Positions 1 through 64,000 of a stretch of DNA of 64,000 nucleotides are shown piece by piece. Within the stretch, counting starts at the first letter, position 1, and every line of letters starts with the position of its first letter. Source of the stretch: Membranipora membranacea (lineage: Eukaryota > Bryozoa > Gymnolaemata > Cheilostomatida > Membraniporidae). The notes beneath the pieces are model-generated. The model had not been told where the DNA came from. It did not search any database and worked only from the letters and a program-made list of their open reading frames with translations. The position numbers and the translations under genes were made by a program. Location of the stretch: contig OU612073.1 in the NCBI GenBank assembly GCA_914767715.1, positions 14,384,001 to 14,448,000 of the forward strand, in the 5' to 3' direction.

Positions 1-345
1 ATAGATCAGCATAATATGCATACAGCTAATGTCTGCATGATCTGTGAAATTTCAAAATGCCCCTAATAATATAGACCTTCAGGACACTCAAGCTTTAAAC
101 ACTCTGTTTGGAACCTAATTCATTTATGCATTTTACTACACAAGATATCAATTTCAAATAATTAATCTGTTGAGTCAATTGCCCTAAGCACAGGCTCCGA
201 TTTACCCCACATTTACCATAACTATACACATTTATTTATTAACTACCAGTGCAAAGGTGGGATACATTAGATTATGTTACACATCATATATAGGCCTTCA
301 AATACAATGTATCACTGTGTGAACGTGAAATGGAAAGTCCCATAC
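1..345. other. Intron 3 of the CLIC-like gene, left edge
   Basis: This is sequence downstream of the third CLIC exon on the minus strand. No coding similarity, RNA gene or repeat could be recognised. Confidence 0.5.
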
Positions 346-2657
346 CCTGTATAAGTCAGCAAATACATCCTCGGCAGCCTGCTCTACTTTTGATTCTTTC
401 CATGTCAACAAATCTTCACATCCGAATTTCCTCATAAATTCTTCGATCTCATCGTTTGTGTCACATAGTAGGTTAGAAACATCCACTCCGTTTAGTTGCC
501 CTGTTAAATAGTAGAGTACATTATAATGACCCTATAAATTACGGAAGGGTGAAATTCTCTGACATCCGTTCTAACCCCTATTATCTCAGCTGTGGTAGTA
601 ACTTTATAAATTTGCATACATAAAATGTTTCAAGACGCCACTAAAAATCCCTAGTATTTCTTTAGAATGGAATGTATGCACCAAGTTCCCAGTCACAACA
701 TTAAAATTTATGTATCTAAGCCGGTATGTCTGCTCCGAATCAGTCCCCAAGGATACATCTCTCTTTCAAGCTACTCACAGCAATAACAGAGGGAGTCTTA
801 CTGGCTTCAATTTATCATACTAACTATACGATTATGTAAATCAGCAGTGCACTAACTTATCTTAGCCTACCTTTCACAACTCTTACATCTGGTAGCCTTC
901 GACTAGTACCGAGCTCCACAAAGTATTTAGGTGGATTTTCTGACACTATTGTAGTGACTAGCAGATCACAGTATCCCTGTTCTGATAGTATATAGAATGC
1001 CATAAACCATTGATGGCACATAGGACATGATCCCTTTCTTTCTTTATCTATACTGGATGCCTGCAAAATATAATTATGTACAGTCAAAACATTCCATTAG
1101 TCAAAGAATGGACTGGGGACAGAATAGAAATAATTCTAGTTTTGAGCTGAAACCGAAGCTCCATTATTTCCGCAATGCTCATTAAAGTTTTGGATGTTTT
1201 AAAATTTGAGGTGTGAGCCATATTAGGCATCAATTAGCCTCATAAAGCCATATTACGTGGGCTGATGTTAGTTTGATGTTTGGGCGAACACCAATATCAC
1301 TGACCAAAAACAAACAATGCATTATCAGCTTGGTGAAATCACATCCATTAATGCATGGGTGGTTATCTTCATAATGTTTGGAATCAGATGATATCGTAAC
1401 GGGTTTAACCTGACTACCTTTTGGCGTCAAGGAATGCCAAATCTAAGAGTGGCTCTCTTAGAGCTGATAACAATATACTGACATCCATTAACAACAACAC
1501 CCATGAGTACACTTGGGTTTGACAATCATGGTGGCCGAAACTAATAAAACCAAAATGTATAGCTAAGATTTGGGTCCATGATGGCCTTATCATTCAACTG
1601 GATACAGAAATACAATAATGAGTTAGGAGTTGTCATTGACTTATGGTTCCAGCATTACGGCCTCCTTAGACTAAGACTGTATTGAATGCATACAATATAC
1701 AATGACCTACCATACAGTGTGTCAATTAATTTATATCAGCAGTTTGGCTTGTCTAAAATTCCCCAAGCTTTGTTGTAGGCATACGCCTATAGATCGTGAC
1801 TTCTAAAATCATGCACCGATTAAATATGATTTGCATCTATCTTCGAATTTAACATTGAGTTGAAGTTGAATGCACCATTGGCACATTTGAGTTTCCAAAC
1901 CTTTGCTCTATGAGATCTCAGAGCTTTTGATCACCCAGGTATAATTTTGATATAAAAGTTATCTGAAGGCCAGGTACACATCTTCATAAGGTTATAATAT
2001 AAATAAACCAATAGATTTGCCCAAGAGACTCTGAGACAGACCTACATCAGGCTGCACCTAGCTCCACCACTGCTTGTCAGCAGCAAAGTATCAGTGCATT
2101 TATAGAAAGAATCTTTGGCCAAATAAATATACACTTTCATACAATAATCCCATTCAACGATTTTTCTGAAGCCGACATCAAGGAGGATATTTTACATGTT
2201 AAGTTGCATTGGTGAGTTCGACAATTAGTATTACCCGTTAACGTTTGATGTGCCAATTATATTTATCTACTCAATACTCTAGCTGGCCCAACAATTTTGG
2301 GTATGATATATGCATGTATAATTCCTCAGACCAAGGACTGTTACTGTTACTCCTAGCTCAGACAGGTGGCTGAGGAGGTCCTGTCTTTTAACCAGGGAGA
2401 AGTCTCCATGCTTTTACAGAGAGGATACACATGCAAGTCATATTAATTTTATCATTTAATCCATATATAGTGTTATATAGAGTAAGAGACAAAGGTAATT
2501 TTTGCTTATTTATCAATCAATTCAATCATCATGATCATCCTTTTAAATTTTTTTTATCAATCACAACAATGCATACAAATATATATTATTATGTTGAAAT
2601 TACCTTCACAAACAGCTCCACAAGCGGCAGGTTTGAATCCCCACTGTCATCAGCCAT
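346..2657 (-). CDS. CLIC-like protein (chloride intracellular channel / GST-fold family), 5' part
   Basis: Coding exons on the minus strand are 2657-2604, 1060-871 and 500-346; the next exon lies beyond the left edge, so the gene is partial. Exon 1 encodes MADDSGDSNLPLVELFVK and ends in phase 0. Exon 2 holds the thioredoxin-like start of the CLIC fold with the redox motif CPMC, at the place of the C-P-x-[SC] motif of vertebrate CLICs. Exon 3 continues with the short strand VKGQLNGVDVSNL and an acidic helix resembling the CLIC linker to the all-helical GST-like half. Known for the family: soluble glutaredoxin-like proteins that can associate with membranes. Splice sites and phases (0, 1, 0) agree throughout. 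The ATG at 2657 gives the typical short CLIC N-terminus before VELFVK. Which CLIC type this is cannot be decided from half a protein. Confidence 0.83.
1061..2603. other. Intron 1 of the CLIC-like gene
   Basis: AT-rich intron between the 54-nt first coding exon and the CPMC exon. Short open frames here have no recognisable similarity. I see no transposon structure. Confidence 0.55.
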
Positions 2658-3158
2658 ATTGGATGATATTGTCACTTGTGTATTAGTGTGTATTGTGCTT
2701 ATGTCTCTTCCTAATGATTCTGATCAAGTGATGAGTATTCCTCACACTTGAACACTTTTTGAAACCGCACCCTGAAGTTAAAAGTGCGCAGGTGCAACAG
2801 GAAAATACCCGGAGAAAACTAGACTAGAAATCTTCTCAAAGCCTCAAATATGACATAAGAAGACAACTTCTCTTTTTTATGTATTTTACATGAAAGATAG
2901 AAAAGTGTGCCAGCTGTATTGGCCTGAGATCCAAAAAAATATGGAGATTTATCAATCATAATCAGAGATCACAGTTTGATTTGTAAGGACTCAGGCTAGA
3001 AGAATAGGAAAAGCGATCTGGTAGTATTTCTAAAAATATTGCTTTATATACTGTAGAGTAGTCTTTTTCCTTCTGGTCTGTGGAATCATATGGTTCAGTT
3101 GTTTGAAGGAGCAATCTTAGTATAGTTGATACTGTGAAGAATTTCAGAACATATACAA
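2658..3158. promoter_or_regulatory. Shared upstream region of the divergent CLIC and SEC5 genes
   Basis: The CLIC start codon (2657, minus) and the SEC5 start codon (3159, plus) are only about 500 bp apart and point away from each other, so both 5' UTRs and core promoters must lie here unless there are further upstream non-coding exons. I see no convincing TATA box. A bidirectional promoter is an inference from the spacing. Confidence 0.45.
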
Positions 3159-6100
3159 ATGCCTCCTCCACAAGTCACAGGTAAGAAGAAATTATAAGAC
3201 CCTGAGAGTAGTCAGAAGAATGCTGACAATCAATTGAATTCATCATCATATTTCTTGCTCTCAACAGTTTGTGCAAGTGTCCCTTACTGTGAGTGGGTCA
3301 CTTTATATATCAGTGTCACTGATTAAGTGCTACAGGACAGAGGCATTTCTAGCCTTATCACGTATGTTTTGTTTTTGGGGACTTCAGTGTTTTTTCGCCT
3401 GAGGCAAGGCCTAGTTGCTCTTAGGTTATGTAAGGGTATATACCTCTTTAGCCACGGGGCAAGGATAATAAATCATTGCTTTGGCTTTAATTTGTGAAAA
3501 ACATAAATATACATACAATCAAATAGGCTTACATTATAATGAACCTGCATTTTAAGCTAGCCTAAGTGTAGTGTAGTAGAACTTCCTTGCTAAGCATGCC
3601 CTAGAACTAAGGCCTTAGTAGTCTGCCTGCATTTGAAATGTTGTAAATGATCACAGTGTTTCACTTTGTGTACACAAGGATACCAATTCATAGTGGCTGT
3701 ATTATTCGGAATGTTAGCAGTGATGGTACATACTCACTTCCACACAACACCCCTATGAAAATTAATGTCACTCCTATTAACAAACTTATATTTTACAGGC
3801 GTGTCTCCAAAGGAGGGCCCACCAGGTACCCTGATAACCATCAGAGGCGAGAACTTAGGTACCGATCTGAAGGATTTAGTCTCAGTAACAATATGTGAAG
3901 TGGAGATGGTATTAACTGCAGACTGGGTCAGTAAAAGAAAGATAACTGTGCGATCAGGACTGGGAGTCGGTATGTACCTTTACTGCATTATATTATATTT
4001 GAGCATCACTTACTGCTTTCAAATCAAAGACAGATTTTGTACCTGATTAGGAGATACTTGGCCTACAACATATCTCCAATATCTTGCAAGCCGAACCAAT
4101 GTCTATAACACAGCTCATTCACTCAAAAAACTCGTGACTGGAAGGCAAAACTGGCCCGAGAAGCTTACACACCAGTGGGACTTGAATGACCAATTTTGGG
4201 GAAAATTTGAAAAACATTAAATTGATCATACGAAATTATAATCTCTTTTGGGACCGGGAGTTGATGTCAAAGATCATCCTTTTCAGTAGTTGTCATAAGG
4301 AATAGTCTTCTGATTGTGGTATGTTGTGATTCAACGCATGCCAGTCGGGCCTACAATTGCCCTGTTGAGATATATATATATCTTTAACCTCTACATATGT
4401 ATAATTCATGTTTAGGCGAGGGAGAGATACTTATCAAGACTCGATCTGGTGGTCAAGGGGCTTCAGAGCTGACATTTACTGGCCAACAGGTTACACAGAT
4501 CCTACCTAAGCAGGAGTCTGCAGTTTTTGTGGACGAGACACATACATTCCTGACTGCATGGGATAAACACAGGTGAGCTCCTACTGTCACAGAAACAGAA
4601 TATTGTGCACAAGTTGCAACCAAATAATTATAATTACTTGATAAGAAAGACAAATTGGTTACTTTGCTTTGGAATCCCTTTTATTACATAGTCTGACTCG
4701 GGTATATCTTAGCAATATCATTAGCTGAAGCTGAAACTGTTTCTGCTCAATCTTCCTCATGTTCGACAAATACTTGAAAAGTCAGCATTTAGCGGCCCAA
4801 AATTATACTATTTACATTCTGATCATATTTGTATGGATCCGTGTTTTTGTAGACCTGTAGCGGAGGAGATCTCAGCTGATAATCTGCTCGGATTATCAGA
4901 TGAGGGCGGAGAGAAAAGATTCCCACCCAGTAGATTACCCGGCTTCTTCCCAGGAATGTCAGGAAACGTTATGCTCCCCAGCTTCTCTCCTCATTGGTGA
5001 GGTTATAATCCTTCGTATCTCCTTGGATTTAATCACCTTTAAATTATTTTTACGGTTCTTGATCACAAGCTTCTTTTGGTTTGGCAAGCCTGGTGTAAAT
5101 CATTGGTTATACCCCCATAGACTTAATAATAAACCTACACAGGGCACTATATACAGCTGAAGTGAGGCACTTAAGTGTGGGCAACGTAACGACATTGGAA
5201 GGTGTAGTAGCATTGGTGCCAACATTGATTTACTGCCCATAATCTAGGTTTTTCATTCATTAGTCGATCGATTTGATCGGACTTTTGATTAGAAAATTGC
5301 TTTACAATCAGCAGCATCTTGTTATCAACTTAATGTTATTTCTTCTTCAAAAATTCAAACTATTGACGACAAGCTGCTTAATCTATTGTAATTTTCAAAG
5401 TCAAAATCTGATCAAAATTGATCGAGTTATCAGCATAAACCTGGTATATGAGCTGCAAGTCAATGAAAACACCAATGCCACCACACCTACCAATGTCGTT
5501 ACGTCACCCACAATAAACTGCCACAGTGCCTCAATGCTAATGCTCCATATAGTGTCCTGTCTGTGTTCATTATTAAGTCTATGGTAACCCCTCTTCTCAT
5601 TTTTATCGTAACAATCTTCACTGTATCACAGTTATTTACTCGAGGCTGACGTGTCTTATATTATTAACTGATACTATATGATTCCCTGGCCGCTGCTCTG
5701 TCTACACAATAAGGAATTGTTAATGCTAACATTATGACACCAGTGTTTGAATGATTATTGACAACCGATGCACTGTTACATGTTTGTGATTGTTATGATA
5801 ATCCTCTTCCACGCTATTTGCTAGGTATTTGCTGGAGAACAATTCGTCTACCAGCTTTGAAGACTTAAAAGCTGGTCTGGAGTATCTCAAAACAAGGAGA
5901 TCACACAGCAGGTGAGATAAGTAGACTTAATATCTCTAAATGGAATGTCATGTAATGAATGGTCCAAATGACAGCCTGTTTACAGTCAGCAGATAAGAAA
6001 ATAGGAGTTATCATTCTATGTCTGTTCCATTAATGCTATGCAAGTTACACTTACATTATATAGGCTAATTTGTAAGTGACGAGCTACCTATTTCCTTGCT

Positions 6101-9100
6101 AGTGTTATCACAACAACAAGTTGTCTCCTCCTTGATATTAAGAGGACAATTACAAACAACTATCAGCTAGGTTTGAAAACCCTGAAGAGAGACAAACTGT
6201 GTTGACTATAGGAGTAAAAAGGGTCAAATATTGGTTGAGCTAGTGATTTATAGATTCTTTTAGGCCTCTCTGTTCTGAGCAGCCCAAACTATTAAATGAC
6301 ATGATACAGAGTTGAGTCAAGTTTACTCCTTGGTTTAGTCAGACATGTATCTTTATCTTTTTTTGCAATTTTCTAACAGTTTTGGAAAGGAGCCCAAATC
6401 ATATCTGAAGACAAACTTGGCTACCTTCATGGAGTGTCAGGATGCCCTGGTTACTATGCACAACAAACTGACATGGGACGAAAATCAAAAGATTCTCTGT
6501 CTAGACAAACTTAACATGTTGCTGCAAGGTAAGATTGAACTAGTTATGGACTGGCTCTAAGGTTTGCTTGGATCATTTAAAGCATTGTGTATCGATATAC
6601 TGTTTATATATCGAAGGTTCTCTTGAATCAGGCCCGTTTCCACAACAGTCTCAACAGTTTGGGTCGATGTGGTGGCCCTTGCAGTCTGTTCAACGATACG
6701 ATACGGAAAATAATAGTAGTACTCTAACTTGACCAAGGCATATCTAACCCCCAAGTGATTAACTTACCACAAAAGTATGACTCTACATTTCGATAGCTGC
6801 CGGAAAGGACTCAAACTCTCTATTCGATGACATCATCAGACGCAAGGATAAAGCTGACGCCACTAGGAATGTACTTGGGATAATGAACAGATTTAAGTTT
6901 CTTTTCTACTTACCACCAACTATCAGGTAATGTTATCTATAGTATCAGTCTATGATGTGTGATATATGACTCTTAAAACAGATTGTAGGAAATGTATGAA
7001 AGTATCTAAAATATATCATGTATGCTTAAGTTTAGCCTAATGCGAGTTTGTGAGGTCCCAAAATTGATGATTTTTTGGCATTAAATATCACCATATCAAA
7101 ATCCTTGTTGACAAGTCTGATCGGGGTTTAAAATTTTGTTTCAAATTACAAGTTCAGAGTTGCCAATAGTTGATATTGTTGCAAATAAAAAGTCTACAAA
7201 AATAACGCTTTTTGCACTCATTTATAGTAACTCGATTCGTCAGTCCCTTGACAAAGTCATCTATTTTCTTGTTTCAGGACTAACATTGGAAAAGGCGATT
7301 ATGATGTTGTAATCAATGATTATACAAGAGCTAAATTACTTTTCAAAGAGACAGAGGTGGAAGTCTTCAAAGAGGTTTGTGTTCTGATTATGATTACACT
7401 TTGCTATCTAATCTGACCCATTTGTGACCAGATCTAATCAAACAAACATACAAGAATGCATACAACTTGGATGGTTTCAGGCTCACTGTTAGTGTCCTTC
7501 TATTATCACCCACCGCCGATACACTTTATTATGGAATACCACTACAATCAAGATGGGAAAATTTTGAGCACTAAAACTTCAATGTAGATCCATCATCAAC
7601 AATTTGAAAGTAGTTAAAGTTATATTTTACCAAGGAGAGGCATTTCATCAATTATTGGGCTCCACTGTTTGCATTGTATGTAGGGATGTAGGTCAATGTT
7701 TGATACAAAACATCTTTACAATTCCTGCTCCACCAAGCTGTGATGTAAATAACCACTAAAAGGATTATCATCTGCATAGATAGAGCACCAGTTTGTTAAC
7801 TAACATTGTTGGCAGAGAGACTACTAGGATCGAGCAACTGATAAATGTTGTGATTTATGATTGTGTTTCCCGCTAGCTTGGCTGATGTAGAATTAATTTT
7901 TCTGTAACACTCTGCAGCCATTTGTTGCTCGAAGTGAATGTGAAAGAATCAGATTTATTGGCAGTATCATTCTAGATTTCTCAGTCTAATTTGGTATGAT
8001 TCTCTAGGTTCATGAACAGCCTGTTGCCCTGTTTCTTCTGATTTTCCCCCGAAGTTGTGATGAGAAGTACTCCAAATGTTTTTTTCATGAGCATAGTGCA
8101 GTATTCTAAATCAGACTGAGAGCTCTAAAGTGATAAAAAAACTCATTCTCTCGCAGTCACTTTTTTAAAAATTTGGAATAGATTTACTGTATGTTTAAAA
8201 AAATACCATAGGATATACCTCACTTCCAGATGTCTGTTGACATGTTTGATCATTTTGTCAGTTTTATGGAGAAGTAGAGAAAGAGGTACAAAAGTTTAGA
8301 GAATCCCTCCACTCGAAACTTCTACAGATGCCAGCACCTCTGGAGGAGAAGAAAAAGATCATCAGACATCTCGTCGATCTGGAATATGCAGGTCTGTCTG
8401 TTAGTCTCATGTTTGATGTGTGATCAATGTCGATTTGTGTTGTCTAACTATACAAATGAATGCAAACAGCATCAAAAATTCGGCAGAAGGCCTGAAGTTG
8501 CTAAGTTACAATAATGCTTCAAATGATAATAATGTCGTTTATGTCAGTTATGCTGAATGCGGGAGTGCTGTCTGAGCCTGACCATTACCCACGCTATAAA
8601 CACTAGCCTGCTTACCCTCAACTCCCTAGCACTGTGTATTCATAATTGTAAATAAATGTGGGTATTTATCAGTCAGTAAATGCACATAGTTATAATCATA
8701 ATTGTGTATCTTTCCTTTCATTTATTGCTGACTTTAGGTAACCCAGCGTGGGAGTGTATATGTACACAGAATAAATGGCTCATAGACTTATTCTCTTCCT
8801 GTGTAACTGAGCACACAAACAGAGAGCACGATGAGGTCACCTATGGTAACAGTAAGAGGTCACGGGCTAGGTCAAGGTCACTGTCTGTAGCCCTGCTAAC
8901 TGGTAAAAGTAGACCCAGCAAGGTTAGTAGTCGCCAAACCCTCAAGTGATAAAATTTAATGAAAGAGTACACCAGCTGTCATAACTTCTCCATGCCTGAG
9001 AGTAATACATACTAGCTACGGTATACTCATGTTGAGCACTTTGAGACTGCTCTGCCTATGCTATGGTATTAGATAGATCTTAGCACAAGCTCAGCTTTAT

Positions 9101-12100
9101 ATTGATGCTCCTTACACTGAAGAAGACCGTCTTTTATCACTGGAGCTATACTGTCATATTCATTTAAACATGAAATAAATAATAATCACATGTAAGTTTC
9201 CATGATCATAATGTAGCTAACCCTAATTTATATTGTGCTGTATCAGAGTAAATTTCTTGAACTAACAAATTGTATTTTTCCAATTTATCAGTCTGCAAGA
9301 CCGGGTGGCTCCTCCGACACTGAGGGATCGGCGGCAGCCAGCAAGCTGAAAACTCCACAGAGGGTTCTGTTTGTAGAGGAGATTAGTAATTCACTCACAG
9401 ATCACTTCCCAGCGTTCTACAGACTCGGCCATGCTTATTTTGAAGGTACTCTTTGCTAACGTTTATGCTAAATGTATACGATATATGTGACTAAAATTGC
9501 AACTCTGAGTGAAATTCTCTATGCAAAATGTTGCTCAATTGTAACAAGTCCTGCTCATACACATTAGGGAATCAGTAAACTCGGCAGGAGTTTGCCAACT
9601 TAGAAATCTACTTTTGCTAAGTGGGAACCATATCTGGTGCTAATTTCAGGTCAGCTATTGAGAAAAGAGAGAGATGAGTCTCACAAAGCTAAAACTGAAC
9701 AGAAACTAAATCTACAGAGCTTCAAACAGATGATCAATGAGGTGATGTAGACTGTCTGTATTCACTCATCCCTCCCTCCTCAAATTATGAATATATATGC
9801 GTATTGATTGTTCATTAAATATTACCCCAGGTCACTGAATACTATGTTTTCCAAAAATCACCTGTATTCTGACTGATTTTTGCCATCATCCATACAGTAC
9901 CCCTCATAAGACAAGATAGGCCTCATAAGTTCATCTGTGTATGTGAGGATAGAACAAATGCTTTATGTAATAATTACTCATGAGGGTATCCCACACATTC
10001 TGGGCCTTGTGAAAATTAATATTAAACTTATCTCCCTGTTCTAGAAAAATTCTTGGTTGCACAAATATTTCTATAGGATGACAACGGCTTAAAACCAGAT
10101 GCAATATGATAAAAGTAACTTCACACGAAGGAAGTTACTGCCTCCTTACAACCAGAACATGCTGCATTGTGAATAAGTTTGATTAAAAGGCCTTGATGTA
10201 AGTTGGTAAGTGAATTTAGGTTTGTAAGATGATCTCTTGGGTAATTGTGTTAAAATAATATTACAGGTGTTATTAAGATATTGTAACTTAGTGCGCAGAG
10301 CATTCCTACCTGAGAGTCTAGAAAATTTCCCTACTGAAAAACAGAATGAATACGGAGAATGGACTCTGGAGAAATCAGAACTACCAAGCGCATGGCTGCC
10401 ACAATGTGTCAGGTATTACTATATGTGAAATTTCTCTGGTCAGGCAGAGAAGACTATTGAAGTGAAAGTCCAGATTGATTTAACACTCCATATTATTTGT
10501 CACACTCAGTTATGATAAACCCTATTAGCTTATACTTTTCTGGACTGCTTATTCATCTATCATGAACAATTAACTTAACTGACATAAAATTTCAGCTTTT
10601 CGCACTTTGGTCAGTAACTGTTTTGCCGTCCAATTTAGGGATAAAATTTAACTGATAGTTGGTAGTTTGATGCTCATTTGATTTTTTTGATTAACCATTT
10701 CATATTATCAGAGCTAACATAAACATGCTTTCTGTTAAACTGTATCAACTAATTTATGATGAAAAATATCTGAAAGTAGGCCCTCTGTAACATTATTCTT
10801 CATATTTCTACACACTGTTTCTTTTAGCTCAGCAGAGTTTAGGATTTATCCAATTACCGCCATGGCTCAAAAGACATAATATATTATTGTAGAACGGTGA
10901 GACAATGTGCTGAGAGTCTGAGAAACGATTTACCTCCTGAGTCTGAGTCCAGTAATCAGCTACAGGAGTTGGTGTTTGATCTCAGAACTGATACTATGAG
11001 AACTATCCTCAAACAGGTACACATATATACATAAATATATATGTTTTTTTTTAGTTGTCTTCCCTTTTGGCGTGGCAACACAACTCAGCTAATCATAAAG
11101 ATGTTCACTAACATTTTATTACATGGTGAGAAAGGCTAGAATGTAGCTACCTTGATATAGATAACACAAGTTCATGGTCATGTTTTGATGATGATAAGTC
11201 AGAGTAAGATAGCGCAGATGGAAAATATTTTTAGTACCTTAGAAGAGTGTAGTATTCCCATGAGGAAAAAATTTGCCATTATGCACATGCTTTAAATAAT
11301 GAAATATATAGCCCGCTAACATTCGATCTTCATCTTTGCTTTTTATCAACTCCAATCTTAGCTAGGGTAAATTGTTACAACTTACGTTAAGTATCCTTGG
11401 AACGAGCTAAACCAAAATCTAGCTAATATTTACGCTTTTAGTGTAAATTCATTAAATTGTTGCACCCAACTATACACATTATTTATGTAATACTAAGGCC
11501 ATTGAGGATGTAGAGAAGCTGAATCGAAGAGAGACCTGGGTTCTCGATTCTAATGGCAGCTCAGGGTCGACCACTCAGCTCCCCACATTGTTTGAAAACT
11601 GTGTGAATGAGGCTGTGTCTAATCTCAATGATGTGGTTATCAGAATAAAGACTGGTGAACATGATATATTCAATGATAGGACCACCCAAGAGCAGGCCAC
11701 ATCATTATGTATTGATATCGTCAAAGGTGAGCTCATAATCATATATTTCATTTAGATGGCTGTCATCGTAAGACAAAGTTTTTTCTTCTACTTCAAGTAT
11801 CTCTTCAATTACGTTAACTTTTATGAAGTTATGAAAGCAAACAATATCCAAAAGTTACTCACAGATATGTAAAAGGTGGAAATGAGCACATTGCAAAAAA
11901 TGTTGACCAATAAGAAATAGCCCAATACTTAGCGTATGAAAACCTGTTATCTAGAAATTCTAATCTTAGTTAAAGCTAGCTCTTTCGATTTTCTTGTGGT
12001 CCTTTGTTTAACTGGTTCATCAGTCTTGCTGCCTGCAGATTGACTTGTGACCATCCTCCTATCTGTTTCTAGTAATTGTGATTGTTCTGTGCTATCATAA

Positions 12101-15100
12101 GGTTGCTCGCTATGACATGTAGCTTGATTTTCTTCTTCTTTCCTCTTCCTCGCGGCAGCTCGTGTTGTCATGTGATATGTTACTGAAGTTAATGATGGTC
12201 TGAGCTGATTTGTTGCCTTGTTTGCTGTAGGATCAGATGGAGAGGATCTACCACTTTTCCTTTTGACAGGTGTCTTCTCAATACCTGCTGTTGGTTTTCG
12301 TTTGGTAACTTTTACCGACTCAGCAATTGAGGTCCTGCTGGATGATTGGTGTTCTGTTGAGGGATTTGTCTCAGTATTTTTCCCAGGCCTCGCGCTTACT
12401 GCTGAAGACACTGTTAATTCATCAGTCTGTTTAAGAGATACCTGTCTCCTCTTTGCTTGTTGAGTTACACCTCTTTTTTTATTATCCCTCTTGTGTGGCA
12501 GGGGTTGTTGCCTTTCTTTATTTCCTGTGCCATACAATGTTGTTGGTTGCACAACACTTGTTGCAGTCAGTTTTTGTTTATATTTGGATGTTGCTACAGA
12601 TCCCTTATGACGTTCTTTTCGTCTATCGGACATTTTGGATACCTTTTGCGACGATATTGTTTGCTTTTGCTCTGCACCTGCTGATATTGCTGCTCTCTTC
12701 CTTTTCTTAGTCACCGTTGCTGCATCCTTCTTTGAGGCGTAAACATCAATTATAGTTGATCTGTCTAGGTTTGCTGAATCTGCTCCTCCCTCTGTATGAG
12801 AACTGGTTGATGTAGAAGCCTCTGCTCTCTGAGAATCTGAAGTTCCCTGTTGCTTGTTTTGTGATGCTGATTTTGAAATCTGATGTTGAATCTTCTGTCT
12901 GTTTGCAGTCAGCGATGTATCGGGAGCTGCTTCGGATATTTGTCGATGTACTTCGATCCCAGAAGGTGATGGAGTTCTCCTCCTTTTCTGTGGTGACGAA
13001 ATCATCGATCTCTTTGACTTTGCTGTAGTAGTTTGTGCTTCAAGCAAATTCTGTCTCAGTTCTGGGGTTTCACTCTCAGCTTCCTTTCTTGCATACCTCC
13101 GCTTTTTGGGTGGAAGATTTCCCTCTTTCTCACCACTTGAAGCAGCTACCAAGGTCTTTGGTTTATCCCCTGATGATAAATGTGAGCTAGAAGCTATCAA
13201 AGTGGGAAAGTCCTGGTTAGTACTAGATTGAGATTCTGTATTCACCTTTGAATTTTCGAGGGCTGGTTTGACTATAGATTTTTCAACAGAAGGTTTTCCG
13301 CCTGTGCGCTTGGCCATAGCTCTTGTGTGACCAGATTCCACATGTGGAGCATCTTTGATGATTCTTGACTTTTGCACGGAGGAGCTTGATTGTCCTTGTT
13401 CAGATAGTTTATCAATTTCCTGCTTGAGCACTGATGTTACTGATGATGTATTATCAGTACTCTGCACAGACAGCTTAGTTGGTTTGCTGTTCGTCTTGAA
13501 CACGCTGCCCCTACGTGAGGTTGTAGCTTGATTTGTAGGTTGATTTGTAGGTAGTTGTTCACCAGGTAACCCTGTTGTACTAGTGGATGGCACTGATTCC
13601 TGTAGAGATTGTGAGGAGATTGACCCTCCTCCTCCAGATAATACATTTTGTGAGACTGATATATCCTTGGCAGCTGGGGATGCCGATGAATTCATCCGAT
13701 GTTCCTGTGTATCCTGACACTGTAACAAAATCGAGCTTCAGTATGATAAAAAGGCCTAGTGTACTATTTACTTGATTTTGTGCTTGTCTCCCCTGTCTCT
13801 CGCTTGACAAGCAGAATTCATATTCGTACACTCAAATATATCTTTGGCCTCAACTTTCCCCCCAGTGAAAAATGCGATGTGTCCACTGTTCAGTACATCC
13901 GGCTTTGATACTTTTTTGCTTTATAGTGAGTTACTGGGATGTGTTTTTGAGTGAATCCTACAAAAATCCCTCAATCTGAGGCTTACAACTCAAACTGAAC
14001 CAAACAGCTTACCTCATATTTGGAGAAAGGAAACTGTGAATGCTCTATCATGTGACCTTCTTCCGCTTCAACCCTTTCTTCATCTATAACAAGATGTGGT
14101 GAATGTTCAGTAGATGACTCTGATGAGGGATGTAGAGACACCATTGATGTCTGAGACCTCTGTTCTGGCTGTTTGTGTTGGGTTAAGAGGAGTTGTGAAT
14201 TCTCGGTCGTCTCTTGGTTTTCATCTGTATAGGGTTCTGAGAAGTCAGACAGAGTAGGTGATTGTTCTTGTTGGGTGATTATAGGAGGAGTGGTAGAAGG
14301 GTGGCTGGCTGTCCGTGATATTCTGCCATCTTCTAATCCATAGGACGGAACATCAGGTGATGCTGGTGATTCAACCACAATTTCTTGCGATTGTGAGTCG
14401 TTTGTCGGCACTTTATGTGGGGTAGAATCAGATTGGAGTGTTGCCTGCGGTTCCTCCATGTCCTCATCACACTGTCTATGCGTTGATATTTTCTCTGGTC
14501 CAGGTGGTACTGCTCGACTTGAAGACTCTTGCTGTGTTGATGTACCTGCTGTGACATGTTGCTCCCATGCTGATACAGTTGTTATCGCGCCATGTCTCTC
14601 CTCGGTACCACCTTGTGGAGTTGTGAGATGTGAAGGTTGAGGTTGTATTACAGGGCTGCTCTGTATCTCACGGTTATACTCCTCTTGTGGACCCGGGCAT
14701 GGACTAACAGGATTTTGAACATCATCGCAGCCGTCAGCAGGCCTAAAATAAGGACAACTCCCACTATGTACAAACAACTATATGACTCAAAAATAGACAG
14801 TTTTCTGAGCTCTTATTTATGCCTCAATTCGGAGTTGTCCTCTCTCCAGTTTGGTACTTTTAACCCACGCCGCATAGGAAAAACCTGTTGAAAGAGGGTT
14901 ATCTTGAAAGCCGCTTATGCTAGGATAAAAATGATTTTTGATTCAGAGTCTGCACCATTCAAAACCCTGTGAAACAGGCTTGAATGTTGATAAATCTTAA
15001 TTTTAGTGACAAAACTCGTGAAAAATTCTGCCAAATTGTCCGCAAAACAGGCAGAAAATGCTATAATTGACTATCCAAATACTAAAATTATTTCCCAAAT

Positions 15101-18100
15101 TATGTCCATATGAGTTTTCAATGTTGCAGATTCTGAATCAAAAATAAATTTTATCCTTTTATAAGCGGTTTTCAAGATAACCCTCTTTTCAGCACGTTTT
15201 TCCTATGCGGCGTGGGTTAAAAGTACCAAACTGGAGAGAGGACAACTCCGAATTGAGGCCTAAATCAGAGCTCAGAAAACTGTCTATTAGATGGAAATGC
15301 AATGTTATCTTTAATTGCCGAATAATAATCGCCGTGAGGTTCATAAGTTGATAGAAAAATCCCTCTCACACACATCGATAACCCAACAATTTAGATTGAT
15401 AAAATCCAACCTGTTTCTTCGATCGTCTTCCATGAGCTGAGAAAGGTTCTCTATGAACTCTTCGTCTTCTTCTATGTCTGCTGCCATTGATTTCTTCTCC
15501 TTTATATAAACCTTTCTTTTTCTCGCAGTACTGCAATGAGTTGAGAAACTACCTACTTTTTTTAACTTCAGGGGTTTCTTAACCTTTTCTCAGTGTTTCT
15601 TGCTGCCATGTCTTGAAATGCTGTTGGTCATTTTCGTAAGCTTGCAATCATCTCTGTCTGTGTTGACCATCTTTGCTATGCCATTCACATAGTTGAGTCC
15701 CTGTTCCTGTTGTTACTGTGTAACGTGGTATGTGCCACTATGAGCAACTTCTTACTAACGATTGCCGCTCAAATGCAAGTTCAGTCACAAATGAGAAATT
15801 ACTGTGTATTTTTACTGAAAAGATGGAGTTATACAAAAAACCGAACATTGTAAATCTTTGTTAGGCAATCAGCGACAGAGACATGAGAATGATTCATGAG
15901 GGCTCTGACTGATTTTAGTTTTTTATCTCTTGGCCAGTTAGAGTTCGAATTGCGGGAATTACCCACCCCATAAAGGGAGGATTCTTTTGTCTGTCATAAT
16001 TAGATTACTTCAGTTATTGCGCATTTCGGTGTTGTCATGAGCTCACTTTTTACAAAATTTGCAAAAAAAAGTTTTCCAGATTTTGTCCTAGCACGTCATA
16101 CTGAGGATTAGAAGGTTAAGAACAGTTGATTGTTTGCTTCACTCCACCACTGAAATTTAACTTTTCTCTTTTCTTTTGTTACAAAACCATGCAGCTTAGT
16201 CTGAGCTCTATGTCTATAATCCACTTAAACTGATTTATGTTTCCTTTCACTAATATTCACTTTCCTTCTGTAAGGTGAAAATTTGACCTTGTTTCGGGCC
16301 GAATTACCTCAGTAATTATTTGTCATTTAATATCTTGGAATTACATGAAGACTGTTCAAAAGAGCAAAACATTAACTTATCAACTCATCAACACCTAATC
16401 AATTATCGGCATATATCCCAATACGCTTTAGCTGATGTATATCCCACAATTCACAGCACAACAACACAACACAGCGTAAGAATTTTTAAAAACAAGTCCT
16501 ACGTTTCCACCAAACCACATAATACGATATTCTTTTTATGCCAAAAAAAGTGCCACTGAAGTTAAAGGCTGTATAGGCAGAGCCCCTTTTATTGTTTTTT
16601 TCTAATGACATGCATTTTGGCACCATACATCATCATAAGAGCATCATCATTTACCTGTTAACCCCTCATTACGGTTACATAATCGAAAATAAGTGCAAGG
16701 CAAAAAACCTAGAATAGACAATTGAGTACATTGTCAATTAATTCAGATAAACATAGTTTGCTGTATAATAAGATTGCATCTTGGGATGATTTCTCATTGA
16801 AAATCATCTCAAGCAACCATGGGACAGTAAAATTAAGTACCATTAGGTGGAAAGATTTTAGACAACTATTGGCTTGTTTAATCCTCAGGTCCCTTTTGGG
16901 ATAGAGATCCAATATGACATCAGAGCAGTCACAATTTTTACAGTTTTACAAGTATACAGTGAACCGGGCGAAACTAAATTGCTCTCAGCTGTCCTGTTGA
17001 CTGTAATTTATAATATATCTTGTGTACAATAATACGAGCAAGCTGTTCTAGCCCGACCAATATTAGCTATCCTATCAGAAATGGCGACAAATTTGTGCCG
17101 AGTAATTCTTGTTAAGTGTGTCCCTCTTACTGGACACCATCTGGTCACTGACTGACTCGCTTTGCTTCCTGAACTATATGGCTTCATTGGGTTTGATTAC
17201 CCTTTAGTACCGTTTGGTATTCGGTTGATTTATCACAATCACTTAGCATAGTAGTATAGTTAGCATAGTACTCTATGTTCATGTCCGTGATCTCTTTTAT
17301 CATGAATATTTACTTTCTTCATTACAGCATATATCCGGACACTGGAGAAGTGTGCATTTGAGTCTGAGTCAGAGGAAAGCACAGACCGTACCGCTGACTC
17401 CGAGGAGATACTGGACAGCGCTGCCAAACTATCCTCTGGAGAGCTGCCGACGTTACGTCAGAGACTGATCATTACTCTCAGTAACTGTCACTATTCTCTA
17501 GCTAAGGTGATGCCAAGGCTTGTGGAGACACTAGATAAACATGGCTACCACGAGACGAACAAGGTACGGAGAGATGAGGATAAGCTGGCTCGCTCTCAGC
17601 TCTTGCCGTTGTTGTTTGTATTGTTTCAGACCTGATCATGAGGGTAAATTCAATGTTAAATGATACACAGCCCTAGCCTTGTCACGCGGCCACGATTTCT
17701 GGGTTTAAAACACCGTGGCGGTGTGCTAATGCTAACACAGCCCAACATGATAGGCATATGATAGCCCAATGTGACAGGCAAGAACTGATAGGCATACTCT
17801 ACCACTACCCATTCAGCGGAAATAGCTGTTTGAGCAAAGAACCTGATGACATCAGTTGTTAATATAATGACCATAGCATGACTTGGCAAATTCTCACTTT
17901 GACTAAATCGGCTTAAGCTTTTGTTTTGACCTTTTCTCGCTCTCATACACATCCAGGGGTGACCAGCTTTGTGTGTTTTTGCGAACGAGAATAAACTTGG
18001 CTTCCATATAATCTTTCCGGCACGCTTCCTAATCTGGCCTTTGATGCAGATTAGCCATATTATTTGCTTTTGAACAATAGAATTTAAATGGTAATTACCA

Positions 18101-19621
18101 TTGGTGACCAGCCTGCGACTGGGGTGCAGTTGTCCTCAGCTGCTGGTTCATAAATAAGGCAATCAGATTCAGATTAGTGTTAAGCGGTCTTGTGTCAGGA
18201 TGAGCAAAGGTTGTCATACCTAATCTCACTCTTCCAACTCAAGATGAGCTCTTAAAATTGGAAACGCATTCTGGGCCCAGGCTCCGTATAGCGAATTATA
18301 AGTAAAATTATCATAAATGGGTATTCAATACATGATATAATATATATGTATATATATATATGTACTATAGGTTATGGAGTATGCAGAGGAGGGATTTGCT
18401 GAGTTAGAAGATCAGGTGTTTGATCAGTATATAGAGCTCAAGGTCAACCCGATACTCGGTGAATTGGAGGAAAGAATGTATGAGGGAAGGTTTGAGTGGT
18501 CTGCCTGTAAGGAACCTCTCACCGTACGAGATTATGTAAAAGACAGCATCACGCAAATTGTGGAGGTTTGTAATTAATAAAGAACCTCTCTAGTTTTACA
18601 ACACCTACTAATTAATTGAGTATATTACGTTCTTCTTTTTATTTTAAGAGGAAGGCAACTCCAATTATAGATCAGAACGCTATCAAATTGATGAAATTCT
18701 ACTGACCCACAGATGCACTTCCTAGATTTTATGTGAAAGCAAATAAATTATGTCAGAATGAGTTATAATCTATGAACAAAAGTGTAAGTTTCACACACAA
18801 AAAAAGAACGATTGGTTCTCTTCTTTGTCTAACTGGCTTTGAACAGATCTGTTTCCGTTATTGTTAACGATTCCCATTTTACAGGCTCATGCCGAGGTGT
18901 ACAGTATCCTATCCACTGAGTTCTTACCCCGTATTATGGCTCATGTAGTCACAGCCGTCGTCGAGGAGATTAACAGACTAGTATTCTCCATAACTAAATT
19001 CAACAAGAATGGTGCTCTACAGGTAAATATGTGACTGCTTATTTTCTGATAGAGTTAGGAAGAGGTGGGAAATGGGTTGGATCCAGAATAACCTTTAATG
19101 GCAAATGCTATATAGATTGCTGTTTTCACAACAATTATTGTTCAATGTCACTAGCTGAACAACTGCCCACCAGATGTCAAATGTAGATGGTAGGATATTG
19201 CCATGTGTAGGATGTATCACGTAAAGTTCTTATATAAAATTGAAGTTTACTTTGTTTGCAATTGAAATAGTCAGACTATGCATAATAATAGAGTTACTTA
19301 TCTTGTTGATATATAGAAACCATTGGTAATAGATAAGATTATGCTTTTGGTTTTGACTCAAAGAAATAATGAATTATACAATTTAAAATTGCTTCGTTTC
19401 GATTTCAGGCAAGAGTTGATTTGATGGCGTTCAGGCTCGCCGTGAAGAACTGCCTCATCCAGGAGTCGAGAGTCTGCATAGATGAAGCTTTAGAGAGGAT
19501 ACCAAAGTCCAATCAACACAAGGACGAACAGAAAATAGAAAAGCTGCTGGGAAAATTTCAGAAACAGTTTAAATTTCATTTGCTTGCTTTCGACCAAATT
19601 TCTCTTCCAACTAATATGTAG
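3159..19621 (+). CDS. EXOC2: Exocyst complex component SEC5 (EXOC2), complete
   Basis: Nineteen coding exons: 3159-3180, 3799-3969, 4416-4572, 4853-4996, 5825-5911, 6380-6528, 6797-6926, 7278-7374, 8262-8391, 8738-8922, 9292-9445, 9650-9741, 10267-10412, 10893-11016, 11498-11726, 17328-17563, 18371-18565, 18885-19022, 19409-19621. All have GT-AG borders and matching phases, and total 2799 nt (932 aa, against about 924 in human EXOC2). SEC5 is a subunit of the octameric exocyst that tethers secretory vesicles to the plasma membrane and is an effector of Ral GTPases. Residues about 5-95 form the IPT/TIG Ral-binding domain ([20 protein letters not shown]); T7 and R23 line up with the human Ral-contact residues T11 and R27. 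[12 protein letters not shown] and [11 protein letters not shown] are family hallmarks; the C-terminus ([16 protein letters not shown]) matches the end of the helical rods. The first coding exon is only 22 nt (MPPPQVT plus one base). Intron 15 (5.6 kb) contains another gene. Confidence 0.96.
11947..15487 (-). CDS. Unrecognised Ser/Thr/Gln/Lys-rich, probably nuclear protein nested in a SEC5 intron
   Basis: Three coding exons on the minus strand: 15487-15411, 14742-14013 and 13719-11947, phases 2 and 0, total 2580 nt (859 aa). I do not recognise the family. The N-terminus is acidic ([19 protein letters not shown]). The middle is rich in Pro, Ser, Gln and Thr. The last exon (590 aa) is a disordered-looking basic tail with several nuclear-localisation-like clusters ([39 protein letters not shown]) and many SQ/TQ and SP sites. 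No enzyme motif or membrane segment is visible. The long frames across three joined exons make it a real gene rather than chance. A TATATAAA string at 15502-15509 on this strand is too near the ATG to be a convincing TATA box. Sitting wholly inside SEC5 intron 15 in antisense, it must have its own promoter around 15.5-16 kb. Confidence 0.75.
14796..15284. mobile_element. 489-bp inverted-repeat MITE with TA target duplication, in intron 1 of the nested gene
   Basis: The two ends are long inverted copies of each other: about 160 bp from GACAGTTTTCTGAGCTC inward on the left are matched, in reverse complement, up to 15284 on the right. Both arms contain TGGTACTTTTAACCCACGC and an AAGATAACCCTC block. 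TA lies on both outer borders (14794-14795, 15285-15286), as expected for Tc1/mariner-type elements. There is no coding capacity. It lies within the intron between 14743 and 15410. Confidence 0.75.
15488..17327. other. Remainder of SEC5 intron 15, upstream of the nested gene
   Basis: No coding similarity was recognised. The part next to 15488 should include the promoter of the nested minus-strand gene. Small open frames around 16.3-16.9 kb show no similarity or codon signal that I can support. Confidence 0.45.
18330..18362. repeat. TA-rich simple repeat in SEC5 intron 16
   Basis: A run of alternating T and A, with ATATATGTATATATATATATGT at its core, ends 9 bases before exon 17. It may influence acceptor recognition and is expected to vary in length. 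Confidence 0.6.
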
Positions 19622-19848
19622 ATTGGGCCAATTTGCCCATAAGATTTTTTAAATACGGCTGCAATATCGCATACCCAACGTGAAAAGAAATTTTCTTACG
19701 CTTTTCAAAAATTCATTCATTAACAATATTGCTTTTGGCAAAATTCTCAAATATATTTTCACCCTGTAGGCTAACCTTGCATTTGGCCAAATTCTTGGCA
19801 GGTGCACATGGCAACCCGTATTAATCCATACATGGGGATACAATAAGT

Positions 19849-19854
19849 AATAAA
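19849..19854 (+). promoter_or_regulatory. Candidate polyadenylation signal of SEC5
   Basis: An AATAAA hexamer lies about 230 nt after the SEC5 stop codon and is a plausible poly(A) signal. No transcript evidence is available. Confidence 0.4.
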
Positions 19855-20287
19855 TTATGTCTGAACCTCCAACAGGAGAACGACATGTTACGATGATTTT
19901 AATGTCAGGTCTGCATTTTCCTTTTCACCTCGGGCAACCGGCAATGTCCTCATTTGAGGTTGATGTAATCTTGTACCTTTTTGTACGAAAAAAAGGGGAA
20001 AAGTTGTTTTCGATATCTAAGGATCCCGTCTTATGTTGCCTAATCTATTTAATAAACATTAATCACTCAACTTTAGGAGATCCTTGAGATTAAAGCCTGG
20101 TGCTAATCTATATTATGACATCACTTATCATATAATTGTAGGATCATATATGTCATCTTATCGTGTTTATACAACATATTAATAACTGTATAAGATAAAT
20201 AGACATTTACACTGGACACAGATATTCAGCATTCATATTTTGGTTGGAAGCCAAAGTCCTTTCTGCATCTATGATATGCAATAATGC

Positions 20288-20418
20288 TAGTCTAAGAGCT
20301 CAGACAGCTGCATTGCGAGTTCGTTGCATTACATTATAATACACTCAATTTTAATTTTTATTGAGTGTTTGATAATGTGATGCCACGAACTCGCACTGCA
20401 GCTGTCTGAGCTGCTTGT
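20288..20418. mobile_element. Short palindromic element, same family as the one at 40.2 kb
   Basis: A hairpin of about 130 bp. The left arm begins TAGTCTAAGAGCTCAGAC and runs through GCGAGTTCGTTGCATTACATT; the right arm is the imperfect reverse complement and ends at GTCTGAGCTGCTTGTTA. The first 18 bases equal those of the 40225-40349 element except at one position. The right terminus is degraded and I cannot define a target duplication. Non-coding. Confidence 0.6.
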
Positions 20419-21196
20419 TAAGTTTGAATGTCATACCTCAAAGTAGAAGTGATTGCTATAGAAAACACCGCTCTTAGTTTTCACATGATTGATTTATAAT
20501 GTTGAGATAATGGTGGATATAATTTAAACTGACTAACATGCGGAAGCAAAATATATGTATTGATGACTTTCTCAACAGACTTCTTGAGAGATAATCTGGA
20601 CCCAATGGGTGCTTCTTCCGGTACCAGCTGTCAGTTCAGCTCAAGTCCAGGGAATGTGACAAACAAACATGTGCTCTTTAAAAATGTACTTCCACTTGGG
20701 CCGATTAATAGCTAATCAGTGGAATTAATGAGGAGATGAGACATACGCCTCCATAGACTTTAATGTCCTGTTTGTGGCTCAAGCTAACCAGTCAGGTCCT
20801 CTGTGGAAAGCAGGACCTTGTCAATAGCAAGGAAAATAGTGACTAACTATAGCTAATGTTTACACTTTAAAATAGTGTGAATAATGGTAATAAAAATAAG
20901 CTATCTGGCAATTTTCACCTAAATGGTTCAAAATGGCAATATTTTTGTAATTCCCGATGAAAGCATAACACTGTGACCTGCTGCCTAATGAATTGATAAT
21001 TATATATGCGCGGTTAACTATATGATACAGGCTCTTTCCTTTTCCAATCCATGTGCCTTCCTAATGATGATTTTTTTATTACCTTATTTTGCCAATCTAA
21101 ATAATTTTGGGGAAATGTTGTACATTTAGTGCCAAAACAAAGGAAGAAAAATTTATAATAGTTCAAATGGAACAAAAATACACTGACATAAATCAC

Positions 21197-21292
21197 TAAT
21201 TAAAAAAAAGAAATTAATTGTAATTAAAAAAAAAATTAAATAAAATTAAAAGAAAAAATTAATTAATATTAAAAAAACTAATTAATTAAAAA
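21197..21292. repeat. A/T-only low-complexity tract
   Basis: Almost entirely A and T, with repeated AATTAAAA-type words. No gene content. Confidence 0.6.
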
Positions 21293-24200
21293 TCCAGAAG
21301 AAAATGTTTTGGAACTGTAAAATTGTGTTATAACACTTCATTGGATTCAAAAGTAGTTGCATGGAATAATATTGTGTCAGCTATCAGGAACTATTATATT
21401 CTATGTAATATCCAATTTCTTTATATTTGAAAAATTAATTGTTTGAAACTAGAATTAATTTCACCTTTGAAATGCTCAGACTCGAAGCTCCACAACCGGG
21501 ACATTCTTGATGCGTTCTATATATTTTATTGGTTATTTTGTGGTGCCAACAAGTTGATAATGGGATAAAGTGTTCAAGTTGTGATCGGGAATAAATAGTG
21601 AAATAATTGAAATGCAAAACTCTGTTGAGCTGATGGAGCAGCTTCAGTAAAACAATCACTACCAGATGCTGCTGCCTGCAATCAACCATCAAATACAATA
21701 TTTGCAAATGCTAAGTTTTTATCATAATTATAATTAATCAATTGTTTATGGGAGTTTATCAGTTAACATTTTGTGAAACCTTTACGAATAAAAATTACTT
21801 ATGAAATAAATGAGACCAGCTCGTTGAGCAGTATCTGTATTTCCGGATTATATTCCTGGCAGACTTTTCTATTCAGAGGGGTTTATTACAACCTTTTCTC
21901 AAATTTAGCCCAAATACGATATAAAAATGTTGCGTAGCTATTTGTTAATTTTTTGAGCTGGGAAACCAGCTGATAATCATCTGAGCTTTTGTTTTGTTAC
22001 TTATTTTGATAATATTGATAATTGATATTGTTGGCTCATATGTTACTGGTACAACCTGATGGGGGATTGTCGGATAGATCCTGGATCAGAGAATATGACA
22101 GGCATGCATCATACTAGTATATCGGTATGCCAGTAAGTGCCCCTCTCACGCTGGGGTTATTATTTACTTTCGCAATGTGTCTGACACCTCCTCTTGTTTC
22201 ACCGTGTCAGCCTATTCTATAAGGACACGGAATACTTACAAATCTCATCATATGGTACTAATTAATAATCCCCATTCCATATCAACGCTAGTTTAATAGC
22301 TTAAAATGTGTTGGGAGAGTGGTTGATAATGACATGCCACTACCAGCTATCTCGTTCAGTTTATGCGCTTAAACTATATGAACATATGTGATGTGAATTA
22401 ATAGCATTTAAAACAAATAGCTGCGTTGCCCCTTTTTACCGCTGAGGCCTATTTATTTGTGCTCTGAATGTCCGCTTTTAAGGCAGGTGCCATTTTGCCA
22501 CTTCACGGATGTGGTGAGATGCAGGTGTGATTTGATTGGGTCATTGAACAATAGAGCCATAATGATGCCGTTAATGACGCTGTTAATGCTCGTGTCCAAT
22601 TACAATCCTCTCCGCATTAAACATCATTTATGGCACACTTCCAAGGTCACAAAATGGAACAACTCCATAAAGCTCAGATCAGTGGTGAAAATTCAAGCCA
22701 GGGTAACCATTCTAGTGGCATGCACAAATCTATTTATTCAAAGACAGGCTGCTGGCAACCTGTTCAACATTCACAAAAAAAGAAATTTAGTCCCAGTACA
22801 CATTGACACGGCTATGGTCCCTCTCACCGCCACAAAACAGGAAACTATCAGGATGTTATACTATATATATGATTATGAACCGCATTCGGTTAATTTTCAG
22901 TTTTTCTGACCATAATTTATTCGTATGAAACTCTATAGTGTAACTGAAGGATGTGGCTATATCCGGTGTTTCCTTACCCTGGACCTGACAATGCTATCCC
23001 CCTAATCATTTTTAAATTGGCTGTGACGCCAAATCATTGAAATTCCCATTCTCTTGTGGTGATGATTTCCCAAGCTGTAGAGCTTATGCTATTGTTTGGA
23101 ACAGTACGGAAATGAGCTTCATTTTGTAAGGCAGTACAGAAACAACAGTAGCACTGTAATATCATAAGGTGTCATTCCCACATCCCGCTTAAAAATTGAA
23201 AACAGGTTTGGTTCCCCATGAAAAATCAGAATTGTAATAAAACAGTAATTTACAACAATATTAATGGTATTGTCAGTTTGTTCAATATCATGAATGTCTT
23301 CTTTTTTTGGATCCATAAATCAAATTGATTACTGTTGTAGGAGGCTGGGGAGGGGAATTAGAAACTTGTTGATGAAAACAAAATCATTATTCATAGCTTT
23401 ATCTCAGCTCCCACCTGGCGGGCTGTACTTACAGGAAAATATGTTGAGTCATTCTTCATCGTTCTTTTTTTCGATCCTTTTGTGTATGATGTTCTCAGCT
23501 TGTATACATTGCTGATTCCTGGAGTTGATCAAAATGACCCCCTCCCCCTCTATTCGGGTAATGCACATTGGTCATTGCCAAGCAAAAAGACTTTGTCGTA
23601 GATAAATAGAGGTTGTTAACTTGTTACCTTGCAAAAAAGGTAGATTCCTCGCAGGTCAACTTTAGGATATAATTTTTTGTTAAGTCATAGTTGCTCAGAA
23701 ACATTGGAATTTTGCCTACAGTTCATAATTAATAATATAATCAGATATTGCAAATGATATTAACCTCAAGGCAATTAATTAACAAATGTTCATCTACCAG
23801 AGGAGTGAATGTCGGCCAGAATTCAGTACTGTTAAATTTGGGGTGACTTTATGCTAGCTAGATCTAATTTTAGCTATCAGAGAGGGGAGCTTGTATAAAG
23901 TGAAGATGGCCGCCAAGGTTTCATCCTCGGTGTGAAACGATAGATATTACACCAAAGACATTCAAGAATGGTGCAAAATTTAAAAGTACAACGGGACTGA
24001 TAGCCAGTATAATAATAAAAAAACAATATATCTCCAGTAGTTCAAATGCTTGATTCCATTGTGGACCTCCGCAACAATACATTTATGATATAAAAAACCT
24101 CTAGTATAATGCAGGTGTAATACATTAGGAAGTTGCATATCAGGAATCAGTTACCAAATCAAAGCAAAGGGTTTGATGGATTAGCCATCACATCTTGCTC

Positions 24201-24689
24201 CACATGATGGTGAGAAAAGTTGGTTGGTACAGCTTTATCCTAACCTAACAATAGATACGAAGACTGCGATATTATCTGGTTGGCACGGCGACGACAGTGG
24301 TTTTTGTTTTGTTGTACAATGCTTTCGAGAAACAGGCTAGGAAATTGATTATATTAGGATAAGCGTATCAGGCCGGTACAGAACAAAAAACCGAAAATGT
24401 CTGCTAGTCAAGCAGAGCAACCTGATTGGACAGTATCTGATTTTTGTTGGGTAAGCAGAGTGACACATTTGGTGAAGCCAGACAAACCAGACCAATGTTA
24501 TGAGAGAGACAAATCACAGAATCATATGTACAAAGTATGAGTCATCTGTAACTTGTGAATCCCTATAAATCTTAGTTCTTTATTACGTTTTTGCTGCCTG
24601 TTTTATTTTCTATTTCCTTTTTAATGGTTTGACTGTTTCACTGAAGTGATTGCTGCACAAACAAAAGTAAAGAGGTGCAAAATATGGAA

Positions 24690-25202
24690 GGGCCTTTCCC
24701 TCTTCCTGCTCTGCCTTCTCTACCTCTCTCCTCTGTGCTCCGCCTCCCCCCACATTTAAGATAACCTGTAGGGGTACAGATTGGGACGGTATGACTATCA
24801 AAGATGAAGATGATATTTTTAGCAACATGATTGTCATTATGAAGTCCTTCATATATATCATCGATCTTGCGTCAGGAAGTCCAGGCAGTACATTGTTCGA
24901 ACTTCATCAACATTCATGAATGGTACCAATAAGACCTCTTCCCCTTCCTGCTTCGCCTTCTCTACCTCTCTCCTCCCTACTCCATATCCCCTACCGTGAC
25001 CATTCTCCCCGCCTCCCTCCCCCACATTCAAGATATCTCTGCATGGTTGGGTACAGAATGGGACTATCATGCTGAATTACGATATTATTTATAGACACAT
25101 GATTGTCATTGTCCTTCCTATCCATGTTTGATCCTGCAGCAGGAAGTCCAGGCTGTCCTTTGATCGAACCTTCTGAATACATCCGACAATGGTACCAATA
25201 AG
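24690..25202. repeat. Diverged tandem duplication of about 240-270 bp
   Basis: Two adjacent copies share, in order: a pyrimidine block CTGCCTTCTCTACCTCTCTCC or close variant (near 24.71 and 24.95 kb), CCCCCACATT, GATTGTCATT, CAGGAAGTCCAGGC and ATGGTACCAATAAG (ending 24932 and 25202). The copies differ by many substitutions and indels, so the duplication is old. Open frames over it are not conserved between copies, so it appears non-coding. Confidence 0.7.
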
Positions 25203-26563
25203 CTAGCAGTGTTAGATAACTGTTGTGTGACCTTGTATACCATGGTACTCCTGACGGCAGTACATTCTAAATTCAGAAGTGTAATACCACATTTACATAG
25301 CAAAAACTATATAGATTACAAATCTATTTTTAAATCCCCCATCAACCACAAACAAACTTGATGTGACCCCAAATAACACATCCGGCGGCTGCGATCATAC
25401 AGATTCCACCTTGCTATCGGAAAGTGTCTATCACAATTGTGTTGACATTTATGACACAACACGACACGTGTCTGCACGGGTATCTCCGATAACTGTCACT
25501 GGTTTGAGTTGCCACAAGGGATACCTAGCTGTCAAATAAGTGTTTAGGCTCCTAGTCCTAACTGGACTCAGTGTTCTCATCAAACACTCATTTAGCTGCT
25601 GAGCCCAGCCCTTTAAACTTCCGATATTGTTGATTACCATTTACCAGTAATGGAGTTAGGGACTTTGCTGGAGGTAAGGCTCAAGCATCGGGCAAAGAGG
25701 ATCAGCCTGCCGGCATCTACTTCAACAATTATGGAAATCTTGCGGTGTCAGAATTTAGGCCGTTCTTACCTATGGGACCCTCGGTTCTCATGCTCTCTGT
25801 TATGGGAGGCATAACTTCCTCACGAAATTGCCTTTGTTGAAGATTCTGCCCTCAACTGAAATAATGATTATACTACGGTGCAATAGTTTTATAATGTCAA
25901 TGTTCTATGAATTGTAAGTTGACTTAAATATAGATCGAGGTATTGTAATATACTTGTATTAACTTGGTTCGACAGTTCGGACTAAGAGTATGTTATGATA
26001 ACATCAAAATAAAGACACATACCATTTTGTCTAAATTTACATTTTGCCATTTAGTTGACCTGGAAGTCCCTAACTAATTATTTATGTTGAGCTAAATACT
26101 TACCCTTGGCGATTTAACATGAAATGAATTTTTACTCCGGATTAGCCAAAATTACTGCCATCTAAAATTATGTCATCCCCAAATTAGTTAAACTAAACTC
26201 TAGCTGGTTGTTACTCCTATATGGCAGTATTAAAAACATAGAATTCATCACGTTATGTGTACCAGACCAGCCGTTGGTGTCTGGTTTCCTAGACCAGGTC
26301 CATCTGGGAAGATGATACCTAGTAGCATGAGTAAATGCCATGGCTAAATTATGCTCCAAGTTTAGCAATCATAACTATGCTAGAGTTAATTCATCTGCAA
26401 ATCCAAATATTAATGTATGCAGATCATATAATTTTGAGTTCCATCCTTTATTTCTGAGTATATAGAGGGCAGGCTGCAGCAAGGGTCCGTCAGTAACAGC
26501 TGTAAAATCACTTCAAATCAAATTAATTGCTGTTTACTATTGTTACAAGTTATACTTTTCCTC

Positions 26564-26578
26564 CCCCCCCCCCCCCCG
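26564..26578. repeat. Poly-C homopolymer
   Basis: An uninterrupted run of about 15 C, a likely site of length error in the assembly. Confidence 0.8.
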
Positions 26579-27166
26579 ACCTCCTTATCAAGTCGCTCTA
26601 ACGCTACATGGTACTGATGTTATATTGAGGTTGGTATCTGCCATTGTCCTATCACACATAATTGGAATATATGGCAACAAGTGAAGCATTGGTAATTTAT
26701 TTTTGCCAATTTTTATTCTCCAGCATAGTAATAGATCTCAATCTTTTATTAGCAGTCATCAATTTGACATCATCTCAAAGAGCAATGACGGCTGATTAGG
26801 CTTTATAGTTTAAATTGTTGAATTTAATTACCTAAGCGAGCAAGCTATTTGACGTTCTCTCATCAATATAGGTTCGCAGTAAAACTTCTGAAAGCCCCTC
26901 CCCCACCTGGTTGTTTTGCCTTTGAGACTGACACACAGTGGTGTGGTTTATTCATTTAGCCATATCTACACTTCTAATCTCCACTTTAATGTACACCCAC
27001 TATTTTTGTGCGTTTTTTAGATGTTGTATTATGTAGCATGATGTTTGCTATTGAGTGATGGGACATCTCTTTGGTTTCCATGGCGATTATGATGTGAATT
27101 ATGGCACAGCCTTGTATCTTATTGTATCAGGATGTTGCTTAGCTGGAGATCTATTGGGTTTACGGC

Positions 27167-27175
27167 TATATAAAT
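27167..27175 (+). promoter_or_regulatory. TATA box of the Asn-rich secreted protein gene
   Basis: TATATAAAT lies about 165 bp before a non-coding first exon whose donor (CTTTG|GTGAGT) is at 27331/27332. Transcription would start near 27.2 kb, giving a 5' UTR exon of about 130 nt. A TATA promoter with a leader exon fits a strongly expressed, tissue-specific secreted protein. Confidence 0.55.
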
Positions 27176-27612
27176 CTGGCGCTGAGTTCAACCAAATCAT
27201 AACAATCTGTTGCCTCCACAGAGTAACTAAGGATAGAAGCTGAGATATTTTCTTTGTCGAGATATTACAAGTGCTGGCGCTTCTTCATCTTCATATCTCC
27301 ATCCTTTAGGCTCTCTTCAGTTAGAACTTTGGTGAGTATGGTTATGTGCAAACAATTTATTCTAAAAGTTTGTTAACATATAACAAAACTAAAGTAACTC
27401 AGCTGTCACTGATCAACTTTAATCTGTTTTCAAGTGACTGGTCTGAGGTAATGTTTTTCCATTTTAAATAATTTAGATAGGCGTTTGAAATAATGGATCT
27501 GCATTGGAAAAGTGTAAAAGAAAAACATTTTTTCATCATGATTGTTAACAATTTGTGTTAGAATTCTATTGAGCAGCTATGACATCGATTCATTCTGTTT
27601 CAGAGAATAATC

Positions 27613-29744
27613 ATGGCTGGATCCATGACAATGCTCTTCGCTCTCTGCCTTCTCGTAGCTGCAGCCGCAGGTTCTCCGCTGTATGGTGAGAACGGTGGCC
27701 TCATCGTTAGAAACAGCGGTGCTCACAACCCAACCCCAGATATTGAGAAACAACTCAAAGATCTTCGTGATGATCTCACAAACAACGGTAGAGAAACACC
27801 AGGTGGTCGTATGGTCCCTGCCAACACCCAGCAGGGCAAAGATTCTAATCAGGACACCCCTAGAGCACCTACAAATACTCCAGCCGCAACCCCAGCTCCA
27901 ACTCCAGCTCCAGCACCAGCTCCCCAACCATCACCTGTACAAACCGGCGGTAATGGAGGACGTTGTGGTAACGGACAGAACAACAGCGGATCTGGCAACG
28001 GCATCAACAATGATGGTGACTGCAACGGAAACAACAACTCTGGAAACCAAAACGGTTAGTTCCTCAAGATGACCTATTTTTAGATTAACCACTACAAATG
28101 TGCTGATTTTTTCGTGCTGTAGTCATCCTTGTACAGCCAAAATATTTGGAAAGCAAGGATCATAGTCTGATAGTTCATTAGATATATTTAAATTAAAATT
28201 TTGTACACTCTTGCATATTGCATTTTGATTGAAAGCAAGCCTATTATTCAGCGTGTAAAACTGGCTCAATTCTTAATCTTGTAGGAAACAGCAATAATGG
28301 TGACTTTAACGGTAACGGTAATGGAGGAGATAGCAACGGTAACAGAAATGTTGGCTCTGGTAATGGTAACAATAACGGAGTGGATAACATGGACATGAAC
28401 GGCAACCGAATAGGTAACAACGGTCAAAGTCAAACCAACAACCCAAACAGCAACCAAAACAATAACCAAAACAACAAAAAGAACAACAACCAGAATAACA
28501 ACCAAAACAGCAACCAAAACAGCAACCAAAACAACAACCAAAACAATAATGATCGACAAGCAACCCCCTCAGCACCAACTAACACTCAACAACCAACAGG
28601 AGGTAATGAACAGGGACAGAACCAAGGACAGGTACAAGGTGGAAACTCAGGAAATGGCATTGGAAACACAGGCCAGAACAACGGTCAAAACAATGAAGGT
28701 ACCAACAATGGCAACTTCAACAGCGGCGATAACAATGGTAACTCTAACAAGGGAGACAATAATGGCAATTCCAATGGAGGAGATAGCAACGGCAACCGAA
28801 ATGAAGGCTCTAATAATGGTAACAGCAATGGGCAGGACAACATGGACACGAACGGCAACAAAATTGGAAACCAAGGTCAGAGTCAAAACAACAACAACCA
28901 AAACACCAACAACAACCAAAACAACAACAACAACCAAAACAACAACAACAACCAAAACAATAATAATCGACAAGCAATCCCATCAGCACCAACTAACACT
29001 CAACAACCAACAGGAGGTAATGAACAGGGACAGAACCAAGGACAAGTACAAGGTGAAAACTCAGGAAATGGTATTGGAAACACAGGCCAGAACAACGGTC
29101 AAAACAATGAAGGTACCAACAATGGCAACTTCAACAGTGGCGATAACAATGGTAACTCTAACAGGGGAGACAATAATGGCAATTCTAATGGTGGCGACAG
29201 TAACGGAAACCGAAACGTGGGCGCTAATAACGGTAACAACAATGGGCAGGACAACATGGACATGAACGGCAACAAAATTGGAAACAACAATAACAATGGA
29301 AACAATGGAAACAACGGCAACAACGAACCAGAAGAAGCAAGGGGAAGCCTTCAACATTGCTCACCAAATGATGGTAAGGTTTGTTATAGTTGAATTGCTC
29401 AAACATATGAAACTTATTTGGCGTTTTTAGATCATGTTATACAAAAATCTGTGATGAAAGCAGAAAGTTTTGAATTTTATTGATGTTGTACAAGAGGAAG
29501 CATGTTTTCAAAATGACATTTTCTCATGATTTACATTTTTGTTTCCACAGGTACTAACGAAAACAAGATCTACACCCTGATACCCAACTCTAACTGCAAG
29601 TTTGATGTCAGAAGATCTATACCAACCCTCAAGCAGCTGGTTCCAAATTCTTGCGGACAGGGTTATCTCTTTGACATGTCCTTCTGTAGATGCCGATACG
29701 CCAGACATGTTGATGATAGGGTAAACTGCCGAAGCACTCACTAG
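27613..29744 (+). CDS. Secreted Asn/Gln/Gly-rich repeat protein with C-terminal Cys-rich module
   Basis: Coding exons 27613-28054, 28285-29373 and 29551-29744, both introns in phase 1, 574 aa. A 5' UTR exon (about 27.2 kb to 27331) joins an acceptor at 27603/27604, just before the ATG. Residues 1-20 are a clear signal peptide (MAGSMTMLFALCLLVAAAAG). Then come an acidic stretch, a Pro/Ala linker (PAPTPAPAPAPQ), and about 370 residues of Asn-rich repeats with NNQNN and GDNNGNSN runs, in two near-identical long units plus a third partial unit. The last 70 residues change character and contain six Cys, including SCGQGYLFDMSFCRCRY, loosely like the second half of a chitin-binding type-2 (peritrophin) module, without its usual aromatic spacing. 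It is presumably exported to an extracellular matrix, cuticle, shell or mucus; that is inference. I do not recognise an orthologue. Confidence 0.85.
28383..29290 (+). repeat. Long tandem coding repeat units in the Asn-rich gene
   Basis: The block beginning GA(T/C)AACATGGACA(T/C)GAACGG recurs at 28383, 28835 and 29250, giving units of about 452 and 415 bp and a partial third. Each full unit holds a variable NQNNN tract, a fixed SAPTNTQQPTGGNEQGQNQG segment and a Gly-Asn-rich segment. The fixed segment is nearly identical between units at DNA level, including silent sites, so the copies are recent or homogenised. The difference in unit length comes from the NQNNN tract. Confidence 0.85.
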
Positions 29745-30112
29745 ACAATGAGTTTCTGATTAAATTATTTCGATGAAGATAACGGACCGGGCTGACTAAT
29801 TTTAAATCTACATACTTTATGATATTGTTTACACCTGCTTAACTTAAGTTTGAAATTTCTGTGCCAAAGATACTTGTTAGTGAATAACTTGAGATTACTT
29901 TACTGCCAAAAATATTTCATTTTGCTCTAGTTCTGCTAGCTAGGTGTCGAGCAGTATAACACCTATATAATGAGTAATTCCCTAACGTGCCAATTCTTTC
30001 ATGATAATAGAAAATATGTTTATGTTTCACCAATTCTTGTCATTTATTGTATTCTTTGTTTTTGTTTTTGATTGTTATTGAAACGGTGCTTAAATAGTTT
30101 TATTGGGTATAA

Positions 30113-30118
30113 AATAAA
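30113..30118 (+). promoter_or_regulatory. Candidate polyadenylation signal of the Asn-rich gene
   Basis: AATAAA lies about 370 nt after the stop codon and is followed closely by a T-rich stretch. Confidence 0.5.
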
Positions 30119-33100
30119 GCAATCCTAAAAAAATTGAACTTCTATCTATTCCTTTTTTCATTCTGCAAAACTTATCAATAACGGGTTTCAAATACGAAAA
30201 ATGAATTTGGTATGAAATATTCGGCAAATGGTTGGGAAATTTATTAAATTAATTGTTGACATCACTAAATAGAAATCAAAGTAAACTTCCACTGGTGGCA
30301 CTTAGCAGATGATGGCACCCTGATTCAATTTGAATCATTCTAGAGAAAATCAACAATCTTGCGAAAACAAACATTTGCATGAAATAAGCTATTGAGGAAT
30401 CCAATGAATAATAAGAAAATTCTAATCATTGCTGAAAATTTCGGTTCTCTTATTATTTCAGTCTAGTTGTATTTTAAGAGACATTACCTTGCGGTACAGA
30501 AGTGAACAATCAAACTAGATCCCCGGTAATGTCTTTTCGATAACAAGTTATTGCTTCCATTATCGGTTTAAAATGTTTGACATATGCCAGCACGAGAGCT
30601 AGATTAGTCATAATCTCTCACTGTCTCATCCAAATGTATCAGGTTCTAACAACAGGCGTGAAAGGGATTACCAAAATGCGGCACACGTTATCCCACTTTA
30701 TATCCGATTAATCAGTGTGGAGCTTTGCTTCCAACCCTGGAGTTCTGAAGCGCAATAATAAAATACACAGAAGCAACCTGCTCATGAACTTTGATTCAGG
30801 ATTAGGCAATAAAAGAGGAGATAGCACTGGATGTAAAACCTACAAGTGATTAGAATAAGCTTTTCTTAGTGTCAGGTAAGGCTTCCCTCTCTCCGTCACA
30901 TCTTACACCACCTACACTCTCCAAATACTATTCACCGGGAAATCGCAACCTCATCAATTCAATATTTATCAATTTTCTGGCAACATCTTTAATGATAAAG
31001 GTATTTGCGCTGTTACTGTTTGCCGTGGTATTTTGCTATTGCTATAACGAAGCCTTAAAGGGCAACCAAGGTTTCAAACAACTTCTCATTGATGGCCATA
31101 GCAGAAGGCCATAGCAGATTGCACCTTCTGCGTGGGGAAAAAGACGAAATATAATTCGGATGATTATTCAGCCAGAATTCTTGTGAAACATTTCTTACAT
31201 CAGGTACTCAAACTCAGCTAAAAGAGAATACCACAGAGCAATTTCCTGTTCCTATTATTATTTAGCCTGTGCTCTATAATTATTACAGAACCTCCCCTAA
31301 ACTGAAGTGTTACCCAGCTTAGAGTCAGCAACTACTTTGAGTTCTGCATCGCGTAATGCACAAAGCTGATGCTGCCCAGCACATTATTTGCTACCCATTA
31401 ATGCATTGCTGCGAAACCTTGGTTGCCCTTTTTAACAAAAACCAACTATGGTGTCTCGCGAAGTGTTGAAATGATTGAAAAATAAGAGATTTCCTACTGT
31501 CAATATCTGCAGATTACGAACTGGTCCTGAGTTGGAAAGGAAACATTATAAAGCAGTACCAACATCTAAGATGACAATTAATTCCTATTCAATGTCATCT
31601 AAGATCTCAGTCCGGTCCTGGTTCCGTTGCCACTCAGGACCAGCCGAGAATCTGCAGATGTGCACAGAAGTATCACCATCATCAAGGAAATCGCTCACTT
31701 TTGAGGCTTGGCCTTCAGGTTTTTAATACAGTTTCATTACAGTATGCCAATACAATAAATACAATAATAGTAGCAGGTCATTGATTGAGCAGATTTTGAT
31801 AACTCTCCTTATTGGTTGGCATATGGTGACACAATGGCCTTCAGGCTGATGTCCAATGTTATCCTAGTTTAGGTATGTTCGGAATCTGCTTTGTTAATGT
31901 TTTAAAATTAAATACCCTAAAATAGTTTAAGCTTTGTTGGGTATTTTTGTTTGAAATATGAATTACTCAATATATTATGAATCCGACCCTGAACAAGGTT
32001 ACAGAAGACACTATTAACCCCCCCCCCCTGTGCTCGGTCTGGATCCGACCCTGTGCACAATGACAGTAGGTACTTTCTGAAACACATTGTTGTGTTTTTG
32101 CACCAGTAGGTACTGGATGTCCCTACAGCTTGTGCTTGGCACCGAAATATCAGCATATCTTACTTTTGGTTGGATATCCTAATGAAATTTGTCGTCATAC
32201 CATGACCATCTGATAACTAGCCCTTATTCAGATTCATTGTTTGTTCTGAGACCTGTGTCTAACATTGACATAATGAATCTGGTAGGCTATTTGAAGGCTC
32301 AATTTACTTCTGGGTATGAATTGAAATGTCTGACACCAGGATTGGAAGGGCTATGCGTTGCCATATTCAAATTTAATTGACACCAATGAAATAAAAAAAA
32401 ACAATCGATCTTAACTGTTTTTATTGTGGTTATGTGGCAGTGATTCCACGCCTGTGTTTACTGTGATGGTAAATTTCTGACCTGCAAGAGTGAGGCTGCC
32501 ACAACCTTCTAGAATAAATGATCAGTCAACTTGTGTGTCAGCTATGGTTAGTTTTTTCATGTTCTGAGCAAAAAACAACCATCATCAGCAAAGCATGTAT
32601 GAACTCATCAAAGGAGTGTTTAGTCCACCGTACTGATGAATAGCAAGAACAGAATTCAATGACCGGGGAGTAATGAAAGCAGGTTCCGTTTCACATTTTC
32701 AAATGAATTAACCTCAGAAAGACCGCAGATGGATCGTTTGAAGTTACAATATGATATCATCAAACTGTCAAAAAAAACTCTAAGACAGGTAATTGATGAC
32801 CCTGATGCAAGCTTGTGTGATTCTGTAACTCTATTGTAGGATATGGTAGAGTGCTATGATGTACCAGCGTGACTCACCAACTAGCACGATAAAAGTGCCA
32901 CTTTCTACGTCAATACCATATGGTAACCAGCTTAACAAACTTACACCCACTTATTGCCAAATATAGGATATGTCTAGCTAATATATTATGTACTAAACAC
33001 TGGAAAACACTAAAACTGTCATTAAACATAATAGTTACCTAGGATTAGATTTGGTTTAATCAATTGTTTGTGAAAACAAAAGACCACAAGATTTGTTGAT

Positions 33101-34118
33101 TTCCAAATAATAGATATGACAGATCAAGCCATAAAGATAATTAATTCACAGATATATCCTTCTGCGGGCAAAGTATCTGACAAGTTTATTGTATTTTATT
33201 TCCAAAAAACCTGTTTTTTTGGGCATAAAATCTGTGAGACATGTGGCTCAATAGAAAACGCAGTATGGTTACTCAACCTCAGTGTCTTTATGATGTAATC
33301 ATTGGTATGTATAATTAATGTATAGACTAAAGGCCGGTTTTTTATGTACCTATGTGAATAAATACGTTTGGCTTACTCATAGTTGTCTGCTATTGCAAAG
33401 CCCTTTACAGCATCTAGCCTGTTAGTGGGAGGCAAGATTCCCTAAAGGTTATTCTTGCTTAATGCCCCACCCAGACCCATTTGAATCATTGTAGAACCAG
33501 CCTGAATCCATCACAAAACTTTCAAAATCCTGGGGCGGGCTCAGTATCCTTTTTTTTATAGATATTTGAGCAAGTTTTGATGATTAATAATACAGTACCA
33601 GTCCAACCTGATACCAAGCCATCATAATAGGCTTCATCAATACAAAAGATAACAAATCCAAAAGCTACTCAGTACAGATTACAGTGTAATGCTGTTTCCG
33701 CACAGCGCTCAGTTTAAGTGTTCAAACAGCTAGATGTTGTTGTTGGTGGCTTTCCATCACCAGCCATTGCCTGGGCTAAATACATAGACAAAACACACAT
33801 GTCTATGGCTAAATAGCACTATATAACGGTGCGTCTTTCTATTGTTGGAAATCTCTTCCTCAGCTGCCCTAAAGTTTATATTAAGTCATCCTTATTAGAG
33901 CACCAACATTTCATCTCTTATAAAAGCAAAGGCGTATGAGAAATAGGTGAGGTTTCAAATAAAATTTTTATACAATTATATAAATACATTCAATAAATAT
34001 AAACAATTAGCAACCCACTAAAATCAATGGATTAAAGAGTAAACCTGCCATTTTTCTAATACTTCATTTGGCAGTCTAAATCATTTTGGGCAAAACGTTT
34101 TACATTTAAAGTAGTTAA
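30119..34118. other. Intergenic region without recognised genes
   Basis: About 4 kb between the Asn-rich gene and the 3' end of the PRR5-like gene. Apart from one TTAA-bounded inverted-repeat element (31059-31431) and a short poly-C run near 32.02 kb, I see no gene or repeat. Confidence 0.45.
31059..31431. mobile_element. Candidate TTAA-type MITE, about 370 bp
   Basis: A perfect 19-bp inverted repeat, AGGGCAACCAAGGTTTC at the left end and its reverse complement at the right, with TTAA directly outside each end (31055-31058 and 31432-31435). TTAA duplication is typical of piggyBac and Kolobok-type elements. The interior is non-coding. The two ends differ by two A residues next to the TTAA. 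Confidence 0.55.
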
Positions 34119-34124
34119 TTTATT
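34119..34124 (-). promoter_or_regulatory. Candidate polyadenylation signal of the PRR5-like gene
   Basis: TTTATT on the plus strand reads AATAAA on the minus strand about 105 nt after the stop codon. Confidence 0.4.
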
Positions 34125-34226
34125 AACTACTTTAACTTTTACTATTAAAGTAGTTAATATATTTAACTTTGCAATGACAGCTGTGTTTTGAAGCGAATAA
34201 TTTAAAAAAAAGATTTCGCTTAACTG

Positions 34227-37200
34227 TTACAGCATATCAGACTGTGATTGCGCCCTCGCTCTGCTATAACTACCACTGAGTCTACCATCTGATGAGCTAA
34301 CACTACCGGCTGTGAATAACTCCTTGATAAACACTACCGGCTGACTTCTTTGTCGAGTGTGCTTAGGCGCGAGCATTCTTGGTAATGTGAGAGTGGCTCT
34401 ATCTGCAGTCAGCTCATCCAGTCTCAGGTTACCTTGTAGAAACGGGACAATCATTGAGATAACACCTCGTGCCAGCCGCGAGGATAAAACCTAGACCAAG
34501 TTTGGTCCATTTGCCTGCATTCACAGTTGCCCCCGATCCACTGGTTAAGCATCAGGCAAAGACCAAAAACCTCACACAACACTTTTGTGTATAAGAGATG
34601 CAATCTGTTGTCATTGACATTCATCAAGAGAATCCCAATGGATTGGTAGTTAATTATTGATCCCTTCGCCTGCGGCGTGACCAGTGGGGCAATTCTGAAT
34701 GCAGGCAAATGGACCAAGCTTGGTCTAGATAGAACCTAACTATTGACCATAACCAAACAAGTGCCAGGACAAGTTATCTGCTCGGGTTATCACAGATGCC
34801 TGCTCCATTTACTGCTTGATTAACAGCTTGACTGACATTCGTTCTTACAGTGGAAATAAAATCCTTCATCAATTCATTTGTCGAGGTTATTCAAAAAAAT
34901 AATTATAGACAAACTCATAATGACACTACAATGCCAAGACTATAATCCCAAACGGAACAAAGAAAATGTAACTTCAATCATACCAGAGGATTTCGCCTTT
35001 TTCAGATTTTTTGATGGCGGGGCTGGTGTGACTTTCCCATCATAATAAACTCCCCTGGCTGTCATAAGGGGACTGATTATTTGTGCTGCTAGAGTCTCCA
35101 GCTCAATGTACTGCTTAGCTGAAGGGGTCCAAACACTCTGAAATATGATTGGTTTGGTTAGTGTAATGGAGAGGGTGGTCCTCCTGTGACATTTTATTGC
35201 ATATAATAATATTGTTATTGTAATGAGTTAATATCCTGTCATTGTTAGTCAATGAATATTAATGTACTTGTAGGACTACAATTCTTTTTTTTGCTCCTGT
35301 ATCCTGTATTGTTTCAAAGTAAAGCATGTATTCAGCAAAGGATATGGATGATACTTGGCGGCAGTTTGCTCTCTGTTTGCAGGCAAGTCGGAGCACACCT
35401 GAGGGCCAACCAATCCCAAGTAGGTGATTGACTGCGGTGGGATTCGAACCCACAACCTTCAGCATTTGCATGCTTAAGGAACAGCGCTCTAACAACTGCG
35501 CCACCCCCTACTTCTATAATGAATAAGTTGATGGCTTGTCTTGAATTTATAAAGAATGTGTGGATATGTGGAGCAGACCCCCAACTCCCGGTTAATGTTG
35601 CTGATTGTATCATGCAACATTCCACTCAACCAACTTTTCCTTAGTTGTTTTTGTGAGTTGCCTCCCCATGGCAAGAGAAGAGACAACCACCATCCTAAAA
35701 TAATTAATAATAAATGAATTGACAGTACAAGTTCACATGCATGCTGATTGCTAGCTGTTGCACATAATAATTACTATTTTAAGCGCTCGAAGTCAATCAG
35801 TGCTAGGGTAGTTGGTAGCATTACATGATCATCCTTTATCACACAAAGTGGTGGATAATGGAATACTACAACCAGCTATGGCCAGCTATCCATGCACAGT
35901 TTTAGCGGCTTGAACTAATGATTTATGCTGATTATATATTACCAAGAGCACAAGGAACATCTGTTCCAGAGAGCTGACAGTGTCCTCATCGTCTGCTGAC
36001 TTCCTGGTGTATACAGATGAGGCTCTGGCCTTTCTTTGTTGTAACCTTGATAGAAGCAAGATGTTACCTGTGAAAAATAAGAACAGAATGAGTGAACAAA
36101 TTCATTTTGTCAGAGCGATACCATTTATTAAATATAAGTATCATAAAATCTCATAGTTTGTTATATCAGTTGGCTGAAGCAAGGAGTTCTCTAACTCCTT
36201 GGCTGAACCATTGCCAGGCAGAAAATCAGAAATTACTTTTACCTCTTATCTGGGTTTTCAGTAACATTTCATCTCTAAATGCTACAAGTGTTCTCTCCTT
36301 TATAGGCAGGTTCTTGTACTGTAACAAGAAAACATTGACATCTGAGCATCACAGTGTCGGGTTAGAACGTTGATTTGTGAGATTGAGGGGCGATAGGAGA
36401 TGGTTTTGGGGAGCTTTGTGGTGAAGGGGGGACTACGCTAATGATTTTCCAATCATGGATACCCATACTATGCTGTTACCGACAGTTTCATTACAATAGC
36501 TTCAATTCTCTCTATATAAATATACTCTCAAACAGCGCCTCCTCAATCACTTCATTGAAGCCTATTTGGCCTCATTTAAAGGTGTACTGGGACCATCACA
36601 ACATGATCACAACGAGATCTATAGGAACGAATTAGTTCCTTCTGTTGCCTTTGGCGAGTTTCTCGAAAGAAATGTTGTGTATAAAAGGCTCAAGCCAAGG
36701 TTGTCTGAGATATAACTTGTCAGCTGTGGTTACCAATGTTGTATGTGCATTACAGAATACCTAAAACTCTAGGCATCACGATATAGCTGTGCCTGACAAA
36801 TCGGTTTAGTAAACAAAGAGTTGAGTAAGGTAGTTAGGGAGGGGTGGAGGGGGAGAGGGACAGGGGTGGGGAGGACTGTTGTTACCTCATCACTGGCTCT
36901 GCAGTTTGCATGCGGATATTTATACCATATTGTGGTTCTCTGAAACACATTATGTCATGCCAAGTCAGCACAATGTCACACAGCAATGTAACTTTTTACT
37001 AGAACCCGATAATACCAAAGATAATGCATCACACTCAGATAAATCCGATCCCGAACTAGTAAATACAAAGGTATTTTTGTCATTTTATTCTCTCGAACTA
37101 CCTGTAATTCACAGTACACAAACACACGCCCATATACCATACTAAGCTTACTGTGAAGTTGAACTGTTGACATGGCTCAGTCGGCATCATAACAAATTCT

Positions 37201-38589
37201 GACATTGTAATCACTTTGTAAACACCACTAAAGTTTGATTATATAAAGTATGCACTCACAGGCAGCACCCCACAGAAAATAACTTGTAAAGCCGGCAGGA
37301 GTTCTTTATAGAAATGATTCCAGATATTTGAGAGATTATCAAGGAGTGATTCTCCCTCATCCTCCACTACCATATTGCGTAACTTCCACATCCCCTTTTT
37401 CAATATCCGCTCCTAGAGACAAAACACCAATATTGGTCAACTTGAGATATTGTCATTAATGTATGGTCTAATTTGACATATTGGGTGACATTTCACATTC
37501 AGTATGTACATTAAAAACTTTTTCAGTTTTCATTGTTTCTAAAGTAGAGTCATCAAATAACTCACAACACTGTATGCATTTACATGCATATTTCCAATAT
37601 GTGACTAGTTTGAACTTATTCATATTCCCCTCTAGAAAAAAGTATAACCTAATTAGTCTGTGACTGTCCGGTTGAGAGGATAATAGCAGCCTGACACGCA
37701 TCCTGTGTAAATGGGAGTTGCCCTCTTCTTGGTATAAGGAGCACTCACCTCGTAGAAAGGTACTATGAACTCTCCTATATCCTGCTTCAGCAAAGATTTG
37801 ATAATACCATTTAGACTGATGAGCGTCTGACCTTCTAATGGTTCCCGATTAAACAGTAGTATTATTCCCTTTTGCACTCTGCAGGTTAAAACAAAGAAAG
37901 CAAACTAAGTAGAAGAATATTAAATAAATATGTACTGCGCGCTTTCTCGAGTAAAATAGGAAGTGTATGGCCAGAAACATATATTATCTTTCCAGATTCC
38001 TTCAAGTCGTATAATGCTTAGGCTAGGCTAGGATAAATTCTCTTAGCATCAGTTTTGTGCCAAGCTTATATAGCCTACCCCTGAATAAACTTTTGGTTCA
38101 TACAAACAAGTCTTCTTCTCAACAAGCAATCAAAACGTGTGTTTTGGTACTTTCCTACCATCTTTTCTACTTTTCAGAAAAGTTGCTACAACTCTTGCTC
38201 TGACGAACCAAGCCGAAAGTGCTAGGCACCGAGTTCGGTTATTTACTGGCTAACCACATCAAATCAATACTGTTTTTGGAAATCGACGCCATTGCATTCT
38301 GGGAAGTAGAGTTAGCAGACCTGTACTATTCATAGGTTTGGATCACTCACATTTTCAATGAATCGTTTGTGTACAGAGTTGTGAGCTTAGACTTGTATTT
38401 GGACAGATCATCTGGTTCTGTAAGGAAGCTGAGGGCTACCACGTCTTCATCTAAACTACCAGGAGAGTTTTGGCTTGTCTGTAAGAGTGTCACTCCCTCC
38501 AGATGTGGACTTCGGAGCAGAGGAGAGGGACTCTTAAATGCGTCATCATCGATAAACTCAGAGTCATTTAAGGCAAGGGTCAGGGACAT
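34227..38589 (-). CDS. PRR5/Protor-like mTORC2 component, complete
   Basis: Seven coding exons on the minus strand: 38589-38351, 37878-37749, 37412-37260, 36318-36243, 36067-35943, 35137-34984 and 34432-34227, phases 2, 0, 0, 1, 0, 1; total 1083 nt (360 aa, like human PRR5 and PRR5L). PRR5 (Protor) proteins bind Rictor in mTORC2. Family similarity is clear in exons 2-6: VQKGIILLFNREPL, KKGMWKLRN, LLDNLSNIWNHFYKELLPAL, SSLEQMFLVLL and YIELETLAAQIISPLMT follow the order of the HbrB-like core of PRR5. The C-terminus is Ser/Arg-rich (SRARAQSQSDML), reminiscent of the phosphorylated tails of PRR5 proteins. The first ATG (38589) directly follows a candidate acceptor (GTGTCAG|GTGCC), so an upstream non-coding exon is likely. 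A SINE sits in intron 5 and a MITE in intron 6. Whether it is nearer PRR5 or PRR5L cannot be told by eye. Confidence 0.9.
34492..34727. mobile_element. 236-bp MITE with 9-bp target duplication, in intron 6 of the PRR5-like gene
   Basis: The ends are inverted repeats of about 40 bp, starting TAGACCAAGTTTGGTCC and continuing through ATTTGCCTGCATTC. Flanks are GATAAAACC (34483-34491) and GATAGAACC (34728-34736), a 9-bp duplication with one mismatch. A 9-bp duplication is typical of Mutator-like elements. There is no coding capacity. Confidence 0.65.
35280..35508 (-). mobile_element. tRNA-derived SINE in intron 5 of the PRR5-like gene
   Basis: On the minus strand a tRNA-like head (35508-35429) begins GGGGGTGGCGCAGTTG, contains an A box (TGGCGCAGTTGTTAGAGCG) and a perfect B box (GGTTCGAATCC, 35450-35440), and has an intact TΨC stem (GTGGG/CCCAC). 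The sequence after the T arm (CGCAGTCA) and an AAG triplet in the anticodon region recall tRNA-Leu. The acceptor strands do not pair, so this is not a working tRNA. A body of about 140 bp follows and ends in an A-rich tail (AAAAAAAAG, near 35.28 kb). The duplicated copy of this intron at 42.1 kb lacks it, so it inserted after the duplication or was lost there. Confidence 0.7.
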
Positions 38590-40215
38590 GGCACCTGACA
38601 CAAATTGTCACTTAAATCTAGATAAAAAATAATGCGGAAGTGTTTGAAAAAGTATATCCTATACTATATACCATACTTTGAGAGTTGAGGATATAGAACA
38701 GGTGTTTTATGAGTCATGGCTTAACAAAAGTAGGTTTGATCAATAGAAAAAATTTGTTTCTATGCTTTTATTGCACATTCGAATATCATTTGATTTTACC
38801 AATTTCATGATCTCATCAAAGCGCATATGCCAATTATGAACCACTGTGCAATAAACATCAATACAAGGTCATACATGACTCAAAACCATAAACATATAAA
38901 TGTTTAACATTGCGACATTCAACCTCCAAGTGATTCTCAAGGTTAAATATGTGGAACTTGCTTAGAAAGGAAACTCACCCTGCCTGTCTATGAAATCAAG
39001 CTCATACTTGATAAACTATGCGTCACACAAACTATTTCCTGTCACTTTGCCAAAATAGATATCTGCTGACGTTAATTGATGCGAGGGATAGCTTAGTAAT
39101 TAGTCATCACCAGGAAACAACAGCAAAGTGTACTAACTAACTAATACTAACTAATATATCAGTCCAATGGTGTACTTAACAGCCATAAAACTATTACGAA
39201 GTAGCTGTAGTAGGCAAATATTACATATTAAGATAAGGCCATAAATTTGTTATCTCTTGTTGACTAATATGCCCAAGTGGTAGCACAAAACCGTCTAATC
39301 TAAATATTATCGGCTATACTGCGCATCCATAGTATGTTGCTATGAATTCCGACGATACCTATACCATTTATATTATCAACAAAAACGGGAATGGAAAACT
39401 TATACATGTTTCAATGGAGTACAGTAGAGGAGTGCGCATTAGATCATAACAAATAAGATTGCGAGACCATACATGTTCCGATATAACATATGATAGATGG
39501 GGACCAATAGCTATCATCGATGTCCAATATTTCTGACTATACTGACTTATTCGGCTGGCAAAAATCTAGAACTGTATATTTAAAAAAGTATTACTGAAAC
39601 AACATCTGGTACAATGATGCATTGTGGTCTATATCAATGCCAGTCAAACTTCTGTAACAAATCTTCCAAAATCTAAGATAACCTATGAAAATGGATAGCC
39701 TAGCTACCAAATACGATAGTTGCAAAAACCTATTTTTCATGAAAGCGAAAATTTGATTTTGCAAACTATCTGTTAGAAGTTGTTACTAGTGCGCCTTGGC
39801 TTAGATATTTTCCTATCTCAGCCATATCTATCAGTATGACTATTTTAACCAGAATGATATTTTTTCTACGGTGCCTGTATGTCCACATGATATTGTTAGG
39901 TCACATTAATGATGGCAATTGCGATATGATTAGAGACTTTTGTGTTGCACAATAAGTTAGTCTACACATTCTCATAGTGGGAGTTAGAAAGCTTCCGTTT
40001 CACTTTTTTTCCATATAAGAAAATTCCCCTAAATGCCACAATGTTTTTTGACAAATGATTTACTTGCAACATTAAACTTCCTGGTAGAATGGTTGTTTCA
40101 CCTGTCAGTGTGATCATTGTCGTAATGTTCTATCTTTGATTGATCACTGATTTTTTAGCAAAAGTCAATGATTCCTTACTAAGCTATATGTCTCAACAAG
40201 GTCAGATGTATATCT
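38590..40215. other. Upstream region of the PRR5-like gene
   Basis: Should hold the promoter and a non-coding first exon of the PRR5-like gene (minus strand). No coding sequence or repeat was recognised. Confidence 0.4.
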
Positions 40216-40224
40216 GGTCACGGT

Positions 40225-40349
40225 TAGTCTAAGTGCTCAGACTCCAAGGCGCAGGGAGTTACTTGCGCAAGCTATCAAACTGATAGCTTGATAGCTTGAT
40301 AGCTTGCGCAAGTAACTCCCTGTGCCTTGGAGTCTGAGCACTTAGACTA
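40225..40349. mobile_element. 125-bp near-perfect hairpin element with exact 9-bp target duplication
   Basis: The arms of about 55 bp are almost perfect reverse complements, starting TAGTCTAAGTGCTCAGACTC and running to the centre, which holds tandem GATAGCTT. Exact copies of GGTCACGGT flank both sides (40216-40224 and 40350-40358). The 9-bp duplication points to Mutator-like transposase. Almost no mismatches between arms suggest a recent insertion. It is the sister of the 20.3-kb element. Confidence 0.82.
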
Positions 40350-41080
40350 GGTCACGGTTCTCTTACCACTTATAATATTAGATATTCTGTATGATAAATA
40401 ACCGTCGGCTACAGATCTAAATGGTCTACAAGGTAATGAATAGTCTCTTTTTTAAGTCAAACATGCTGGCAGTCAATTCTGATTTGGTACTGTCATGCGA
40501 TTTATCCTAGCCGGGTCTTTACTGAACAGCGCTCAAAAGATGAATTGTGCATTTTCACACCCAACATGCAGTTAAAGTAACCCAACCTGCCTCTTAAATT
40601 TAAAGAATAGCCAGATTTCTGTTGGGCACGGCTACTATGTGTTCCAGACCTGATAAATATCTCTGCATTGAAGACTTAGAAACGTATGTTAAATTATGTC
40701 AGATAAGATAAACCAGACCTCAACACGATGCTGTTCTACATGCTTAACTCTGATCTGGAGACTTCCATCGCTCGTCATTGTTACCAAACTAGGTATAACA
40801 TCCTCAGGTAGATAAAAATATACAGTAAATAAATATGTCGCAATCTGGCAAATTACCATCTGGAAAGTATTTGTTATCGTAGTACAGGGTTAAAAAAGCT
40901 AGGCATTATCGCATTCAACCAAGAATCCCAATCAACTCCAATTTGTTTTTGACTATCTTTTATTTGCAAACATTTTTCTTTGCATTTACATGAAAATTTC
41001 TACAGCCTACTGATGATTTTCAACAACAATAACAAATTATCAGCTATGAATTTTAAACATTGCAATATAGAGGTGAGGAT

Positions 41081-41741
41081 TCAGTGGCTTGATGGTGGAT
41101 ACTCATACTTTAGAAGACCCTGGGTGTGTTCCAGGTAGGTTTGTGTTTTCTTGTTCTCAATATAATTCATGCAAATAACAGTGATACAAATTACAACAAG
41201 TGAAATCACCGCAACAATTCTGATACAGCAGGATACTACTATTAGGGCTTTAGTTGGGGTGACTTTATTTGAGGTTTGTGTATCCGTAGCTTGTGATCTG
41301 TAGGTACAGAATATCGTCATATAATCTAAAACAAAATTACCAATAATCAAGTTATTTGCAGTTTAGAACACAAGCAGTCTTTGTGCAGACGACAAAATTA
41401 TTTTACAACTTATAAAACTATGAAGAACCTTAAAACTAGCTTTTGTATGCCTTCACTTTATTCCATCTAGTTTTTAGATAGAAAGGCTAGAGTAACTTAC
41501 CTGGACATAAAGCTCTGCACTTATCAGCACCGATACTCCTGAGCTCTGCATGGTTACATAGATCAGCATCAAAGTAGCATTCCGTGGTGTTAATGTAATC
41601 GCCTAAGCAGTCACGGTAAGTTAATGTCGAGTAATCACTGCTTCAATTCAGAATCTGGATATCGTCTCTCGATGAAATTGAGGCTCTGGCTGCAAACTGG
41701 CTCAAAAAAATCAATATCCATAGCATTGATGTATATGTCAT
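41081..41741 (-). pseudogene. R1: broken member of the eight-Cys type I receptor family
   Basis: Two exons on the minus strand: 41741-41501 and 41325-41081 (intron phase 1). A signal peptide is intact (MTYTSMLWILIFLSQFAARA), followed by RDDIQILN, then TGA exactly where R2 has the first conserved Cys (RDNHQILLC). The ectodomain continues in frame (SDYSTLTYRDC) but nine residues that hold FNQYRP, the fourth Cys and its neighbours are missing (CYFDADLC). The rest (KCRALCPG, then DYMTIFC) fits the family, and exon 2 encodes a Ser/Thr stalk, a hydrophobic membrane segment with Val/Ile runs and a short tail ending KYEYPPSSH. Two independent defects make this a likely pseudogene, although splice sites and the downstream frame stay open. 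TGA at a Cys could in principle code selenocysteine; I see no support for that. Confidence 0.75.
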
Positions 41742-42138
41742 CTTCTCAAAAGGCCTCAGAAATCAGGAGGAAAATATTCTGTTTGAGAATTGACACAGCC
41801 TCAAACCCGCACTACTTGCCTCTGACCATCGATTGTTTTTGAATGCCTCAAAGTTTTACTAGACGACTCACTGTTTTATCATTTGAAATAGTATCATCAG
41901 AGACTGTATATAATATATGTACTGCTTAGCTGAAGGGGTCCAAACACTCTGAAATATGAATGATAGGGTTAGTGTAATGGTAAGGTTGGTCCTCACACTA
42001 AATTTAATTGCATATAAAAATTGTTATTGTAATAAGTAACTATCCTGTCATTGTTAGTGAATAAATATCAATGTACTTGTAGGACTACATTAAATAGTAT
42101 GTATGATCACTGACATATTTCCTAATTTATCCTGCAAC

Positions 42139-42221
42139 TGGGGGTCTGGGGGTCTGGGGATCCTGGGGGTCCGGGGGTCCGGGGGTCTGGGAGTCTGGGG
42201 GTGCGGGGGTCTTGGTCTGGG
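42139..42221 (+). repeat. G-rich minisatellite
   Basis: About nine tandem copies of a GGGGGTCTG-like unit of 9-10 bp, with runs of four to five G on the plus strand that could form G-quadruplexes. It lies in the intron of the PRR5 pseudogene and is absent from the parent intron. Confidence 0.8.
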
Positions 42222-43107
42222 TATACAGCACAGCTTGTGTACTATGGGTACAAGCACCATAACTCAAGAGGAATAAGTCTCACCGCTTAAAAGACAAAAC
42301 TTGATGGCTTGTCTTTATGAATTTATAAAAAAATGTGTGAATATGTGGAGCCAACCCCAAACTCGGGTTAATGTTGCTGATTAACTCAAGCAGGGAGTTT
42401 GGGACCAAACTCCTTGACTCAAGCAACATTTTACTTAAAACATTTTTCCTTAGTTGTGTATGTGAATTGCCTCCCCATGGCTAGAGAAAAGACAACCCCT
42501 ATCTTAAAATAATTCATAATCCATTAACTATATAACAAAACGAGCTCTCATGCATTCTAGCTGTTGCACATAGGGGATTCATGTGCCTTCGCTCACCAAA
42601 AGCGCAAGGAACATCTGTTCCAGAGAGCTGACAGTTTCCTCATCGTCCGCTGACTTTCTTGTGTATACAGAGGAGGCTCTGGCCTTTCTTTGCTGCATCC
42701 TTGATAGCAGCAAAATATTACCTGTGATAAATGAAAACTTTAAAAATGAGGAAACTAAATCCATTTTGTGAGTTCAATACCATTTATTTTATTTAAGTAT
42801 CATTATAGGTCATAGTTTGATATATCAGTTGACAAACGCTTTACTGAGCCATTGTCAGGTATAAAATCATAACTCGATTTTACCTCTGATTTGAGTTTTT
42901 AATAACATTTCATCTCTAAATGCTACCAGTGTCCTCTCCTTTATATGCAGATTCTTGTACTGTAACAAGAAGACATTGAAAATTGATGTAGAGTGATGAT
43001 GGAGATGGTTTTAGGAAGCTTTGAGGAGGGGGTATTCTAATAGTTGTCAAAGATCGTGGATACCCATACTCTGCTTTTACAATAGCTTTTAATACAACAG
43101 CTTCAAT

Positions 43108-43132
43108 TCTATATATATATATATATATATAT
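43108..43132. repeat. (TA)n microsatellite
   Basis: An uninterrupted TA dinucleotide run in the pseudogene intron. The parent copy near 36.5 kb has only TATATAAATATA, so it expanded after duplication. Confidence 0.75.
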
Positions 43133-43987
43133 ACTCTCAACCAACATTTTCTCAATCACCTCGTTGGGACTATGACACCATGATCACAACAAGTTATTTA
43201 AGAACAAATTGGTTTCGTTTGTTGCCGTTGGGAAGTTTTTAAAAAGAAATTTGGGTATAAAAGGCTCACGCCAGGGTTGCCGGAGTTGTCTTGGTTATTC
43301 TCAGAGTTTTAACTTCTCGGCTGATAAACAACGTTGTCTGTACATTACAGAATACCTACAATTCTAGGTATCAAACTAACCGTGCTTGGCCAACAGTGGT
43401 TTAGTAAAAATAGAGTTGGGTGAGGAAGTCGGGGGGATAAGGGGAAGGGGAGAGGAACAGGGAGGACTGGTTTTACCTCATCACTGGCACGGCAGTTTGC
43501 ATGCGGATATTTATACCATATTGTGGTACTCTGAAACACAGTCTGTCATATTAAATCAGTGGAAAATATATAAGCTTTTGCTAGAAGTCGATAATACCAA
43601 AGAATATGCATCAAACTGGGATAATTCCAATACCGAGCAAGTGAATAAAAAACGCATTTGTCTCATTCTACAATCCCAATCTACCTGGACTCTGCAGTAC
43701 ACACAACCCAAGCCTATATTTCATACTAAGCTTACTGTGGGTGACTGTGGGAATAGCAGGAGGCGAAGTTGGCAACATAGCAAACTGTAGACGCTTTGTG
43801 AACACATTGTGAAAACTATTCAAGTCGAATATTTTAAGTAAGCACTCACAGGCAGCACGCCACAGAAGATAACTTGTAAAGCCGGCAAAAGTTCTTTGTA
43901 GAAATGATTCCAGATATTTGAGGATGTGGAAGTTACGAAACATGGTGGTAGAGGATGAGGGAGAAGCACTCCTCGATAATCTCTCAA

Positions 43988-45160
43988 TTCTCAAACAGAA
44001 TATTTTCAGAATTTCCTTTTACCTTAGCCTTGTGTATGATTTTGTCGGAATGTGCATAGCAAATGTCAGGATCCAATTGTGTTGTGTAATTGTGTGTGCT
44101 AATTCTGTTGTGTAAGAACTTGTCACTATTGATAATATCTGTTACACTTTCAAACTTTACAGGGCTGTTGTCTCCATTACTGTTGTCTTCCAGTTGTGAC
44201 TATGTGTCTGTTGGAGTCACTTTGCACTGGTTCAAAATGCAATAATATGTCCCACACTCTCTGCTCACACTTTATATTTTTCGCAAATTTATTAGTTGTC
44301 TTACCTCAAACTAAGAGAAGACAACTAATAATTACATGATTTCCTTTAACCAGTTAGTTCCCTCTCTGGTGGTTGTGTGCAAAGGCCAGGCATTGAAGCG
44401 CCAGCTTTTAAAATCCACATCCACTGGGGGAACAAACTTGTTCCATTGATTATGATCACAGACTAAGGCTCAACCCATAGAGCTATTGTATAATAACTCT
44501 ATGGGCTAAACGGATAGCTGGGGATTCATATAACAAAAAGTGCCAGAGGAAAAATTGAAAAATGGAGACACTTTTTTACAAGGCGTTCCAGTTGGGAAGG
44601 AATTGACGAGAATTTTGCTATTTGCTATTTGAATTTGAGGGACATGGTTATCATGTCTGATCCCTACCGTAATTGATACTTTTCTGCAATAAGCATCTTT
44701 CTAATCATACGACTTGAGGAAAGACAGAGCATATACTCTTGTTCTGCACTTGAATTTCAAATTGATATAGGGGCTGTGGAGATGGGCTCGCCAAGAACAA
44801 AATTTTTAAAAAAGAGACAGTTTTTAGGGCGTTTTAAAGCGATATCCTTTTGGGGTGAGATGCAATGAGCTTGTCAACATCGGATTTTCACAAGGTCAAT
44901 CCCCCTCTGCATCCATTTTAGAACATGCAGTGTCAAGAGGCTGCTTGTTTTGAGCCCGGCCCATATTGGCTCGGAGGCATGTTTTTAGGGGGCCATAGTG
45001 CTGAAGGGTAGCTCACACGGTTTAGGTCTAAACGTATTGATGAACTCTAAATCTTTTATCAAGCAGAAATTTGATAATTGAATCAGCTACATTAGTATAA
45101 TCTCTTCATAATCCCTTCAAATGACACAAGGGGCCCTCCTTTTGATAAACGTAAATAGAG
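43988..45160. other. Intergenic region between the PRR5 pseudogene and R2
   Basis: No coding similarity was recognised. Only a short hairpin (CCCATAGAG ... CTCTATGGG near 44.48-44.51 kb) stands out. Confidence 0.4.
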
Positions 45161-45166
45161 TTTATT
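45161..45166 (-). promoter_or_regulatory. Candidate polyadenylation signal of R2
   Basis: TTTATT on plus, AATAAA on minus, about 375 nt beyond the R2 stop codon. Confidence 0.35.
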
Positions 45167-45539
45167 TGCTTTCATAACACGTATGTCAATTTTAGGGGGT
45201 TTGGAGTGGTAAGGCCATGGTTAATCTGAGATCCCGTTTAATGGCTTGTAGATGTAATAATCCCTTTTGGTTTTCAGCATCAAATTATATTTTGGTATGA
45301 TTTTAAAGATTTAAAATATATAAAGTTATAAAACTATAATGAAACTACAAAGTAAAAAATATATATTTGTTTTACAAAGAAAACCACATTATTAGAATTA
45401 GAGATATACATGTATGAAACGGAAATGAACTTGAGGCATTCGTGTGATGATATGATTGTCTTGTAGAGGAGCACATGTTATGATACATAGCAGTACCCCC
45501 TTATGTTGATCAGATTGAAGTAAGGTTCTCAATATTACA

Positions 45540-48010
45540 TTACGCCGAATATCTTAGTAGGTTTATTTGATTATCGTGAGATTCAGTTTTATTTGCTGTT
45601 ACTTGGTGGACTTGTACAGGATCAACCTTCTTCATCATACCAGATTTTTCTGTATAGGAGTATGCATCTACAACAAAATAATCCAAGATAATTTTAACAG
45701 AACTTCTTTGGCAACAACAGTCATTTCAAGGGTAGGCTAGCTAATCTCCTGCATCAATTTGTTGGAAGAAAAGTTTAAAAGCCACAATGTCTATTTAACA
45801 TCAAGAGTACAACATGTAAATAAACTTGTATTGTAAATTAGTAATTGAGCTACTTCCTGAATTACATACATACATAGTAGTTGACCGGGCTGAGGTGGGC
45901 TTTTGACATTCAACTGCGAACATTATACAATATACTTAACAACATTGTACCAATGTTGTTTGTCATGGATATACTTACGCAACTATTCAAATAAACACTA
46001 TTATTGTTAGTACCAGGAAGTTGAGGGAATTAACAAATATTGATGAAAGGATAAAGCTAACAATACAACGATAACTTCCCCCTAGCCAAAAATTCCCGAC
46101 ATTCACTGGATGTTTGTTTAGCAACTTACATGAGCCATTATAGATACTTTTATTGGCAACCGAAGTCATCTCATTGGAAATGTTTTGCACTCAGTGCCAG
46201 AATAGAAATTGAAACTTCCCTGATTAAATATTGGCCATAATATCATGTGAACTTCCTGGTTTAACCAGAGATTGTATTTTCTATAGTCTCTGGTAAACCC
46301 ATTATGTATGTGTCACTGAAATCACAGATTTAAGACTATTTTAACCAATAGGCGACAGCTCAGCTGCAGCTTTGGAAATTTTTATTATAAGGTCTTATAT
46401 GATTGCACATCAAAAATTCAGATATTTCAAATACCAAAAGAAAGGTCTTACCCAGCTGCAATGGTCTATGCTGGGAAGTAGAGGACATGATATACACCAA
46501 AAGGCCAATTGACAACTTGCGGGTTGCATAGGGGCGTGACATAACTATTTTTGAAGTAGAGGACAAATTGATGACTGAAAAAACTTTTGTGCTCCCTACT
46601 AGAAGTATAAGTAGACTTAGTGTCATTTGTTTTTCATTTTTACGCACTGAGGTTAAAAAACAAAATACAACTTGTTTTTCATTTCCTGTTCCAAAACAAC
46701 GAATCAGAATATGAAAAGTAATTTTTTTTTCATTTTTGTATTGATGAAAACCGAAATCCTATTTTTATATTTCTGTGCGACTTGACTGTATTGTGCAACA
46801 CAATTTATTTTACAGTGCTGGGGTGAAAATTCGCCTGCCGCTTGTTGATGCAAATTGCATGTTAAGCTTGCTGCCTTATGTGTGCCGCCGCTGGTGTGCA
46901 CAGTGTGCTTCCAACGATGGTGAGCTGCTGCTTGTGTGCTGCATATTGTGTGTTGAGTTAGCTGCCAATGGTAGGTGGGCTGGTGTATGTGGCCTGCAGC
47001 TTGTTGGCTGCAGTCCATGAGTTGCCGCTGGTGTGTTGCCATAGGTGTTCTGCCGCTGCTGTGCTTTCAATTGTACGCTCTGCATGATACCTCTGCTGGG
47101 TGTGCTGCCGCACACCATTAATGCTGCACAACATTGCTGCCGCTGGTGTGCTGCTGCTGGTGTGCTGCCAGTGTGAGCCTTATTATAATAAATAAGCTAT
47201 TTTCGCTAACCATGTGTTGACCTTATCACACCTTTTTAAAATAATACCGTTTTGGTACCCACTACAATTGTTACTTTACTAAATTCTTACCAAGTGAGCA
47301 TGTAGGTCTTTGTTTCACAGCATTGCATTCCTGCACATGCATTCTTGCATTGCGCGGATAAATGAATATTGCTAAGAGAAGTGATGTCATCAATACAATG
47401 ATGACGACACAAGCTACAATCATGGGTACTAAGTAGCTTGACCTCTGTGTAGGTTCGTTGTGTAAGGAGACAGTGAACAGTGGGAATGCATCGGTTGAAG
47501 ATCTTGTAGTGATAGATTTTATTGTTGGTGATCCATAGACACAGTTTGTCTCTGCATAGTCTGAAAAGAAATAAAATCCAGACTGCTATACAAAATGACC
47601 CACACTCCAGCCCACTCCAGAAACAACTTTAACCTACAAACCTTCAGTGTGACATTTGGAGAGGTGCAGTAGTTGTATAACAATATTCAGACAATAGACT
47701 GTAATGTTGTGTCACTCTATAACTTACCCGGACAAAGACCGAGGCACTTTTCGGCATCCATACTGCCTGACTCCACATTGTTACACACACCGGCACATGG
47801 ACGGTACTGATTGAAAAATTCCTTGAAGTAGCACCCGGCAGTGTTGTGGAATTCACCTGAGCAGTCCTTGTAGGATAAAGTTGAGTATTCTCCTTTGCAT
47901 AGCAGAATTTGATGATTATCTCTATATCTAGATACTGCCTGAGAGCAAGGTATAGATAATAGCACCAGAAGTAGTGGTAAATCCGCTTTGTAATCTGTAA
48001 AGTATCTCAT
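45540..48010 (-). CDS. R2: type I membrane protein with eight-Cys ectodomain (candidate TNF-receptor-like), apparently intact
   Basis: Exons on the minus strand: 48010-47728, 47560-47291 and 45667-45540; both introns are phase 1; 226 aa. Residues 1-25 are a signal peptide (DLPLLLVLLSIPCSQA). The ectodomain has eight Cys with spacing 11-9-11-3-12-3-8, starting CKGEYSTLSYKDC and including GCYFKEFFNQYRPCAGVC. The eighth Cys opens exon 2 (DYAETNC), followed by a Ser/Thr stalk, one membrane segment (YLVPMIVACVVIIVLMTSLL) and a tail that ends DNQINLLRYSA. I assigned the last exon because its acceptor, phase and open frame fit; another small exon in the 1.6-kb intron cannot be excluded. The C-x3-C-x(n)-C-x3-C half and the EYSxL start recall BCMA/TACI-type TNF-receptor modules, with an insertion of about 20 residues; this is inference. 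Confidence 0.72.
46830..47175. repeat. Imperfect GTGTGCTGC-type repeats in R2 intron 2
   Basis: The words GTGTGCTGC, TGCCGCTGGTGTG and close variants recur many times at irregular spacing. Open frames on both strands here (Gln/His-rich on minus, Cys-rich on plus) follow from the repeat and are not supported as genes. Confidence 0.65.
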
Positions 48011-48262
48011 GATTCAGTTGTATCTGTTGATTTTATTGCAGCACTGGTTAGATGTAACACTCTGACAGTAATGAATGCCTGCCACTATTTTACAACATGT
48101 TGAAAGGAAACCTCCTGGTTGTGAAAAATTAATGAGGAAGTTTCCCACAATCCTTAAGTTCAATGTATTGGCAACCGCTCATTGAAATTAGTGGAATTTG
48201 TCCTGCTCTGGAAAAAACACACACATTCCACTGCAAAACTTGATCTTATCTCCACTTGATCA

Positions 48263-48395
48263 CAGTTTCATTTTGAGGGTAATCAGAAATCAATTTCCTT
48301 TCCATGACACATGTCCAGCTCTCGCCTAATGAAATCCCCTTATCACAGATAAGGGGAAATTTAGCCCCAAAATTATTACCCTCAAAATGAAACTG
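48263..48395. repeat. Inverted repeat, possible small MITE
   Basis: The 21-bp arms are perfect reverse complements: the left arm contains TTTCATTTTGAGGGTAAT, the right ATTACCCTCAAAATGAAA. Inside is a second hairpin, CCCCTTATC ... GATAAGGGG. No target duplication was found. Confidence 0.6.
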
Positions 48396-49860
48396 GAGAA
48401 TTTATGACCAACTAATTATAAAGTGATAGCCAATAGCCATATCGTAGAAAAACTACCTGAAATTAGCTTATTTTATCAAAATTTATTAAAGATAGACAAG
48501 ACACTTCTGTTGCATGCACAAGTGTCAGAAACGTCGCAATGTAGCGTTCAACTTACATCGCAACCCGAGAAAAGTCACACCGAAGGTTTTTTGTATACGT
48601 TCCAACTCACGCAACGGAAATACCATGTTGTCCTTCATATCAATGCAAATTGGGGATTATGAATTGCTGTGGATAGTGAATAGGAACATAAAGATTTTAA
48701 AACAATGTGGAGGTTGAATATAAATTTCAAAATTTTTGTCAATTCTCAAATAAAAGAAAATTTCATTTCCCAAGAAAATAATAATTATGATTAATTAATG
48801 ATGATGTCATGAGAATGTCATAATAAATAGTTGTTGATTAAGATTTAGTACAAGTGAGGGAGATTCGCATACAGCTTGTCAAGCTTGAAATAAGCCATCA
48901 TGTTTTGATATAGGTGGTGATGTTACAACATTGCATTACATAGAAACAATGGTGTAATCATCACTCTGCAATCCACAGTGCTAGCTTTTTGTTGATAACT
49001 CGAGCAACTTTGATCAGATTTTGAGCTTATGGTCTTCAATTTAAAAATTTCAACCGATAATACCCATCCGCTGAACAATAGAATCAGACCTAACACTCAA
49101 AGAAAATCCGCCCGTAAAGCAGTAATCGACAAATACCGACCCAGCAAATGCCGCACTGTAAAACGGCAGAAAAGCTTTTTTGAATTCTATATGAGATTTT
49201 TCAACTAGTGCAATATTTTCCATCAATTTTTATGTAAACATTTCAATTTTGTCAACCTTTTTAGGAGTGATACCGGAAATGTCTAAATAAACAAACATCA
49301 AACAAACATCAAACATCAAATTAAATGATTTCTGCAGTATGATAAAAAATTGAATCGTTTACTACATGTAACAGAAGCTTATACTGTTTTCAAACTCAAA
49401 AATCCGGGTCAACTGGATTAAGCTATGAACAAGAAATCTTGACTGTGGACTGCAAGTCACTGATAGTGCTGGTGCAATTTTACAGAACTCTACGTTGCTT
49501 TGTAACAGTTGATCTCAAGGGTATGGCACTCGAAAAAAACTTTAACAATGCTTTTTTCTAGAAATATTGATGCTTGTATGCAACAAAATCCATTCAATTG
49601 GCTGTTAGCTTGCTGATCAGTATATACCATGATGCAATACTCTGGAATTCCCACGTAGTTCAGGGCCAAAAGAGTTAGACTTGGTTCATCTTGGAAAATC
49701 AAAATATTGCATCATGAGAATGATATAATACTGTTATTGGTTGATTAAGTCTAAGTCAGAAAGAGTTGAAACGGTTAACGCAACAATAGCACTCAGTCAA
49801 GCGGTGTCAATAACTTAGACTTAAATTATCAAATAAGTTAACAAGTAAAAAACAAGTTAA

Positions 49861-49956
49861 ATTAAATAAAATCAAATAAAATAAAATAAAATCAAATTGT
49901 ATCAAATTAAATCAAATTAAATCAAATTAAATCAAATTAAATCGAATTAAATCAAA
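49861..49956. repeat. 10-bp tandem repeat
   Basis: Repeats of AAATCAAATT preceded by AAAATAAAAT variants; about nine units, with one G substitution near the end. Confidence 0.8.
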
Positions 49957-51389
49957 TACATTACAAATAAGTATGCAAATATCAGTGCTAGATGTTGATC
50001 AGTATCCCTTTATGACAGCAGCAACTGGATCTGGGGTAATAATGCTGATTAGCGATCTGAACCTAGGAAGTGAAAGAAATGGGTTTATTGACGCAAAAAA
50101 TACTCTTCATTAGCAAAGGGCAAATTTAAATGTCAATTTAAATTATCTGCCTATATAGGGTGACTAACATTGAACAGGATGGAAGGTCAATGAATGACAA
50201 TGTATAAAGTTGTCTCAAAATAATTGCATCACCTTTCCATGTAAGTAATGCATGTATGACGTCCCAATAGCCTACTGATTAAGACATCTTATCGGTACTA
50301 AGACATCATCACCAAATACACAGATTTTGATATTCTCTCAATGATAATGTTTTATGGCTGTATAAATGCATGTAAATAGATGTTGATGATGAATTATCTT
50401 TGTAGGACTAATGTTTTTTTAGACATTGGCCCCATCATAAACTAAATCATACCATACATATGTTAAGTCTACAATAGGGCTAGAAAGAAGAGAATAGCAG
50501 CAGCCCAAAAATCTATCAGTCAGGACACATAAATTGTGAAAAAGACAACTCATGGCGTCATGTTACTTGCATAAACTGACAAGAGATAGTATATGGCTTG
50601 AAGGGTACAAATCTAGTAAAAGAATTTGAGCTATGTCAGGAAGGAAAAAAAGGCCTTTCATATTTAAGTGTGTCTGCATTCTGCAAGACAAATTGACATT
50701 GTAAGCTGTATATTTTGTGGAGATTTGTGCGTAGTCAGATGGCAATTTCCCCTCCATGATTCAAAACAGCAATTACTATAATTATCTGCTCAATGCACTG
50801 GTGTAGATTTGGATGTATATCATTCAAATGAGTGCATCCTTAAATTTTTTTAAACTGCCTAATTTTTGGCTACAATTTCCTTCTCAGGTTTTTTGCCCTA
50901 GTGAGTATATTCAGGTTCAAATTAAAATATCTGATATCTCAGGAGAAATTAGAAATGTGGAATCAAATATGAAAATAAATGGAATTCAATTTTAGTAAAA
51001 GACATATGATCTTGAAACATGAGAATATTTCCCATGTGCAAAATAAGCATATCCCTATTGTATACTTATCATAGAATGATATTACAGAATCAGATTCAGC
51101 TTCAATATTTTTAAATTTAAAAGTTAGAAATTCAAATCGATGCTACCTAGAGAGGTAGTGAATACAAGCTCGAGCCTAGTGTGCTTATCCATCTGATCAT
51201 TTGACACCTTTTCAACTCATAGTTGAGAGCAGCAGCCCATCAGAACTTGTTTCTAATTTGTGCCAAAATGCTTTGTTCTTGGGTCAAGTAAATTTTGATG
51301 GCTTACGACCAGAAAACCTGAGCAGAATTCTATGAGACAATTTTTTTAGATTTCTGTTGTAAACCTAATTTGTATCAAAATCTTTAATG

Positions 51390-54236
51390 TTATCCTGGTT
51401 TTGGTTGAGATTTTCCATTGTAGTCATCCTCAACACCATTAGGCGTCAATCTAGATGTGTCCTCGTTGTTATTTAGTTCAACAACATGCTTCTCATGCTC
51501 TTCTTCAACCAGCTGCTTTGCATCTGAATCTGAAAGGTAATGGTTGATTATTAGTTCTCAAAGAGGAAGAAATGTTTATTAATATCAAGCAAGACCACTG
51601 GCTAATATGAATAAATACATATAACATTCTAGTTTACGCTTTGTCCACCTAGTCAACCATACATTCCAGTTTATCATAAGCCGCACTATCACTTTTCTCA
51701 AGTGGTCAAGTGTGATATTTCGCATTACAGACACCCATAGATAGCAATGAAATTCTGGCGTACTTTCAATGATATGACATTGAAAGAACTGCATTGCTGT
51801 GATGCCCCATGACACTCTAGAATAATCACTTTGGTTCCATGTGCTTATTGAGCTTCATCTAGACCGAGCTTAGTGAGTAATCGCACCATGGAATCGCTAA
51901 ATTGGTCATGCCTGGTGCAAAGGCAGAACTTGTGCTAGTCAGTTCAAACTGAGGTTTATTTAGGCCAACAGCCTGAATTCCTGAGCTGTAAGATCAAAGG
52001 TCTTGATACACTTGGTTGAGGCCTAAGTTCAAGTCCCGCATTCTTTAATTCAATCTCAGACCATGGAAACAGAGCCAGTTTTCTAGGATGGCAACTCAGC
52101 TAAATCTAGATCTAGATCCATGGAAACGTAGAGTAGTTTAAATACCACAGTCTCTTTTAATCTTGATAAAAGAAATTATGGAATAATAAACTTTAAAATC
52201 AACAATGAGAGCCTGTTGATTTGAAGCACATAACTTGAAATCATCATAGCTGAGCGAGTTTAAGTCAAGTTTGACGCATTATGCTACGTTTAGCAACAAG
52301 ATTTGGAATAAACTTGTTGCGGGATGTGTCTTGAACAATTCTGCACAAACACAATTACTATTAATATATGTCAAAGGTCAATACTGTTTATTGACATAGC
52401 AGGAGAAATTTGATGCTGCTAGCCCTATCTGAATTAAATATGGGCTGGTTTACATTGACAGGGCCTGTTATAACTTCATGTTGCTCCCAAAGTTTTCCAC
52501 GATATGTGTGGATTAAAAACTGATGTCAGATGTACTGTTTGGAGCTTTCCAGTAAGACTTGTTCTTAGGTAATGTTTACGACCTTATCTTATCTATTTCA
52601 GGCAGTGTGCCATTCAATTCAAAGAATTATGTGAATATTATCTTAAGAGCAGATCTAAGTCAAAATGGATACTGTGCACCTCGTATTCTTTTGGTGAGCT
52701 TGGGCAAAGTTTCGGTACATTGTGTGGTCAGTAGATCCTGGATTTACGAATGTATGTTTCTCAGACTAAATATGGTTTTATCACTTCAGATTTGCCCATA
52801 ACCTTACAGGAGTGGTGAATTCCAATGCCCTCAAATAGTCTACTATTGCTGATCTACTATGGAACCATTAATTTTGTTGACTAGATGAGGCACAGAAATC
52901 AACAGTTCACTATGAAAATTGGCGGTGGGCCTAACATCCTGCATTCAGAATGAAAATATTAATGGGTTTAAATCTAACAAATGGACTGGAAATCACAAGG
53001 GTTTCAAATATAAGCAGATTTTGGTTTTCAAATTCAAACTTAAAAGCTGCCATTACTAAACTTTTCAAACAACTATTGATGGGTTAAATAATTATTTTGT
53101 GAATTTTCTATGGGCGAAACTAAAAGCCTACTGAAACATTATTCCCCTTGTAAGGTTGTAATGGGTTTTATTATCTTACCTTCCCATGATGTGAAATTGG
53201 TTTCTTCAGTTGCTGTCACCACCACAGCAAAAGGTGCTCTACCTAGACAAAGAAACACAGTGTCAGCAGACAGTGACTCAATGTCAGCGAAGAGTTGGTT
53301 GAAAACACATAATTCTGCATTCAGATTTCATATAAAAATAACATTACAGTTGGTCATCAGTAATGTTTGTCAAATCTCAGCCATATGATCAAACCACCTA
53401 ATACCTCACCATAATTTTTTTTGGTTTTTCTGTAGATATAGCGACTCAGCAAGAAGATCAGAACAACTACCACCAAAACCAGGACAGGTATGCTAGCGAA
53501 CACTGCTACGGACCATGATTGGTCAGTCACGTCTGCAGATTTTCCGTTTGCATCTTGTTTATTTACTGGATAAGTGTCGTCAGGAGAGTCATGTTGTGAC
53601 GATTTCATTTGAGTGAGTGAGCTTTTAGGTTTTCCACTTCTCCTGATGCTGCAAGAATTCTCTGCATAATCTGTAAAAATTAATGTAGAGGTTTATTGAC
53701 GATGGGAACGGCTGATGACACTTTGGTAAAGCTCTTTTTGATGTGTTTACTGTAGGACCCTGGTATATGCAAAGTTGAACACTAATCTCACTTCCTTATA
53801 CTGCATAGCACTGAATGTTGTGTACATGAAGCAAGCTGACATATCCCTTGCCTACCTACACAAAGTTCTAGCGGCAAACATAAATAACGGAGTTGGGACC
53901 ACTTCTGAAGTTTGTATATCAATATACATAATATGATTTTGATAACACACCTTTGCAGTACGCTCTACATTTCTCCTCATCGATAGACTTTATCTCTACA
54001 TTATTACAAATCCTGGCACATGGTCTGTATTGGTTGAAATGTTCTAAAAAGTAGCAACCATTGCTGTTATAGTAATTCCCGGAGCAGTCGTAGAATGAAA
54101 GTGTTGAGTAGTGTCCAGTGCATTCCAATATCAGCGACACTGGTTCTGTTGTGTGTTCTACTGTCATGCTTTAAGTCTCATCGAGCAATCCATGCAAAAG
54201 GACAGCAAAAAGGGCACAAACTTGACCCTTCCTCAT
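51390..54236 (-). pseudogene. R3: eight-Cys type I receptor family member with an in-frame stop after the signal peptide
   Basis: Exons on the minus strand: 54236-53951, 53670-53410, 53242-53180 and 51529-51390, all introns phase 1, about 250 codons. Codons 1-21 give a signal-like MRKGQVCALFAVLLHGLLDET, then TAA, then in the same frame SMTVEHTTEPVSLILEC and a perfect ectodomain with the same 11-9-11-3-12-3-8 Cys spacing as R2 (including GCYFLEHFNQYRPCARIC). Exon 2 supplies the eighth Cys (DYAENSC), a long stalk and a membrane segment (VLVLVVVVLIFLLSRYIY). Exon 3 (63 nt) has TATEETNFTS. Exon 4 is acidic (KQLVEEEHEKHV) and ends SQPKPG. Everything but the one stop is intact. So it is a fresh null allele, a base error, or a gene with another first exon spliced just before the Met at 54167. 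Confidence 0.65.
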
Positions 54237-55112
54237 GATGATATCTACAGCAAATTGGATTGAGGTATTTATGAAAGTGTCCAGGTAAAGGATTGGCGCC
54301 GAATATCGTAATGCATATTCATAGATAGCTAGGTTTACAATGTCCCATTTGTTTTTTTGTATGCACCCGGAAACAAGATGATAAGGCGTCAAGGGAATCT
54401 CCCTTGACAACAGGGCAACAATAATGTACTCAAAATTTTGGTACTGCAAACACTGATCATTTTAATCATTGATCGAAGTATCCCAGTCTATAGCAACAGT
54501 CTGAACGATGAATCACCTCGTACAACAAAAACAATACCACAAACAGTATGACTTGATCTGTACAGAGTAAAGTATAATGTATACTGTCAATGATAAAAAG
54601 TACCTGGAATCACCAGCAAATTCTGTCGAGATATCTCTTTGACTATACTCTTCATTGTTGCGCATGTAGTTTACAAGATTTGCATGTATACCTTTTAAGT
54701 TATTATGATATTTTAAAATTTTATCATGCAAAGGAACTGCAAGCTTTAGCACAACTGCGCCACACTATATAATTTCATCATACCTCATTGATATTGCTCA
54801 ATGCAAACAAAAGATAAGTGAATCAATAAATAACTGTTCCACAGGAAAAGAATTTGGAAGCATGCCAGTGATAACAGGCAGGGGTGTATTCAGAAACTAC
54901 AGAGCAAAGTAACATGCAACGCATTTCACAACCAAGCAAGAACCTGTTTTTTATTACTTGATGGAGAAAGGAATGAACTTTGTTTGGTTTGAATAAGAGT
55001 TCATACTAAACTCGGGAGCAATGACTACATATAGCTTAAAGTGTTAGGCTAGGCAGTATCAGTATATGGGTGGGTGGGTATATGGATGGAGCCACCCTAA
55101 TCAATAAAATAT

Positions 55113-55379
55113 CTAAGGGGGATCGTTGAGTTTTTTTAAATACGCGTAGTTAGATGGTACATTTCCATATTTTTCATCCTTTCTAGTTCCACCCCTGGAC
55201 CAAATGGCCTTGGACAAGAGTGAATCAATGTAAATATCCATACAATTAATGAGCGCTTCAGTGTTTTTTCTAGGGTTCTTCATAGCGTCACATTGAAATC
55301 GTGACATGTTACTGCAAAGCTGAGATATCACAGTGCCATCTGGCAGTAAATGGCGATTGAACGGCAAACAACTTTATTG
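55113..55379 (-). other. Unrecognised open frame, possibly an exon or gene fragment
   Basis: A minus-strand frame of about 88 codons between stops reads, in part, LPDGTVISQLCSNMSRFQC and SRGGTRKDEKYGNVPSNYAY. The composition looks protein-like rather than random, but I recognise no family and see no convincing splice partners. It lies next to a dead LINE fragment on the other strand and could be a captured exon. Low confidence. Confidence 0.25.
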
Positions 55380-55439
55380 AGCTTTATTGAACTGATCAAT
55401 TGCTCTGTCAGATTTCACAGATTTGTAAACCCTTCAAAC

Positions 55440-56060
55440 TTACACATGAAACAACACAAACAAAGTTACAAGAAGAAGCTACCCATCTGGAAAACTGGTG
55501 CTTCTCCTCAATGCCAAGAAAACAAAAGAGCTAGTATTTAGCAATGTAAGAGGTAACCCTCTGCCAGCGCCTTCACTAATCATCAACAATACTTACATCG
55601 AAGTTGAAGTTCTATCTAATAAACTAAACTTCACACTCAATATTGAGAAGACCATCAAGAAAGCTCGTACCAGAACTCACATACTTGCCAAACTCTACCA
55701 TCTAGGCACAAACGAGAGAATCATACGAACCTGTTACAATCAATTATAGAAAGTGTTATCAGCTATAATCTAGTGGTAGTCTATAAACATCTCAAATCAG
55801 AATCCAATCGAAAACTAAAACAACTTACCAGCACTGCAGAATACCTAGCAGGCGGTCAATCTTTTACTAATATTCGAGACCTTTATGCGCACAAACTGAA
55901 AACCAAGAACCTGAGAAAGGTTGCTGGCAACCATTCTGACCCAATGCTAACATTAAAAACGCTTCCATCCGGCCGGTTTCAGGCAATATAACAACGAGCT
56001 CAGCTACGCTCTAACTGTCCACTCTGTCAGATATTTAAACACAGTTTTTCGTAAATAGAT
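55440..56060 (+). mobile_element. Dead fragment of a non-LTR retrotransposon (reverse transcriptase C-terminal end)
   Basis: Plus-strand frames resemble the end of a LINE reverse transcriptase protein: LQEEATHLENWC, then after a one-base frameshift LLLNAKKTKELVF, then KTIKKARTRTHILAKLYHL, later TSTAEYLAGGQSF and finally LPSGRFQAI, matching in order the thumb and C-terminal region of CR1/Rex-type elements. At least one frameshift and an in-frame TAG (55747-55749) break it. No endonuclease or catalytic part is present. Confidence 0.7.
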
Positions 56061-57225
56061 TTGGAGTGTAATTTTTATATACAATTTTATTTCATATATT
56101 TTTACATTACAATCAAACTGAGCTTTCTTTTAGAGAATATTTTTAGAGAGCACCCACATTTTTATTTTTCTTCCTGAGGCAATACAAAACATACATACAA
56201 ACATATACATTCCTACTGTATATAACTGAATCGAGGTGGACATTTATCATAAATGGTTGATGGAGATTGGTGTCATCAAATACATTAACAATCAAATCCT
56301 AATTGACACAGGGTTCTCTGGCATGATTATGTCCACAATTAATGATTCGACCCACTGGATGTAGTATTTTGTGTATTGCTTCAAATGCGACATAGATAGA
56401 GATAATTTCCCCCCTGTCTGGTGTCATTTTGACATTGCAATGTTAGTTTCATTGTTTTAAAGCATCTTTGGTTTTACGTGCTATGGTTTTTTAGCATGGT
56501 TAACCTGTCCAAGCATGCAAACAAGAAATTGATACAAAAACTCTTGAAAATTGTCATTGTAATGAACTAACATGCTAGAGGCAGTTACTCCTACATCCTA
56601 TAGACCGATGCGAATGTGTTAGTGTTTATCAGATTTTGTTTTTCTTAGGGGTCAATCCAAAAGAAAGAAATGTCATTACGAGGTCCTAAAAATTAATTAC
56701 AGTCTGGAGAAGTTATATAAAAATGTTGAGGGTTTTAAAATCGCTAAACAACAAAGACTACACTGATAATGGAAATCAACAAAATCTGTCCACTAGTTCA
56801 CAAGTTAGTATTCTATGACCTTAAATGTCTATAAACCGACGCAGCTGCACAAAACATTGATTTCACCATGCAATGTGATACAAACATGCACATGCATACA
56901 TACATACTCACATTAATACAATAGACATAAAGTATTGCAACAAACAGCATAATGCAAAAAGCGAATCTTATCAACTAAGAAGTAAGCAAATCCCAAGTTC
57001 TTGGGCTCGGGCTTAGGTATTTACAAGACAAACTGACAGAAGAATAATTTATAGATATGTAGGTACTGTATCTTAAACCTGACTACAACCAACTTAAAAA
57101 CAATTGAATTTTATAAGCATTGTAAACACGATTCTCACAAATAATTTAATCTCAATGATGATCTTGACCCCAAGCAAGTCACATATAACTATTATGAGTT
57201 GGTGGCGCCACTGAATTGAGATAAA
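56061..57225. other. Spacer downstream of R4
   Basis: AT-rich, no recognised coding sequence. It should include the 3' UTR of R4. Confidence 0.4.
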
Positions 57226-58364
57226 TCAGCTTTGAAGACACCACAATTGAGTTGAGCCGTTGTGTCCGCTACGATTCTTATGTTTATTTTCTTTGGGCTG
57301 CTGGAAAGCTGATCTGAGGTCATTGAATACTGAGCAGCTGATCCAGGTGTCTCCTGACCTTGTGATGACCCTCCAGAATCTAAAATTGAGACAGAAAATG
57401 GTAGTACTGAATCATAACATATGTTGAGACAGAATTTTTTTAAATTTGCTGCTCATCGAATACTTTTGAATCAGTTGTTATGAAATGTTGCTACGGTTTG
57501 CAATCTGAGTTTATTTATTTCTGACTGTCTTTTGAAGAGGAAGACTGTTCATAAAACTCACCATGAGACTCAGTATCTAGGAATTTAAATGAAGGAATGT
57601 CAACGCCTGAGTTAGAATTAGATGGATTTGAGCTTGCAGTATTGTATCCTATGTCATTACTGATGCTCGATCGTGGACGCCTGTGTTCGCCAACTCCCCG
57701 CTGATTTCCAGCATCTACAAAGTATAGTGGCTTGAGGCAATCACTATGGACAAACATCAGACATGTCACATCACATATTTTTATCAATGTGAAACCTAAT
57801 GAATACTTTAATTTTGCCAACCCATGGGCTTGAAACCACATCACATTTCGGTGTATGAGTCCACCCACTACTGTAGACTGTCCCTCACTGTACTGCCTTT
57901 TTGCCCATACAGAACTTCAGGGAGAGACTGCTAGATTTTTTTGGGATCATAGTTTATGCGTTTGAGGAGGGAGAAGAATAAAATGATTTGAGCAAGCATG
58001 ACATAATCCGCTCATCCTTTATAAAAACTATAAATTGAGGAAGTGGAGTTGATGCTAAAAATAAATCCATTTCTGCAAACTCATACTAGTAGATGTATCA
58101 ATTATCAAACGATATACACTTATTTAAAACATCTAATCTAAATGAGCCGCATGCAACCTCTCTGTTCCTTATTTTTGTACAATAATAATTATTCAAACTG
58201 TAGATATCCTCTCTAAAAAACATGGGTCAATAGAGTTGTCATTCATGAGATGATGGACCGGAGATTAGTTTTACCTTGAGCTGGCATGCTGTTACCACGC
58301 AGCCTCCCTTCACTATTTTGATTGTCCGGAGAAGGAGAACCATTCTCTGCACCGATCATCCCGG

Positions 58365-61300
58365 TGTAGTATTGTAAACTGTCCCCCGCGCGAAAACAAC
58401 CCCGGGACACTTTACAATATTGTAAACTGTCCCGGGGACACTTTACAATAAAAACAGGCCTATTGTGAACTGTCCCCCCCTATTGTAAACTGTCCCCCCC
58501 TATTGTAAACCGTCCCCCCCTATTGTAAACTGTCCCCCCTATTTGTGACTGTCCATATCGAGAGCCCAGCTGTTTATCACCATTCTAAATGGGTCAGATC
58601 ATCTAACTGGAGCATACCATGATGTTCTGGCTGCAACTATGATGGCCAAAGTTGTACCACGGGGATGGTGGTGGTATCTCATTGAATGAGTGTATAAAGC
58701 CTCTTTTTCATATGGTACTTTGGGGATCTATTTTTTGCAAACACTAGTTATTTGAAGCTCCTATGATTTAGAGATGTCTGGTTTGCGAAGAAAGGTGCAC
58801 TAAGCCAACAGTGGATAGATGTGTAGTTGCCACATCACAGAACACACATACTTTCATTGCAGGTTCATGAGCCGCGCGAAAACAACCACCCCATTCATTC
58901 ATCATAAAATCTACCTCCGTCAAGCATTTGCCTGTGAGTGATGACAGTCAGTCACAAGTGAGAGTGGGAGAAATAACCGCTTTCGAGCTTTTCATATTGT
59001 GCGGCCTGGTATTGCCCTGTAAAACATTGCTTAAGCCGCGCAAAAACAACCACCCCCCAAGCTGTCTTATAAAGATTATCTGTCAAAAAGTCTCAAACGA
59101 AATGAACCATGATTTTCTAGCAATAATGTGATTGTCATGAAGTGACTGTGTACCTAATTTTGGATTAAAAGGTTAGAAATTAATGACACAACGGATTATA
59201 TGTCGTTCTTTGCAAGTTCATGAGCCGCGCGAAAACAACCACCCCATTCAGTCATCTTGAAATCTACCTCAATCAAGCATTTGCCTGTGAGTGATGACAG
59301 TCAGTCACAAGTGAGACTGGGAGAAATGACCGCATTCTAGCTTTTCATATTGTGCGGCCTGATATTGCCCTGTAAAACATTGCTTAAGCCGCGCAAAAAC
59401 AACCACCCCCCAAAGTGTCTTATAAAGATAATCTGTCAAAAAGTCTCAATCATAATTGACCATGATTTGGCAGCCATGATGTGATTATCATAAGGTGACT
59501 GTGTACCAAATTTCAGATTAATAGGTCAGAACTTAATGACACAACGGATGATATGTCGTTCTTTGCAAGTTCATGAGCCGCGCAAAAACAACCACCCCAT
59601 TCATTCATCTTGAATTCTACCTCAATCAAGCATTTGCCTGTGAGTGATAAAAATCAGTCACAAGTGAGACCTGGAGAAATAACGACTTTTGAGTTTTTCA
59701 TATGTGCCGCCTGGTATTGGACAGTAAAATATTGCTTAAGCCGCGCGAAAACAACCACCCCCCAAGCTGTTTTATGAAGATTATCTGTCAAAAAGTCTCA
59801 AACGAAATGAACCATGATTTTCAAGCAATAATGTGATTGTCATGAAGTGACTGTGTACCTAATTTTGGATTAAAAGGTTAGAAATTAATGACACAACGGA
59901 TGATATGTCGTTCTTTGCAAGTTCATGAGCCGCGCGAAAACAACCACCCCATTCAGTCATCTTGAAATCTACCTCAATCAAGCATTTGCCAGTAAGTGAT
60001 GAAAGTCAGTCACATGTGAGACCTGGAGAAATAACCACTTTTGAGGTTTTCATATTGTGCGGCCTGGTATTGGACTGTAAAACATTGCTTAAGCCGCGCG
60101 AAAACAACCACCCCCCAAGCTGGCACAATATGAAAAACTCAAAAGTCGTTATTTCTCCAGGTCTCACTTGTGACTGACTTTTATCACTCACAGGCAAATG
60201 CTTGATTGAGGTAGAATTCAAGATGAATGAACGGGGGGGTTGTTTTCGCGCGGCTCATGAACTTGCAAAGAACGACATATCATCCGTTGTGTCATTAATT
60301 TCTAACCTTTTAATCCAAAATTAGGTACACAGTCACTTCATGACAATCACATTATTGCTAGAAAATCATGGTTCATTTCGTTTGAGACTTTTTGACAGAT
60401 AATCTTTATAAGACAGCTTGGGGGGTGGTTGTTTTCGCACGGCTTAAGCAGTATTTTACAGTTCAATACCAGGCGGCACAATATGAAAAACTCAAAAGTC
60501 GTTATTTTTCCAGGTCTCACTTGTGACTGACTTTTATCACTCACAGGCAAATGCTTGATTGAGGTAGAATTCAAGATGAATGAATGGGGTGGTTGTTTTC
60601 GCGCGGCTCATGAACTTGCAAAGAACGACATATCATCCGTTGTGTCATTAATTTCTAACCTTTTAATCCAAAATTAGGTACACAGTCACTTCATGACAAT
60701 CACATTATTGCTAGAAAATCATGGTTCATTTCGTTTGAGACTTTTTGACAGATAATCTTTATAAGACAGCTTGGGGGGTGGTTGTTTTCGCGCGGCTTAA
60801 GCAGTATTTTACAGTCCAATACCAGGCGGCACAATATGAAAAACTCAAAAGTCGTTATTTCTCCAGGTCTCACTTGTGACTGACTTTTATCACTCACAGG
60901 CAAATGCTTGATTGAGGTAGAATTCAAGATGAATGAATGGGGTGGTTGTTTTCGCGCGGCTCATGAACTTGCAAAGAACGACATATCATCCGTTGTGTCA
61001 TTAATTTCTAACCTTTTAATCCAAAATTAGGTACACAGTCACTTCATGACAATCACATTATTGCTAGAAAATCATGGTTCATTTCGTTTGAGACTTTTTG
61101 ACAGATAATCTTCATAAGACAGCTTGGGGGGTGGTTGTTTTCGCGCGGCTTAAGCAATATTTTACTGTCCAATACCAGGCGGCACATATGAAAAACTCAA
61201 AAGTCGTTATTTCTCCAGGTCTCACTTGTGACTGACTTTTATCACTCACAGGCAAATGCTTGATTGAGGTAGAATTCAAGATGAATGAATGGGGTGGTTG

Positions 61301-62151
61301 TTTTTGAGCGGCTCATGAACTTGCAAAGAACGACATATCATCCGTTGTGTCATTAAGTTCTGACCTATTAATCTGAAATTTGGTACACAGTCACCTTATG
61401 ACAATCACATTATGGCTGCCAAATCATGGTCAATTATGATTGAGACTTTTTGACAGATTATCTTTATAAGACACTTTGGGGGGTGGTTGTTTTTGCGCGG
61501 CTTAAGCAATGTTTTACAGGGCAATACCCATCCTCACAATATGAAAAGCTCAAAAGTAATTATTTCTCCCGCTCACACTTGTGACTGACTGCCATCACTC
61601 CTAGGCAAATGCTTGACGGAGGTAGATTTTATGATGAATGAATGGGGTGGTTGTTTTCGCGCGGCTCATGAACCTGCAATGAAAGTATGTGTGTTCTGTG
61701 ATGTGGCAACTACACATCTATCCACTGTTGGCTTAGTGCACCTTTCTTCGCAAACCAGACATCTCTAAATCATAGGAGCTTCAAATAACTAGTGTTTGCA
61801 AAAAATAGATCCCCAAAGTACCATATGAAAAAGAGGCTTTATACACTCATTCAATGAGATACCACCACCATCCCCATGGTACAACTTTGGCCATCATAGT
61901 TGCAGCCAGAACATCATGGTATGCTCCAGTTAGATGATCTGACCCATTTAGAATGGTGATAAACAGCTGGGCTCTCGATATGGACAGTCACAAATAGGGG
62001 GGACAGTTTACAATAGGGGGGGGGCGGTTTACAATAGGGGGGACAGTTTACAATAGGCCTGTTTTTATTGTAAAGTGTCCCCGGGACAGTTTACAATATT
62101 GTAAAGTGTCCCGGGGTTGTTTTCGCGCGGGGGACAGTTTACAATACTACA
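58365..62151. mobile_element. 3.8-kb fold-back DNA transposon with CCGG target duplication
   Basis: Ends are TGTAGTATTGTAAACTGTCC and its reverse complement, flanked by CCGG at 58361-58364 and 62152-62155. The two halves are long inverted copies of each other around a centre near 60.06-60.12 kb, but the right half has five 353-bp internal repeats against four on the left. Each terminal 200 bp carries tandem copies of a 20-bp unit (CCTATTGTAAACTGTCCCC) that repeats the terminus. No transposase is encoded. TGT...ACA ends with a 4-bp duplication resemble Ginger-type elements; that assignment is inference. Confidence 0.88.
58868..61690. repeat. 353-bp tandem repeats inside the fold-back element
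   Basis: The motif TGAGCCGCGCGAAAACAACC begins units at 58868, 59221, 59574 and 59926 on the plus strand, and its reverse complement ends units at 60257, 60610, 60963, 61315 and 61668; steps are 352 or 353 bp. Each unit holds a second copy, TTAAGCCGCGCGAAAAC, about 165 bp away. A related GCGCGAAAACAACC lies next to each terminus. Outer units differ more from the consensus than inner ones. A 75-codon frame recurring in the units has no sign of being a gene. Confidence 0.88.
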
Positions 62152-62523
62152 CCGGTACCATTAATAGGATTTTCAGCCTGAATGCCATTCTCTCCCCGTA
62201 CGGGTGGTATGGCTGATGGATCAGGATCATTAGTCTCTGTAGATTGTATCGATTCTCTAGTCAATGGTATTCCATCTGAAAACACAGTTAACTTTGTGAA
62301 AGAAAACGTAAGTCATGCTAAAAGGCATTCATCGCTGCTATCCTTATTACCATATAGTACTTTGTGTACCTTTCTGAGCAATTCACAGTATTGATTAATT
62401 GCATCAGCAAATATTGAGAAATACTAGCAGTGAAAAGTGATCTCATAACTGTGATGGCTTTACCTTCTAAGCTTTCAGCATCGTTCATCTCTTGAGCAGC
62501 TGTGGTTGTTGGCTTAGGAGTTC

Positions 62524-63349
62524 CTACAAAATCATTTCAGACATTTATTTATCACATACATTAACTTTCCGCATTTCAATAAGACCATAAAAAATAGAAC
62601 TACCAAGGCAAGACATTGAACATCAAAACAGGTAATTTTGTCGGGCTCTTCATGAGGCAAGCAAAGTTTTTTTTTTATTCAGTCCTAAGCGTTGCTATGC
62701 TAATGCTATGATGCAATGCAATGCAAATCAAAGATGTCTAATTTTAGTGCACTGTTGAAATACGTATTTGAATTCTCTTCAATTTCCAGAATATTTAGTT
62801 TAAATGAAGTTTTAGGCCAATTAATGTTGAGTTGAGATTAAAAGTAACCTCAAAACTCTGGGAAAGGAGTAGCTGAATAAACGATGGAAACTTTCCAAAG
62901 CAAGCAGAAGAGAATTTGTCAAACATATAAAGCGCAAGTACTGACACGACCCTGAAACTTAACCTATATATGCGTATAGCTGAGAATATATGCCCTTAAC
63001 CAATGCGAGACAACAACGACACAATGGTTAAAATCACCCAGTGATTAGGAGCAGTAGGTTGACATCTGAAAAGACTAACCAATTGTGTACGCTCTTTGTG
63101 TTGCATTTGACTCTGCTGTTAGGAGTAAATAACAGACCAAGTCACAGTTGTTGGACGATTTCAATTCTTCAAGGACACAGACGTGAACACTGAATTATGA
63201 CTTAGGAAAAATTTGATAAGGCGATCCCAAGAGACTTCAAAGGAAAGCCATTTTGGAGCTTTGCACGAAACATGTATACACACACTTTCTGATATTTCCT
63301 TCACGTCCCACAAAAATTTCATATCAGTATCGGGAATAGAAACACTTAC
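62524..63349. other. Intron 2 of R4
   Basis: AT-rich intron with no recognised genes or repeats. Confidence 0.45.
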
Positions 63350-64000
63350 TTGTAGCTTTGCGCTTTTTCCCAAAACAACAAATCTTTTTCTTGTTACAGA
63401 AAACCAGTATCGCAAGGATAACTATGACCGCAAGCGTCAATGATGTGGGTAGGCCAATCATCAGGCCCAGCTGGTTGTCCTCCTTGGCATCACTTGTGTT
63501 TGCTGTGGTGACTTTGATGACACTATCTGTTGTGTTCTCATCCAGACTACCCACATGGCAGCTGTTTTTCACATACTCTGTAAAATTAAAACATGAGAAG
63601 CTAACATTGAATAAACGATTTATCCTTAGAAATAATAAGCTGTGTGAAAGCCATTTCCAAAAGATGCAACATGATTATAATCATATGCCACCCATACAAC
63701 GGGTGCAACAGGTGACAGCAAACCTTAGCAAGAGTCTACAGGCAAATCCACACGCTGGTCATCAACATACCTGGACAACGGAAATTGCATCTTTGCTCTT
63801 CTCTCGATGGTCTAGCAACATCATTGCACAGGTCCGCACAAGGCCGGTAATGATTGAAATTTTCTAGAAAGTAGCAAGCTGCTGCAATATTGTGAAATTG
63901 TCCTTGGCACTCTGAGTGTGTAAGATTAGAATAGAGTCCATTGCAAATCAAGTGTTGCGCCATTAGATTTACAATGCTTGAAGTGTCTGCAGAACTAAAT

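Follow-up and report, generated by a model that had tools for sequence, protein, structure and literature searches.

Exon 4 of the receptor gene R4 of Membranipora membranacea was probably interrupted when a Ginger1-type transposase inserted a fold-back element, itself non-autonomous, at a CCGG and duplicated those 4 bp. This reading is given a probability of roughly four in five. Four of its components can be read directly from the DNA, namely the ends of the element, the target duplication, the copies of the family and the restored frame. A transposon within an exon is an ordinary event. Here the target duplication can be read straight from the frame of the host exon, which provides host-side support for Ginger1 biology.

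The interrupted exon

R4 lies on the minus strand of the window, a stretch of 64,000 nucleotides of contig OU612073.1. It can be modelled with six exons, all of whose ends follow the GT-AG rule. Exon 1 (63771..64000, extending past the window) encodes a signal-peptide-like start and a Cys-rich ectodomain; the start codon lies just beyond the edge, with a candidate at 64053 or 64080 in a separately fetched locus (L029). Exon 2 (63350..63577) encodes a hydrophobic stretch that, judged by eye, resembles a membrane segment. It is followed by exon 3 (62464..62523), the divided exon 4, exon 5 (57562..57714) and exon 6 (57192..57379), which holds the normal stop codon. Exons 2 to 5 are each divisible by three, and thus all five introns are in phase 1. 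Apart from the element, the frame is open for 373 codons from start to stop, with no other lesion.

The 5' half of exon 4 (62156..62275) directly follows an acceptor, TTTTCAG, and the 3' half (58275..58360) ends at a donor, AAG/GTAAAA. Between them lies an element of 3,787 bp (58365..62151) with termini TGTAG...CTACA, flanked by CCGG at 58361..58364 and again at 62152..62155. The original prediction had placed a fold-back element at 58361..62155, CCGG copies included; these coordinates are right, and both inverted arms and tandem 353-bp units are seen inside. It had also described a frame that stays open to NPINGT and then reads GVVL and a stop, and the same is found on the minus strand, where a TAA at 62139..62141 lies within the terminus of the element. 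When the element and one CCGG are removed, MIGAENGSPSPDNQ is joined and the frame runs open to the donor after 58275. The predicted exon of 210 nt, with phase 1 at both ends like its neighbours, is thereby recovered. Keeping one CCGG alone leaves the 210 nt open, while zero or two copies introduce stops and break the frame. The proposed insertion is therefore borne out in its main points: a coding-like exon, a 4-bp CCGG duplication and a frame restored with one CCGG kept.

Could the open frame be due to chance?

The flanks might instead be intron, or two separate exons, whose join is open by accident. Neither a homologue nor a second copy confirms exon 4. One protein database search (1510 candidates) returned no homologue of R4 at E up to 1, Pfam gave only sub-threshold matches and nothing above its curated cut-offs for R4 and one paralogue, and a search of the one genome assembly turned up the exon neither a second time nor in empty form. 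Because of this, the case for exon 4 being an exon is built on its frame, its splice sites and its composition.

When all six frames are considered, the join is spanned by a stop-free run of at most 276 nt, which is not unusual: runs as long are common around CCGG sites, being reached at 37 of 90 control CCGG sites and at 22.5% of 2000 random places. With the frame fixed, stretches of 210 nt lacked stops in 12 of 586 intron windows and, in simulations, in 1.1% and 1.9% of sequences. The chance of an open frame is about 1-2%, falling to about 0.4-0.6% if the length must also be divisible by three. The open frame moreover requires exactly one CCGG, and the splice sites at both ends of the exon score like real ones. 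The G+C content of exon 4 (0.474) is exon-like, with 0.44-0.46 in the four other R4 exons compared and 0.31-0.38 in the five introns. The codon score of the exon is equalled or exceeded by 1% of intron windows. This is weak support, since an adjacent frame holding two stops scores slightly higher (0.069 vs 0.031) and the score does not separate the two. Taken together, an accidental join is unlikely.

A general enrichment of insertions in open frames was considered and rejected as support, with 10 of 28 insertion sites (R4 included) reaching such a run against the same 37 of 90 controls. For five of the other insertion sites, Pfam searches with the joins that stay open gave sub-threshold matches only, to an EF-hand at one and DUF5609 at another. 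A search with pieces of EXOC2 gave 522 hits, of which the 120 listed show 33-45% identity.

Copies of the family and their targets

The ends of the family read TGTAGTATTG. The 21-nt end occurs exactly 204 times in the genome and its reversed control not once, so the element is not a chance pattern. These ends would correspond to roughly a hundred copies, and the sampled copies are closely alike at their ends. CCGG precedes 129 of the 204 exact ends; counting CCGT, ACGG and ACGT as well raises this to 160, and 44 follow none of the four.

In all four fetched pairs in which both flanks differ from CCGG, the same non-palindromic 4 bp stand on either side as a direct repeat without mismatch (ACGG in one pair, CCGT in two and CAGG in one). 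Because other copies have such matching repeats, the 4 bp at R4 can be taken as a duplication. Six more of the fetched pairs have CCGG at one end only, and their two flanks differ by one base. In none of 29 copies is the 4-bp repeat extended by a neighbouring direct repeat of at least 3 nt, and 4 bp is the only duplication length seen in the family. The flanks of these copies, together with the non-palindromic repeats elsewhere, led to rejection of the idea that CCGG belongs to the element rather than to its target. Outside the 4 bp there is a weak palindromic preference, with C as third base in 35 of 56 half-sites compared with 46 of 226 controls. Such a preference is known for integrase-type enzymes.

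Probable assignment to Ginger1

Judged by its target and termini, the element appears to be a non-autonomous member of Ginger1. As described for this superfamily (PMC2836005; Bao, Kapitonov and Jurka 2010), termini are TGTNR, duplications are 4 bp and published terminal inverted repeats (TIRs) measure 40-270 bp. The targets given there are CCGG in 75% of cases and CCGT or ACGG in 24%. The TGTAG at both ends of the R4 element fits this pattern, as does a family profile of mostly CCGG with a CCGT/ACGG minority. The 4-bp duplication, found in all four non-CCGG pairs, and the presence of non-autonomous copies of a few kb that share their ends are further likenesses (PMC2836005).

The Ginger1 transposase is portrayed as Gypsy-integrase-like, with H2C2, DDE and GPY/F regions and, in most cases, OTU or Ulp1 (PMC2836005). 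Here, in contrast, no transposase was seen in the copies. The longest stop-free stretch within the R4 element is 86 codons, and the longest frame among 20 fetched elements, by frame length only, is 126 codons, as expected if the family is non-autonomous. Stretches of 10 kb around unpaired ends hold frames of up to 694 codons. The terminal pattern had no match in either the viral or the prokaryote collection.

The missing transposase leaves some room for another superfamily with TGT...ACA ends, for example IS481EU or some integrase-like group that has no name yet. Some IS481EU families have such ends and, at times, 4-bp duplications (PMC10045372). However, the same source reports IS481EU from parabasalids, with several duplication lengths (about 4, 15 or 25 bp), and "CCGG" does not occur in its text. 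In the present family, all ten pairs in which one or both ends lack CCGG are consistent with a duplication of 4 bp, although one base has changed in six of these pairs, and the CCGG, CCGT and ACGG profile is that of Ginger1. Membership of a group other than Ginger1 is accordingly improbable.

Architecture of the arms

The R4 element consists of two inverted arms of about 1.76 kb each. The left outer arm (58365..58853, plus strand) and the right outer arm (61684..62151, minus strand) lie outside the arrays and are identical at 464 of 467 aligned positions, with 23 gap columns. Inside them are a left array of 3.6 units of 353 bp (58853..60122, plus strand) and a right array of 4.4 such units (60122..61683, minus strand). 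The left array has eight inward-facing copies of a 13-bp motif core, CGCGAAAACAACC, and a ninth lies near the terminus at 58389. The right array has eight in the opposite orientation, again with a ninth near the terminus, at 62115; one of its units lacks a copy within one mismatch.

This order is general. In all 29 copies, every plus-strand motif lies to the left of every minus-strand motif, so that the motifs face inward, and 243 of 327 same-strand spacings are 160-166 or 185-193 bp. Lengths are variable: the inverted arms reach about 2.9 kb in one copy (L009), another (L017) shares only 198 bp, and at the centre between zero and about 1.6 kb has no counterpart in the R4 copy. Tandemly repetitive arms of such length differ from the TIRs published for Ginger1 (PMC2836005). 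Most copies fall outside the 40-270 bp range and L017 falls inside it.

Because its inverted arms are long and contain tandem repeats, the family falls in the fold-back class. One member of this class is Galileo, a Drosophila element of the P superfamily, which likewise has long repetitive inverted arms and extra binding-site copies also near its ends (PMC3688188). Galileo differs in its THAP/P transposase, as that source describes it, and binding was footprinted there whereas here it is predicted. Tetris of Drosophila virilis is another non-autonomous fold-back element, with arm repeats of about 220 bp rather than 353 bp; its ends, however, are shared with DAIBAM and not with Ginger, and it is reported to have given rise to satellite arrays (PMC4079207). 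What is new is the architecture, in which the inverted arms consist of 353-bp repeats and the 13-bp motif they carry recurs near the termini: the literature searched yielded no description of a Ginger1-type family that forms long hairpins whose motifs are evenly spaced.

A possible role for the arrays

In the proposed mechanism, an integrase-like Ginger1-type transposase provided from elsewhere would insert the element at the exon 4 CCGG. The 13-bp motif, which occurs all along the arms and also close to the termini, may be its binding site, in which case the arrays would act as multi-site ends in the way that has been suggested for Galileo (PMC3688188).

A more speculative extension, which we consider doubtful, is that a transposon of the integrase lineage evolved the fold-back plan independently, with its unit arrays serving as multi-site ends for the Ginger1 transposase. 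There would be two sites per 353 bp, and the 164/189-bp spacing is close to nucleosome length. Arms would gain and lose units independently while the inward order is kept. R4 would be stably shortened, because a poly(A) signal and a stop in the R4 frame both lie in the terminus, and a run-on transcript would fold into a hairpin of about 1.7 kb that could give rise to small RNAs against the family.

If Ginger1 includes a family with long repetitive arms, the fold-back plan would reach into a lineage that is related to retroviral integrases, and the 204 exact ends offer material to test why fold-back arms evolve.

Age of the insertion

The insertion had been predicted to be recent. This is plausible, as the two ends of the R4 copy are 99.1-99.4% identical, the ends of different copies have a median identity of 96.1%, and R4 is otherwise free of lesions. 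Arm identity is nevertheless a poor clock, because the units of the arrays turn over and the nearest relative of an end is its own partner in only 14 of 56 cases. The outermost units of the two arms at R4 are only 90% alike, the outer arms 99%, and on these grounds divergence of arms or units was rejected as a means of dating.

Likely effect on R4

Reading into the element would likely meet the stop four codons on, with the loss of 138 residues of the tail. The truncated receptor would have 235 rather than 373 residues, retaining the ectodomain and membrane segment on a tail of 81 rather than 219 residues, unless nonsense-mediated decay removed the transcript. An AATAAA in the sense of R4 (62064..62069, minus strand), about 80 nt into the element, is a possible premature poly(A) signal and could terminate transcripts early. 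The other likely effect, skipping of exon 4, would stay in frame and give 303 residues.

Like an introner, a DNA element within a gene (PMC9860276), the insertion might be spliced out near its ends, leaving the receptor unharmed. Sites were scored on the R4 copy only, with weights of a general metazoan consensus. Among 24 x 29 donor-acceptor combinations, 25 are in frame and free of stops, and an acceptor-like site in the element at 58440 scores 5.5 against 3.3 for the weakest real R4 acceptor. The donors, however, differ from what an introner would need. Between 62275 and 61850, near the end of the element, donor-like sites reach 3.1 at most, compared with 7.4-10.2 for the five real R4 donors, and the best in-frame pair relies on a donor scoring 1.3. 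With no donor-like site near real strength, a spliced intron was rejected and is very improbable. If the insertion segregates, R4, a receptor without a match in one database search, would be a natural tail-truncation allele.

R4 and Its Split Exon

The genome searched comprises 339 Mb in 18 contigs, and the window corresponds to C9:14384001-14448000. The receptor gene R4 lies on the minus strand at the right end of the window and consists of six exons. All of its introns have GT-AG ends and are in phase 1, in agreement with the phase originally predicted for the neighbours of exon 4. That exon is interrupted by a 3,787-bp fold-back element, probably of Ginger1 type (58365-62151) and flanked by two CCGG copies (58361-58364 and 62152-62155).

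According to the original prediction, the reading frame should stop directly after entering the element, and removal of the element with one CCGG copy should restore an open 210-nt exon. The R4 frame indeed translates GVVL and then stops. With one CCGG kept, exon 4 is open and in phase; with zero or two copies, stops appear in frame. The observation of an exon that is split, and restored on excision, is confirmed, and its interpretation is partly supported. When exon 4 is rejoined and 53 bases from beyond the window are added, R4 encodes 373 uninterrupted residues (382 from an upstream ATG). By eye, these form a signal-peptide-like start, a Cys-rich ectodomain, a single hydrophobic membrane-like segment and a tail of 219 residues.

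Alternatively, exon 4 may not be a real exon, the open join having arisen by chance. The need for exactly one CCGG argues against this, as does the openness of the frame: among 586 intron windows, 12 keep a fixed 210-nt frame open, as do 1.1% and 1.9% of simulated sequences, and the chance is about 0.4-0.6% when a length divisible by three is also required. The G+C content is exon-like as well (0.474, compared with 0.44-0.46 in four other R4 exons and 0.31-0.38 in the five introns). With weights of a general metazoan consensus, the acceptor (7.35) and the donor (7.42) score much as other R4 sites do (3.3-10.4 and 7.8-10.2). For the codon score, training used 633 codons from 13 exon pieces, and 1% of intron windows match the exon 4 value. 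This score supports the exon weakly, since a neighbouring frame of exon 4 containing two stops scores slightly above the used frame and also above exon 5, an accepted exon.

On the side of chance, the 71-residue exon 4 query matched its own two halves and nothing else in the genome, and in a protein search with R4 none of 1510 candidates matched at an E of 1 or below. Stop-free runs of at least 276 nt in any of six frames occur at 10 of 28 insertion sites (the R4 site included, and one duplicated insertion counted twice), at 37 of 90 control CCGG sites and at 22.5% of 2000 random places. This test leaves the R4 site not distinguished from the CCGG controls.

Element Ends and Target Sites

Both termini of the element read TGTAG. 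The outer arms, beyond the array of 353-bp repeat units, measure 489 and 468 bp; their alignment has 23 gap columns and 467 aligned positions, of which 464 agree. The genome contains 204 occurrences of the 21-nt element end and 0 of its reversed control. CCGG precedes 129 of the 204 ends; CCGG, CCGT, ACGG or ACGT together precede 160, and other 4-mers 44. For Ginger1, Bao et al. (PMC2836005) give 4-bp duplications of CCGG (75%) or CCGT/ACGG (24%) and TGTNR ends.

A target duplication can be told from a terminal repeat in end pairs with at least one non-CCGG end, of which ten were read from the first 100 places listed. Where both ends are non-CCGG, all four pairs carry exact, non-palindromic direct repeats (ACGG, CCGT, CCGT, CAGG); the 4 bp are therefore a target duplication. 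Each of the six mixed pairs sets CCGG against a sequence one base apart (CAGG four times, ACGG and TCGG once each), differences that look like decay, mostly at CpG. Because CCGG on at least one side was the basis for picking the fetched copies, its presence on both sides in 28 of 29 copies is no independent count.

Outward of CCGG, the half-site favours T, A, C, any base and A, as judged from 56 half-sites at 28 sites (window 58351-58360 and 62156-62165, and parts of the genome stretches L009-L041) against 226 control half-sites. T is found at position 1 in 29 (63 in controls, p = 1e-3), A at position 2 in 34 (74, p = 2e-4), C at position 3 in 35 (46, p = 3e-9) and A at position 5 in 28 (72, p = 0.01); position 4 shows no preference in the same sets (p = 0.35). 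Nine half-sites at unpaired ends agree at position 2 (7/9), less so at positions 1 (4/9) and 3 (3/9). Of 113 control CCGG sites, about 90% have a lower target score than the R4 site. Outside the 4-bp duplication, the target has a weak palindromic character, and palindromic preference around the duplication is a known trait of integrase-like enzymes.

Arms, Age and Coding Content

The R4 copy contains 18 occurrences of the motif CGCGAAAACAACC, allowing one mismatch, and the rest of the window none. At either end of the element one begins at the 25th base; the remainder lie two per 353-bp unit, with one lost, at spacings of 164 and 189 bp. Across 29 copies of 1.0-6.9 kb, including that in R4, 385 motifs were counted, with plus before minus orientation in 29/29. 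This order is expected from inverted arms alone; the information lies in the motif and its preserved spacing, 243 of 327 same-strand spacings being 160-166 or 185-193 bp. Arms are frequently unequal in unit number (8 versus 23 motifs in L010, 5 versus 1 in L028), so units have been gained and lost with their orientation kept. Two copies on contig C8 (L037 and L038, about 5.51 and 5.68 Mb) have identical flanks on both sides, an apparent segmental duplication carrying the element.

No description of a fold-back Ginger was found among the titles and abstract openings of the literature matches listed, or in parts of PMC2836005, PMC3688188, PMC4079207, PMC10045372 and PMC10294476. Closest in layout is Tetris (PMC4079207).

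A comparison of the terminal 480 nt in 28 copies gives a median identity of 97.9% between the two ends of one copy and of 96.1% between ends of different copies. Identity between own ends is 99.1% in the R4 copy and below 86% in five copies, and the nearest relative of an end is its own partner in 14 of 56 cases. Judged by sequence, the family is young and single insertions are not datable by arm identity. Stop-free stretches reach at most 126 codons in the first 20 fetched elements; 10-kb stretches around unpaired ends hold frames of up to 694 codons. The centres of L009 and L011 have a common open stretch (126 and 112 codons) in sequence outside the coverage of the R4 copy, possibly a remnant of internal coding sequence.

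Proposed Mechanism and Effect on R4

By analogy, a Ginger1 transposase acting in trans may recognise the termini and the repeated motif. A precedent is Galileo, whose THAP domain binds both near the element end and in the tandem repeats of its long arms (PMC3688188); from this we infer binding here. Insertion into CCGG duplicates the 4 bp, as the sequence shows.

A transcript reading into the element would give a protein of 235 residues with an 81-residue tail, and skipping of exon 4 an in-frame R4 of 303 residues. In the R4 sense, AATAAA occurs at 62069, about 80 nt inside the element, with three ATTAAA deeper in. RNA of the whole element is predicted to fold as a hairpin in which 92% of bases pair (-3050 kcal/mol, compared with -1017 for one shuffled copy). 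Splicing of the element through sites at its ends is unlikely: one acceptor-like site (5.5) exceeds the weakest real acceptor, but the best donor-like site reaches 3.1 against 7.4-10.2 for real donors (by the same consensus weights).

Neighbouring Receptors and Other Features

The paralogue R1 (41440-41800, minus) carries a TGA in frame where its Cys-rich domain begins and is missing a Cys-bearing block present in R2-R4, and thus looks like a pseudogene. Beyond the window, also on the minus strand, lie R5 (L029:4723-4902), a near relative of R3, and a disrupted R6-like fragment that contains a stop (L029:7707-7801). The receptors form a tandem cluster with gain and loss. The ectodomains of R2-R4 (47726-47911, 53949-54128, 63771-63999) have a common Cys-rich module ahead of the membrane-like segment, with a spacing that may resemble that of BCMA/TACI-like TNF receptors. 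A Pfam search of R4 and R2 gave nothing above cut-off.

A Ser/Thr/Lys-rich open frame of 596 codons (11947-13737, minus) runs antisense to EXOC2, between EXOC2 pieces (3795-19603); a Pfam search with it at E 0.1 gave nothing. Open frames rich in Asn, Gly and Gln at 27583-29393 (plus) include a 414-bp tandem duplication (92%) and may encode a secreted repeat protein. Four stretches resemble their own reverse complement, at 14792-15288 (79% identity), 5115-5584 (71%), 40225-40349 (92%) and 20297-20412 (86%), and are possibly other small inverted-repeat elements. Finally, 35106-37393 and 41917-43987 form a diverged duplicated block, 71-91% identical in pieces, with one edge piece inverted.
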